Part shown: in pieces, positions 1 through 64,000 of the stretch
Layout: the number at the start of each line of letters is the position of its first letter
Position numbering within the stretch: position 1 is the stretch's first letter
NCBI RefSeq assembly: GCF_921293095.1
Contig: NC_060252.1
Span: forward strand, 5,518,001 to 5,582,000
Length of the DNA: 64,000 bases
Source of the DNA: Ischnura elegans
Taxonomy: Eukaryota; Arthropoda; Insecta; Odonata; Coenagrionidae
Direction: 5' to 3'
Made by a program: the position numbers and the translations under genes
The notes under the pieces: generated by a model
What the model saw: the letters and a program-made list of their open reading frames with translations, nothing else
What the model was told of the DNA's origin: nothing
Database searches by the model: none

Positions 1-146
1 TAAAACCCGCGTCCCTATTCATTTTATTCTTTGCGATTCTTATTTGAATGGCCTCTTTTGTAAGACGGTCCCAATATCCCTTTGCCTTGCAGAGGATTTT
101 TATTTCATTGAACTTGATGGTGTGATTGTTTTTAATGCAGTGGTCG
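1..146 (-). mobile_element. Penelope-like element, C-terminal coding fragment
   Basis: Read on the minus strand, about 48 codons are open and carry the motif series typical of the region just after the GIY-YIG nuclease in Penelope-like retroelement proteins: a CIKNNHTIKF-like start, then KGYWDRLTKEAIQIR and a basic RIAKNKMNRD tail. The frame runs off the left edge, so the element continues outside the window. On the 5' side (right) the coding similarity stops at about 146 and gives way to a terminal-repeat-like segment. It is a fragment with no reverse transcriptase visible here. The assignment rests on motif recognition and no alignment was run. Confidence 0.6.
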
Positions 147-183
147 GTATATAAGCCCGTCAATAACCAGGTCCATCATTCGC

Positions 184-219
184 CCTGAAGACGATGGCAG
201 AGAAGGCCATCGAAACGTT
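184..219 (+). ncRNA. hammerhead-ribozyme-like motif of a Penelope terminal repeat
   Basis: A CTGAAGA core is followed by a GATGG/CCATC stem and GAAAC, which resembles the CUGANGA...GAAA core of the hammerhead ribozymes known from Penelope-like terminal repeats. One extra nucleotide lies between the CTGAAGA box and the stem, so cleavage activity is doubtful. It adjoins Penelope coding sequence at 1-146. Similar motifs occur at 2174, 11968 (minus), 12717 and 31613. Confidence 0.4.
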
Positions 220-440
220 TGCAGCAATGTCCATCCTTACCCGGCTGATTTCCCGTGAAGATTTCATCAACAGTATTCGCCGGGAAAACACCAAATCCTT
301 CTTCGTACCGTCGATTGTTACACTCTCATTTAACCATGGAAATTTATATTTCACCTTTCGTTCAGAACTATGGGCTTCAATGTGTATTATGTCGAACTGT
401 GTATTTAAAAATAGTTTAGGTATGTTGTTCGTTTCATGAA

Positions 441-1189
441 ATCACGTTAAAATGAGATATAAAACTGTAATATTCACTCTTAAAAGAAATAAATGATGAA
501 ATTTCTCATCGCAGTAGCTAAATTACTTATAATATATTTTTCCCCAAGATAATTAGTCTCATTAGATAAGCAAGACCTCACTTGGAGCATGCTTTAGCGA
601 GTGGGACCCCACTTTGTGAAGGAGGACTGATGACTGAAATGAATGGAGTACTGTACTGAGCAGAGCGACCAGATTCGAGATGAATTCTTAGGATAAAAAT
701 GGAACCGTTTCCGATATGTTAGCCGAGTTTGGATGAGAATCTTTATAGGAGCTTAGTCCAAAGTATAGGCCGAATGTATTTAGAAAATTCGGAGAAGAGT
801 TCTCAGGCGACAGGAAAACTACCATTCGAGCTACCGAGCTATCCAAACTACCACACCAGAAAAGCTAAGAAATTTCCTTCCAAACATTAAACTACCATTC
901 GTTTACCGTCACACTTTATTACTCCGGATCACGGGAAAAAAATTAAAGAAATTGCAAAACAGAGAGATCAAAAATGCCATATTTTCCTAGTACAATTGAT
1001 GATAACAACATTATCTCGATTAATAAAATAAATAGTCACCCGCTAGAAATGATTATTTTATTTTATATTTTATTCTCAAACCACCGAATACAGCTCATAT
1101 TGGCCATTTTACATAGCATTATTTACATTCAACAAATTTCACAAGTAAACGTAAACGAACAACCATCCCCTGGACAGGGGAAAAACTAC
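441..1189. other. AT-rich stretch, nothing recognised
   Basis: No coding exon, repeat terminus or RNA gene is recognised here. The open frame at 974-1309 is chance reading into the tRNA-like segment at 1190. Confidence 0.5.
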
Positions 1190-1265
1190 CCAGGCGGGAC
1201 TCGAACCCGCGACCTCTTGTTTAGCAGGCGAGGACGTTACCCCACCGACACCGAGGCCGTCAGAG
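1190..1265 (-). repeat. tRNA-derived SINE head (tRNA-Ser-like)
   Basis: The minus strand carries a tRNA-like region with a good B box (GGTTCGAGTCC), a TGCTAAA loop like that of tRNA-Ser(GCU), and a weaker A box around GTGGGGTAACG. It continues into non-tRNA sequence instead of ending with a clean acceptor stem. It is therefore more likely the RNA polymerase III promoter head of a SINE than a functional tRNA gene. It lies in the intron before the first visible arylsulfatase exon. Confidence 0.55.
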
Positions 1266-1522
1266 GTAACTTTTTCCATTGTTTAACCTTGCATCGAATC
1301 ACTGTATGAATGTAGCCATGTTTTGTAAGGATGTATGTACACGTATTTTTTTGTTATTGTGTGTGATACTTTCATGACCTTGTGGTGTGCATGCTGTTGA
1401 TTCGCCGCCCCCTGCCAATCACCGTAGAGGTGGCTCTCATGGTGTATTAAGATTAAGTTCTACACGCACGCGTTCTGCTGTTCGCATTTCCATTGCCTGT
1501 TCTTTCTTGCCGTGGGCATTAG

Positions 1523-1784
1523 GGCTGGTGGGGCTTGGACATGCGTCGCAACATGGACGTCGCCTGGGATCTTCACGGCAAGTACTCCACGGACGTGTTC
1601 ACGGACGCCGCCGTGAACATCATCAAGGGTCACGCCGCGGGCAACTCCACCGACACGCCCCTCTTCCTCTACTTCGCGCACGCCGCAATGCACTCTGGGA
1701 ACCCCTACAACCCGCTGCCCGTGCACGACGACGTGGTCAAGAAGTTCGACAAGGTCAAGGGGTACAACAGGAGGAAGTTTGCCG
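1523..1784 (+). CDS. Arsb: arylsulfatase B-like exon a
   Basis: The acceptor is TGCATTAG after a pyrimidine-rich run, and the donor is GCCG|GTGTGT. Reading starts in phase 0 as GWWGLDMRRN and covers the DLHGKYSTDVFTD block, an N-glycosylation site (NST, residue 41) and the FLYFAHAAMH segment holding the conserved active-site His. The frame stays open past 1784, but similarity to sulfatases stops there. The exon is GC-rich against an AT-rich background. Confidence 0.9.
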
Positions 1785-4700
1785 GTGTGTACAACAATTG
1801 GATAGAGCAACTCTATTCCCGGTCCTGGGGAATTTGTTCCCATATGTGAATTTCACCGCCGCTCACGTGGAAAACTTGAAACATACCACGTATGCCTTGC
1901 CTCATAAATAATATTTAAGCTAAAATCTTTCCCAAAAATTCCCAACCCGGTCTCTCGAATAAGAACATCTCAACGGCAAAGGGTTTTCCGTTTTCTATGT
2001 TTCAAATATTTTGGCAAAGGAGAAACTTCGCGAAAAAGAAACATTTTGCCAATGAGTGGAACACTGACAGTGTTTTTTTTTTAGGGTGGAGGTTTTCGGG
2101 GTTGGCACCGCGTAGATTGGTCTCTGCAGACAACAGTTTCGCCGGCATTGCAGCAGGCTTCTTCAGGTCCTCGCCTGAAGAAGCCTGCTGCAATGCCGGC
2201 GAAACTCTTGTCTGCAGAAACCAATCTACGCGGTGCTAACCCCAAAAACCTCCACCCTGAATCTTCGCCACACCGCGAAAGCCTACACAAAGTGTTTTTT
2301 TTTAATTTCATTTCCAAACAGCCATGTTGCATAAGCTAGATGAATCCGTTGGAATGGTGACGGAGGCGCTTCGAGAGGCTGACATGCTGCGAGATTCGAT
2401 CATCGTGTTCAGCACGGACAACGGCGGACCAGCGGCCGGATTCAACCTCAACGCAGCCAGCAACTGGCCACTCAGGGGAGTAAGTGCTCTCATCACTCAC
2501 CAACGCTCCTCCAGGCAAAAAAAAACACAACAACAATAAAATCGATATTCTCGATCGTCATCATAAGTCCACAGTCCTCGGATTGGTTTGACGCAGCTCT
2601 CCATTCCGATAGCCTTGACGCACTCCTTCTCTTTTCCATTCTAAACGACCTGCCCAACCGGGGAATTCAGTGCCCTTTCCCCAACCGAGTAATTGCAAAC
2701 TCCTCTGCCCTGTTTTTTCAGACTGAAGAGTACGGTCTCCCACGAAAAAAACTTTGAGCTCTTTGAGAATAGCACCGCCTTGCAAGATCATTTCACTGTC
2801 GATGATTTATAAAAAGAGGATGAATTTGAGCAGTATACAGTCATATTTCCTTCAGAATATGACTTAATTTACAGTGAATATAAATTAAAGCTACCCAGTG
2901 ATAAACCAAGAAAACATGTTTCCGTAATTTTGAGTGTTTTAAACGGCAATTTCAATCTGATCTAGTTGAAAGTGATCTGAGCTATTTTTCCAAACGCATC
3001 TTTTACGTGAATAAGGCGACCTTTTTTTAACAACTACTCTTGAAACTGCTTCATATCCACGCGCCTAAAGTTAATCTGGCCAAAGCGTCTCTAACGCCCC
3101 TTCCCTGGAATCAGATATTTGATGCCACTTAGTGATCGTGAAATTTTCGATGAACTCTGTGATCTCATCTCCATGAGCAATATGAAGTTGTGGGAAATCG
3201 AGAGCAGCATAAAATCCGTACAGCGAAATATAGGTACCTACTACATGCGACGTTTTTCGGGCGCATCTGAGGTGTCTCGGCCGAAGTCATCCTCCTTGTC
3301 GTTCCCAACCTCAAATTAGCTTACGCAGATCTAAATTAGGCATTTTCTAACACCAGACTTCATGGAAGAAAGTCTCCTTCCCCTCAACACCCCGACTACA
3401 CTGAAAAGAATAATCGCTCCACTTCACTTCCTCGCTCATTCTTCTCCGTTTTTGACAGCAATAGAATTCATTTTCCCCCCTCACACCTGGTATACTTCTA
3501 AAGCAAGTTCAAGCCTTCCAATCGATGCCATGGGTGTTGATGAAATCAGTGCGAAGATTTTAAGAGCTATTATTCCTACCTCGATCCCAATGAAACTGAA
3601 TATATATACGAGGGATATCCAGAAATTAACAGACGTTTTGAAATAAAAATTTAAAAAAAGCGAAATAAAAATGTTTATCATTCACACTTTGAAGTTTAAC
3701 TCTTTGCCTATTTTTATCCATTATCACCATTTAAATTTAGGCATTTATCATGACGTGGTGAAAGCTTTTCAATAAACCCTCTCTGTAAAAATCTGCCGCT
3801 TGCGAATGCAATCACTGGTTTAGTTACACTGGCATGCGGTTCATAGTCGGTTTCAAATCGCTAAGTAGCGAGCCATATCTTCAGTGATGGGAACACAACA
3901 CATGGTAGTCCCTCAGCGCTAAATCCGGGCTGTCCGGGCTGGGTAATTGAGAACTTTCCATCCCAAACCATCCAAGAGCTCTTGGGTTCGATGTGTGCCG
4001 TGGAGAAACAAAACTTTCTTCCTGATTTTTCCCCGATGCTTGCTCTGTGTCGCGCACGCCAATTTCGTCAGCGATTATTCCTTGACCGAACACATTGCAA
4101 ATCTGGCGATAAAATTCAATCGGTTTGCGATTTTTCGCCAACAAATAACAACTTATCTTAGCCCGCACTGGACAACTTCCGGGATTTTCAATTGCAGAAT
4201 TCTTTATAACACTCCACCGAACACTACAAAGTACGACAGTCAAGATGCGCAAGATGGCTGGCTGCGTGCGGAGTGAAGAAAGAGTCTGATAGCGGCGCTA
4301 GTCCCGCCCTCTATCGCCCCATCAATAAACCGCTGCTACTTCGTGGATAGCCCTGGTAATTGCTCAATGAATTAGGTATTCCACGTTTCCTACACTGTGG
4401 AATTCTGCCCTCGTTAGGCCTATTGCGGACGCGGCAAAAATTACTCGATGCATATCAATCACGATTTAGTAAACACTTTAGTACACAAAGGGCTTTATTA
4501 AAGGCATCTGATGACATACGCCGATCCATAGATGGAAAGGAGGTTACTGTTTTGGCACAATTTGATCATAGTGAGGCCTTTGTTTTAGTGGACCAGGCCT
4601 TGCTTGGTTACATAAGCATGAGCGAGCTCAATTTCTCCAATTCTCCCCTTTGCTGGACCATCGCGCCACACCATAAAATCACAAGCGATCTGTCAAAGAT

Positions 4701-7700
4701 GGCTATGGCAATGAATCTCATTTCAAAACGTTTCGTTTCAATTTCGTATTATGTGGAGTTCCGCACGATCGACCATTCTATCGCGCTGACTGCTTGGTTG
4801 TACAGAGATCGATTATAACACGTCCAAATAAGATGAAATCTATAATATTTGGACGTTATTGTATAATAAACAAGCTCCAATCACAAGAGCTGTAGAAAAT
4901 TCCTGATGCAAACATCCAAGTCGACTTCTCTAATTCAGTCATAAGTCTTGGAATTTGCCTAAGTGATACTATAGATTGGCGAGATCAACTCCTTGCTGTT
5001 TCAAACAATGTCCATCAGGGGCGCAGCAAGGAATTAAGGCGGGGGTTTAAGTGTAACTGATACCGGTGTGTGTGGGGGTATGGTATACTCACCAGGATAA
5101 GCGGTAGGTGCGAGATTGCGGAATTTTAAGATAAACGGTTCAAAATGGTGAGTTTTAAGGCTGTCTGAGGGATATTTTATTAAATCTTACGCTATTCTAT
5201 TAGTAATACCAATGCAATTAAGTAAAATGGATTAAACTTAAAAATTTCTCTGAGCTCTGGGGGGGGGGGGGGGGGCCGAATCACACAAATATTTTAAAGT
5301 CCTAAATAGCGCCCCTTTGATTTTGAACTTTCTTCTCTTATTACTTATTGTAAACTGTTGAATTTTTAGCCTGATAACCGCCGGGAGAAGGAACTTACCG
5401 CAGTTCAAAATAAGCATGACTGATTTTTTGTCTAAGTAAAGTTATCTGTTCAATATGTGAAATTATGACTACCTGTGACGATTTAATTGCAATATGTTTT
5501 TATGACTTCTGTCAACATTTTTTTGCTATTAATGGTAACGTTTTCCTATTTTTTTCTTTTTTGTAACAAAATACTTCTCTTCCATCTCTCTTATTTTATT
5601 TATATGATCTAATCTTCCCTAGTATGTTGGCGTCCGTAAGATAAAGCTAACCTCGTTAGAAAAGACACTGCTTTTGAATTTATCTAAAAGGTTCAGTCTA
5701 TTTTTCAATCTACGGTCTGACAGAGATTCCCATCCGAGTTTATCTAAGAGGTCATTTACACTAACAGGACTATCGTGACGACTTTCTACGTGCCTGGCAG
5801 CTCTTCTTTGCACGCGTTCTAACTCTGTTATTAAGCCTTTTTCATGAGGGTCCCAAACACTGGCAGCGTATTCCAGATGTGGTCTAACGAGGGAAAAGTA
5901 GCCAATATCTCTCACTTTGTCGTCGCACTTTCCTAATATTCTTTTAACAAAACCCATGTTACGCTTAGCTTGAGCTGTAACTTCCCGAATATGTTTGTTC
6001 CACGATAGATCATTATTGAGTCTAACTCCTAGACACTTCGCGGATTGAACAATCTGTAATTGGGTACCCCGAATGAAATACATCTGTGTTGGGGAGTTCC
6101 TTTTTTGCATAAATTCATTCCTTCTCATTTTATTTCTAATTCAACTCTAATTACCACGCATCGCACAATCTTTTGATAACAGCCAGGTTGTTCGTTAGTT
6201 CATCCTTATCTTTACTGCAGCGGATTTCCCTGTAAATTACAGCATCGTCTGAAAATAATCGCAATTTACTGTGCACTATTTTACCAATATCGTTGATCTT
6301 CCGTCAAGCGCAATATTTGAACTGCTGAGTCCAGGCCTGATAGACACACATGCGAAAAAACATAATTAACTCTAAGGGTGGCTCAATGGTACAGCTTTGA
6401 GGCGTAGAGCACCATTATTAGTGTAGTCTAACACTTCAAGGACGTCTTATGTGCTATGTATAGACCCCTGTACACGGTTTCAGCAAAGGTGTGGTTAAAC
6501 GTGCTCTTTAGGCTGTTAAGTTATTTTTGCAAGCAAATTCTATAAGATCAGTGTTCTTTGTTATACTAAGTCATTTTGATTTTGATGCTATTATTTTGCT
6601 TCATTATGCTAAATAATCCGCCACTGATCTGTCGATATAAACGTGAAGAGTGGAAAGGCTGCATAGACCGCGTCAAAGCAAACAGCTACTAGGAGCCTCA
6701 AGAGAGACTGCCGCGGCTACTGGCGCGGAGAAATCAAAAAACACTCGAGTTGTGCCTGGCAGATCTATTGCGCCCGGCGATAGAATATATATAGAAGCAA
6801 TAAGGGTGGGCCTGTGACAATACCCTGAGGGACGCCAGAAGTGACTCTAACCTCGTTGGAGACGGCACCGTCTACCTCTACTTTTGCACACGATCGCTCA
6901 AAAATCCTCTTATCCAGGAAATGATATCTTTATCTAGTCTGTGCGATTTCATTTTCATTGATAGATTTTCGTGGAGAATTTCATCAAATGCTTTTTTTAA
7001 ATTAAAAAATCGCGTGTACTGAAATTTTATCTTCTTCGGAGATAAAAAAATATCGTGGACGAAAAGCGCTAACTGGATTTCGCATGATCTGCTTTTCCTG
7101 AATCCATGTTGAGTTCTCATTAACAAGTTTTGCGCGTCAAAGTGTTTCATTACTGAGCTGACCACAATGTGTTCAAGGACTTAGCATAAGATGGACGTTG
7201 AAGATATCGGTCTGTGGTTGGATGGTGATTAGAAAATCCTTGTGTTCCCTTTTGAATATGAGCGTTACATTGGCATTTTCCAGTCATCAGGTACTTCGTA
7301 ATTACCAGAGAAAACATTACAGCAACTTTGGTACTCAGAGGCAATTTGGAGAAGGACGCCCGAAAGATTGAAGGAGGCTGGAGTTACGGAGGTAAAAGTT
7401 CAACAAGGATCACCTTGCTGAACTTTTACCTCCGTCGCTTGTGTCAACATATCGGGTCAACCTAAGCTACTCCCTTTGAGATAACGCATACAAACCGACA
7501 AGTCAAATTTTATGCTATTTAAATAGATTGACATTTGACTTTCGATACATAAACCCGGAACATTTAAATAATTTAAAAATTGACCTGATTGTATCATAAA
7601 TAGAGGCCACACTCATATATTTCCAAACTAAATTGGTTGCACCTAAGAACTTTTCAAACAAATACTGCTCGGGGACTCAGCTTCTGAGGTTACGCCCACT

Positions 7701-10700
7701 TACAAAGACTGTTCCCAAGGTTCCAGAGGTTTGAATAGTGGATTCACAGGTGTGGGTCTGTTCGCAGGTGAAGAACACGTTGTGGGAAGGTGGAGTCCGA
7801 GGTGCCGGGTTCATTTGGAGCCCTCTTCTGACCAATAACGGCGAGGGTCGCGTCGCCAGGCAACTGTTCCACATAACAGATTGGCTGCCGACGCTCTACA
7901 CAGCCGCCAAGGGAACAAAACAATGGAATAACGCCGCCAACGAGCCAATATCCGTCGACGGATACGACTCGTGGCGAGCACTGGTGGAGGACACCGCAAC
8001 TGCGAGGACAGAAGTGCTGCACAACATAGACGACATCTATGGGAACGCGGCGCTCACAATCGGAGACTGGAAAGTCATGAAAGGTAACGGAAAATTAAAT
8101 TAATCTCCACCGCGCCAAGGAAGCAATGATAAAATATTTTTACTATATCACGAAAAGAAAATGTTCACACACGACTAAGACATAAATAATTTCAAATACA
8201 TTGATAAAATGTTCATAATTGGTCCATTACTGTGAGAAATTTAAGCAAATAATTTGCTCTAAGGAAAACCAATCACTTTTGCCAAGTACTAGTATATTCT
8301 GCGGATACAATTTCCTTCAATCACAGAGTTCCAAAAATTCACATTCGCCCTTTTTGGAGGGTATCTACCGTAATCCGTCAGAAAATCCGTTCGATGTGAA
8401 AAAGCTGTTATTACAGCGGTGAAAGTATTGGCAGGACTGGATCGAATACCACTTCTATGTTGTACTTTGGCAGCGAGAGCAGAGCAGATTTCATGGTCAA
8501 GGAAATGTTCCAGCAAATTTAATTGTAATGCTTACTAAATCTAACATCCCAGACGGCACAGAACCCTCCGTATCTAATTCGTATGTACATAGTACCCATT
8601 GACTAAGGGGATACTATGCCGCTCCGTCGCTTTTCGTCAATGGATACATTCCATTCGCGGCCTGTCGACGAAGCGCGTACGCAGCATGTGAATGTCCGCT
8701 ACTAAGCACGTACGATTGGATACAAAGCGCGCAGGAACACGGCACTCAGGCTAACCTCAATCGATTAGGTCGAAATTAGTTATATCGTAACTCGCACGAT
8801 CGAAAAATGTATCGAACGCAACACAATCGATAACTACCGACCGTAGCGAGAACCTTGATACGAATCATTATGAATTGTAAGTTCTCAATAGGTAAATAAC
8901 ACCATATCATGGATTCTAATTACCATGAAAGACTCACGACCGACAAAGTTTTTGTCGGTTGTGAGTTTTTCATGGTAATTAGAATTCATGATATAGTATT
9001 ATTTACCCATTGAGAACTTACAAAACTTACTCGGCCACTTAAATAACTCTGCGAAAAATGAGATTCTCACGGCTAATTCACGCATCCCCAGCATCCAGAA
9101 TTCTTAAGTGGCTCGTACTTACATGGAAACCTTGAGATGTTAATGAGAGTAAATTCTTATTAATTTTGACACTAAATAAGACATCACATAGCCCACGAGC
9201 ATTAAAAAGCTTACCCTAAAGCCTGACGAAATAAAACTTTTAAATAAAAATTGCCGATGAAACAGGATTGCTGACACATCTGCTATTAGTATGATCGAAT
9301 TTATCAAAATGCAAGCAAAAATTAACGTATAGTTCAGTCTCAGCTACTAAAACTTACCCATATCAGGCGCTAAAGTATTTGAAAAATTATTTGGGATGAG
9401 TAAAAGTCTCTAGGTCACTGCAGTAAATGTATCAACCTATTAAAAATATGAAAGTCCTGCCAAATCACCAGCATAAACACTTGTAAAATAAAACTTGTTA
9501 TCTCTTAGATCACACCTCCGATTTTATACTTACTTTGCATGAAGTCACCACCGCAAGAAATTTTAAAGAGGCAGGAAAGAAAAAACCCACAGAAATACAA
9601 TACATATATTATGTATTTTCTATTGTCAACCACAATAATATTTCCAATTTTCTCTTCTATCCCACATCTAATTTAGCGAAACAATTACTCTTATTCTCTT
9701 TCAAATAGAAAATTATTTAAAAGAGGACTGGTCGATACATACAAACTATCGTCAATACTTTCTCCGATAAACGTCCACTATCACTGCACCAACTTGCACA
9801 AATCAAATCCACATCCACAAATATGTCACTTCTGCCACAATGTCTGTCTTCTTGGCGACAGGTAACAGTGAAGCAATGGTACCTTCCTCCAATCTGGGTA
9901 ACTTCAATTCAGCAAGAATTTTCTCCTCGTCTTCTCGTCCAAGGCCACAGATTATTTTCTGATATCACAAGGTGCGATGTGAATCTCACACACCTAAAAT
10001 TAATAAATAATAAAATACCATGTAACTTAGTAGGTCAAATCATTTCCAATTTTTGGTATTTCTGCATGAGAAATCAAATTACTATAGGCTCGTAAATATA
10101 GTAAATATTTGTATGCCTGATATTTTTATTGTTTTAAACTATAGCATAAGATAATTTGAAATGATGAAAGCCGACGTGTAATACACCATAGGGCAAGCTA
10201 AGAAGCAATATTCGATCCTATAAACTTGGCAGCTTATTCCTAGTTTCTCCTTTAACCACACGTTTACCGAATGAATTAATACAAAAAAGACAACTAAAAT
10301 GCAAGAATTTTCAAAAGAATTGCTGCTACAATATTTTGAATCACCATTTTTAGTACTGAATAGTGCTATAGTACTTCAGTACTGAATAGTTCGGGATGTT
10401 GATGCATCAACATCCCGAAGCCACTTCTAACTTAAAATTACATCCAAATAATTACAGCGAGAAAGAGTACATACCTCACAGTTTTTCGTGGGGGTGAAAT
10501 GTTTTCTTCTTATCGCCCAAATGCACTTCTTCTTCAACTCAGGATCTTTTGGAAAGCTAAAAACATGAGCCATGTCCCGGAGTTTCCATTACATCCCGAC
10601 ATTACACACACGGAAGGCATTTTTAACAAAAATATCTCACAAACACGTTTCTGAAGCCCAGAGAATGAAATTAAAGAATAAGGGAAACTTCACCATTACC

Positions 10701-13700
10701 AGACACTCTATTTTTCACAAACTTAACCACAAAAATCCCTGAAATGTGGTGAGACGTGACGTAAACGACGCGATCTCCAACGGCTTGTGCTAGCTTGTGA
10801 AGACATGTGATCTTTCTAGGAGGATATGGCACGATGGCACCAGATGGCACCACCCGCGAAAGAAAATAGTCCCAGACCGAATACAGTTTTATCGATGAGA
10901 TACAATTTTATCGATGCATATGAATTTGCCAGTCCTCTTGCATCTTTTTTCGTCATTAAAGGAAATAAAGAAACAAAACCTTCTAAGTAACTTCCTAAGC
11001 GCGATTTTTGTATCTTGATTGTCCACCCTCGTATTTAGGTACGAAAACTTCCTGTGCCGTCTGGGATGTAACATGATGTCACCATCCATTTTAAATAGCA
11101 AAACGATTTCGTATATTACTCACCACCTTTGAAGGAGAAATTTGTCTGAGGAGAAACGTCTGAGGAGAGCGAAAATCTGGCTAATGATTGGTTGTAAGCA
11201 CATCCCGTCTTTGGGGGTACATGGATCACGTAATCTATTCAAAAACTAGGCATCACAAAAAATTACCTTACATTTAGATATTAAGGCCCAAGAGGCGACA
11301 AGTGGTCCGCATTTGTGATAGGAATTGATTTTAAAAAAACAATCTACAACAAGCGGAGACCCACCACTCGTAACCACTAACGACCCAGCCCCTATTGTCC
11401 CTCACCATTGTTGCTTTGTGCGTGTGTGTATTGTTGCAGGGACGACGTATCGTGGCGAGTGGGATGGTTGGTACGGGCCCTCCGCCAGGAACGGCAACAA
11501 GCCCCCCTCCGCAGACTACTTGAACCGCGTCCTCGGCAGCAAGGCGGGCCAGGCCCTCGGGGCCATCGGCCTACCTCTCTCCAAGGAGGCCATCTCCAGG
11601 CTGAGGGCCCAAACACAGGTGGACTGCGACGCCGCACCCCAAGGACGCTCTGCTAATGGTAAGGTGTGAAGATAGTGTGTGTTCAGGCGGGTACATGTGA
11701 ATAGAGGAGTTTGGTGGTGAGATATTTGGAGGAGGCGACCGACCATAGGGTGGAGAGAAACCCGGCGTCGGCATTAGCCTGCTCGTAATGAAATGCGCCA
11801 CGGGGACCACAGGTCAACGTCCCAGAAAAGCCCTCTTTAAAGCACTTAAGCTGGCATCTGGAAGACTTCGGAAAATCCACCATCTTTGTGGTACTCCATT
11901 ATAAAGTTTCTTTGATACTTCACTTTTACTTATATCCCTAGTTTTTTACATACTTAACGCGACACGGGTTTCGATGACTAATCATTATCACCAGGCGTAA
12001 ATTATTACGTATTTACCTTATTATTGCAACCTAGTTACCGAACGAAGGAAGAGATGAATTTTAATACGGACGCCAGAATTGGCGATAAGGATGGGTAAAG
12101 ATGTTCGTTTATTCGAGCGCTGTCCTGGTTTTCAATAATTTTAAAAATTTCCAACTTAGACTTATAGAGTTTAATTCGCAGCGGTCGTTGCATAATTTTA
12201 AAATATTCATTTTGAAATCGCTCTTAAGGCAGTTACATATTAAGTGTTTAGAACAATTACTTTTATCGTCTTTGCTTTTTCTGTAAGCACTTAAATGTTC
12301 ATGCTTCCTCACTTCGAAGCTTCTTCCAGTCTGCCCCACGTAGACACCATAGCAATCGCTGCATTTCAGCGAATACACTCCACATCTGTACGATTGATAT
12401 ATCGTATCCTTACAGTTTACAAGCAGTCTTCTCAGAGTGGCATTAGATTTAAAAGCCATGTGGAATTTGTCTCTAGGTAAATGATGAGCCATTTTCAGTG
12501 AAAGTGCATCAAGGTACGTCACTGACCACCACTACTTCTTTTTATTTTCGACCGCAGAAAACATTTGGTCGATAGCCAATCTTCTCTGTTTTCTAAATAT
12601 CAATTTCTGTACTTATTATATTTTAGGAATAACCGTTGGCTGAATTATTTTGTTCTTCCTCTTCGTCAGCTAGATAACTAGGTCACAGTAATAAGATAAA
12701 TAGATAATAATTTACGCCTGAAGATGACGATTACTCATCGAAGCCCGGGTCGCTTTATGTAAAAAAGTAGTGATATAAGTAAAGGTGCACTATCAAAGAA
12801 ACCTTTGGAAAATCCCTGCCGACGCCTGGATTTAAACCCGGGAGCCACTGGATGTAATCCGCTTCATATGGAATAATCCGTTCGGGATCAAAAACATTTC
12901 TTAGGTCATAAAAAATTGTTAGATGCACTATATGGGTACTTCAAAAGAGAATTCCTGCAAACCACTTATGAAACAGCTGAACGTGCTTACCAGTGCATTT
13001 GCTGCAAGGGTTCCACAAGGCTCAGCCCTAAGACCCCTGATATTCAATATTTTTCCACTGACTTCGCCATTGACAGGAGTGATTGGAATTCAGCAGTAGC
13101 GTTGATTGCTTTGAGCGACGACGCAGCCGTTCTAACTACACGAAGCTGTATGAAACAAGAAATATGGGATTGATAGGACGCACTAGATGGCATTATCAAC
13201 TGGTGTAGCAAATGACGAATGCAACTAAGACGAAGCGAATCCATTTTTAAAACCGGATGGACAGTGACGAAAGGCATACTTGCCTGCAGATGAAACAACA
13301 TTTGAAAAGAGGTAGAGCAAGAAAAATCACCGCGATAGGCCAATGGAGAAGTTTATTGGGCCAAGTGTACCTCCCCGGCTCGGCGTGGTTTCCTAACAAA
13401 AGGTCGAATGGAAAAATAAGATACAATAGAAAGAAGATGTCAAAGGTCCAATCAGAAAATGGTAGGCTACGCATAAGGTGAAATTTGAATATATTAAAAT
13501 ATGAGTTAGATCTGTATCAAATATCCCATACTTGTTACTGCAGTACCCCCTGGGCTAAAGGAGCTATGATTTTTGCTAACATTAATTTTAAATGTGATTC
13601 CAAGCTGCTGCTGACAACCACTACTGACTATGTCCTTGTATCAGTGAAGTGTTAAATAACTGAAACAAATGTTCTTGGTATTTAGAGGGACTCAAATTAC

Positions 13701-16700
13701 TCGATATAAGCGATTGATTTCAGAAATAAAAACGATAGGCACTATCGGAACGGATAGGAGATAGACATCTACCTGAAAATTATAGCCCAATTACTTTGCG
13801 GTAATTTTTTTCAAATAAATTTTTAAAAGCGTGGCAAAATTGTGAAGTTTAGACCAATAAAATATGTGTTTAGTAATTGAACGTGTTAATAGTATAACTT
13901 ATCTAGTAATAACCCTAGAGTTTGAAGTGGGCACAACACAGACTCAGTAAATAAAGTATGCCCTACCTAAATTTTATCTGCTTTGTAACAGATATTCATT
14001 AGGTAATCTGAGATCACATTACAATGAATAAGTAAACTCTAAATTGACATACGGTATGATTTCATGGGGTGGAGCTTACCTGATCTCTACTAAACCACCT
14101 AACCCAGATAGCACAAAAGAGCAGAGTTATCTGTTTCTTATGGTTTTCTTACGGAAGAAAATGATAAGCAGCTTATCGTATGCTATGGTACTTAAATAGG
14201 GCAAGGATAAGATTTTAATGAAGAATGGGTAAGGAATGCCGTCAAATATCCTCAGATTAACACAGGTGGCTTCTGTTGAATGAGAGCCAAAGGCGGCAAA
14301 ACAGCGTACTACACATGCTACATGCCTTACATACACATGCCTTTAAAGCCTAGCGGTGAAATTCAGCGAGTCTTTATGAAAGATAAACAACTGATAACAG
14401 ATTTTCTTGGAAATAGGAAAACATTTTAACGGCTGCAGATTACCTGCTGTTGAAAATGCAATGCATAATGTGCGCACTTTTTCCTGATGGCGGAAAAAAA
14501 TAACTGCGGGGCGAATCAAACTTGTTACCTACAGCTTCAATCTCGGCGAGAGTTGTACGGAGACGATTGTAATGATACAGAATGCCTTTAGGGACGGAAG
14601 TATGGACATAACACAGATAAAAAAGCGTCACAGGCGGTTTAAAGTTGGCCGCACATCTGCTGACAGTGACCATGTTCCTTATATACAGAGTATGAGGGTT
14701 CAAGGGGGGCCCTTCGGAGGTACAACACACCGGGGCTGGGAACCAAGTCAGAGACTTACACGCCCGATCACCCGGGGAGGGGAAGGAGAGGAAGGGAAAA
14801 GGAAAGAGGCGCCACCGCGATAGGAGCCCGTCGACGCCCCTGGGATAGGATAGGAAGGAAGGGATGGGATGGGGAAAAACACTTCAACGCTATAGAAGCG
14901 AAGAAGGCACACTAAAACGAAAGCGAAACCAAGCAAATCTATTAATGTTTTAACGACTTTAGAGGACCATTCTACGAGGAAGAATGATCCAACTATCAAA
15001 TCGTAAGATGGTTCTTGCATACAATTATGTAAAATGGATTGACCTTAAAATTTCTCTGAGCTCTGGGGGGGGGGGGGTTATCCCCCAAAACGCCTTACGC
15101 GTGGGCCATGTGTGCAACTGACACTGCATCTCACTGTTTCCTCAAATCCCTCGCCACTTCCTTTACTTTTCAAAGTGTGGTGATACGTCTTTAAATCTTG
15201 CAGATTCGTAACGTAAGCCCCAGACACAGGGAACTTCGATCGTCTGTCATTAACTGGATGAGCGAAAGCCTCCACAAAAAAAGAATAATCAGCACTCGAA
15301 GAAACAATTGTCACCGAATTACGAGTCATGTTCAATCAAAATGTATTCCAAGTAGAAATATTCAAAATCAAAATTATCACAAAAACAGCCATGAAAACTA
15401 ATAATCTCATAAGAAACATAGCCAATACTTATACTAAAGAAAAGCTAAGTACAAAGCTGTGTTTGCCTGCCAGCACCAAAAATGATTTTTTGAGAAATCA
15501 CTCCTTCAGTCGGCCGATGTGTTCGCCGAAAAGCAAGAGAACAGGCCGACCCCCGAACAGTGGCAGAGTGGAGGGGGGATCTTGCAAGGGAGTGGGGGGG
15601 AATAAGGCGATGTCCAAGTTAACTGCATCGGTATAAACTTCCGGTAGGCGCCCGTGTTGACTGGGACCTCTGGAAAACGCCTCGTCATCCAAGCAGGGGT
15701 TGGGGGAGACGAGCGTACCGCCGGGTTTCCTCTCCTCTATCTCCTGGGTTGGAGACATGGCCAAGTGGGGTGATCGCTGGTTGAGGCTGGCTGGTTGAGC
15801 TGGTGGATGGCCATTGGAATTCAAGGAGGGGAATAGTAGGAATAGTGAGGTGTTGGAGGGAGAGAGAATCGTGATAGGACTGTGGAGAAGCTAACCAGGT
15901 TCCTCAAGGTGCTGAAGGAAGTGGATCTGACTTTGAAGCCCTCAAAGTGTGAGTTCTTCAAGGACAAAGTGGACTATTTAGGCTTCGGGATAAGTAATGA
16001 AGGAATAAAGCAGGGTGAGAGGAAAATCAAGGCAGTCAACGATTTTCGTAGGCCCGTGAATGTCCACGAAGTTAGGCAATTTGTGGGATTGACCAGCTTC
16101 TTTAGAAGATTTATACCAGGTTTCGCGATTCTTAGCAGTCCCCTGACGCGACTGACAAAGAAAGATGTAGCCTTTGAGTGGGGCCAAGAGCAGCAGAGTG
16201 CATTCCAAGAATTAAAAAAGAAATTGGTGGAACGACCAACGTTGGCCTTATTCGACGCGCAGGCGGTGCATGAAGTACGCACCGACGTCAGGAAGAGTGG
16301 CCTGGCTGGGATCCTGTTACACACTGTGTTTGCCTGCCAGCCTGAGGCATAATAATGCAGTTTGACTTCTCATTCCAAACTGCATTCTTATGCCTCAGCA
16401 CCCACTTCCCCTTGATTGCAAAGGAGTAGGTATTCCTCCGCCGTACTAACTATATAAGTCTTGATCTCCAGGTGGGCTGGCGTCGGAGGGCATCGTTCGA
16501 AGGACAGAGTTCGGAGACGAGAGTTCCGAGAAAAGAGTCTCCGAGTCTTTGAGCCGAATGGCCTTTGGCGAAAATGCTTTGCGCGAAAAATCTCCCGCTA
16601 AGGACTTTTCGCGCGAAGTTCTGCGGATAAGTTCGGAGGAATTTCTTGGGGTACCAGAAATTTTTTGGGGGTACCAGAAATTTGTGGGGCGTACACTAAA

Positions 16701-17902
16701 AAAGGCCACATCCTCTGTGGAAATTTGACCACAAAATTGCTTGAACTTGTGGAGAAAAAAACTTCCACCGTAACATTAAGTATACATCATCAAAAAAACA
16801 TTTTCAAGACTTCACAGGTCCACTACAGTCCTCTTGATGAACACACACTTTGCTAACCCCCACAATTGTCACAAAAAGATCCAGGAATCAGTTGTTATAA
16901 TTGAATGGAATATATATAATTTTATTATTGATTCAGACATAATCAAGAAAAATTTCCAGAAATTGGGGGTACCAGAAATTTTTGGGGGTTACACTAAAAA
17001 TGCCACAAAAGCATGCCCATCCCCATATCCTCCTCTACTTGACACTTATTTTATTAATGTCTTAATCTTACCATAAGATACGGTCGTATATTATCTTTTT
17101 TTCGACCCTGGTAACTAGTTTAAGATCCCTGCCATCATTTTGAGCTTTTCGGTGCATAGAGAGTAGGCCTTAGTCAACATTTTACATCTACAATAATAGA
17201 AACTCCGAGAAAATTTGGGGATAAATTCCAATTCTGCAATTCTTGATGGGATGAATTCCTTATTGGCCAAAATTAAGATGGTGGGTTCGAGTTGCATCGG
17301 GGTACATTATCTCCATCCAGGGAATGGGTGTATGTGCCTATTATGTTGGTTGTTTCTACCCCTGATGGAAAGGCCATAATGTGTTGTTTTCAGGGGTAAA
17401 TGGACATAAGTAAAACATTAAAAAGAGGAAAATGTAAATCCTGACAATATCTAGATGATATCCTAAGTTTTTCACAAGAAATTCGTTACTGTAAGCTGTC
17501 GGTCGAGCGGGAGTACAGTTAAAATTTCTTTCGATCGTCCCAGGAATCAACGGAGACAGGACGACGGTGTACTGGAGTCAGCTGAGCAGCTTCGAATACA
17601 GCTCCGAGTACGACGATGACATGGACGAGACGAGCAGCCCCTTCTACAGGTCATCGGACACGGCTCAATGCGATCCCCTCAAGGCACCCTGCCTCTTCAA
17701 CGTCCGGGAGGACCCTTGCGAGAGGCGGAACCTCGCCTCGCGATACCCAGGGAAGCTGGCTGACATGCTGGCCAGGCTAAGCGACTACAACGCAACGGCC
17801 ATCCCGCCCTCTAACCTTCCCATAGACCCAAGGGGCAACCCCAAACTGTGGCAGTACACATGGTCCTCCTTCGGCAACCGAATCCTCCCCAAAGACCTCT
17901 GA
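1523..17902 (+). CDS. Arsb: arylsulfatase B-like gene, 3' part (five exons)
   Basis: Five exons (1523-1784, 2322-2479, 7768-8083, 11440-11658, 17544-17902) join with intact GT-AG borders and matching phases into 437 codons plus stop. The family hydrolyses sulfate esters of N-acetylgalactosamine 4-sulfate in glycosaminoglycans, in the lysosome. Visible landmarks, numbered from the first exon codon, are a His in the AHAAMHSGN segment (57), the metal-binding DNGG (120-123), a Lys before TLWEGGVRG (142), HITDWLPT, the KGTTYRGEWDGWYGP block, and a C-terminal CLFNVREDPCERRNLA block ending shortly after LWQYTW. The human enzyme has about 533 residues, so roughly the N-terminal quarter to third is missing here, including the signal peptide and the C-x-P-S-R formylglycine site; those exons must lie left of the window. 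Introns are 537, 5288, 3356 and 5885 bp and full of repeats. Insects carry several such paralogs, so family is certain but one-to-one orthology with ARSB is not. Confidence 0.9.
2083..2258. repeat. foldback element (85-bp arms, 6-bp loop)
   Basis: Arms 2083-2167 and 2174-2258 are inverted copies with four mismatches in 85 and a 6-base loop. The outer ends read AGGGTGGAGGTTTT. The right arm contains CCTGAAGA...GGCGAAAC, like the hammerhead-type core of Penelope terminal repeats. It sits in the first visible arylsulfatase intron, 63 bp before the next exon, so the pre-mRNA would contain a long hairpin. Short open frames on both strands here are by-products of the palindrome. Confidence 0.85.
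2322..2479 (+). CDS. Arsb: arylsulfatase B-like exon b
   Basis: The acceptor is CCAAACAG and the donor is GGGA|GTAAGT. Joining exon a restores the AAM codons of the family (KFA-A-M), followed by the LDESVGMVTEAL helix and the FSTDNGGP metal-binding loop, ending at NWPLRG in phase 0. The small size is normal for this region of sulfatase genes. Confidence 0.9.
2480..4359 (+). other. arylsulfatase intron b/c, 5' part, no feature recognised
   Basis: This part holds only short open frames (such as 3119-3319 and 3362-3646) with no recognised protein. A more CpG-rich patch at about 3880-4340 has no identifiable gene. Confidence 0.5.
4360..5012 (+). pseudogene. non-LTR retrotransposon reverse-transcriptase remnant
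   Basis: The open frame at 4360-4818 contains a weathered fingers/palm segment: YQSRFSKHFSTQRALLKASD, then DIRRSIDGKEVTVLAQFDHS and the position of the first catalytic block (QFDHSEAF for the usual FDFSKAF). Downstream, in another frame, VISLGICLSDTIDWRDQL matches the thumb segment (LG...D..L.W) of Jockey/R1/CR1-type proteins, up to about 5010. The catalytic Asp pair is missing through deletion and frameshift. The element is interrupted on its right by the poly-G MITE that starts at 5016. Confidence 0.65.
5016..5275 (+). mobile_element. poly-G MITE (hAT-like), copy 1
   Basis: The left end is CAGGGGCGCAGCAAGGAATT, and the body matches the copies at 27677-27972 and 59900-60215, including GGATAAGCGGTAGGTGCGAG, TTAAGTAAAATGGATTAA and TTTCTCTGAGCTCTGG followed by a G run. 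The right terminus beyond the G run is not recognisable, so this copy is truncated or rearranged there. It inserted into the LINE remnant at 4360-5012. Confidence 0.75.
5276..5618. other. intron stretch, nothing recognised
   Basis: AT-rich sequence between two transposon remnants, with no coding or repeat signal that can be supported. Confidence 0.5.
5619..7390 (-). pseudogene. CR1-like LINE reverse transcriptase, broken
   Basis: On the minus strand the pieces occur in protein order. About 7390-7150 has a DWK...YRPIS-type segment in shifted frames. 7165-6878 is open and includes HGFRKSRSC and the first catalytic block (LKKAFDEILHENL). About 6870-6780 has VTSGVPQG then LLLLYIYSI. About 6309-6180 has NDIGKIVHSKLRLFSDDAVI, where the catalytic pair is DD in FSDD. 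6128-5619 is an open frame with LGVRLNNDLSWNKHI, LVRPHLEYAASVWDP and VQRRAARHV. A stretch of about 470 bp (6310-6780) splits the YIND motif region and looks inserted. The order and motifs fit the CR1/Jockey group. There are several frameshifts and no endonuclease part, so it is dead. Confidence 0.8.
7386..7435. repeat. short inverted repeat, 23-bp arms
   Basis: Arms 7386-7408 and 7413-7435 match with one mismatch around a 4-base loop. No transposon terminus or target duplication is seen. Confidence 0.85.
7768..8083 (+). CDS. Arsb: arylsulfatase B-like exon c
   Basis: The acceptor is TGTTCGCAG and the donor is AAAG|GTAACG. The exon enters in phase 0 directly after PLRG and encodes VKNTLWEGGVRGAGF, SPLLTNNGEG, QLFHITDWLPTLY, VDGYDSW and LHNIDDIYG, ending at WKVMK plus one base. 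The Lys before NTLWEGG aligns with the substrate-sulfate-binding Lys of the family. This is the largest internal exon in the window. Confidence 0.92.
8084..8874 (+). other. arylsulfatase intron c/d, 5' part
   Basis: No gene is recognised. A CpG-rich patch at about 8610-8850 has a base composition unlike its flanks and may be an unidentified repeat. Confidence 0.4.
8875..9023. repeat. foldback repeat, 73-bp arms, 3-base loop
   Basis: Arms 8875-8947 and 8951-9023 are inverted copies with six differences in 73, all of them transitions. It lies in the third visible arylsulfatase intron, so the transcript would form a near-continuous duplex. It has no relation in sequence to the foldback at 2083-2258, and no target duplication is seen. 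Confidence 0.85.
9024..11439 (+). other. arylsulfatase intron c/d, remainder
   Basis: Apart from the palindrome at 10391-10418 and a small direct repeat of TTTTATCGATG near 10885-10920, nothing recognisable is seen. The open frame at 9823-10095 has no recognised similarity. Confidence 0.5.
10391..10418. repeat. perfect 28-bp palindrome
   Basis: The 14-base half sequence TCGGGATGTTGATG is followed at once by its exact reverse complement, with no loop. It sits in an AT-rich intron without other repeat features. Confidence 0.9.
11440..11658 (+). CDS. Arsb: arylsulfatase B-like exon d
   Basis: The acceptor is TTGTTGCAG and the donor is AATG|GTAAGG. The split Gly codon with exon c gives KGTTYRGEWDGWYGPS, a block strongly conserved in arylsulfatase B. 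The rest (residues about 265-318) is the variable segment rich in Ala, Gly and Gln that lies before the C-terminal domain. Confidence 0.9.
11700..11878 (-). repeat. SINE, 3' part (separated from its head by a Penelope insertion)
   Basis: On the minus strand this includes GGATTTTCCGAAG, GGGACGTTGACCTGTGGTCC, CATTTCATTACGAGCAGGC and TGCCGACGCCGGGTTTCTC. The copy at 19195-19480 shares the same order of segments. Its tRNA-like head is found at 12807-12872, on the other side of the Penelope-like element. Confidence 0.65.
11968..11995 (-). ncRNA. hammerhead-like core in left Penelope repeat
   Basis: The minus strand reads CCTGGTGA, then a GATTAGTCATC region and GAAAC. The first box departs from CTGANGA, so it is probably inactive. 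It is the inverted partner of the motif at 12717-12743. Confidence 0.4.
12109..12522 (-). pseudogene. GIY-YIG endonuclease domain of a Penelope-like element (137 aa)
   Basis: The frame is open for 137 codons. Residues about 48-80 hold the domain core, with GVYSLKCSDC followed by GVYVGQTGRSF. A conserved Arg (in SFEVRKHEH) and His residues follow. It is only the 3' part of the element's single long frame, with no start context of its own, and so is a truncated remnant rather than a host gene. Confidence 0.8.
12717..12743 (+). ncRNA. hammerhead-like core in right Penelope repeat
   Basis: CCTGAAGATGACGATTACTC leads into ATCGAAG. The stem GATGA/TCATC closes a 7-base loop between a CTGAA(G)A box and GAAG. 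Penelope-like terminal repeats are known to carry minimal hammerhead ribozymes. Here GAAG replaces GAAA, so activity is uncertain. Confidence 0.45.
12807..12872 (-). repeat. SINE head (B box), split by the Penelope insertion
   Basis: On the minus strand, CCCGGGTTTAAATCCAGGCG contains a B-box-like element, followed by GGCAGGGATTTTCC. The remainder of the same SINE continues at 11878 and below. Confidence 0.55.
12903..14150 (+). pseudogene. scattered LINE reverse-transcriptase remnants
   Basis: The open frame at 12916-13173 shows a decayed palm region: a GSTRLSPKTPDIQYFSTDFA stretch in place of GSALSPLIFNIF..D, then ALIALSDDAAVLT in place of the ADDxAVL catalytic block. Around 13765-13800 there is LPENYSPITL (compare NYRPITL). 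At about 14050-14130 there is YGMISWGGAYLI, like the conserved YG..WG segment near the C terminus. The pieces are in no single frame and the motif order is disturbed, so more than one old element may be involved. Confidence 0.45.
14150..14560. repeat. dispersed repeat, copy 1
   Basis: This shares several ordered blocks with 27480-28190, including AACAACTGATAACAGATTTT and CTGATGGCGGAAAAAAATAA, then a TTGTTACCTAC block. The second copy is interrupted by a poly-G MITE. Class unknown. Confidence 0.55.
15020..15085 (+). mobile_element. poly-G MITE fragment, copy 2
   Basis: Only the part from ATGTAAAATGGATTGACC through TTTCTCTGAGCTCTGG to the G run and TTATCCCCCAAAA is present, so about the last fifth of the element. 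It is truncated on the left. Confidence 0.65.
15457..16341. repeat. 18-bp direct repeats flanking a gypsy fragment
   Basis: CTGTGTTTGCCTGCCAGC occurs exactly at 15457-15474 and 16324-16341. The 849 bp between them hold a GC-richer unclassified part (15475-15881) and a gypsy pol fragment. The pair could be a long target-site duplication, or the trace of repair with captured DNA. Confidence 0.8.
15882..16323 (+). pseudogene. Ty3/gypsy pol fragment (RT thumb to RNase H)
   Basis: The frame is open for about 147 codons up to the direct repeat. It reads through the connection region typical of gypsy elements: LTLKPSKCEFFKDKVDYLGF, the RQFVGLTSFFRRFIPGFA block, LTRLTKKDVAFEWG and AFQELKKKL, then the start of RNase H (TDVRKSGLAGILL, where the family has TDAS). 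The catalytic YxDD block lies upstream of the retained part and is absent, as are protease, integrase and LTRs. It is a captured fragment, not an active element. Confidence 0.85.
16343..16397. repeat. short inverted repeat, 22-bp arms
   Basis: Arms 16343-16364 and 16376-16397 match with one mismatch around an 11-base loop. It begins one base after the 18-bp direct repeat that closes the gypsy fragment. Confidence 0.85.
16640..17015. repeat. GGGGTACCAGAAATT repeats
   Basis: Three copies of the motif at about 16648, 16666 and 16965. The last two are each followed by a related segment ending in ACACTAAAAA. The spacing is irregular, so this is probably a rearranged dispersed repeat. Confidence 0.5.
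17544..17902 (+). CDS. Arsb: arylsulfatase B-like terminal exon e
   Basis: The acceptor is TCGTCCCAG and the exon ends at the TGA stop at 17900-17902. It encodes the C-terminal domain: TTVYWSQLSSFEY, an acidic stretch (SEYDDDMDE), CDPLKAPCLFNVREDPCER, an N-glycosylation site (YNAT) in the LSDYNATAIPP block, and LWQYTWSSFGN near the end. These match the end of arylsulfatase B in order and length. Confidence 0.92.
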
Positions 17903-19150
17903 AACGCCTCTGAGTGAGTGTGAAAATGATGACAGAGCTCATCCACGCCGAAGCGAGCCATTCGCGAGCGGCATTACTGGTGTGCTGCTCGGAAGAACTT
18001 GTTGCTAATGCGGCAACAGGACCATTCCCAAAACCACCACGCAATCGATGGGAGAGCCATCATTCTATTTCATCCTAGCTGTAGCGTGCTCAGTTCGAGC
18101 AAGTCGACGTTAGTGTTGTGCAGGCTCAGAAGTTTTGTTCCTCATTCGGCAACATAGTAGCTGCCGCAAACCAACGTAACTTCACAGCCCATCCATTGAC
18201 GTGAAAGGTCATCTCAGCTGAGGACACGTATTTTTCCAATTTTGAGAAGCCATTTTGTCATCAGTGGTGAATGGAGAGCAAGGCAGCAGCTCAGTCGGCC
18301 AGGGGCTCCTTTCCCAACACCACTGGAACACCATAACGCAGGCAATGAGAGCTCCCTCTCGATGTAGTATGCCCAATTTGGCACGGGCATATTTGTATCA
18401 ATAAGGAGTGGGTTTGTCAGCAGTGTACTTGGCAACAGAGTCCTCCCAAAGAACTTCTGAAGTTGAGCGGCCATCCTCACTGTGATGCCTTAATATGCCC
18501 TTTTCCAGTGGCCGAAAAAGACTACGTTGTGGAGCCTAAGGCTAACATCACTTACGACATTTAACCTTCTGTTATACATATATATCCGACTGTATACACA
18601 GTTCCTATCACCCATGCTCCCTACATTTAATGCCATATTGCAATAATTTTGCAGCAGTAAGAATTGTCCAAAAACCTGAATGGAGTGTGCTGTGTTTAAT
18701 ATTGACTTCATAGTTTACCACCGTAATTACTGGCTATTGTACATTCTCCGAACGATTTATACAAGAATCTAAGATAGCAACATTTACATCCTCTTTTGGA
18801 GCTCTCACTATGAAAAAGTTAGGTGCGACCAAAAAAAATTATGTCACTGTTTTTCCCAATTTAATGCATAGAGCATATCCTTCTTTAGGATGCTGGGAAT
18901 AGCACAGAGATGGGGAGAGGGGCCTCTTCAATCGAAATTGTAGCTGACGGCCATCCATGATTTCATTCTATTCTTTTGGATGCCTAGTCACAATAATTCC
19001 AAAGTGCATGGTCCTGTCAGGCTCCATCATGGGCTCTCTCAGCATCAGAATAATCACGATATCTCAAAACATGGACAGTGTTCACCACAAGCGCTGTCAG
19101 GCTACTTTATACACAACGCATCATGTTCAAAATAAAGAGTGAAGCAAGGC
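17903..19150 (+). other. probable 3' UTR and downstream sequence of the arylsulfatase gene
   Basis: The first AATAAA after the stop is at 19131-19136, which would give a 3' UTR of about 1.2 kb. No other coding signal is recognised. Confidence 0.4.
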
Positions 19151-19194
19151 ATTTTTCCCTGCGCACCAGCCATATTAAATGATGGTAATATTTT

Positions 19195-19480
19195 GGAGAT
19201 TTGGGATCAGTTGCTGTGGTGGCCAGAATTTTGGCCTCCCACACCCAGGATCTGAGTTCAAATCTTTGCGGTGCCCAATCCCTGTTTGAGTGTTACGTGG
19301 AGGGCACTTCAAGTACAGCAATCCATCAGTTGGACGGAATGCTAAGCCGCATTCCTTTTGGCACCTTTCGTTAAGAGAAGGGGTCAACAGCATGCCTAGG
19401 CCACGCTTCTGTCCACTGCTCCCTCCATATGCTTCTTTCGTGGTGCAGCAAATATACGGAGTTGTCGGTTGCCACCTCCA
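19195..19480 (+). repeat. tRNA-derived SINE
   Basis: GTGGTGGCCAGAATTTTGGC and GAGTTCAAATC are approximate A- and B-box segments. The body follows with GGGCACTTCAAGTACAGC, TGGACGGAATGCTAAG, TTTCGTTAAGAGAAGG, GCATGCC and CTTCTGTCCACTGC. The same order of blocks is found in the split SINE at 11700-12872, so both belong to one family. Confidence 0.65.
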
Positions 19481-20907
19481 TACACCATACTTATAAATAT
19501 TATGAAGACCGCAAAAGAAGGTTGATCATCTCAATATCCCAGGTTTCCTCCCATATTGAAAGAATCTCTACCCTTCCTTCGGATACTACTGTCTTTCTCC
19601 AGCATCAATTAAACTTCATGGAGGAATTATAATTTTATTCAATGTATCTAATTCGTTTGTCATCCACCAAAAGTATTTCATAAGAGGAGAACCAAGCGTA
19701 GGACAGAATTTCTGCCCTATATATCTAGTTCCTGGGGGTGCGGGTGGCAGGGAGGGGGTAGGAGTGGGAAGAGGGTAGAGTACCCTAGTGCATGGTCCGA
19801 ATTCTCAGAAATGCTCCTTGGACCCACGCGCCCCATGGTGGGAAAAGTAGCGTCCCGCCTCCTTTCCCGCCACGCAGAGTATCTTCCGATCACAACATTG
19901 ATTACATATTGTGATTTTTTAAGTCTATGCCATAAATTGTGTGTCTTGAGTAAAATGGGTGAAATGACAGGTATCTGAATATTACAACTGAATTGAAATT
20001 CTGTGATGCATCATTATAAATATTTAAGTTAATAAATTAAACATATTTAAAGAACTTAATGAGTTTTATTCTACAGTACGAACAAGCATTACTGGCCGAA
20101 GAATTTCACCGACTCCTCTTCAATTGTTTAAGAGTCTCGTTTGGTAATTGCTGAATACTACTTTTTTACGTTATTAAAATCATGGGTGCGAGCGATGACC
20201 ATCAGCTTATCAATTCACCCCCTCACATATACGCTTCTGGCATTGATCGGTCGATTGCAGGGCTTCATTCAACACGAAATAAGACCTGTGCTTTGGAGAC
20301 GACAAGCCATCGCGTAAAAGTGAGCGTGATCACCACTAATGTACCCCACATGAACACACGGAAACAAGAGTAACAAACATGAGAAACACGATACACCACT
20401 GTATGAAAGAATTTCTCGGACAATGAGATGTAAACGGTGAACATGATTTAATGGTGATAACCAATCTATTAGTGTATCTATGACAAGTGTTAATAGGCAT
20501 ATCAGCTTAACAATAGAAAAAATAAACTATAAAAATTAAAATAAAAAGCACCTAACAATAGAAAAAATGTTGGAGGAATTTTAACAATGATAATAATAAT
20601 AACAATAACAATATAGTACATCTTTGAGATCTCCTGGTTTCACATTATATATTCACATCCCTAGGGGTTTGAAATGCTAGAAGATGTTTAGAGATAGTTT
20701 AGGAAGTTTAATTCTTAACCTTCTATTCTTTAATAATTGGAAGGGTGGGTATTTTAAAACCACTGGAGTGTTACGATAGGCACTCTAGAAACACACTAAT
20801 TTTTTAGCAGTTTGAACAGTTCTATCCACATGGCCATACAAGAGATAAAGGTTTGTTATCTTCTAACAAACAATCTCCGATGCCATCTTTTGATGCATCA
20901 GTGAGTA
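19481..20907. other. intergenic, nothing recognised
   Basis: Short AT-rich runs and a GC-rich patch near 19735-19880. No coding or repeat termini are supported. Confidence 0.5.
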
Positions 20908-21212
20908 TTAACACATTAAGGACCAGATATTTTTTTTCAAACTTACCCCAGTGGCCGGGTATCTTTCAAGGCAGGCGTTTTTTTTGCATGCAACTGTAAT
21001 TTGGTTTACACCTGAATAACGTTTTACAAAATCTCTTTCAAAATTTTAGTGTTTTAAGATAAAACCTAATGTTGAAATATGAATACATAATTTTTAATGC
21101 ATACTTATAATTAATAATTTTTATGACATTAAACCTCGATAAATATATAAACTTTATGATGGCAGTGTGAAGAAAACACAAGTTACCTAGCGATCCGTCC
21201 GCAATGTGTTAA
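20908..21212. mobile_element. piggyBac-type MITE
   Basis: TTAACACATTAAGGACCAG at the left and the complement of TTAACACATTGCGGACGG at the right form inverted ends starting with the TTAA target (20908-20911 and 21209-21212). The element is 305 bp with no transposase. TTAA targets and such ends are characteristic of piggyBac-derived MITEs. Confidence 0.7.
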
Positions 21213-21393
21213 TTCCTATATCCTTGGACGGATGAAATATTGCCGAAAGGGGGGAATTTGACAATAATTCTTTCACTTCATCCAAACTCATATGGTGTAT
21301 CGGTACTCACTCACAGACAGTGTAATATTTTAGCAGGTCTCTTAAAGGGGAAATTATAAGTGCCATATTAGAGGATGTATTCCCTGAATAAAC

Positions 21394-21470
21394 TTAACCC
21401 TTTCACGCCCGACATCAGGTGGAGCCGACGGGCATTTTCATATGCAGAACACCTGACGTCGGGTATAGCT
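21394..21470. repeat. TTAA-anchored terminal fragment with inverted repeat
   Basis: TTAACCCTTTCACGCCCGAC at 21394 looks like another piggyBac-type terminus, followed by an imperfect inverted pair (21408-21421 and 21450-21463). No partner terminus is found nearby. Confidence 0.35.
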
Positions 21471-22689
21471 GTCACAGATTTTTGGACACAAACGGCCGGA
21501 CGTTGGCTCTAGCCAATTGGAGGGAATGGCAGTGACCGCTGAGGTTGCAATTGTTGGATGCATTCAGGCCTGGCCCGAGACCCAGCTAAGCGAGTCCTTA
21601 GGGCCACTCCTTGGCAATTAAGGCCGACCCTACCACTCATTTATGATCATCCACACCGCAATTATCAGTTGCGAGGAGTTGTGTATTGTCAATAGTTTTT
21701 CCAATGATATATTTTTCTGCATACTAAAATTTGTTTATACCTTGAAATGAATTCTTCGTTTTGTTCTGTGCGTAAGCATTTTTTTAAATGAAATTTTAGC
21801 ATAAAAAATAATGGACTTCTGGACTTTGAGTCTTAGTAGTTCACTAACTTTGTCGTTATTAACGCTAGAAGTCCGTTTAAAATTCCACATTGCTTAAAAA
21901 AATGATCCTACTTCCTTTAGAAGGGTAAATTATTGAAAATTAAATGCAATATTAGGTTGAAAAAACACTAGTAACACAATAAGTTGACGATGGACTCATG
22001 CTAAGATAGGGTTAGAGGGTGTAGTCCAGTGGTTGGAGTAAGGGAGGAGTACCCCGTTGAGCTGGGTCCCAAATCTGAGGGATGAAAATACCAGGGTAAC
22101 TCACCCCCAAAAAAGAGCTCCGTACAGAGAGGTTTTGAAATATTCTCATGCTACTCGAAGCACGGAGAACCTTTTCCAACTGTAGGCACCGGTAGAAAAG
22201 GATTAACATACTCAACATTTTTTGGATTTCCTTCTTATTTGTTGGACTAGTACAATATCAGCAACAAGGATGGATTCAGGTGTTATGCCTTTAGCTCTGA
22301 AAAATTGTCCAAGTTATTTTACCTCTCCTATAGAATAACGAAGCTAGTTGGAATTAAACTTTACATCAAGTTCTAGCGCTCTATTTAAAAATTCCATAAG
22401 TACTGAAGTTGGAATAACTCAGGGGCAATTTTTAATCCAAATGGTAGGCAGTTAAATTTAAAACATCCAACTGGGGTACTAAATTGACTAAGGTAACTAG
22501 TCTCCTTTATTAATATTATAAGCAAAAACTAATTTACAAGATCAATTACTATAAAATAGGGCATATCCAGCATTTAAATTTTATTTCCTTTAGAGTGGGG
22601 ATGAGATATAGTTGAAGGCATAAATTTCTGTTCAAATCTTGAAGATCAAGACATAGGTACCCTCATAGCACAAAATATCCTTTGGAAGT
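21471..22689. other. intergenic, nothing recognised
   Basis: No supported features. Open frames here are short and unrecognised. Confidence 0.5.
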
Positions 22690-23520
22690 CTAATTAATAT
22701 CCGTAATGTCCATATCCATGGGGGATTTCTTATGTACATAAAATGGATATCCATTAGAGTACACCCATGGATATCCACTGGATATTCATTTGACATTTTA
22801 TGATAGATATATATTATTGGAAATATTAAATCTACAGTATAAACATAACAATTGATGTCTACACATTTTTTGTAACAAAAAATGAGTAAAATTATATTTA
22901 AATGTCATTATCAGTTGTAACGTTCCTCATTAACTCTGAAAATGAGGATTTGTTTCATATTTTCCACACAGCATGCATGATTGAGTAAAAACACTGGACA
23001 CTCCACTGGATGTCTCATGTTTATCCATGGTATGTCTAGAAAGAGGACATTTGGGCATCCGTTGGATATCCACTGGATAATACAACTATGGATATCCAAT
23101 GGATGTCATGAATATCTTCAATGCAAGGGTGTAACCAGGATCATTACTAGGAGGGGGCAAGCCATGGTTTAAGGGGGTAGCGAGACATGGTCTAAGGGGG
23201 GCAAGCCAAGTTGTGACATTTTAGCATGGAAAAGGTGATTGAAAACAACATTTTAAGAAAATTATATAAGTGCTTTGTCAGTTTACTAGATTATTTCCTT
23301 GAAAAAATAGTTTTATTTTATTTACAAATTTACTATTGCATATCATTTTTCGTGAGTCTAAAGAAAATTTGATGAATGCTTACATTTCGATTCAGTGCTG
23401 ATTTTGCTTTAAGACTATTGCGATTTTTGCTGCTAGGGGGGGGGGGGAGCAGCTGTCCCCCCCCCTGCCCCTCGCTGGGTACGCCCATACAACAATGGAT
23501 ATCCAATGGATTTCTCTGTG
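22690..23520. repeat. GGATATCC-rich repeat cluster split by a MITE
   Basis: ATGGATATCCA-type units occur at about 22740-22795, 23060-23105 and 23493-23510. ATGGATATCCAATGGAT lies on both sides of the element at 23124-23488. The unit is self-complementary at its core (GGATATCC). Confidence 0.55.
23124..23488. mobile_element. G-rich MITE, hAT-like
   Basis: The left end, CAAGGGTGTAACCAGGATC, and the complement of the right end, GGGCGTACCCAGCGAGG, are related inverted termini. The body has G runs near both ends. The flanking octamers CTTCAATG and CAACAATG agree at 6 of 8 positions, giving weak support for an 8-bp target duplication. Confidence 0.5.
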
Positions 23521-26500
23521 CTTTCTGAGTAGCCTTTGGGACCAATATGTTTTTTCATGCTACAATGCTGACCCACTCTGATGGATTTTCAACTCTGCTT
23601 AGCACACTGTCTTTCAAAGATCTCCTTTCTTAAAACATCTAACACCATTAAACACATCCTTAAATTTCTTAATTAAACTTCCTGTTTCATCATATTCGCT
23701 AATTTCTTGTAATTTATGTACCAAATTATATTTCAGACATGAAGTTAACCCTAAAATAGGGCATTACTAATAATCAACCACAGCGAAATCATCATCATGC
23801 CTTACGTTATACACTAAGCAGGTAAGTTTCTCTTTACCAACGCAAAAATTTCATGGCCTATATTGGTTTTAATTGGAAATTCTTCTCCGAAATAACAGGG
23901 ATAGGAATTTTAGTAAATCTGCTCCACAAATGTCTTGGTAGGACACATTGATTGCAGCTCAGGTTTAAATTTTAAAAGGCACATCCAAGTCATTTATGAA
24001 TATCATCCGTATCCAACACTTGCGGTGTAGGACATTTACAAGCCCCGTAATTACAGTGAATTTAACATTTTTTAAACCTTTCCGAGTCACCCGACAACAA
24101 AATGGTTCAACGTATTGCACTTCCCAAAAACTGGAAAGCTTTACGCATATAGTGTTATATCTTTTACGCAAATAAGAGGGAGCATTAAACATAATGTTAC
24201 GCATTACCTAATCTATATTATTATCACCCTTACATTTAGTCTGAACCCTATCCAAGTGCATCTCTTCCATCTTCGAATCAGCAGGATTGGCGGCGAGGGT
24301 GGCGGATGGCGCGTGTCGTCTGTTTTCACGATGCTCTCGACGCGTGCGTAGTTTGATGTGGGTGCAGTCACAGCTCTTGCAACAGATGTTTTAATCTTGC
24401 CTACTCACGGCTTTTTCCGTCACCCTGCATTTTTTTTTATTTTTGCGTCTTCAATTTTGATGTCAGGGGTGTGAAGAAAACGTTCCTGAAACTAATAATC
24501 GACAATTCTCAATGCAATTCTGTCTCTAATAAGGACTCCTTATGCTCATTGATTTCATACGAGGATGAGTCTCCTGAAGTCCATAATGGAATCATTCACT
24601 TGTTTGAGGTCTTTGTGCTCCCTTATTTAAAGAACGGGCACTTAAATAGGGTATTGAAAGAATCTGGTAAAAATGTTCTTTTAAGGCGTGAAATTATTTT
24701 CGAATTCCTTATTATCACTTCTCGCACCGTAATATATCGGCAAGATTAATGTCTATATATTCGCTATACCACTTCTATATCTTCGCTCTTCGTTTCCAAC
24801 TCATTAGCGATCGGAAACAGCAAGAGTCGTCTCATAAATAGCGTCCACTCCGAATCTATCTGGTCCGCCGTTGAGTGGTTGAGGGGATTTGAATGCCATT
24901 TTCACACGTGAATTAATTTTCACGACGTCGTAACACGTGCATCAGTTCCTATGATGAAAGTCGAGGAGGAGGATTCTCCTATTATTTTCTTTGGTCGATC
25001 CTTTACGACGGCGCCATGTTATGGTGGGGACTTCAGTTGATTAATAAAATAGCGGCGAAGACGCTCTTATAACGGCCGCAGCATTAATTCCTTTGTTTAC
25101 TTATAATCTCCATATAACAATGTCATGAAGAATGACAATATATTTACATGGCATCACTTACAATATTCATTAAAGCAATGCACAACAATCCGTGCGAAAA
25201 CTCATTTTTATTTGAAACAATAATTGAAATAGTGATAATCGCGTTTCGCGCCATCCTATAACTTCCCACATAGCAACGACTTTCTCAGAGACGTCTCACC
25301 ATTGTCTCGAACATCGCGTACATGTCTCAGAGGGGTAATCGTGAGACGCCCAGGTTTTCTATTTAAACATATTTAAATGCCATCAACCCCTTCCATGCCA
25401 ATTTTTTGGAGCGATTCTGCAGTTGTGATTATTAAAATCACGACATTTAATATGTGTTTCTTACTTTCAAAAAACCATCCATCAAAAATTTGTCATTAAA
25501 AATGATCAAGCAAAGTATCTCATAACAATATAATTTGTATTTAATTGATTTTTTGCCAAAATTTAAAGCATGCCTTAGTAAACATGAGCATTTTTACGGT
25601 CCGATTAAGTGTACATTTTTATTTTATTCATACTTGTCATAACTTTTCATTAAAAGATTAAATGTCCATTTTTCTCGTATTTTTAACATATTGTTGAGGA
25701 AAATTTTGTTTTTCACGTAGCTACGCAAAATTTGTTAAACCACATTATTAAACAAAGTATCAACTGTAATTCTCAAAAGGAAAATCCCGCCCCAACTTGC
25801 CACTCCACCTCTCCTATCAATAAGTTATGTGCGATGAGTGTGCAACCGCCCGACGCGAAATATTTTAATGCTTTATCTCCAAAAAAATCGAGCATAATTG
25901 ATGCGGATTTTTAAGGATATTTTTTCATATAACTATTATTTTAGTTAATTATGAGTGATTTTTGTAATAGTCAATCCAATTTCAATTAAGTTATGATTTG
26001 TTTAAAACATCACCTGTAGTCACTAATTTTTTACCTAATACTAGGATTAAAGTAGTGAACCACGCCTGCCGCTCATGAGATATTTACACCAGGAGTTAGA
26101 TTGAAGTCTATATTATTAGACGAAAAAGAAAAATCTAGCTCCGACACGCAACCCTCCGATATTTTCGTGGTAAATAAAAGTGATGTCGCGCCCCTTGCTC
26201 CGCAATGCACGATGTATGCACTCGGGAACTTAGCGTGATATGCGTAACAGTCCCTTTGAGAGACTGGATTTTCCCTAAATCTTAAGAGCATGGAACGCAT
26301 TTGCTGAATAATATGGTGTTCCCAATATTTTATAAATTGCCTAAATCGAAATATTATTACTCCTGGAATACGAATTTCACACTTTCAGATTTTAAAATCA
26401 CTATATATGTTTTTCGCAATTAAATGAAAAGTGAACATTTTCAAGCACGTGTGACGTCATTCTGTTTCCAGCTGCCGCCGTGTGAGGCCACCTTGGTACG

Positions 26501-27479
26501 AGACTACGAGCGCCGCTACGATGCAGGCTGCTAGCAGGTAGCAGAGTACCCTGCTGGCAGGTAGCGCTTGGCTTAAATAAGGATTATTAATACCCTATCA
26601 AACTAAGGAAACTTTCCGCCCTTATGCAATTTTATAATAGGTGTTTATTAAGAGATGTTTCCCTGAGCTCTGTGCCTCATGCATGCATTGGTAACCTCAG
26701 ACGATGTAAAACTCCTATCTACTCGTATAGAAACTAATTCCCTGTGACGTCACGTGGAGCGGCATCGCATGGTCGCCAATCTTGCCTTTTTCAAATGAGG
26801 TTAATTGACCATTAACATTCGTCTAAACTGGGATTTCTAAAACCCAAATAATTTTTATATAATGAATACACCGATGGTGGGTAACGAATCGCAATCAATG
26901 CCTTTCGTTTTCTTTGATGAAGGAAACTACCCTATTGCGGTGCCTTTATGGCACGCACCCTCTTCTGACCGTTTTACCCTGGGGCCTTTGCGACGAAGAC
27001 CCGTGCGGACGGTAATGGACCTAAAGGTTCGGTTAATAAATTAACCTAAAGGTTTCATGAGAAAATGTAAGTAAAGAGAGGTAGTAAATACATATTCTGG
27101 ACATCTTGATAGTACACGTCGAAAGTCGTTAAAAATTATCACTCAAAAGTGTTCATAGTTAATTCCGCCCGAAATTAAGCAGTGCTGTAAATAGCACCAG
27201 TTAAGATCAAGTGACAAAGCATTCTGAAGAATTTTTACCTTCTTCAAGATGTTTTGCAACGCTAATAGACATTAAAAGGATCGTAAGGGTTTTGTTGTCA
27301 AGACTCAGAATATAAATAGCAACCCTCATTGCGTGAAGCCAACCAAGATTTGGTGAACCCATTGTTCTTTTAAGTTGAGTGCACTTATAATAAAATATGT
27401 GACATTTCGCGGCGAATAATGTAGGGAAACTTCCGTTGGGATTCGTACCAGATAAGCATCTCATCGTAAGCTAAGGAGC
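23521..27479. other. 4-kb AT-rich stretch, nothing recognised
   Basis: The longest frames (24471-24749, 26862-27044, 24115-24351) have no recognised similarity. Around 26447-26560 there is a GC-richer patch beginning with TGACGTCA and a degenerate duplicate of GCTAGCAGGTAGC. Confidence 0.5.
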
Positions 27480-28190
27480 TAATATGAGGCTAGGCTAAGG
27501 TTTTAGGGAAGAATAGGCAAGGAATGACGTAAAATAGCATCCGATTAACATAAGCGACTTCGATTGGATTAGCGCCAAGCGTGGAAGAACAGCGCAAACA
27601 CATCCCACGCCCTGCCCGACATGAATTCAAAGCCTACCACTGAAAGTCACCGAGTCTCAGTGGCGCTCAGTGAACTCAGTGGCGCAGCATTTTGGGGATA
27701 TCCCCCCCCCCCCCCCAGAGCTCAGAGAAATTTTTATTTTTAATCCATTTTACTTAATTTGATTGATATTACTAATAAAATATTCTAAGGATGAATAAAA
27801 AAATCCCTCAGAAAGTCGTAAAACTCACCATTTTGAAAAATTTATCTTAAAATTTCGCAACTTATTAATCTCGCACCCACCGCTTATCCTGGTGAGTATT
27901 CCATACCCCCCTACACCTTGGTATTAGTTGCATCAAAACCCCCTCAATCCTTAATTCCTGGCTGCGCACCTGGCTGAACTTATTAGAGCTGGACAACTGA
28001 TAACAGATTTTCCTGTGAATATATATATAAGCGACATAAGCGACTAGCTGATGAAGATGCAAAGCATGATATACGAACTTATTCCTCATGGCGGAAAGGA
28101 AAAAAATAACTACTGTGGGCATCGAACATGTTTACCTACGGAATATCATCACGGTGTCAGGAATGTGGGGCGCATAGATACCGATTTGAA
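27480..28190. repeat. dispersed repeat, copy 2, interrupted
   Basis: Same ordered blocks as 14150-14560 (AGGAATG.CGT, AACAACTGATAACAGATTTT-like, TCATGGCGGAAAGG, TTTACCTACGG), with a poly-G MITE at 27677-27972 inserted inside. Confidence 0.55.
27677..27972 (-). mobile_element. poly-G MITE (hAT-like), copy 3
   Basis: The ends CAGTGGCGCAGC and GCTGCGCACCTG are inverted. The body is the reverse orientation of copy 1, with the C run followed by AGAGCTCAGAGAAATTT. The flanking octamers AGTGAACT and GCTGAACT agree at 6 of 8 positions, as expected for an old 8-bp hAT duplication. It interrupts the dispersed repeat at 27480-28190. Confidence 0.8.
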
Positions 28191-28592
28191 TAATACTAAA
28201 CCAACAGGCCGCCCAGTGTTGTTCGGGAAGGATAGTACACAGAGACGGGGAAACTTGGAGTTCATGGTCAAATAGCAGGATTTATTATATTTACTCTAAG
28301 AGCGTGCCAAGAGGTGGTATGTCGCACCCGACAGTATGTCGCACCGCAGAAGTTGTATTTGATCGTGACGTAAAAAAACTGTGATGAGAAAACGACGCGT
28401 TAAATACAATAAATAAATCCATTAAAAAAATAAAACTAATCCATAAAATCCTCGATTAAATACCACTTGTTCCATAAAACACATCCTGCAACGTTAATTG
28501 CGTAAGTCGTGGCTCTATTTATTCTTAGCAGACCGCTAATTAGAGTGAATCCGTTCACATAAAATGGGATGCGAAGCAACCATTCACACTGA

Positions 28593-28621
28593 GGGCGCGT
28601 TCCGAAATTCACTGGCAGTAC
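28593..28621 (+). repeat. terminal inverted repeat, left member (29 bp)
   Basis: Matches the complement of 42247-42275 at 28 of 29 positions. It starts GGGCGCGTTCCG and ends CTGGCAGTAC. TGA precedes it, and TGA follows the right member. Related GTTCC and GGCAGTAC words recur just inside both ends. Confidence 0.6.
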
Positions 28622-28929
28622 AGACAGTGCTGGCAAACCGTTCCAAAATCAACTGGCAGTACGGCACAGTAACCGATGACGTCAGTCATTTGATGACGTT
28701 CCCTACTGTGAACTCTACTGTGGCTACTGCAAGCCGAGAGCAGCAGTAGCGGCAGTAAGCAGACGGAAGCCGATGTTCGAACACCTGTGATCACCTGTTT
28801 TTGGAACACAGCAACCGCTTTGTTTAATAATATGTGGTACGCAAGTAAATGAAGTATAACGGACATAATTCATAATATATTCACGTAAACTGAGAAAAAG
28901 AACTCCAATTTTCAATTGTAAATATGTAT

Positions 28930-29170
28930 TGGATGTGAAAATGGCAAGCTGTGCGCGAAATCTGTGTAACAAATATGTGTAAAAATATGGTACATTATGT
29001 AAAATTACACATTTAATACACTTTTCTACTCACAAAGTTACACAAATCGTACAGTCTGTACATCCTGTACATCATTGATACCACAGCCGTACTCAATGTG
29101 ATGCATCAGATGTTACACAGATTGTACCACTAAGTTACCAGTCTATTCATGCACCAGAAGTGTACTCAAT
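28930..29170. repeat. GTAC / GTTACAC motif cluster 1
   Basis: About seven GTAC and several TTACAC words fall in 240 bp, far above chance. GTTACACAGATTGTAC is shared exactly with the cluster at 35820-36130. Confidence 0.55.
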
Positions 29171-29597
29171 ATTGTAATGGTTCAAGCCCCATTACAGTGC
29201 ATTTCTACTCGGCGCATTTTCTTCCCTACCAGTTTACCCGCTCGTTCCACGACCTTTCCCAAAACCCCACCCCCAAACCATGGCCCGTGGAGGAAGGCGT
29301 GGATGAGTAAGAGGGGATGAATGTGTTTTCGCCGATTTTTGTATGGTTGTGTGTGTGTGTGTGGGAGGAGGGGAGCTCGGGTTTTCCCTGAGTGAGTGGC
29401 ATATTACTCCTCCCTCTCTTCATTGTGCATTACCCCCACCCCAAGTTGAGGTATGATAAAAGGTGGTGCGCGTAAGAGAACCAAAAGAATTCCTAAGTGA
29501 CTGTCGGGCGGAGCCTATGCCCAAAATCAGTGCGACGCACGGCAGGAGGAGACAAGGGGCCCAAATATTTTCAGAAAGATTGACCTGAAAGAAGAAT

Positions 29598-29629
<32 letters not shown>

Positions 29630-31600
29630 TCCGAAGAAGCAAAGGACCAGCTGAAGAGGACGCATTATCTCCGTTCCGGATGCAGCTTCCTCCAACAAGG
29701 GAGAAAGGAGTGCAGTAAATGGAACGAGAGAGTGTTGGATCCAACCTGGTCCAGACTCGGACTACGATAAAGTAAGATTGCAGCTATCCCCCCCCCCCCC
29801 CCAAAGCCCCCTTGTGTCTCCTACCAAGCCAAGTTAAGACAAACAGTCACGGAACGCACCCGTTACATTAGTGAAAGTGAAGTCAGTCACCCCAAATTTA
29901 CATTCGACTATGGACTATCATTTACCTCCCCAATCAAGAAATCATTGAATTTGTATCATATTTACGTGTTCACCACCGAAATTTACTTTGTTATCATCAT
30001 TTTCTATATTGATTTTCATCTAGAAACCAAGTTATATTGTTTTTTATTTTAATTTATCATTGATGTTTCATAAGTGGCTTTCACCAATTCATATTTCATT
30101 AGCGTATAAGAGGGTTCCTTTTGTTTTTTTTGTCATATGCAACCTTATTTGTGTGAATTATATTTTGTTTAATTGAAAGTGTTTGAGAGAGTGTTTTTTT
30201 GTTCTGATTCCTCCACGGGTCACCCCATTGAAAATATCCTTCGTCCTTCCTTTCGCCGCGTCTGATTTCCTTCCCGTAAATGCGCGTTGGACGAGTGCAT
30301 CAGCGCCCGAACGTCACCAATCAGTTTGAATCGGGAACCCCCCACCCGCAATCATCTTCACAGAAGGGGAATATTTTTTTTATTTTATGTGAATTACGAG
30401 AAGTGAGTGGCATAGTTTTGTCCCCTAGGTCCCATGCGGGAGGGATCTTCGCGGATTTGTATTTTCTTTATTTTTGTGCGACGTCTCCCCCCGGTTCTAT
30501 TGTGGTATCCGGGCGAGTCGGGGGTGGGATTCCACAATATATACACATCAATCACTATTTTTGGGGACACAAATGTCATCACAATTTTACCACTGTGTCG
30601 CGATACCATTATATTATGTAATTATTATTTTTTAATATAAAGGATTAAATATCGTATTTTGAAACTTGCGCCAAAGGCCAAAGCGACCGGCGGCCATCTT
30701 GCATACCATGTCCCAACAGCCGTCGCGCTGAAACATTCGCAGCTACTGTATTTTGTGACTTTGCGAATTAAGCTATGCTGTAGAATCTTATTTTACAAGC
30801 AAATTTACGTTGAAGTACGCAATTGAAGAAGTAAATAATCCGTGTTTCGCAATGAAGACTGGCAAAAAGGAATTGGTAGAATACCATTTCAGGGACTTTT
30901 TAAATCGACGCCGGATTAAGTTCCTGTCTGTTTCTATGTACTGAATTACCGGGTAAAGTGGATCCTAGCGGCACGAAGAGAGATATAAGAATATATCCTT
31001 GTCAGCATCAACACATATCTGCTGAGCTGACCATGTCAATGTAAGTAAATGGAACATTTTTTCTATTCGTTAGTAAATCACCGAGGTTGTGCATGTAATC
31101 TTTCGTATGTACTAATACGATTAATGAACCGCTAATTTCTGTCCAATAAGTATTTAAGATTATTAATTACTATGTTCACAGTTTAATTACAATTTAGCAT
31201 GATCTTTGCTTTCGCGGCCATAGTAAAAATACAATCCATTCAGACCGATTAAGTGGAAATATCAGGGTTCTCGCAGAAGAATCCACTTTGTTAGCAGTTA
31301 GTTATGGCATTAAAGTATCAGTCTCAATCTCAATTAAATCGTATACGAAGAGTTTTTTCTTGAAAATGTATAACCATTGGAAATACGTCGAAGAATTATA
31401 ATAATTAATAAGCTGTTCAAAACTGTTGCTGTTCTAAGCTGTTATAATGTTATCAATTTTCATAATTTGCTGGCAATTTCAGTAGAAGTTGGAATTGGGG
31501 CAGAAATAATATCTTCGGAAAATAATATTTCAACTGGTTTTAATATATATTGGATGTCAGTTTGTGAATGCAGTGTACATAACAGGACATAACGGAATTG
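29171..31600. other. intergenic with long C runs
   Basis: C runs at about 29600-29628 and 29789-29803, and a GT run near 29348. A GC-richer point at 30690 (GCGGCCATCTTGC) resembles a promoter-proximal motif but has no supported gene. No coding exon recognised. Confidence 0.45.
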
Positions 31601-31612
31601 TCAATAAGACCT

Positions 31613-31650
31613 GAAGATGCTGGCAATAATGCTGGTGAAACTATTGTTAT
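31613..31650 (+). ncRNA. decayed hammerhead-like Penelope terminal motif
   Basis: ACCTGAAGATGCTGG leads through a wobble-rich stem to GTGAAACT. It has the same layout as the motifs at 184 and 12717, with no Penelope coding sequence nearby. Confidence 0.35.
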
Positions 31651-31898
31651 ACAAAATGTCTCATGCGACAGATTCCTATAAAATATTATCATCATGAATA
31701 TTTACAATAGGGAACTTGCATATATTTCAGATATAATCAATAGCCCCAAAATTATATAAAAATATATGTTTGCATACCTCGGTGAAAGTTTTTTTATTAT
31801 TTTATGACGTGGTTTGCGATATTTAATGCATCAAAGTTCACGAAAATTTTCAAATTCAAGTGAGAAGCGAAAACGCCCGATGATTGGCTGGTAGAAAA

Positions 31899-34202
31899 GT
31901 GACGTCATAGTTCAGTACGAGGCACGGCGGCACGGCCATAGTATAGGTTGCATAATTGAATACATGCGACGGCGTGGTTATGATTCATTTATTGAAGTGC
32001 AGACGTATCGGAGTTGTTCATTGTGACTTCAGGGCTATTATTTGATCTATTTCTCCTCCATCGAAAGCGATAGATTGCGTAAAGATGAAGGCATATGGTT
32101 ATTCTTACGCTGATCCTAGCAAGCTTCCTGTTACTGATTCCATCATGATAACAGGGTATTTTAGTGAAACTGTAGACTTCGTCGGCTCGGAAAGTCGATG
32201 CCGAGAAATGAAAAGGTAGCTGATGTGCATCTGTAATGTTTTATAGTTCATAACAAAGTGAGACTTGCGTATAATATTGGCGAAAGCGTATTCTCATGTG
32301 AAATGTGTATTCTTTTGGCAGTCCGATAGAGTCTTATGGTGAACTTATTTCCACCTCGAAGCTGTCGATGATACTTTCAGCTTAAAAAATACCTTGCCTG
32401 GAGGGCGACAGGAAGCTCTGAGGAAGCCAGACTATCAATGTTTCAATTAAGTAGCGATAATATAGACGAACTTCCAACACAATCTACCATCTTGTGACTA
32501 AAAACCCCGAAGCCACTTCCTATTCTGCAGAAAGAATCTGTCAATCGCACTTCGATCAATATAATAAACACAACGTCTTCAGGTGTTAATAAGTTACTTT
32601 TGAAATGAAATACTTCCTAAATTAGCATTAAAATGTGCATGTTTTCCAAACAGAGTCTTTAATACATTTTGGGAGCTTTTCTCACGATATATCTGAAACC
32701 TACTCTAAAGGCGAGCTCATCGTCATTGCGATCGGTTGTCACTTAAAAATTCCGTATCGGAAATCCTAGAGGGATGACTTTCGACGATGACCGTGATCAC
32801 CTACACTCTCACTATCACTGGAACCCCTGGTGAAAATATCATCCCAATCCAATTTCTATTTGGTTTTAACTGGGGAAAGAGCAACATAAAACTGCGCATT
32901 CTTTGGGCAACTTTGGGTTTGACTTTCCCTCAAACACACCATTTCCCCTGTGGTGCACATCAGTCCTATCTTTATACGATGGCCTGACAACCTTTAAATG
33001 GATCCTTGGTTTATCCTGACAACCAACTAAATGGAAATTACTGATCCACACATGTCCATTCTTATCTCCATAGTTTCCAAATCAAAGGCAGCGGAACATT
33101 CCTCTTGTGACTCAACTTTTTTTTTTAAAAGCAAGCAACGGCGTAGAATAAAATCAAAGAATGCTGCGATTCATTTTTTGTGACCACCTCTGGATTCCAT
33201 TCTTTTTCCATCTACAACTTCCTTTATCTTTCGGGGTAAACCATGGGACAAGATAATGTTTAAATATTTTCATTAATTTATAACAAAATATAAGTTCGAA
33301 AAATACCCAAAAGCCATTTTATTAATCCGCACTGATGAGTGTAAATTAATGTGGAAGATGAATGCTGTAAACGTAGTAGTTTTCCTTAGGTTGAGTTGCA
33401 AAGTTCATGAAGTTGACAAAACGGCTAATTTTTCGGTGCGCGGAGTCATTTATTGCACTGACCGTGTCTACATTTTTCAATTTTTTTGTAATAAAATAAA
33501 TCAGAATTTAGGATAAAATTTCCTTTAAAATGACGTATAGTTCATTATTATAGCATGTAGTGAAGCCAGGATATAAATTTGCCAAGTACAGCGGCACATC
33601 ATTTTGACGCCGACAGTAGAAGAAAACGCTGTCTTCTTGGCTGGCACTCGAATGCATGAGGATCAACGTTGCTCTATATTTTCATATTTCCTCCCTTGAT
33701 TTTAAACATCATGGAATTTTCTATGTCCTTCCGTAACTGAAATTTGACAAGTGCCTTAATAATTTGAGTCCATCGTAACGATCGTAACCATCGAGAAACA
33801 CCTATCTCGATTTTTGTTCGGAAGTTGAGTTTTTATTCTACGGCGGCCGAATTGTCGAATAATCTATGTTTCAAGTTATTCAGTCAATGAAATATGGAAA
33901 TATTATTAATATTAAAGTTATCTTCGCTCACATAGCACACGGGTTTATCATTCCGTTTATTACACTCTTATTTTTCCGTAACGCTCATCCCGACAGACGG
34001 CATGCATCGAGGCTTTTCTTCTAATTTCCTCCGTGGGAATGCAGACGAAATTTTTTTCTGGGGTGTTATTGCACAGAGGAACAATGCACCACTTGTAATA
34101 TTTCCTTATTTCACCCATGTTCTCCTTTAAACGCAACGTGGCTCTTCCAAACCTGCAGTTACTGGGCTTGGATCTTGGACTCGTACTGAACTATGACGTC
34201 AC
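31899..34202. mobile_element. candidate TIR element bounded by perfect 23-bp inverted repeats
   Basis: 31899-31921 (beginning GTGACGTCATAG) is the exact reverse complement of 34180-34202. The 2.26 kb between has no recognised coding sequence. Some further similarity outside the perfect part suggests the true ends lie a few tens of bases outwards. No target duplication could be fixed, so the class is open. Confidence 0.5.
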
Positions 34203-35819
34203 AGCCAAAGATTAGTGGGGGCGGTATTTTTTAGCCCGCGAAACTCGGGCGACTTTTGGGAGTCATTTTCTAGGGTATAAACTGAATTTTAAGCGGAAAA
34301 AAGTATATTGCTGTACTAAGTGTTTACTGTAGTATATCAGCATACTGTTTATAAAAAGTATGCAATTTCCCTATTCTGTGAAAGACAGGACGCATCTACC
34401 TTTGAAAATGAAGATTACAATGTATATACTTTGTTAATTTCTTTGCAGATTTCCGAGTTGGCCCTAATTGGAGGCAACACTTCTAAATAAATGATTTTAA
34501 CGAACTATCCGGTATGTCATGAAAGACATCTTGGAAGCCAACTATAGCTGGATAGGCTACAAAAATAAAAGAGTATTTTCTGAGCTTGGCCTGTAAACAA
34601 TAATTTTTGGTAAGTTTTATATTACATTTTTTCATCATTAGAGGAGAGATACTATCTGAGGCAATTCTAAATCAAAAGAATATTTCTTTGTGAAAACACC
34701 CCAAAATACATCTATCCCTTTCTTCAGTAAGACTTATTTCTTATTAAGCTCTTCATCCCCACTACATAAGTTATTGTCTAACATATCTCTTCCTTATTTT
34801 CCATATAAATTGATCCTTCAAAAATTTTATATATTACCTATGATGATTAATTGGACTACATGTTGTTGATATCATCGTCATAGAGAATACCCCTTCTTTT
34901 ACAGATGCAGTTCGACTTTATCACCTAAGTGCTTCATCTAAGGAATTAGAAAATTACACAAAGCATTGGCTTAGACATGACAAATTTAGGGATGCCTAGA
35001 AGAAAGGCCATCATATTGATCATCCTAATCAGTAGTGCAGTTCTCACTTCTTTGTAGCATTAGTGTGTAATTAATTTTCCCATATTATGTAAATTGGTGT
35101 TTTAACTTTTAAGTTATATTGAATAACAATATTAAATTTCCTAAATTTGATATCTTTGTGGAAGTATTCTGAAGCTGTTTATTAGTGTGGCTTCTTTTAA
35201 AATTCTGTTAGAAAATAAATAGAGTTGTGATAACATAAATGCATAAAATTACTAGAATTTATTTTTCTGTTAATAACCAAATGAGTTTGATTAATGGTTG
35301 CACAAAAGTCTGCAGAGGTGATGACCATGTTGTCAAAGCTGGCCAGCGATTTAAATGGAAGACATAACACTGGCTTGGGGAAGAAGAAAATCTCAGGAGC
35401 CTGGCTTCGTAAGTTACTTCTAATTTTATTTTACCTATTGGCTTAATATAAGTTGGCTGGAATCAACATGGTATGAGGTAAAATAAATAAGAGCAGTAAC
35501 TTAAGGGGTTGTTATTTATGAAAATGTTGTGAAAAATAAGGTTCTCTCAACCACTGTTTCATTTCATTAAAAAAAAAGAAAGATTTTTTTGACAGAAAAT
35601 GTAATGTTATGCATTAAACCACATTTTTGTCCATTTTATCAAGTTATAAAATTTTGCTTGACAAATGTTCTTAATTTTACTTTTTCATTTAACAGGAACT
35701 ATCAAGATCATCAAGAGGGAGTAGAGGAGGCAACAATTGATGATTTATAGTTCTTCTTCAAACAGCAATAAGGATTGATTTTTAAACATTCCTGCATTTA
35801 TGTTTTTAATTTTAATCCT
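34203..35819. other. AT-rich stretch, nothing recognised
   Basis: No coding or repeat feature is supported in this 1.6 kb. Confidence 0.5.
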
Positions 35820-36193
35820 AATTGCATGGTACCCTTGTTACCATTATTGTACACCTGTGCACTAAATGGTACTATAGTGTACATCATGTACACATCATGT
35901 ACCACTGCAGACTCTGTACTCACTGTACACAATTCAGCGCCAATTGTTACACAAGTTACACACAAAACCTACACAGATTGGGCCACTTTACCACAAAGTT
36001 ACACAGATTGTACACTGGAGTTATAACTATGTACACTATGGTTACACACAGCCTTCACAGAGTTTACCATTTTCCTACATTAATGGTACACTCAAAAGTT
36101 ACCATTAGGTTACACAAATGTTACCATTCTTGCTCTTTTTATTATTTTTCTTTTTTTTATATTTCTTTTTTTTCGCACATTTTTGTTTCCAAT
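35820..36193 (+). promoter_or_regulatory. GTAC / GTTACAC motif cluster 2, likely 5' region of the LINE
   Basis: About eleven GTAC, five TTACAC and five TTACCA words lie in some 300 bp directly before a pyrimidine-rich run and the ORF1 start. The frame happens to be open from 35822 into ORF1, but the protein would be low-complexity with no recognised domain. This reads better as an untranslated promoter region of the element. Shared words with 28930-29170 suggest a common origin. Confidence 0.45.
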
Positions 36194-36976
36194 ATGGCGG
36201 GCGGTAAAGCTTGTGCTCTCTGTGCTCGTAAAGTTGATTTGCAAGGTGCGCACATAATATGCAGTCTCTGCGAATTGCCTGTTCATAAGAGATGTTCTAA
36301 ACTAAAGGACTCTATATTCTCGGTAATCGTTAGTCAGCCGGACATCGATTGGTTTTGTAACTGCTGCAATCCTAGAACGAAACCAACTGACGACACTGTA
36401 CCAGCTGCACAGAGAAATGTGATCGAAGAGCTCAAAACTTTGGTGCTGGATATGAAAAAAGAAATTGAACTACTGAAGGAACAAGTACAAACTGCGAAAA
36501 CTCCCACACGTGATACCCAGCTCACTCTAACTTCCTCGGAAACTGCTGAATCCATGTTTGCCGAATTTAAAGATCGCCAGATAAGGGCATCAAACGTTAT
36601 CTTATTCAATGTCGCAGAAGACCCTAATGCTGAGGAAACTGCAAAAGTGCGTGATATATTAAAAGTGGTTCCTGATGTGTCACTAAACAATATTCGCGTG
36701 TCCCGTCTCGGCCGCCCTTTGTCTGGCAAGCAACGCCCGCTTAAGGTCACTTTTAAGAATGCAAGTGATGCTCATGCTGTTCTGCGGAACAAGAAATTGA
36801 TTTGCGACAAGGACATAAGGATTCGCAGTGATCAAACAATATTAGAGCGAAATTATATGAAACAGCTGCAACAGGAGCTCGAGCGTCGTAAGTCCTCCGG
36901 TGAGCCGAATCTTACGATAAAGTACATGAATGGTTTTCCCAAAATTGTGAATCAGCAAGCATCAAAAAACGATTGA
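36194..36976 (+). CDS. LINE ORF1 protein with PHD-type zinc finger (260 aa)
   Basis: The ATG at 36194 (AATATGGCGG) is taken as start because the Cys/His module follows at once. Residues 7-58 form a C4HC3 pattern (C7, C10, C23, C26, H31, C34, C55, C58) like PHD fingers found in ORF1 of CR1-group LINEs. Residues about 78-105 (EELKTLVLDMKKEIELLKEQ) look like a coiled coil, and the C-terminal half (DRQIRASNVILFNVAEDPNA, then RVSRLGRPL) resembles the RNA-binding part of LINE ORF1 proteins. ORF1 proteins bind element RNA and assist target-primed reverse transcription. The stop codon overlaps the first codon of ORF2. Confidence 0.8.
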   Translation: MAGGKACALCARKVDLQGAHIICSLCELPVHKRCSKLKDSIFSVIVSQPDIDWFCNCCNPRTKPTDDTVPAAQRNVIEELKTLVLDMKKEIELLKEQVQTAKTPTRDTQLTLTSSETAESMFAEFKDRQIRASNVILFNVAEDPNAEETAKVRDILKVVPDVSLNNIRVSRLGRPLSGKQRPLKVTFKNASDAHAVLRNKKLICDKDIRIRSDQTILERNYMKQLQQELERRKSSGEPNLTIKYMNGFPKIVNQQASKND

Positions 36977-39792
36977 ATACAGCTAATATTTCTGTGTATT
37001 ATCAAAATACCCGAGGTATTAGAACTAAACTCAGTCACCTACGAAGTGCAATCTCCATTTCTCACTATGATGTATTTATTCTGACAGAAACCTGGTTGAA
37101 CGACGATATCTCCTCTTGTGAACTGCTAATTCATAACTATGCTATATTCAGATGTGATCGTTCGCGTGAAACATCAGATAAATTATCCGGTGGTGGTGTG
37201 TTGATTGGAGTACATCGTTCCCTTAAGGCTCAGGTTGTTAAATCGCCGGTAAACAATATCGAGCAATTATTTGTGGCCATCATTGGTGCTTCCTCCAAAA
37301 TCCTGATTAGTGCTGTGTACCTACCCCCCAAATCTCATCCTGACTGTTATGAGGCTCACGTTTATTCACTTGAAAACCTGTTAAATTCTTCTCAATATTC
37401 GGAAGTTGTAATTGCCGGCGATTACAACGTGCCAAATGTGAACTGGCTAAATATTACGGACAATAATCCATCCTATCACCAAGCCTGGGCCCTTATTAAC
37501 GGTATGTCATTCTTAGGGCTTTCTCAAAGGAACTCTGTTCACAATAAGCATGGTACACTCCTTGACCTGGTGTTTACATCCTCTGACAAATTACACTGTG
37601 ATATTGTATGTGATCCATTTACTGTCTGTGATAAATATCATCCCGCCCTTTACTTTGATGTGTGCTTGTCCAACCCCATTGAGCTGATTGAGTATTCAAT
37701 GCAATTGTATGACTTCAAAGCCTGTGATTTTGAAAGCCTTGATAACTACTTGATCAATATTAATTGGCCCCAAATACTCTCTAATCAAAATATTGATAAC
37801 GCGACTCATTCATTTTACAGTGTCCTCCACAATGCTATCCAACTCTACACTCCTATCATTAACATCAAAAGTAATGGCTTTCCAAAATGGTTCTCTGCTG
37901 AGCTCAGAAATTTAATATGTCTTAAGAAGCTGCATCATCAAACGTTTAAAAGAACTGGGAGTCATTTAGACTATGCAAAATTTTCTGAAATCAGAAGGAA
38001 GTGCAAAATCCTATCTAAAGAGTGCTACTCTAAGTATATGGACGAGGTTCAATCATCCATTTCACATAATACTAAATATTTCTGGACTTATGTCAAGAAT
38101 ACCAAACAGATGGACAAATTTCCTCACCACATGACCTACGACAATATGATTGCTGAAAATTATAAAGAAATAGCTGACCTATTTGCCTCCTGTTTTGTCA
38201 AAGTCTACAGCAATCAACAGCCTGACAACTTAGTTATACCTAACTATGACACAACACTCAATCTGAGCAAGCTTCACATTTCTTGTGAAAACATTATCAG
38301 CAAACTGTCTCATCTAGATCTAACAAAGGGTACTGGCCCTGATAACATTCCTGCAATCGTCCTAAAAAGTTGTCGTCATTCATTAGCCTATCCTTTGTTC
38401 ATATTGTTTAATAAATCCCTGGAAAGTGGCACAGTCCCAAGTGCACTAAAGACCAGTTATGTTGTACCCATCTTCAAAAGTGGAGATAAAACTGATGTGT
38501 CGAACTACAGACCAATTATAATTCAGTCTGTAATAACCAAAGTTCTTGAGAGCATAATTGTAGACAAAATAGCTCCTGACTTAAACTCGCTGATAGTGGA
38601 AGAGCAACATGGATTTCGGCCAGGTCGTTCCACTGTAACTAACCTCCTAATATATCAAGAATACATAATAAATTCCATGTCCCAGCACTCTCAGGTTGAT
38701 TCAATCTATACAGATTTTTCAAAGGCATTTGATAAAATTAATCATAAAATTCTAATTGCTAAACTAAAAGCATATGGTATAAGTGGTCAACTTCTAGCCT
38801 GGGTTGAAAGTTACCTACATGATAGGAACTTGTATGTTAAAGTGAGCGGAGTTCTGTCCTCTGTCTTCACTGCCAATTCTGGTGTACCACAAGGGTCGCA
38901 TTTGGGGCCACTTCTGTTCCTAATGTATATTAATGATATCAACTTCCCCCTGCATCCATTCAAGTACTTACTATATGCTGATGATTTAAAAATTTATGGC
39001 TGCATCCGATCACTTGAGGATTGTAACAAATTGCAAAATTGTCTCTACAAATTTGAAAAATGGTGTAATGATAACCTCATGGCACTAAACGCATTAAAAT
39101 GTAATGTAATAACCTTTCATAAAATTAAGTCTCCAATTATGTACGACTATAGCTTAAATAATGCTACTATCTCTAGAGTTAGTAGAATATGTGACTTAGG
39201 TGTTACATTTGATTCATCCCTGACATTTCAGTATCATATCCAATCCATAGTCATAAAAGCTACTAAAACAATGGGTTTCATATTCAGAATTTCAAGAGAT
39301 TTTGATAATATTCATACTTATAAGATCCTCTATTGCACTTTAATCCGCCCTATTCTTGAGTATGCCTCTATTGTATGGTCCCCGTTCTATAACATTCACA
39401 TCAAAGCTATTGAGAGTGTGCAACGCAGATTCATTAGATTAGTATCCTACAGATTTAACATCCTCCCTATTATTTATGACTTAACACTATCCCTTCTTAA
39501 TCTGTTACCTTTGGCAACCCGTCGATTACACCTGGACATAACATTCCTTCACCGTCTACTGCATGGAGACATTGACTCTGTTCATCTGGTAGAAATGATC
39601 CCTTTCCATGTCCCCATTTTAAACACTAGGCAAACATTCATGTTTTCACTCCCTCATTCTAATAGAAATTACGCCTTCCACTCACCCTTAACCAGAACTA
39701 TGCGGAGCATTAACTACAAATGTAGTAACATTGACCTTTTTAATTTAAATCCAAAGAATTTAAGGAGGGAGCTGCCTTTGTTTGTGCAATGA
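36973..39792 (+). CDS. LINE ORF2: endonuclease-reverse transcriptase (939 aa)
   Basis: Residues 1-235 are an apurinic-type endonuclease: YYQNTRGIRTKLSHLRS, ETWLNDDI, GDYNVPNVNW (from residue 149) and DKYHPAL in the place of the final SDHxP motif, as in several related LINEs. The reverse transcriptase follows with GPDNIPAIVLK, YRPIII, HGFRPGRST, FSKAFDKINH, NSGVPQGSHLGPLLF and the catalytic YADD at 668-671. The C terminus has ILEYASIVWSP and VQRRFIRLV. The enzyme nicks target DNA and copies its RNA from the nick. No ATG lies at the frame's start; the first codon used here is TTG overlapping the ORF1 stop (TTGA), suggesting termination-reinitiation or a lost ATG. Confidence 0.9.
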   Translation: MNTANISVYYQNTRGIRTKLSHLRSAISISHYDVFILTETWLNDDISSCELLIHNYAIFRCDRSRETSDKLSGGGVLIGVHRSLKAQVVKSPVNNIEQLFVAIIGASSKILISAVYLPPKSHPDCYEAHVYSLENLLNSSQYSEVVIAGDYNVPNVNWLNITDNNPSYHQAWALINGMSFLGLSQRNSVHNKHGTLLDLVFTSSDKLHCDIVCDPFTVCDKYHPALYFDVCLSNPIELIEYSMQLYDFKACDFESLDNYLININWPQILSNQNIDNATHSFYSVLHNAIQLYTPIINIKSNGFPKWFSAELRNLICLKKLHHQTFKRTGSHLDYAKFSEIRRKCKILSKECYSKYMDEVQSSISHNTKYFWTYVKNTKQMDKFPHHMTYDNMIAENYKEIADLFASCFVKVYSNQQPDNLVIPNYDTTLNLSKLHISCENIISKLSHLDLTKGTGPDNIPAIVLKSCRHSLAYPLFILFNKSLESGTVPSALKTSYVVPIFKSGDKTDVSNYRPIIIQSVITKVLESIIVDKIAPDLNSLIVEEQHGFRPGRSTVTNLLIYQEYIINSMSQHSQVDSIYTDFSKAFDKINHKILIAKLKAYGISGQLLAWVESYLHDRNLYVKVSGVLSSVFTANSGVPQGSHLGPLLFLMYINDINFPLHPFKYLLYADDLKIYGCIRSLEDCNKLQNCLYKFEKWCNDNLMALNALKCNVITFHKIKSPIMYDYSLNNATISRVSRICDLGVTFDSSLTFQYHIQSIVIKATKTMGFIFRISRDFDNIHTYKILYCTLIRPILEYASIVWSPFYNIHIKAIESVQRRFIRLVSYRFNILPIIYDLTLSLLNLLPLATRRLHLDITFLHRLLHGDIDSVHLVEMIPFHVPILNTRQTFMFSLPHSNRNYAFHSPLTRTMRSINYKCSNIDLFNLNPKNLRRELPLFVQ

Positions 39793-40033
39793 CTTGGATG
39801 ATTTGTTCTTGTGTATGGTGATAGTGTCTGTTTCCACTGTTTGAGAGATGTGTGACTGTTCAATCTGTTATTCTTGACTGCTGTGTTTGTTTTTTCTATT
39901 GTTGGTTTTTGCAGCAAGTTTGTGCGATTGTTCCTGTATTTTTGGGAGCTTGGAAATGTTTCAATCTTGTGTTAATTTGTGCATTTTTGTAATTGGGTGG
40001 TTTTCCCGTAAATAAACTATTATTATTATTATT

Positions 40034-40809
40034 CTTTTTCGCCAGGGTGAGTGTTTGATTACCTATATGAAATATTTGTTTTGCTAACTTCGTGTGATTT
40101 ACCGATTGTGTCTTGAATAATGTCTCGTAAATTCCAGTGGTACATGAGAAGAAATTCCTGAAAACTTTTATTATTAAAATTACGTTCTCAATGTATGTAT
40201 GGGTATCGTGTGTTACATAAATGCATGCATAAACTTTGTTGATTTCTTTCATCAATGCAATGCATTGATACGTAGACTTTCTTGTTCCTCCGTACCGTTT
40301 AATGTGTGAGCATAATAATAGCATAAGCAATGACAAAAGCAATTTTAATTACACGTTGGAAATTCGTCTCTCTATACTACATTATTCTACCATATTAACT
40401 GTACGTATGTTATTATCGGCAATTAGCGGCAATCGTCTGCTTAACCTTCAGGATACTGACCTAACTGTTTTGTGCCATTGCATGAAGTACGAATATGTGA
40501 AGTGTATTGCGTTTAAATTTTCTTCAAACATGAATATTGAGGTACACCTAATTAATTCCTGTATTGGTGCCTTGTAAATTGTTCTTGATTATGTTTACGC
40601 ACTGTTTGAAGGCATTTGTCAACCTGAGATTGAAGTACTTTTAATTTTAAAAGTTTTACATGTCTATCCTCAATTGCAATGGATATTTAAAAAAATATTT
40701 ATTTAGGCCGCAATCCATCAATTTCGAACTTTCATGCTTACAACGTATATATTCAATTTACTTAGAAAATGGTATTTGCACGATTCATTCCCTACAAACA
40801 CATAAAGTA
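40034..40809. other. AT-rich stretch, nothing recognised
   Basis: The frame at 40302-40577 is not recognised. No repeat termini are seen. Confidence 0.5.
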
Positions 40810-40811
40810 TA

Positions 40812-42028
40812 GGGTGCGATTCATAGACGGCACTTTAGGCTAAAGTATACTTTAGCAGGGCTAAAGTCTGCTTTTTCCGTTTCATAAACGCCACTTTATA
40901 GAAGCAAAATGGCCGAATCGTCACTTTACCGTAAAGTGCCCAACCGGAGCTCACTTTAGGGCTAAAGTGTCCTTTGCGGACGAATAAATATGGCTGCACC
41001 GGCTGTTATTGAAGTTGATATATGAATATATTTAGGTTACGCAAATTAATAGGAACTAATTTTTTGGTGAGAACACAGCGCCAGACTGGCGAGTTTCAAG
41101 AAATAACCAGACACGTAATATATGTCTTTTCCCTGAATATATATCGAATCAGTATTGATGGAGATGACCCATTACTTATATTTTGAAGTTTAACTCTATC
41201 GGTCGTGTGATAATTACAACACAGTAAGTGGTTGAACAGGTTGGCATAATTTATGTTGATTTTGTATACAAGCTAATTGTTAAGTCCTTAGGTTATTTAT
41301 GCGTTTATGTTCTAGAATTTTCCTTAAAGATACTTGAATATGATAGCAAAATTCTGTTTACATTGGCGTCAATAGCCTTCGTAAAAGATTTTCATGTCGT
41401 TTGGCCGGCCAAATGCTAGTTTCTATACCTTGCATTGCATTGTAAGCGTTTTCATTCAATATTTGCTTAATGTACTCTTTCCGTATGCCTCCATATCACG
41501 TTTAACATGTTTATGTGATTTTGAAACTAGAGTCGAGTTTCTGTCTCGTTTTTCGACTATGCATTTGAATTTTCACCATGATGATATAAGATCTCGGCAT
41601 GAAAGGCAGCAATAAAAAGTGAAACATACTTTCCTTCATAATCATATTATCTGCAGCAAAGCAATGTTTCCTCGAGGATGTAGGAATGTTATGAAATTTT
41701 ATTTACACAGCATCACAGACTTCATTGACATTTTTTACTACAAAATTCGTGAATGGATACTCGGGTTATGTATTCACATATGTCGAGGCATCTTTTGAAT
41801 TAGACAAAGAGATATTTATTGATATAAGTCCATTGTCACATTCAACATGTTTCATTGCGTGGCTATTCATTCATTGGTTTTGATGATGTAGATATTCTTG
41901 AATGTACATTTACGTCCATTTCTCGTCCTTGGGACGACTCTGAAACGAACTTTAGCTAAAGTCTCACTTTACCGTAAAGAGAGACTTTGTAAAGTGAGCA
42001 ATTTCAGTGTCGTCTATGAATCGCACCC
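40812..42028. mobile_element. 1.2-kb TIR element with TA flanks, non-autonomous
   Basis: GGGTGCGATTCATAGACG at the left is the exact complement of the right end, and TA lies outside both (40810-40811, 42029-42030). Inside both ends are several ACTTTAG / CTAAAGT and ACTTTACCGTAAAGT words, self-complementary subterminal repeats. No transposase is recognised; the frames at 41228-41615 are short and unassigned. TA flanks point to a Tc1/mariner or ISL2EU/Harbinger relative, which the ends alone cannot settle. Confidence 0.7.
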
Positions 42029-42246
42029 TAAATCTGTATTAAACCCGTATTTTGAAATCCATAAAATCCCAATTATATCTAGAATGTTAACTCTATCTTA
42101 AATGTTATCTCTTTCAAAGGGGTTGCTATGTTCACAATTTCCCGCGAAATTATCAACGGCAGCTACTGTTGACCGTTCCGAAATCACTGCTTTGCTTACA
42201 GTGGCGGCAGTACTGTTTTCCGTTCCGGTTTGCAGCAGCAGTAGCA

Positions 42247-42275
42247 GTACTGCCAGTGAATTACGGAACGCGCCC
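42247..42275 (-). repeat. terminal inverted repeat, right member (29 bp)
   Basis: Pairs with 28593-28621 (28 of 29) and is followed by TGA. Just inside it lies a GCAGCAGCAGTAGCAGTACTG-like run and further CCGTTCCG words. Confidence 0.6.
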
Positions 42276-44009
42276 TGAGTAAGTTTATGGCAACGCGCTG
42301 CCGTTACATTGATGTCATCCTCGGTGCAACGGCAGAGGATAAACTGTTGATCCTTCCTTGCCTTGGACGTTTACATGAACGTCGAAGAGTGTGCCAGCTG
42401 GGAAATGGGGCTTTGCGGAGTGAATGGTTTTTAAAATACCCTGTAGAAATGATCCTGTATTCATGTGAACTTTTGAATTTTAATGTTATCATAAGCACAT
42501 TTATAGACCACTTATGAAATCACATTTTCATCCATGGACTTATTTTCCATGACTTTACAAAGGGTATATTTTGTAACGGATACTCATGCTTTTCTTAATT
42601 GCACAAGAGACCAGGGACAAATATTGAGGTACCTTCAGACGATAGTTAAAAATCAGGCAGAAATGAGGATAAAATTGAATGCCATTCAAGAGGCTGTGAC
42701 GGATATTTTTAGGAGACTATAAATAGATGAAAGTAGTAAAATGGAGGGGCGACCCATCAGGGATTGTTATAAATATTTTGAGGAGATGACTTTCAAATAA
42801 AGTTGCTAGCCTCTTTAGTTAGGAAGAAAGGGAGCAGAAGGAGGTATTTTCCACTTAGGAATTTCCCAAAGTAATTTCAAGTGAGTTTCATGACTCGACG
42901 ACTCATATAATTTGCAGTAACGAATAAAAATGTTTCGTGTACAGGGTGAACTGTGAGCTATGACCTCAGATTACGTGATCTCATTTTGAATGTCTAATGA
43001 TGCACCTCAGAGACTTACCTGAGATGTCTCGGCCTAGAAAACGACCTTTCTCTCCCACAACCATCTTATATATCCCCACTTCTCGTCACCCAAACCCCAT
43101 CCTCCACCGTACCCCCTCCCTTCAAGCACCAAGACATATATAAGCAGGACTGAGAAACTATTGGAAAACAGAGGAAATATTGCAATGTCTTATTATCAGT
43201 GGAAATATTGCAATGCCTTATTTTACTAACATTAAGAACTTGCACCATATCGTGCCCAACATCATACTAGATATTCTTACTTTACACTTGATTATTTTGT
43301 TTGTAACGACGAAACGCGTAGTGTCATAATAAAAAGTCAGTGGAAATATTGCAATGTCTAATTTTACTGCTATTTAGACCTCTAGGTGAATCCGTGACCC
43401 CCGCTCAAATGCAATTTAGGGGGGGGGGAAGTAAAAATTAGAAAAATTTAATATTTTATGGTCATTCTCTATAGGTTTTTCAGAGTCACTTCCTACATGG
43501 TTCAAAAATTTTGTGCATTTTGACGTATCTGCTGTCGTTTAATGCCAAAATTGAGTCCGCGTCCGCGAAGAAAATATTCCAACGCCCACGCAGCGTCGCG
43601 GATACAAGAGCGGCAGGCCGATCGCGTACCCTCCCCCTCGCCTCTCCCCCTCCCACGCCTCGAATACAGCAAAATTCATCCCGCGTGTGCTTCTAGGAGG
43701 GCTTTCATCTTTGATAATATAAATCGGAAGATGGCCGAAGGTAAAAAAGGATGCGCAGTGAGACGACTTGTCCCTTATTTGGCGCCTCGTCGGCGTTAAA
43801 CAAATCGATGTTACCACCTTTTAGATAGGTAAGTGATTAAATATGGTGTGCGAACTATGGTGACGCACTTCTCCTCCATTATGTATGTGACTAAATGGAT
43901 TTAGTGGTACCACAGGAAGTACTAAAACTTACGGAAAATGCGAATAGGCCAAACGTAGGGTTTTATTGAAGTACAAAACTCAAACACTTTATAAGGAACA
44001 TTTGAAATT
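42276..44009. other. intergenic with a triplicated unit
   Basis: The unit GGAAATATTGCAATG occurs at 43172, 43201 and 43342 with similar following bases. A G run lies near 43421. Otherwise nothing is recognised; frames at 42287-42722 are unassigned. Confidence 0.45.
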
Positions 44010-46243
44010 ATGCTATATTTGTCCCAAATCGACTACATTCTAGTGAAACAAAGATTCAGGAACCAGGTGAAGGACTGCAAAAGTTATACAGGGGCAGATA
44101 TCGATAGTGACCATAACTTAGTTATGATGAAATGCCACCTTAAATTTAAAAAGTTGAAGAAAGCCGTGAAAAACATGGCAGGTTGAAAAATTGAGGGAGG
44201 TTCAGCATCAACTGGCTTTTAATGATGCTGTAGAAAATAAAATAGGGGAGGATACGACCAACAAACCAATGGAAGAGAGTTGGAGAACCATTAGAAGTGG
44301 TCTGCAGGCAGCAGCTGAGGAAGTTCTTGGTAAAAGAAGAGTCGTCATGAAAAAACCATGGATCACGCAGGAAGTATTAGATCTCATTGAAGAAAGAAGA
44401 AAATACAAGGTTGCGAAAACAGAGGAAGGACAGAATCGTTACAAGAGAATAAGGAACGAAACATGTCTTAAAGCGCGGAAGGCTAGAGAAACGTGGATGA
44501 AAAGCATTTGCGAAGACGTGCAAAACAATCTTAAACATGGAAAAGTAGAGGCCGCTTATAGGATAGTGAGACACCACTTTAAGGAAAGGGGTGTAAGATG
44601 TAATACCCTTAGGGACCAAAACGGAGAACTAATGATTGAAAACGAAGAAAAAGGGAGGAGATGGAAGGAATATCTGGAATATTTGTACAAAGGAAGCAGC
44701 CTCAGAACGAATGCTATCGAAAACGAGAGGGAAGTGGATGCCGATGACATGGGAGCCCCAATTTTAAGATCGGAATTTGATGCGGCTGTAAGAGACCTCA
44801 GGATGAATAAAGCGTCTGGCATTGATGACATTCCTGCAGAACTAATTAAAAATTCAGGAGAGAAGACGTTGAATCAGCTATACAAAATCATTAGTGAAAT
44901 GTATACGACAGGTGAGATACCAAAGGATTTCGAGAGGAACATTATAATCCCTATTCCTAAGAAAAAAAGAGCGGAGAAGTGCGAAGATTTTAGGACCAAA
45001 AAGGACCAGATGATTTTAGGATGAGGACCAATTTAGATTCAGAAAAAACAAAGGCACAAGGGAAGCAATATTGGCCCTAAGACTGCTCATAGAGAAGAGA
45101 ATGGAAAAGAACAAGCCAACATTCGTTGCGTTTGTGGAATTAGAGAAAGCATTTGACAACGTGGATTGGAGCACAATGCTTGGAATCCTAAAGGAAATTG
45201 GGGTTCTGAAATGGAAAAATGGGGAAAAAATGACAGAAGAATCATCCACAGTTTATACAAAAACCAAGTAGCCGTGATAAAATCAGGGCCCAGCTGTGAA
45301 GAAGCAAGAATTAGGAAAGGAGTGCGACAAGGCTGTACATTGTCACCCGTAATTTTCAACGTTTAATTGAAAAAGCCATTAATGAAATCAAAGAAAAGGC
45401 ATTGGGAGTGAATATCCATGGAGAAAAAATTAGCATGCTAAGATTTGCCGATGACATAGCCGTTATAGCAGAAACAGAGAAGGATTTGAAAAATATTCTG
45501 GTTAATATGGGTAGGGTAATGAGTAGATATCAACTGAAAATAAGCACGAAGAAAACCAAGATCTTAGTATGCAGCAGAAGAGAAGAAGTCAAGACCAACA
45601 TTAAAATAGGGAGGCAAAAACTGATAGAGGTGGATGAATTCTGTTATTTGGGAAGCAAGATAACTAGTGACGGGAGAAGCAAGAAAGAAATTATCAGCAG
45701 AATAGCCCAGGCGAAGAGAGCATTCCACCAAAAGAGAGACCTGCTTACAGCAGGAAACTTAAATATGGAAGTAAAGAAACAATTTATAAGAACCTACATC
45801 TGGAGTATGCTCCTATACGGAAGTGAGGCATGGACAATGACCGCAGCGGAGAAAGCAAGGATAGAGGCCTTTGAAAAGTGGTGCTTCAGAAGAATGATGA
45901 AAATCAAATGGATCGACCGAGTTAGTAACGAGGAAATCCTAAGAAGGGTAGGAGAGAATAGAAGCCTCATAAAAACCTTAATAAGAAGACGTAACAACCT
46001 TTTTAGGCCACATCTTGAGACATGATGGCCTGATGAAGACAATCGTCGAAGGACAAGTGGAAGGCAAGAATGGAAAAGGAAGACCCTGAACAAAATATAT
46101 GGAACAAGTAAAGAGAGATGTGAAAGAAAAGAAATACGTAGGTGTGAAAAGATTAGCTGATAGGAGAACTGAGTGGAGAGCTGCGTCAAACCAAACCTAG
46201 GATTGTTGACCAGTAATGATGATGATGATGATGCTATATTTGT
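44010..46243 (+). mobile_element. 5'-truncated LINE with perfect 13-bp target duplication
   Basis: ATGCTATATTTGT occurs at 44010-44022 and 46231-46243, directly flanking the element (44023-46230), which ends in a (GAT)n tail. The element starts inside the endonuclease (SQIDYILVKQRF, DIDSDHNLV). This is a textbook target-primed insertion. The protein type is the endonuclease-reverse transcriptase group common in arthropods (RTE/BovB-like by motif). Confidence 0.85.
44023..46025 (+). pseudogene. LINE endonuclease-reverse transcriptase, truncated and frameshifted
   Basis: The blocks appear in order: end of the endonuclease (to about 44190, then a stop), the linker and RT fingers at 44191-45015 (GIDDIPAELIKNSGEKTLNQ, IPIPKKKRAEKCEDFR), a frame change with apparent deletion of the YRxIS-LL region near 45000, FVELEKAFDNVDW at about 45125, GVRQGCTLSPVIFNV at 45320-45366, then LRFADDIAVIAETEKDL (catalytic DD) and the FCYLGSKITSDGRSKKEI thumb region in 45402-46025. 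Every catalytic block remains, but in three frames, so the protein cannot be made. Confidence 0.85.
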
Positions 46244-46355
46244 GCGTGTACGTGCAAAAAGGAGCATAAAGTTCACAGAGCATAGAAGCAAAAAGAGCAT
46301 AGTGAAGAAGCAATTTGAGAGACCAGCGGACGAAACGAAAGGTGACGGCTGCTGC

Positions 46356-46556
46356 CAGGGGCGGATCCAGGATTTATTTCTGTGGGGGGCACAAACAACG
46401 CCATTCCCAGGATTTTGTTCTGGGGGGGGGGCACAAGTATACCCCGAAATACAAAACGAACGCAATTATAACGGGACCGTTTTAAAAATCTTGCATACTT
46501 ATTAAGGGTCTGGGGGGCACGTGCCCCCGTGTCCCCCCCCCCTAAATCCGCCTATG
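46356..46556. mobile_element. 201-bp hAT-like MITE
   Basis: CAGGGGCGGATCCAGGATTT at the left and the complement of CTAAATCCGCCTATG at the right are related inverted ends. The flanking octamers GCTGCTGC and GCTGCTGG agree at 7 of 8 positions. G and C runs border a short AT-rich core. Confidence 0.7.
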
Positions 46557-46564
46557 GCTGCTGG

Positions 46565-47237
46565 ATTGAATCCTAAAGAAACTCGACGACTAAGGGAATC
46601 GTCGGAGAGTAACATCGTCTATTCTTGTTTGGGAAAATAGTATCAAAAATTTTCTCCATCAATTCATCCGAAGAACATTTAACCGACGAAAAATCAGCCG
46701 ATTTGTACCTCTACGTTCCTCATGAAATAAACATTAAGGGCTAAACTCAAACTGCGGGGAAAACGCGTCTGCCAACTGTGATAGAGGTATATGCAAGGAC
46801 CAAGCAGCAGCAATGATCGTCCCCGCAACTTTAGCTGACGCAAAAATCGTAACTTCGTTAGAAACATCCAAGGTAGTGCACTAGAATAACTTACGTTGAA
46901 AGAAAAAGATGCTAATTACTGTGAAAACGAAAAGAGCTGCATCAAAGGGTGTCATCATAGGAATCCATCTTGATGGAATGAAAGACTATATACTCTTGTC
47001 TGATGAAAAAAGGCGAGTGGACTTATCAATCTAAGTTCAGCAAGGAACATTTGGTGTTAGTTGAAGAAACAGGGTTCCACTTTTTGGGGTTTGCCTCCTC
47101 CGTCGGAGGATTAGTACCTAAAAGTTATAAAATCTGCGATTCTCGATTCCTTTTCGAGTGAAAAATAGATATTACGATATTCAAAATTATATCGGGTATC
47201 TTAGTTTAGTTTACTTCATTCTCCAGTAAGGGCAGAA
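46565..47237. other. intergenic, nothing recognised
   Basis: No feature can be supported; no frame above 60 codons. Confidence 0.5.
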
Positions 47238-47265
47238 CCACGGCCGTCTTTAAAGACGGCCGTGG
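47238..47265. repeat. perfect 28-bp palindrome
   Basis: CCACGGCCGTCTTT is followed directly by its exact complement with no loop. The flanking word GGCAGAAC occurs on both sides (about 47231 and 47264). Confidence 0.9.
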
Positions 47266-47329
47266 CAGAACTGTCCCAAATTACTCCAATAATTTCTATC
47301 TAAATTATCTTTTGTGCTGACTGGGTGTG

Positions 47330-47392
47330 TGATTCTATATTTCGGGGGGGTCGGACCTCCAGCCTTCCCTCTCGCTACGCTACTTGTACCAA
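47330..47392. mobile_element. 3' fragment of a G-rich hAT MITE
   Basis: TATATTTCGGGGGGGTCGGA, then CCTCTCGCTACGCTACTTG, resembles the right end of the element at 59404-59654 (TTTTGGGGGGGTCCAGACC, CCTCGCTACACCACTG). Only this end is present. Confidence 0.45.
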
Positions 47393-47923
47393 ACGGTGAA
47401 TAGACTGATAAGTACGTATTGAATATACATATTGCTTCATTATTTCCTTGTATCCAGCCCTAAACGCCCCCCACACACCTAGGTATAGGCTAATGTTCAC
47501 CGTCGATTTTCAAAGATCTTGTTATTATTTTCGAGGATACAAGAGTATAGTAATAAATTTTCATAACAGATATCAAATATCAAATTAAAAAAGCGATTTC
47601 ATTATGACAAAAATAATTATGGTCATTAGATGAAATTCGAGCATCTTCAGCAGGTCCTCTTGGGGTGGTTTAAATCCGAGAAACCTGGGCGCTCTTGTCT
47701 AAAACAACTGAGAAACGAATTAATTTCAAACTTCACGTGGTTCGCGCGGTGCGATAATACAGTGGCAAGTGCGGTATTGCAGAAATCATTTATGGAGGGA
47801 CCATTTGGCTGCGGGAACTGTAGTTTTTATTAAGGACTGCATCTTATATCTACCTTGTGGATTGGTGATTGTCAATCCTTCCATAAATTTGCGGAAATAA
47901 GGAGTATTGTCTGTCCTCTCAAC

Positions 47924-49027
47924 ATGCCTGGGTCTACAGCAAAAAGGAAGAAGAACCGCAGTGGAAAATGTGACAGTAATGCATCGATCACATTTGAACA
48001 ACCAAAGTTAGTTACCGATCTCCAGAAATTAGAATTGTCGGCGGTGACTGAAGAGGCTGAGAAACCGTGGTTCCATCCCTCCGTGAAAGGAATCGACCGC
48101 AGCATGCCTCGGCCATCGCCCGCTGCCTCTAAGAGAGTTCCCATTGTGACACTGCGTGGAGTTGACGATACCATGAAATTAATTAGTCTCCTGAGGGAGA
48201 TTATTGATAAGGAAGGTTTTACCATTGGGTATCGCCCCGATAGGTTAGCTGTTCACATACGAAAGATCTCAGACTTTGTGTTGGCGGTGAATTTCTTCGA
48301 CAAGTTAGGCCTGCAGTATCACTATAAAAATACCATAGAGGACAATCGTAAGCGTTATGTTCTGCGTGGCATCCCTTCTGGGAATGAGCCCGACATATCT
48401 AACGCTTTCAAAGAACGAGGCTTCATTGTTCATGACGTTCATCGTCTAGTAGGTCCCAAATCATCGCTTTCGGCTCCTGTTTTCGTATTTTATCACACAC
48501 CTCTGCCCGGAGGCCCCGAGATCACTGGAGTCAAAAGACTGGGAAAATGGATGGTGAATATAGAGTCGTATAAGGGCACGAGGAGAGAGCCCATGCTGTG
48601 CGTACGGTGCTCCAGGTATAATCACACCGCAACGTTTTGCACAATGGATCCACGATGTTTCAAATGCGCCGCAGATCATGAAGGCAGCCTCTGCCGAGTT
48701 ACTGCGGTTTTCAAATGTTGCAATTGTAATGGGAACCACCCCGCAGTGGCCAAAACTTGCCCCATGTACTTGCGCGTGAAAGAGTTCAACATGAGAGCTA
48801 GGGAAGGAGTAACTGGCTCACATTCCGACCTCTTTCGTGCTGTCCTCGGAAAGGCAAGCATTACTTCGAAACCCAAAAAACCTCCGAGTAGACTGCCGAA
48901 GCTGATCGCCAGGAGTTTTGTGGTGGTCGCTTGGAACGCCCGCGGAGTGGACCTAGGTGACTGCCCGCAGTTCTTCGAGTTCCTGGAGACTCAGGGCGCC
49001 CACCTGGCATGCATCTCGGAATGGAAG
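47924..49027 (+). CDS. Jockey-derived gag fused in frame to endonuclease start (block A)
   Basis: From the ATG at 47924 the frame is open for 368 codons to a donor-like AAG|GTGAAA. Residues about 145-215 resemble the PRE_C2HC domain of Jockey ORF1. Three Cys/His knuckles start at residue 226: CVRCSRYNHTATFC, CFKCAADHEGSLC and CCNCNGNHPAVAKTC. From residue about 331 the same frame continues as SFVVVAWNARGVDLGD and LETQGAHLACISE, the opening of the Jockey ORF2 endonuclease. In ordinary Jockey elements ORF1 and ORF2 are separate, so a deletion has fused them. The frame remains open past 49027, but similarity stops there. It is either a retrotransposon remnant or the first exon of an exapted gene. 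Confidence 0.7.
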
Positions 49028-49834
49028 GTGAAAGCTTTCTCAAACACACTTCACTTCAGTATGAATTATTCCAATGGCATATCTTTCACGTCTCTCACAA
49101 CAATCCCCCTTGTAACTTGCGATAATTTAAATGTCACCACTGCTCATGACATAATGCCTAAGTATACTTAAATCTTCCTTTTTGCGTTTATTAAAAAAAA
49201 TATTAAGCTAATATATGCTGACACAATTCGGATTCCACTATTCACAAAAAAATATCACTGCCTACTGATAAATCGAATGAAACAAGCTAACACAAACAAC
49301 TGATGTTCATATACAGGTATAGAGAAGCTTGAGCCTACTGTCTTTTATATCGTAACCTAATTTATGTGACATAAGACCTTGGCGAACTGTATGTATTTAA
49401 AATCACTCCAAGAAACATCTAGGTTTGCTTTTCTTTCAGATCCCTTATGACCCACACGTATGAAATATTAAGTGTACCAGTCATATATGCATGTTATAAT
49501 TTAGAATTTCTCCTTTTTTCTTCATTTCTTGTCATGCATCATTTTCGTGTAGTTTCTTTTTCATCTAAAGTTGATACTCCACCCATACCCAAAAATGGGC
49601 TTTTAAAGTGATCAAAATGATATCGCCACTGTAAATCTCAGCTTCTTAGATAAGTCACCCATTCTGGTGGTGATTCTTTCATGTAGATTCTTGTGTGACT
49701 CATTCCATTTGTTTATTTTGGATTGTATGGGCTATAAGTTATTTGAATGATATCCTGTTCCTTTGCCTTATGTCCTAAATATTTCTGATGAATATGACAG
49801 TCTGTGAATAATTTTAATGTGTATTATACAACAG
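49028..49834 (+). other. candidate intron or insertion between Jockey blocks A and B
   Basis: It begins GTGAAA and ends TACAACAG. It is AT-rich with no recognised element. The word GAAGGT occurs across both borders, so it may instead be an insertion with a 6-bp duplication. Confidence 0.45.
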
Positions 49835-50086
49835 AAGGTTCCCGTGGCAGCCGCAGTTGGCAATGGCCGCTGGTCGGTCATCGGCTCAGCCGCAGGAGGG
49901 CTGCTGGTTCGCACTGACGTGGCCCACAAACAGCTGCAGATGCGGACTACCGTGGTGATGGTGCAGGTGCAAACCAAGATGGGTGTGGGGCTGCGGGTTG
50001 CCATGGCGCGTGTGGGACCCAACGATTCCTTCTCACCAGACGAACTGCTGGGGGCACTGACCCAGTGCCCTGGCGATCAGGCCCTG
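49835..50086 (+). CDS. Jockey endonuclease middle (block B)
   Basis: 84 open codons in phase 0 with block A. GLLVRTDVAHKQLQMRTTVV, VQVQTKMGV and PNDSFSPDELLGALTQ are the middle of the Jockey ORF2 endonuclease. The preceding stretch (VAAAVGNGRWSVIGSAA) diverges from the usual sequence. The block ends at PGDQAL, before a weak donor (CTG|GTACTA). GC content is far higher than its surroundings. Confidence 0.65.
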
Positions 50087-50925
50087 GTACTAATAACAAT
50101 TATTTATCCTTATGCATATTCTTACTACCAGAGCAGGCACATAGCCAAGGGGGTTTTGGGAGCTTCAGCCCATCCCTCCCCCATTGTATTTGTTCCACAA
50201 CCATTTGCAGGAATCATTCACAAGTGTCCACTGCTGCCTAGACCAAGAACTAATCTCTCCTTGATGGGACATCGTTTGAGCTATCAAAAGAAGGTTGTTA
50301 TTCGTGTCTAATTATTTGTTGTCAGTCAACATTATGAAACGTATAGCAAGCTACCTTGTGAACGAGAATTGCACGGGGTGATTAGGGGAAATGGTGATGA
50401 ATGGCAAAGAAGTGTGCCATACCGAGGTATAATGGACCCTAATGTTCATGATGCCTACTCCTGCCAATTAAATTGCCTTCCAGTAATTTCCTAATGTTTA
50501 TATCAGTAAGTATGTAGTCTATGCAGTAATTTTTGTTGCAGTCAGTAACATATTTGGCATCGCATGGGTGAAGATTATTGGGAAGGTCCCCAATGACAAG
50601 GCTCAGGAAATACTTTTGGTAGGGCAGGAAATTCCTCTAGGAACGAACCTGTGAAGCATCTGTTTAACATCCAAAAAGATACATAAAACCCTACCTACCT
50701 GCCTAAGGAAACCTAATAAAGAAAATAAGCCCAACATTTACAGTTGAAGCTTATAAATACATTTCAGAAATGTCAAAAACCGCCAGAGTATTAAAGTGAA
50801 AATAGACATTATTAAATCTCCTTTGCAACTAGACAACATTTAGTGATGAATAACTGGAAAGATTCAGAGCATCGAACACAGGAGTTATTATTGCAGAGAG
50901 TAATATATTCATCACCCTTGTGGTG
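50087..50925. other. start of the 5.8-kb gap between Jockey blocks B and C
   Basis: No coding signal is recognised. This gap (50087-55902) is either an intron or an insertion; ATCAGG occurs at both borders. It contains the inverted repeat at 50926 and the piggyBac element at 51690. Confidence 0.4.
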
Positions 50926-51007
50926 GTGCGAAAAATCCACAGAGGAAAAATCATTCGCCTTGATCCCGGTCACGGCGAATGATTTTTCCTCTGTGGATTT
51001 TTCGCAC
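50926..51007. repeat. perfect inverted repeat, 34-bp arms, 14-bp loop
   Basis: Arms 50926-50959 and 50974-51007 are exact complements. No transposon termini or flanking duplications are seen. Confidence 0.92.
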
Positions 51008-51139
51008 TATTTGTGCATTGCAGGTGACTCCGTAAAAAGTTATCACCGTGGCTAGTCCCGATATACTTAAATAAATTCTTGTGGTGAATGAAAGAGTCAG
51101 GTCCATGATTATAGACTGACTGTTGAGCGAATGAGTGTG

Positions 51140-51310
51140 CACTGTCCCTTCCCAATAAAAAACCAGAGATGGTAAGAGCCAACCAAAGCCAAAGAAGAAC
51201 CAGCCGACCTTTGATGAAAACAAAACGTGTCCAGTCCATCTCATTGTTCAGCAATGTGCAAAGTAGAGGCTGAGAGGAGCCACTGTGATACAGTTTCATT
51301 CATTTCAGCA
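51140..51310. repeat. dispersed repeat shared with 54280-54420
   Basis: Both copies contain GTGTCCAGTC, CTCATTGTTC, a GTGC(T/A)AAGTAGAGGC block, GAGGAG.CACTG and a CAGTGGTGCA-type end. Class unknown; both copies flank the piggyBac element. Confidence 0.5.
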
Positions 51311-51998
51311 CTGTGCAAAAAAATGAGTAACTTTTTTAATGAAATGAATGGTTTTCTTATGCTGGCAAATTGACAACTATTATGTACCAACTACATATCC
51401 CGTATACCAGTATACTATCCAAATCCCACCATAGTTATACATACTAGCTTTGCATCTGTCCCAGTGGCATCTATATTTTTGTTGATATATATATTTATAT
51501 GTGGTCTAATCAATTCAAGACTACTTAAATGGAAGTACCGATTAGCATGAGTGCAAATGTCTGGAGAAGGGATTATCCGAATGCAAGTTAATATTGAAAA
51601 AGTATGCATGTCCAAAACTCATTCTTTTGAATCAATAGGATTTTGATTTGAGAAGTGAGTTAGGGAGTTTTCTAATTTTTCCTATTTAACCCTGTGGAAC
51701 TCACGCCCCAGAACGCGAACGCGAGGACTCCCGCTGAGCCTGTCTGGCTTTTTTCTCTTTTTGAGGTCTTAACCTATGAAAGTCAATTATTTTTCTTCTT
51801 TTGGTTGTTTAAATCAAATTAAGAATACTCAAACGGGTCATTTCATTAAAATCAAGACCATTTACTTCTGATAAAAAATTATTACTTCATATCGGGTGGG
51901 ATATAAAATAAATTACCATTACATGTTCTTGATTTATTGACTCGTGAAACCACTACACAGTGTTAATATTAGGATAGAAAGAACACTATAAAATAACA

Positions 51999-53470
51999 TC
52001 AGCAATGAAAATTATTGTACAACCACGCACTGCAGAAGAAATGTGCATGCTCAAGACAAATACGCTTTCCACATTTTTTGCCGACGTATCTGGTAAATCT
52101 ATTTTTCTTGTATCCAGTCTGCACACCTTTTTCAAATTCCAGCGCACTTGGGGTTCTCTGTACCTTTAGATGCCTTTGGTTCATCTATTCTGTTAGTCTT
52201 GATAGCCTCGTCTAATATTGCCGTAACTAAAATGCCCTAACACTTTGGGGAGTGTTTTATGGTTCCCCTTCATTTCGCGTGTTCATTTAGGAGCTCAGCT
52301 GACAATTGCCTAAGTAACGCTCTGATATTTTACTTCAAAGTTTTTCTCCGAGGTAAAAAATGTAGGAATTTACCACAGCAATATTTAGTATAGCAGAAAT
52401 AACTGTCATAGGCAACGCAGTGTATTTCTTGATACATTTTATGCCGTGAATAACCGATCTAGTGTATTTACTCCAGATTTAGTCATGCTGTAAAAAGTTA
52501 TCATATCTGGCTTTCTTTCGTCTCCAGTACATTCATTTATTTTTTTTGTTATGGTGCATTATTGAGATCATAATCACATATTTTTTTCTTTCTTGGAATG
52601 CATGATGCAAAAGTAAAATTCTTGCGGAAAGAAATAAACTGGATTTTTCATGCCATTTTTTTTGTTTAAACGAAAAAGGAGGCAATTCCAGCTCATTTTT
52701 GCGAGTTGTTCCAACCTTGGTAAGTCGGCATTTCAAGAGTTCATTTACTAAGCCAAAACCTGTGAACCAATTGTCAATCGTAATATTTCAACCAGCCAGG
52801 GACGCAGACTTACAAAAAATATTGGGGGTGCCTAAACCGGGGATCTTGGCCTGGGAAATTTTTTAAGTAGTGAGTATTAAGTTTTTTCAAGCATTTTAGA
52901 AGAGTCATATGATCAACATATAACTGATAACTCGAATCTCGATATCTGGACACTCCGGGAAAATCGGCAAGCCTGACACATTTTTTCTTCACACCCACAA
53001 CGAATTTTTGAGGGGGCTCGGGCCCCCTCAGGCCCCATGGAGTCGGCGCCACTGCAACCAGCACTGCTTATAGGGGGCCATAACCTCTTCGCGACATCAG
53101 AATGACTGTTGTTGACTGAATACTTTCCGTCGGGTTGTTTACCAGCATAAACGGCTAAGTAATAAGCATAAAAAAACTCTACATAGATATAGAGTTCTAG
53201 AGTTAGATCTACCTACGAAAGCAAAAGTTTTTATCCCTTATTTCGTTAGGCTTACTTAGGATGTATTGCTGGAATGCGCAACGACCTCGAAAACCCTCAA
53301 GTTTCTCATCATTGGTTGTGTATTCACCAATAATGTAAGCACTTTTACAATTGCTGTCAATTTTTTCGAATATCTCACGAATCGCAGCAAGCTTATCAAT
53401 TGTTTTGTCTTCATTGCTGTTCTTATTTGTATTTTATGTAAATTTTCAAGCATCTCACTATCAGAAAATC
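51999..53470 (-). pseudogene. piggyBac transposase, frameshifted and interrupted
   Basis: Read on the minus strand, recognisable blocks in order are NCKSAYIIGEYTTNDEKLE and FRGRCAFQQY (about 53400-53250), YAGKQPDGKYSVNN with KRLWPPISSAG (about 53160-53060), then after the inserted MITE NITIDNWFTGFGLVNEL (about 52790-52740), CRLTKVGTTRKNELELPP (52733 on), ISIMHHNK (about 52550), and a Cys-rich end TRYVGKKCGKRICLEHAHFF (about 52110-52040). These follow the order of piggyBac transposases, which cut and paste DNA at TTAA with an Asp triad. Stops and frameshifts separate the blocks, so no enzyme can be made. Confidence 0.85.
52797..53054. mobile_element. hAT MITE (CAG.GGCGCCGACT family), copy 1
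   Basis: The right end carries the complement of CAGTGGCGCCGACTCC; the left is a diverged CAGGGACGCAGACTTAC. A perfect 8-bp duplication, CAACCAGC, flanks it (52789-52796, 53055-53062). It interrupts the piggyBac transposase between SSAG and NITIDNWF. Confidence 0.9.
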
Positions 53471-54153
53471 ACTGCCAGGATGCTAAAACAGAATACTCAC
53501 GGTTTTTTGGTGGAAACTCTGGCGCAGTTGAAACATCAGCGTGGAGAGCTCCTCCGATTTCTGTACACTCTCCCGTCAGAATGACCATGTACTCCTCGAA
53601 TTTCTCTGCTCCCGAGTTGCGAGGTGAATACACTTTTCGAGAAGAGGTCTATTTATAACAACCGTCACTGCTAATATTGTGTGAAACCATAACAGTTAGC
53701 TTAGTTTGTGTCAACTCAAGTGCGCTTGCAATTGTAGCAGGAAGAGCAACAATGACTTCTCCGACACACTCCCATGTGAATAGTTTTGACTTTCAAAATA
53801 TCATGCTGATTAGGCAGAGAAGTACCTATATGGGGAGTAGAATGTTAGAAGTTAACCAGAAAAGCTTACATTGTCTAAGCGAAAAATAATAGACTAAGAG
53901 TGAGAATCAAAAATGCAACGTGAGCACTCGTGCAGAGCCTGAGAGGCTCAGTCCACGTGTATATGAAGCAAAAATATCATATTTCAACCTTATGATAGAC
54001 TGATAGGGATATGCTGCGCATGTAAAACATTATCATAAGAGTAAGGAAAAGGTAGAGAAAATCTGAGCACATTATTGAGAATTGGTCAAGAACTATGACG
54101 AAAATATTAACAATGTGAGCCTGTCAGGCTCAGCGCGAGTTCCACAGGGTTAA

Positions 54154-55902
54154 GTTGGCATTTGGATTTTCTGACGTTTCTGTTTATCACTTCCTGATAC
54201 TTTCTCACTTAGTAGCTCCACCTCAGGTGGTATTTTCCCCTAGATCATCAAGGCCACCAAGCTGCAACTACTTTCTAACCCTCCTCGGGATGTGTCCAGT
54301 CTCTCTCATTGTTCCACACAGCCCTGCTCCCACACTGCCCTAATCGGTGTGCTAAGTAGAGGCCAAGAGGAGGCACTGCAGCACAGTATTTGCAGTGGTG
54401 CAATTTTCCCTTTTGTCTCCAATGCCAGGTGCATGCCTATGCTGATTTAAAATATCACTCTATTCTGTTACAGTTTCCCTTCATTTCTACCTGCACACTG
54501 TCATAGGTTCACGTATTATACAATTAAATTTCAGGTGCGCATGTATAACAGCTCAAACATTAATTTCACTCTGCACTTGTGAACAAATGTAAGTGGTGGT
54601 TACGTGCAATGTAGTCCTGTGTGAAAATTATATGTACAGTAATAATATCACCGTCTACTCTTACAATCAAAGCAAATGCTTACCTTCAAACGTCCTCCTG
54701 AAGTTTTATGATGTAATTTTAAGAACCTATTTCATTAGATGTGGAGGACATGTTATAAGTGGATTACCGATGTGGGAGAGTTGCAAGTAATAAATTCGAT
54801 TATCCAGCTATGAGCTCACTCAGGGAAAATAATCATTGAATGTTATTGTGATAAATAAACTGGGTCTCTTCTTTAGTGAATTGGACATAGGTGAACAGAA
54901 AATTATGGCTATTTGTCAAGCATTTTTGTAGGGCAGATTGTTATCTTGTGCAATTAGCAATGCTTTCATGTTTTCCAATGCTCATTGGGAGGTAAACGCG
55001 ATCGTGAAACACCAGAGCTTTTTGTACAATCAGCTTTACTAATGAGCATCAAATGAGTGCCCAAATGCTGTGGTGTACAATGTGTAGCAAATGTGAAACT
55101 GAAATGTTACGAAAGCATCTTTGCATAAGTCATGATCTCTAGAAATAAGAAAGTTCATTAAAAATTAAAATCAAATTATTTTTGGCGATGTAGCTACCCC
55201 TTAATTTTTTCTCATCCTTTTTTTAGGCCTCCTGCCACAACAGCGTCCAGCTCTTTGCATTAGATGCCATATCTCCATTAACATGCATGGAATATAAAAA
55301 TACATTTTAATAGTCTGGAATTGAGAGAGAGAATTTATTCATTAAAAAAAGTTGAACAAGTTACTCAAGTTCGTAACAAATTCCAATTTTCTAATTTAAA
55401 GTTTTGACGATATGGCTACTCCTTTGATTTTCCTCACTTAATCATGTTAACCCATTAGTCATCTAATGGAAAGATGCCTTCATACAATTTGATTAACAGC
55501 ATTGCAATTTCTTAAACTGTTGTAAGCATTACAAAAAGGTTTTTTTACAACTGAATGAAAATGGTTTGTCAAAGTTATTTGTGATCAGTCGCCGCCAGTG
55601 TCAATTTTGTGGTCGTAAGACAGTGGAATGACCTAGGTATTGTTATTTTTTTACGTTATTATTGTTTCAGAACTTAAATTAGTATAATTAAATTGGATAA
55701 ATTATTGGAACTATAATTTAGTAATTCAATTCAGTCTGCATCAATTCATGAATGCCCTCTCGAAGGAAATAAGTAGTAAGAATCATTGCTGTAATTGTAT
55801 TTTCTACTTATGAATTACCTAAAAACTCAAATTTTACCAATTGACTCTTAAAATTAAGAAGCCAAGAAAACTATTAATTGCATCATTTTGATTCTGCATC
55901 AG
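54154..55902. other. remainder of the gap before Jockey block C
   Basis: Apart from the repeat at 54280-54420 nothing is recognised. It ends TTTTGATTCTGCATCAG, a reasonable splice acceptor. Confidence 0.4.
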
Positions 55903-56367
55903 GATCCCACCATCATTTTTGGTGACTTCAGTGCCAGGCATCAAGTGTGGAATGCCCCCGTCAACAACCGGCGTGGCAAGGCACTGAACCGCACTGCCGA
56001 GGCCAGCCAGCTGCGAGTGTTTGGCCCCAAAAATCCGAGCCGCTATTACGGTGAGGATGAGTCTCCGTATGTGGTGGTGACGAAGAACGTTCCCGTGGTG
56101 CCATCTATCCTGCCAAAGAGGATGGCGACCGGTGGAGGGGGGGAAGAGGGACGTTGTCCAATGGTGGTGCACCTGAGGAACTGGCGCCTGCCCAAGGCGA
56201 GCAGGAGGGTGGAGCTGCCGGCCGAGGTCAAGGAGCTGATTCGTGAGAAGAACCGCATGAGGAAAATGTGGCAGACGACAAAGTTCTCACTGTTCAAGGA
56301 GGAGCTGGATCGCAAGAGAGCGGAGGTGAGGAAGAAAGTGGAAGCTGTGCGACGAAGTGCCAAGTGA
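55903..56367 (+). CDS. Jockey endonuclease C-terminal part and linker (block C)
   Basis: 154 open codons plus TGA, in phase 0 with blocks A and B across an AG acceptor. DPTIIFGDFSARHQVWNAPV carries the GDFN motif with Asn changed to Ser. VFGPKNPSRYYGEDESP and VTKNVPVVPSI continue the domain, but the final SDHxP catalytic block is replaced by KRMATGGGGEEGRCPM, and the Asp after SP is changed. NWRLPKASRRVELP and a basic coiled region to AVRRSAK follow. The nuclease should therefore be inactive, yet the frame is clean. The blocks together would encode about 606 residues. Confidence 0.65.
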   Translation, partial: DPTIIFGDFSARHQVWNAPVNNRRGKALNRTAEASQLRVFGPKNPSRYYGEDESPYVVVTKNVPVVPSILPKRMATGGGGEEGRCPMVVHLRNWRLPKASRRVELPAEVKELIREKNRMRKMWQTTKFSLFKEELDRKRAEVRKKVEAVRRSAK

Positions 56368-56641
56368 AGGGACACTTCAGATGCACACGCTGTCGGTGTG
56401 AGCATACCTCATCTAAGGATTGCTATACGATTATTTTTATTAATTAGAGGAATGAAGAGGAACCTCTCACTTGCTTTTTCACCATCTATTTTTGCAATGG
56501 TGGAGTTGGATGCAGACACATAGCATGACAATTTCTTGGTGCCCATATTTTGATTACTTCCTAATACTCTTTGCAGATGAAAGTCCTGAGGAATCTGTGT
56601 GGGGGACACACCTGAACACCAGAGTTCAAATATTATGATTA

Positions 56642-57924
56642 CAGTGGAACTTGTTTAGTATGTTTCTGAAGGGACCACAAAAAATGAACGTACTAACCAG
56701 GAAAACGTGCTAACGAGGAAAGTAAATAATAGCAGTCGGGGTAATTGCAATCTGTGGAAAAGTCGTCATAATTACATCTACTATCGGTAGTTCTCGTAGG
56801 ATCGCCTTCCTGAACTCTTTTCACCTTTAAAATGAGCGCTACATCGAAAAACAATACCATGTGAATAAAAATCACAATGTTTCGTAGATTTCCCGAAGAC
56901 AATTACATGAAAACGGCGTCTATCTTCCGTGATTAATCCTATATACATTTATAGAAAGAGGGCAAGTAAAGCTAAGTCATTCCTTTTTTGTCGCAGCATA
57001 CTCGGAGAATATAGCAACAACCCTGAGTATGTCAACGGGTTGTTTTTAAACATCATTAAAATTGGACAAAATTATATTAACCTTTAACTACGGCGGCAGC
57101 CGTGCACATTCGCTTCTTGAATGAAATCATATCGATCGATATAGCGATTAATAACACGCAAAATTATTAGATTACGACGTAATTACAAGAAGATTTTTAT
57201 TATACAGTTTAAATATACTTTTTAAAAAGTCTAATGTCGTCTGCTTTCGTGCCGAAATCAAGTATTTTTAAGCTAAGCTTCGCGTGGAGATCCAGAGCAT
57301 CGTCTGCTCCCGCAGCAGTAGTCAAGTAAATACGCACGTACTCCAGAGCCTAAACCGCCTAGACGTCGAGTTTATGCAGTACTGCTTAAGATAAAGTGGG
57401 ATTTGGATAAGACTCATTTCTTCATCATGACAACTCATGCAATAGCAACAATTGCCCACTCGCGAAATTTGTGCGCAGTGGGCACTGCAGAGGCAATAGA
57501 AGGTGAGGAGCTCGGGGTGGGGAAAATCGAGGCTTCTCATTGGCTGCAGATTAGTTAGTCAGACATTCCTGATAAATGGCCGCATTTTATTATTCATCAC
57601 GTCACTAGAATTGAGAAATGCGTTTGGATAAATCACAGTCGAAGAAAGGGATGTGGAATGAATGCAAGAATGTCAATGGCTAATAATAATAAATTAAATC
57701 ATGAATTCGGAGGTTTACGACCCTAAAGAAGATAATAGAGAACGAATTGCGGGTTGCGTCACGGCAAGCAATTGAGCGTACTAACCAGGAAAGCGCAATT
57801 TTTTCAAACGTACTAACCAAATACTTTTACCTGTATTTTGTTCGGATGGTACCGGGACCGAGAGAAATCGACGTACTAAGGAGGAAAACGTACTAACGAG
57901 GAACGTACTAACCAAGTTCCACTG
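56642..57924. mobile_element. pogo/Tc1-mariner-like TIR element, non-autonomous (1.28 kb)
   Basis: CAGTGGAACTTGTTTAGTA and the complement of the right end (CAGTGGAACTTGGTTAGTA) are inverted ends, with TA on both outer sides (56640-56641, 57925-57926). CGTACTAACCAGG and CGTACTAACGAGG words repeat inside both ends. CAG(T)GGAAC-type ends with TA targets fit the pogo/Tigger branch. No transposase is recognised. Confidence 0.8.
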
Positions 57925-57926
57925 TA

Positions 57927-58946
57927 TTTTGTATGGATCATTATTCATTTTTGCTTTGTGAATTATGGAGTATTTTTTTCTGATCTTAAGTTACTAGTAG
58001 TATAATTGTAACTTCACTTATGTTTTTATCCATGGAAACCATAATTCACCCATGTTTGTAAGATTTATAAAAAATTTAAGTTGAATCACTTCCTCTTCTT
58101 TTTAATCATGTTACCACTCCTCACATTCTCTACAGCATTTTAAATGAGCCAAATTTCTAATGAAGTACATTTGAAAGCATGTACATACCATGGAAGACAT
58201 GGTAGATAAATAAGTATTAAAGAAATTGATGGGAGAAAAATACAGATGAAGAAGATGTGGCAAATTCAAATCAAGTTGTCAATTCACAACTTTAGATTCA
58301 GTCATTCAAAAGTAATGCAGGCAAAATACCATTTAAAATTCATAGAATCACTACCTATTGAATATTACTTGGATGGTTCACTACACCAGTTTGCCAAAAT
58401 CAATTTCTCTCATAGAAACTGTTAAGTAAGGACCTAGTAACGCAGTGAACAAGAATATTAAAGTTAAGAATTACATAAAATACATTAATACAGCATTCCT
58501 TCTTATTTGCAATTACGTAAATTTCCACCAAATATTGTGAGAGATGATGATTTATAAATGCAAAGGAACACAGGTCGGCACAGAATTCAATGCATTTCTT
58601 ATGGCAGTCATATTATTAACATTTATTAGGTGAGAGCTAACTTAAAAATGTTTCTTGCAAAAAATCTTTTTGGTGCACTTAAAAATGAATTGATGATCAA
58701 TCAAATTGGTAATTCCATGTTTAACAAGGAACATATCCTAAAAATTTCATGGCTTTATCATGGGTATTTTTGGCCGCGCGTTGATGAGTTCATAAACCGA
58801 CATTCAAGACAAGAGGAGGCATATCCATGCATAAGAGGAAGCAGAAAAATCACCATTCAACTTTCAATGGAAATATGATCATTTTTGTTATTTTCCCAGA
58901 CAATCCATGACCTAACCTGAATTTTCAGAAGTGTGGTCAACCTGTA
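57927..58946. other. AT-rich stretch, nothing recognised
   Basis: The frame at 58630-58878 (82 codons) has no recognised similarity or start context. Confidence 0.5.
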
Positions 58947-58954
58947 TTGCACAA

Positions 58955-59307
58955 CAGAGGCGCCGACTTATAAAAAATATTGGGGGGGCCCATATCGGAG
59001 GTCTTGCTCCGGGAAGAGGTTAAATTCAAAGTGTGTCGCAGCACTGAAACACTATCATGATTCATACCACTTGTTTTAAGTTAACCAGCGCACTACCTTA
59101 TGATTTGTTTTAACACATTGTTGAATTTATTTTAAAAGGTAACTATCGTCAAGCATGGGAAATAAAAAATACCAATATATTTTTGTGATTTCACAAAGCA
59201 TGATATAACTTAATTATTTTCCTGAATTATTGAGGGGGCTCTGCCCCCCCAAACGAATCTTTGAGGGGGCTCGGGCCCCCTCAGGCCCCATGGAGTCGGC
59301 GCCACTG
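58955..59307. mobile_element. hAT MITE (CAG.GGCGCCGACT family), copy 2
   Basis: CAGAGGCGCCGACTTAT and the complement of the right end (CAGTGGCGCCGACTCC) are its inverted ends. A perfect 8-bp duplication TTGCACAA flanks it (58947-58954, 59308-59315). The right part shares CTTTGAGGGGGCTCGGGCCC with copy 1. Length is 353 bp against 258 in copy 1. Confidence 0.92.
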
Positions 59308-59403
59308 TTGCACAATGAAAAATAAAACCTAATAACTTGCAAACAAATAGAAGGCACATGACAATGATATGAAGCTGAAAATCAAAGTAGAGAACACAAA
59401 GAT

Positions 59404-59654
59404 CAGTGGAGTAGCCAGGAATTTCATTTGGGAGGGGGGTGTCCAAAACCAGGGCGGAAAAGTTTTGAAAAACAGGGTACTACGTAGAGGGTTTTTAACT
59501 GATTTTAACACTTTTCAAATTCTAATAAACTTAATTTGTTACATAAATATTTTGTAAATTCACGATTTTTCAATATTTTTTTCTTTTATGAAGGAAAGTA
59601 ATTGTTTTTTTATATTTTGGGGGGGTCCAGACCCCACCCCTCGCTACACCACTG
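59404..59654. mobile_element. hAT MITE, second family
   Basis: CAGTGGAGTAGCCAGGAATT and the complement of the right end (CAGTGGTGTAGCGAGGGG) are its inverted ends. A perfect 8-bp duplication ACAAAGAT flanks it (59396-59403, 59655-59662). Confidence 0.92.
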
Positions 59655-59662
59655 ACAAAGAT

Positions 59663-60610
59663 ACTGGTTTGCAGCAGAAGATGCTATAACCAACCTTAAA
59701 CTGGGTAACTGTGAACTAGAAGAGAAGGAATTTTGCTCGCTGGGCAGCCAAGTGACCAGCAACGGAAACGAGAAGAAATGGTAAGTAGGATAACGCACAG
59801 AAAGAGGGCAATCCTCAAAAAGAGGAGTCTCCTAAGAACTGGGAACATGAATTCATTCGGACTTATGTTTGGATCATGCCGCTTCATGGCAGTGGGACGC
59901 AGTGATGCAGCGAGGGGGGGTTTGGGGGATAAACCCCCTTCCCCCCCCCCCCCCCCCCAGAGCTAAGAGAAATTTTTAAGTTTAATCCATTTTACTTAAT
60001 TGGATTGATATTACTAATAAAATAGGGTAAGGATAAGTAAAATATCCCTCAGAAAGCCGTAAAACTCACCATCTTGAACCATTTATCTTAAAATTCTGCA
60101 ATTTATTAATGTCACACCTATCGCTTATCCTGGTGGGAATACCATACTCCCACACACATTAGTATTAGTTGCCCCTTATCCCCCCCTCTAGAATTAATTC
60201 CTAGCTGCACCCCTGGTGGGACACGGGGAAACAAGGTTGGACGCATTCAAAATGTGGTGTGACAGAATAATGATGAAAATGAAATACACAGATAGTACAT
60301 ATAAGTGCCAGGTTAGGAGTTGCAAGTGTAGGAGAGAAGTTTTTTGAAATCCTGCATAGACGATGGGACATTTAATCATCCGCATCACGAGACATGATGA
60401 CCTGATAAAAATTAACCTTGAAGAGGGGCATAAAGGAAGAAGAGCATAGGAAGACCTCGGCTGAGATGGTAGAGAGACAATGAGCAGGTGATGAGGGATG
60501 AAACATAGAGGAATTAAATGCATTCAAAGACTTCCATAATTGGAGAATTCACAGGAGAGTCACATCAAACCAGTCTTCGCAACCTGCACTGACAATGATG
60601 ATGAAAGGGG
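59663..60610 (+). pseudogene. LINE 3' end, interrupted by a MITE
   Basis: LEEKEFCSLGSQVTSNGNEK and a following RTYVWIMPLHGS-type segment correspond to FCYLGSKITSDGRSK and RTYIWSMLLYGS in the LINE at 44023-46230. After the MITE at 59900-60215, matching C-terminal text resumes (TNCOL-region equivalents: GRPRLRW-like at about 60455) and ends at GACAATGATGATGAAA, the same kind of tail. Many stops; an old relative of the 44-kb LINE. Confidence 0.65.
59900..60215 (-). mobile_element. poly-G MITE (hAT-like), copy 4, best preserved
   Basis: CAGTGATGCAGCGAGG and the complement of the right end (CAGGGGTGCAGCTAGGAATT) are its inverted ends. The flanking octamers GTGGGACG and GTGGGACA agree at 7 of 8 positions. 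The body matches copies at 5016 and 27677, in the orientation of the latter. It is 316 bp with no coding capacity and splits the LINE remnant at 59663-60610. Confidence 0.88.
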
Positions 60611-62030
60611 TCCAAGGGAATGCTCAAGTTTGCTCATTTTCTCTCGCAAAAATAGTGAGCCTACATGTCCGATAAGACCTTCTCTTCAAGTCCGCACAAC
60701 ATTGAATACCTGTATAAGAACAGTTTTCTACGTCAAGAACTTCATTGATGTACATCCAGTGTTAATCTGGTCATTCCCCATCAATAAGATTAAAGAAATT
60801 TACTTATTCAACATGACTCTCCCAAGTTGCTTTCAATTTTGGCAATCCTTGTACACTAAGAAAAAAATAGGTACGTGTCAATTTGTAGTCATAGACAACT
60901 ATGTAATAAGAAAATTACAGGACACTGTCCTCCTCCAGAAATTTTGCAAAATTTGAGGAAGTCGACCTGTATATTTAAATCTATAATTCTATTAATTTTT
61001 ATGTTCCCTTCCAAGCACATCATTGAATGCAGACCTCCTCATCAAATTTTGAAGATATAGAGAATGAGTCGTAATTTTTTTTAGGGTGATGTCCCTAAGT
61101 AGTTCTTACAATTTATTTCAGAGGATATATATATGTATACCTATAAATATATTGAACTTTGAGATTGATATTAAGAAGTACTTTAGGGAAATAAAATATC
61201 ATTACTCCTAATAAATTGGAAGAGAATGATTTTTTAAGGGAAAAAGATCAAAAAATAAAGTCAAAGACTTTTGATTAGTAAATTCACACCAAAAGTGACC
61301 AATCGTATTGCACTTGAGTTTAAAGTTCTTCATATTTCCATTTTTAAAAAATGTATGTATATATGAAGTACCTACATAATCTGAGTAAAAAATTCATATC
61401 CACAGACACACGCCCAAATTTCACTAAATTTCCCAACTTATTAGACCTGTAACTTTCTTATTGATAAAGGTCACGGTAAATATGCCAAATTTGAAATGAA
61501 TATGAGGAGTTTGCGTCAAGTGGCATGTTGGAAACAAATGGAATGACCCATCATGATGTACAGTAATTATCATAAGCACACTTAAATACTCTCAAAATCA
61601 TACTCCTGTCACACTTTCCACACACACACTCGTCACTTCCCTAAGACACACTTTCTAACAATGCCATCACACTTCAGTTACACTGCGCATCACACTGACT
61701 ATTTCCACCAGGATACGTACGAGGTTTCATTCCTCGCAAGGTGAAAATTATATGCCCTTACTTGAACCCTAATTCAGGTATTGGACAATAAAACTGCTCA
61801 ATTTTGGCATTATTATTATTTAACAATAATCATAATTATAGTTTTAATTCTCAATACTTTACAGAACAAAGTTCAAACTAGTTCTTTCTCTTTTCTTAAA
61901 ATAACAATAAATTATGTACAGCAGAAAAAAAGTTTTTTTTGTGATTATACACTTTTCATACTATCGCTCTCTCATCATAACAGAGAATCCATTTTATTGG
62001 GACAGCACTTGTGGTTGAGTCTTTTTCAAT
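60611..62030. other. AT-rich stretch, nothing recognised
   Basis: Only short unassigned frames (such as 60540-60956), and a CA-rich patch near 61600-61700. Confidence 0.5.
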
Positions 62031-64000
62031 ATGTCTTCTCTCCTTAATATTTTCTCACAATCAACTTCCCAGCCTCCGTTGATAACTCCAAAAAGGTTAA
62101 GAAGGAACCACACCCTGGGAAAACACAGGATCCACACAACAACTGCATCATGCTCTCTTTTGGATATTATATATATATTTGTATATATATTATTTATTTT
62201 TATTTATACAGTATGGGAACTAGGGTCAGGGGGAATGACCTTTGGTGCCATTTGCGGGTGGGAGGGGAAGCGAGAGACCAGTGCTGCCTCTCCCGAGAGA
62301 CACGGCAGCGGCGGCAACACCCCTACTCGCCTCTCCACACTCGCTCCACACTCTCCGACAGCTACAATGGCGTCGTTCGACCCCACCACGCCCCTTTCAT
62401 GACACTAGAGTGCAAACGCACGCCAAGTTGTGGCATGCGCTCAAATTCCCCCAAGAAACCTGCACAGCCATCAGAACACTAGCCATAGCAACGCGCAAGG
62501 GCGCAAGGGAGAGAGATAGAGAGGGAGGAAGAATTGCCCGAGAGGCAGCACGCACGCACGCACAAATCACACACACATGCATACACTGCGAATCCTCGGC
62601 TATCAGCCGGGATCGCACACTGCTAACTCAAGAGAAAAAAAAAACTACTAAAAGAGGGTGGAGCATCCGAGAAGAGCTCTGCACTTGAAAAAATAAGTAA
62701 ACAAAAAAAAACCATTTCATGGTGGTGACTGAAAAATCTTCACAATTTGGCATCACAACTACTCCACAATAAATACTTAAAATTTACTTTTAATTGACAA
62801 GCAATGAATTTGATTGAATGATGGCAACTGCTGCAATGCCACGCACATTCCTGCGCACGGTGATGTGACAACACCAGCCACCTAAACACTTTTATAAGCA
62901 TTATCCCAAAGATAACAGCAAGAACATGTGAATGCCTAGCAAAACAAAAGAAAATGAGGTTCAACTTCGTAGAATAGTTTACATGACAATAGCCTTGATG
63001 GGCTAGGCTTGAGTAGGTCAGCTGGTGAACAGAACACATCTTGTCAACAAGAAGGACTTGGTCTCATACGAGTGGATACAAAGACAACACACACACTCAA
63101 ACACAACCCAGGAATTTTGCATTTTGCAATAAAAATGCTCTTCTTGCAGCCAACAGCAGCATTTTCCAACCACAACTATGAAAAGATGAAATTTAAAGTG
63201 CCCTTAGCATTCAGCCAATCTTTCAGGTGTTTATCCTTCTTTTAAGAAGATGCCACAGCTAAATAACACTCACCCTCCTATTCAACCCAAATCTAATCGC
63301 TCTCACACACAACCAAGCATGCAGACAAAGGAGGTCGATTAATTAAAGCTCTCCCTATTCCTCTCCCTTGAGGATGATGGAACCCTAATTTTAAGAACAG
63401 CAACTGACATATCACTGGCTGAATCTAACTCAACGTTGCCCGTAGAGGCTATGACAATATATCCTCCCTATTAAGACTAGCAATAAAAAAAAACTAAGCC
63501 AGCATCAGTTCCCTTCTAAGATCGCTAGCAAAGCAGCAAATGCAGCCATACGTCCACCCGCTATTCGCCCGTTTCCAGACAAATGAATACTGAACTAATC
63601 AAGGGGCCAAACTCCTCCGAGCAAAAACATTTCGGGAACTCAACAACAAGGTAACAACCATTGTACCGAGACCACTTGCACCACCACCAACTCCAGGGGG
63701 CTGACAATGGAGCAGCAGACAAAGCAACTAAATGCCAAAAACCTGCCTATATAGGAGCAAGAGTGCCTCTCCGTGCCCAAGGGGAACTGCTTGCTTAAGT
63801 ACAACACAAACTATGCGCAGTGAGGCCCGCCTACGACCACGATGGCAGAATTCAAGCTCAGATGCAACATCTAAACCACGCTAAGTCTAATGGTAACTAT
63901 GTGAAATGATTTCAACTTGGGGATCCCATCGTCAGAGACACTTCAAACCACGCACGAGCGCAAATCACCTCTCGCTCCTAATACTCAAAACAAGAGCTCT
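62031..64000. other. right edge, GC-richer patch and microsatellites, no gene supported
   Basis: At 62210-62680 several overlapping frames on both strands are open, which fits a GC-rich patch more than a gene. An ACGC/ACAC microsatellite lies at about 62549-62582. At about 63690-63800 a plus-strand frame reads GADNGAADKATKCQKPAY, faintly like the end of a LINE RNase H, too weak to call. Confidence 0.4.

Follow-up and report, generated by a model that had tools for sequence, protein, structure and literature searches.

Three open blocks in one phase

On the plus strand of the 64-kb window, meaning the whole stretch of DNA analysed, three open blocks lie collinear and in one common phase (phase 0), with two gaps between them (Table 1). 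A reading made earlier from sequence only had proposed blocks of 368, 84 and 154 codons with some 600 codons lacking stops, and both the coordinates and the single phase are borne out, with a spliced product that would come to about 606 residues. GC3 is 0.71 in blocks 2 and 3, set in AT-rich surroundings, and is above that of all 76 long ORFs from fetched in-genome loci (mean 0.54, maximum 0.68). A bacterial promoter scan is not informative for this eukaryotic genome.

Table 1. Features of the locus, in window positions
Feature	Position	Strand	Remarks
Block/exon 1	47924..49027	+	368 codons; start codon, ORF1 with three CCHC knuckles, in-frame join to endonuclease start; ends CISEWK
Zinc knuckle 1	48599..48640	+	CX2CX4HX4C
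Zinc knuckle 2	48656..48694	+	CX2CX3HX4C
Zinc knuckle 3	48716..48760	+	CX2CX3HX6C
Putative intron 1	49028..49834	+	807 bp, 33% GC; donor AAG/GTGAAA, acceptor CAG/AAG
Block/exon 2	49835..50086	+	84 codons; middle of endonuclease, strongly diverged
Putative intron 2	50087..55902	+	5816 bp, mosaic of old repeats; donor CTG/GTACTA weak, acceptor CAG/GAT strong
Short palindromic repeat (MITE-like) in intron 2	50926..51074		numerous copies, identity about 87-94% along its length
Repeat of about 2.1 kb in intron 2, with 267-bp extra insert	51685..54154		17-18% diverged from three other copies; used as clock
Very old repeat fragment in intron 2	54350..55056		about 66-75% identity in longer matches; short pieces up to 88%
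Second very old repeat fragment in intron 2	55227..55457		68-70% identity, three matches
Block/exon 3	55903..56367	+	154 codons (55903-56364), then TGA; GDFS motif, retained linker LPAEVKELIREKNRMRKMW
Nearest AATAAA 3' of stop	56864..56869	+	497 bases downstream; may be chance

Gag and endonuclease parts and their relatives

Block 1 carries the three CCHC knuckles of a Jockey-type ORF1, in a spacing typical of Jockey, the clade name itself being putative. All 12 zinc ligands are kept, as are 18 of the 20 invariant ORF1 columns (a weak test of constraint), and by eye the same three knuckles are present in 9 of 10 aligned in-genome relatives. A single-sequence AlphaFold2 model of the block is poor, with a mean pLDDT of 38; the value reaches about 46-67 over residues 80-165, where an alpha-beta pattern is seen, and this low-confidence model suggests an RRM-like region in the ORF1 part. 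Neither block 1 nor block 2 had a Pfam match above cut-off, NCBIfam had none for any of the three blocks, and a PDB sequence search with block 1 returned 0 matches.

ORF1 and ORF2, as had been proposed, are fused in one frame, whereas in-genome pairs are mostly in different frames (35 of 37 in the fetched loci, many of them near-identical copies). The distance from the last knuckle to the GDFN position is 510 nt here versus 766-1009 nt in relatives, from which a deletion that joined ORF1 to the endonuclease in one frame is the putative cause. The claims that the SDH block is replaced and that GDFN has become GDFS also stand: GDFS is seen, and the SDH block has gone within a net loss of about 57 residues from block 3. 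With the catalytic Tyr lost in block 2 (aligned to Arg) and most catalytic residues missing, the endonuclease, judged on its residues, is dead. Block 3 nevertheless keeps the post-endonuclease linker, the same as in in-genome Jockey-type elements. For block 2 alone BLASTP gave no match at E<=1 among 163 relative ORFs; hhalign against 14 relatives gave E 0.017 and a probability of only 1.3%, with a score of 12.65 where 50 shuffles reached at most 7.93, and the alignment is collinear over the whole block length. Taken alone, the endonuclease homology of block 2 is weak; the coding sequence as a whole is LINE-derived. No reverse transcriptase match lies 3' of the endonuclease within the window, so that the intact endonuclease plus reverse transcriptase in ORF2 of an autonomous Jockey element is not what is found.

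Apart from one 68-bp fragment the sequence is single copy in the 1.72-Gb genome, which, together with that negative result for reverse transcriptase, fits a single, non-mobile locus. Its top-scoring relatives share 32% identity with it across about 230 residues and are apparently multi-copy, and scans of viral and prokaryote contigs found none outside the genome. Short knuckle stretches reach 49% identity, most such matches beginning near residue 200, and these resembled other intron-containing copies. Sister exapted genes were considered on this account and rejected. In six of the 11 suspected loci an endonuclease match follows after 0.6-0.9 kb, the arrangement of ordinary elements; of the other five, L035, L036, L037 and L042 give matches to ORF2 of other families in this genome (at best 66-85% identity), and L038 gives matches to ORF1 of one such family (51-66%). 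None of the 11 seems to differ from ordinary family members, and several are broken.

Gap borders, gap age and frame survival

The splice-like, phase-0 borders reported earlier were found again. Donor 1 and acceptor 2 rank first within the stretches scanned, and acceptor 1 belongs to the top 13% of AGs, although others no more than 200 bases away score better. The second donor had been called weak and is so, ranking no higher than the top 19% of window GTs. It is outscored by a donor at 49967 (CAG/GTGCAA, phase 0), use of which would drop endonuclease-like residues in what is a possible minor splice form. From the borders, the frame and the lack of decay we infer that the two gaps are removed as introns.

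Against this it had been argued that 6-bp direct repeats flank both breaks, as insertions would leave. The repeats are there (GAAGGT at 49024-49029 and 49834-49839; ATCAGG at 50076-50081 and 55898-55903), but their reading as insertion marks is weakened: no other copy of the 807-bp gap 1 was found in the genome, neither border of gap 2 showed a repeat edge (in a search that leaves out very common words), and about a quarter of Drosophila introns, conserved or gained, are flanked by direct repeats of at least 5 bp, according to the part of the source consulted (PMC3443670). A young transposon as either gap was rejected, the gap content being single-copy or very old.

The strongest argument that this is a host gene comes from the age of gap 2, which separates blocks 2 and 3. 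Its 2.1-kb repeat is at a p-distance of 0.173-0.177 to three copies that are themselves 0.030-0.053 apart. The window copy alone differs at 298 of 2102 columns and has 25 indels of its own; when a fourth, older copy is included, for just the first half, 118 of 1048 columns are still unique to the window. The old repeats would thus have been resident in intron 2 for about 0.09-0.12 substitutions per site, an estimate from only four other copies that could be inflated if the window copy represents a rare old subfamily. Openness alone proves nothing, because the matched stretch is stop-free in 97 of 111 matches (the locus itself counted). Under neutrality, about 6-7 stops and 9-10 frameshifts would be expected in the blocks since the 2.1-kb repeat inserted, versus 0 observed, and the probability of neither in 1818 nt is 9e-8 at d=0.10 (5e-12 at d=0.155, 2e-4 at d=0.05), values on which the choice of the locus for its openness bears. 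Statistically, then, the absent stops and frameshifts, set against the repeat clock, indirectly indicate purifying selection as what kept the frame open.

Whether all three blocks were under that selection bears on an unlikely reading, in which only block 1 is selected, as a gag-only gene, with blocks 2 and 3 unspliced relics that are open by luck. The block 1 frame continues to 49168 (415 codons from the ATG), and therefore a gag-only product is possible; block 1 by itself convincingly rejects neutrality (3.9e-5 at d=0.10), blocks 2 and 3 together do so moderately (0.002, rising to 0.04 at d=0.05), and the weakness of donor 2 points the same way. Relics open by luck would nevertheless have to be collinear, share phase 0 with block 1, keep a high GC3 amid AT-rich DNA and, in block 3, retain the linker.

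Still a little less credible is a recently dead Jockey copy, without function, that took two chance insertions. The direct repeats at both gaps, the lost catalytic residues, the lack of a reverse transcriptase match and the weak donor 2 are in keeping with it; yet no close copy was found in the genome, neutral frame survival is of the order of 1e-7, the gaps hold no recent transposons, and a young copy would require two cut-and-moved pieces of old DNA. A larger chimeric host gene, in which the blocks would be spliced to additional exons on the 5' or 3' side, is very improbable given a reading frame that is already complete, from an ATG in good context (CAACATG) to the stop codon at 56365, though the frame is open for 30 codons 5' of the ATG and the best-scoring relatives align only from about residue 58-60 on (a few weaker ones from residue 4-34).

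A probable exapted gene and its significance

The locus is probably an exapted gene for an RNA-binding Gag protein with a dead nuclease, interrupted by two introns that it gained, and is by origin a 3'-truncated Jockey-type LINE copy (ORF1 and endonuclease, without reverse transcriptase) that would have become a single-copy host gene. Of the earlier proposal of a domesticated, nuclease-dead Gag protein, the exaptation is well supported (single copy, no close relatives, frames open despite the old repeats in intron 2), while splicing is putative and its donor 2 weak. Two stretches of other DNA would have been gained later inside the frame and removed as introns. The product, with three CCHC knuckles and the tentative RRM-like region, is predicted to bind RNA or single-stranded DNA, and its most likely, putative action is that of a Gag-like protein that binds RNA and can both co-assemble and interfere with particles of the genome's many related LINEs. 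A bolder version, rather doubtful as it stands, is a host restriction gene in which Jockey Gag plus dead endonuclease poisons RNPs of active Jockey families, and in which two spliceosomal introns were gained de novo by insertion in break repair inside the former LINE.

The same-genome Jockey-type non-LTR retrotransposons (L003-L042, L044-L062) share the three-knuckle ORF1, the APE-like endonuclease and the linker. Unlike this locus they are apparently multi-copy, with two ORFs mostly in different frames and reverse transcriptase seen in L034 and matched in L036, L037 and L042. Few host genes are known to derive from LINE proteins, and none from a Jockey-type element is among the matches listed from the open-licence literature, as judged by title and start of abstract. 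Mammalian L1TD1 consists of two L1 ORF1-like regions, of an ORF1 type other than that here. Like this locus, it is a host gene from a LINE ORF1; a 2014 description knew of no other gene derived almost wholly from L1 coding sequence, and an origin in genome defence has been proposed for it. In the part of that source drawn on, its evidence is comparative across species and no endonuclease part is described (PMC4161310). The EKA / Avrk1-Avra10 genes of powdery mildew also evolved from a LINE ORF1, but form a fungal effector gene family in the portion of the source used (PMC4641428), whereas the locus described here retains part of an endonuclease and occurs once in a large eukaryote genome.

If the exapted-gene reading is true, the genome has a Gag plus dead-endonuclease gene with introns younger than the LINE, and a candidate inhibitor of active retrotransposons. 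The introns must postdate the LINE, and their gain, if confirmed, is therefore datable by the repeats inside them; should the restriction-gene version hold, the locus would be a datable natural experiment in intron gain.

Anatomy of the three blocks

The genome around the window comprises 1.72 Gb in 110 contigs. The three blocks in one phase described in the sequence-only reading were borne out, coordinates included, on re-reading (see table), and block 1, a Jockey-type ORF1 with three zinc knuckles, reads uninterrupted into the in-frame start of ORF2 (VVVAWNARG...CISEWK; hhalign E 2.7e-7), as expected from the fusion claimed there. Among 37 ORF1/ORF2 pairs of relatives, Jockey-type LINEs fetched from the same genome with many near-identical copies included, the two are in different frames in 35 and in the same frame in 2, and knuckles and GDFN lie 766–1009 nt apart, versus 510 nt at the window locus. 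In Pfam, block 3 scores 28.9 bits with the endonuclease model PF14529, above the cut-off of 27.4 (E 1.1e-6), and it also matches in-genome LINEs (hhalign E 7e-19). Block 2 has no BLASTP match to relative ORFs; its own hhalign match is weak (E 0.017, probability 1.3%), yet collinear, with a score of 12.65 versus a maximum of 7.93 in 50 shuffles.

Features of the candidate gene and other elements in the window
Feature	Position	Character	Source
Block 1	47924-49027	same phase as blocks 2, 3	translation
Zinc knuckle 1	48599-48640	CX2CX4HX4C	block 1
Zinc knuckle 2	48656-48694	CX2CX3HX4C	block 1
Zinc knuckle 3	48716-48760	CX2CX3HX6C	block 1
Putative intron 1	49028-49834	807 bp	
Block 2	49835-50086	same phase as blocks 1, 3	translation
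Putative intron 2	50087-55902	5.8-kb gap	
2.1-kb repeat (roughly)	about 51685-54154	within 5.8-kb gap	DNA search of genome
Block 3	55903-56364, then stop	same phase as blocks 1, 2	translation
LINE of another type	35822-39792	intact-looking; ORF1 384 codons, Cys/His-rich PHD-like part (by eye); ORF2 962 codons	RVT_1 9.7e-34 (ORF2)
Remnant of another LINE RT	44170-46025		RVT_1 3.3e-12
Remnant of LTR-type RT/RNase H	15849-16352		
Upstream open blocks	7735-8103, 11322-11669, 17495-17902	resemble arylsulfatase gene exons; no Pfam match at 1e-3	by eye

The endonuclease has lost residues that we take to be catalytic in APE-type enzymes. An alignment to 14 relatives (35 before near-duplicates were removed; block 2 by hhalign) has the Asn of WN, the Glu (QET changed to SEW) and the Asp of GDF retained, Arg at the Tyr position in block 2 and the Asp of LDI gone; the change of GDFN to GDFS (Asn to Ser) and the absence of SDH, both noticed earlier, are seen in it too. 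The two parts of block 3 that match are 41 residues apart, versus 98 in one relative (L034). Beyond 45.3 kb, tblastn with 163 relative ORFs (E<=1e-3) matched only 48092-48835 and 55861-56205, with nothing RT-like downstream within the window.

Copy number and relatives

Block 1 is single copy: as DNA, its one other match in the genome is 68 bp at 88% identity to codons 33-55 (L002, C10:63299392-63299459), in different surroundings and perhaps the relic of a sister copy. As protein, 111 matches were scored from 1462 candidates, own locus counted. The best-scoring others, with 32% identity over about 230 residues, are apparently multi-copy, since many belong to families with near-equal scores; short knuckle stretches reach 49%. 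Stops occur within the match in only 14 of the 111, so open frames are not rare among high-scoring matches. With 150 of 674 candidates scored, block 3 protein gave 77 matches, the best-scoring other being 35% identical and the maximum 38%. Eleven places with short, more similar matches look on further reading like ordinary elements.

Weak endonuclease matches with frames of 232 or 283 codons are numerous and, on many chromosomes, concentrated no more than a few Mb from a contig end (e.g. C19:118.6-123.0 Mb, C4:133.8-137.6 Mb, C2:145.0-147.5 Mb), possibly a subtelomeric LINE family. Jockey-type matches are also locally clustered at C5:3.05-3.68 Mb and C7:78.78-78.86 Mb, which may be transposon traps or clusters of the piRNA type.

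Age of the gaps and survival of the frame

Insertion had been raised earlier as an argument against introns at the breaks. A recent-transposon version of it is opposed by the content of the gaps, which is old or unmatched in the DNA searches. No scored copy of the 2.1-kb repeat exceeds 82% identity (79 matches; 40 of 5542 candidates scored), and the window copy is at a distance of 0.173-0.177 from three copies that differ among themselves by 0.030-0.053. It alone departs from the others in 298 of 2102 columns and through 25 indels, of which 20 are not a multiple of three long. A fourth copy, represented by its first half, has 21 states in common with it; on adding this copy, 118 of 1048 columns remain particular to the window copy, 52 are particular to the fourth, and in 9 both have changed, each to a different state. 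Further repeats lie in the right part of the 5.8-kb gap, an older one with 66-75% identity in its longer matches and a separate fragment with 68-70%. Genome DNA searches gave no match for the last ~450 bases of the gap, a 196-bp stretch at 68% as sole match for its left 718 bases, and no other copy of intron 1; these searches pass over simple repeats and very common words, and lack of a match does not prove rarity. Subject to this limit, recent transposons do not account for the gaps, and the three blocks have been separated at least since insertion of the 2.1-kb repeat.

Half the pairwise distance of that repeat, corrected, gives a cautious clock of about 0.10. In the neutral model, substitutions followed the spectrum seen in the private changes, and indels came at half the rate given by the pairwise count, with 75% of them assumed to break the frame. 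At d=0.10, 1818 nt would then be expected to gain 6.58 stops and 9.6 frameshifts, with a joint probability of none of 9e-8 (Poisson); it is 5e-12 at d=0.155, 2e-4 at 0.05 and 0.006 at 0.03. By part, at d=0.10, the values are 3.9e-5 for block 1, 0.12 for block 2, 0.014 for block 3 and 0.002 for blocks 2 and 3 together, all to be discounted because the locus was picked for being open. The frame has not decayed; block 1 gives strong evidence that it was kept against neutral decay and the putatively spliced tail (blocks 2 and 3) moderate evidence, and selection has probably acted on it. Conserved ORF1 columns, defined on 10 relatives (34 before near-duplicates were removed), hint weakly at the same, 18 of 20 invariant and 7 of 10 near-invariant ones being retained. 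GC3 is 0.53 in block 1 and 0.71 in both block 2 and block 3, the latter values noisy because these blocks are short; 76 ORFs from fetched loci, each 350 codons or longer, average 0.54 (range 0.34-0.68), near-copies counted in and coding status not checked one by one, and the arylsulfatase-like blocks have 0.63-0.75.

Putative splicing and product

LINEs are copied from spliced-out RNA and their ORFs are intron-free at the start; introns 1 and 2 would therefore be gains. By rough scoring matrices, the GT of donor 49028 ranks first in 48800-50330 and belongs to the top 3.2% in the window, and acceptor 55903 ranks first of the AGs scanned (top 1.6%). Three AGs at most 200 bases from acceptor 49835 outscore it, and it falls in the top 13%; donor 50087 is only in the top 19%, in agreement with the earlier remark on its weakness. 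Novel Drosophila introns are reported to have weaker splice sites (PMC2809761). The 6-bp flanking repeats, earlier taken to suggest insertions, do not decide the matter, as repeats of at least 5 bp are about equally common at gained (25%) and conserved (26%) Drosophila introns, and in Daphnia, where 43% of gained introns have short direct repeats, these are interpreted as traces of break repair (PMC3443670). An alternative acceptor 3 bases beyond 49835 (GAAG/GTTCCC) is a poor site by score; AAG/GTGAAA joined to it would give EWK/VPV, exactly the reading expected ahead of an insertion that duplicated GAAGGT. The borders suggest splicing of the candidate gene.

Judged from its sequence, the product would probably bind RNA. 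At a guess, it may interfere with Jockey particles, which would fit the abundance of open relatives in the genome and a Gag whose knuckles have outlasted the enzyme.
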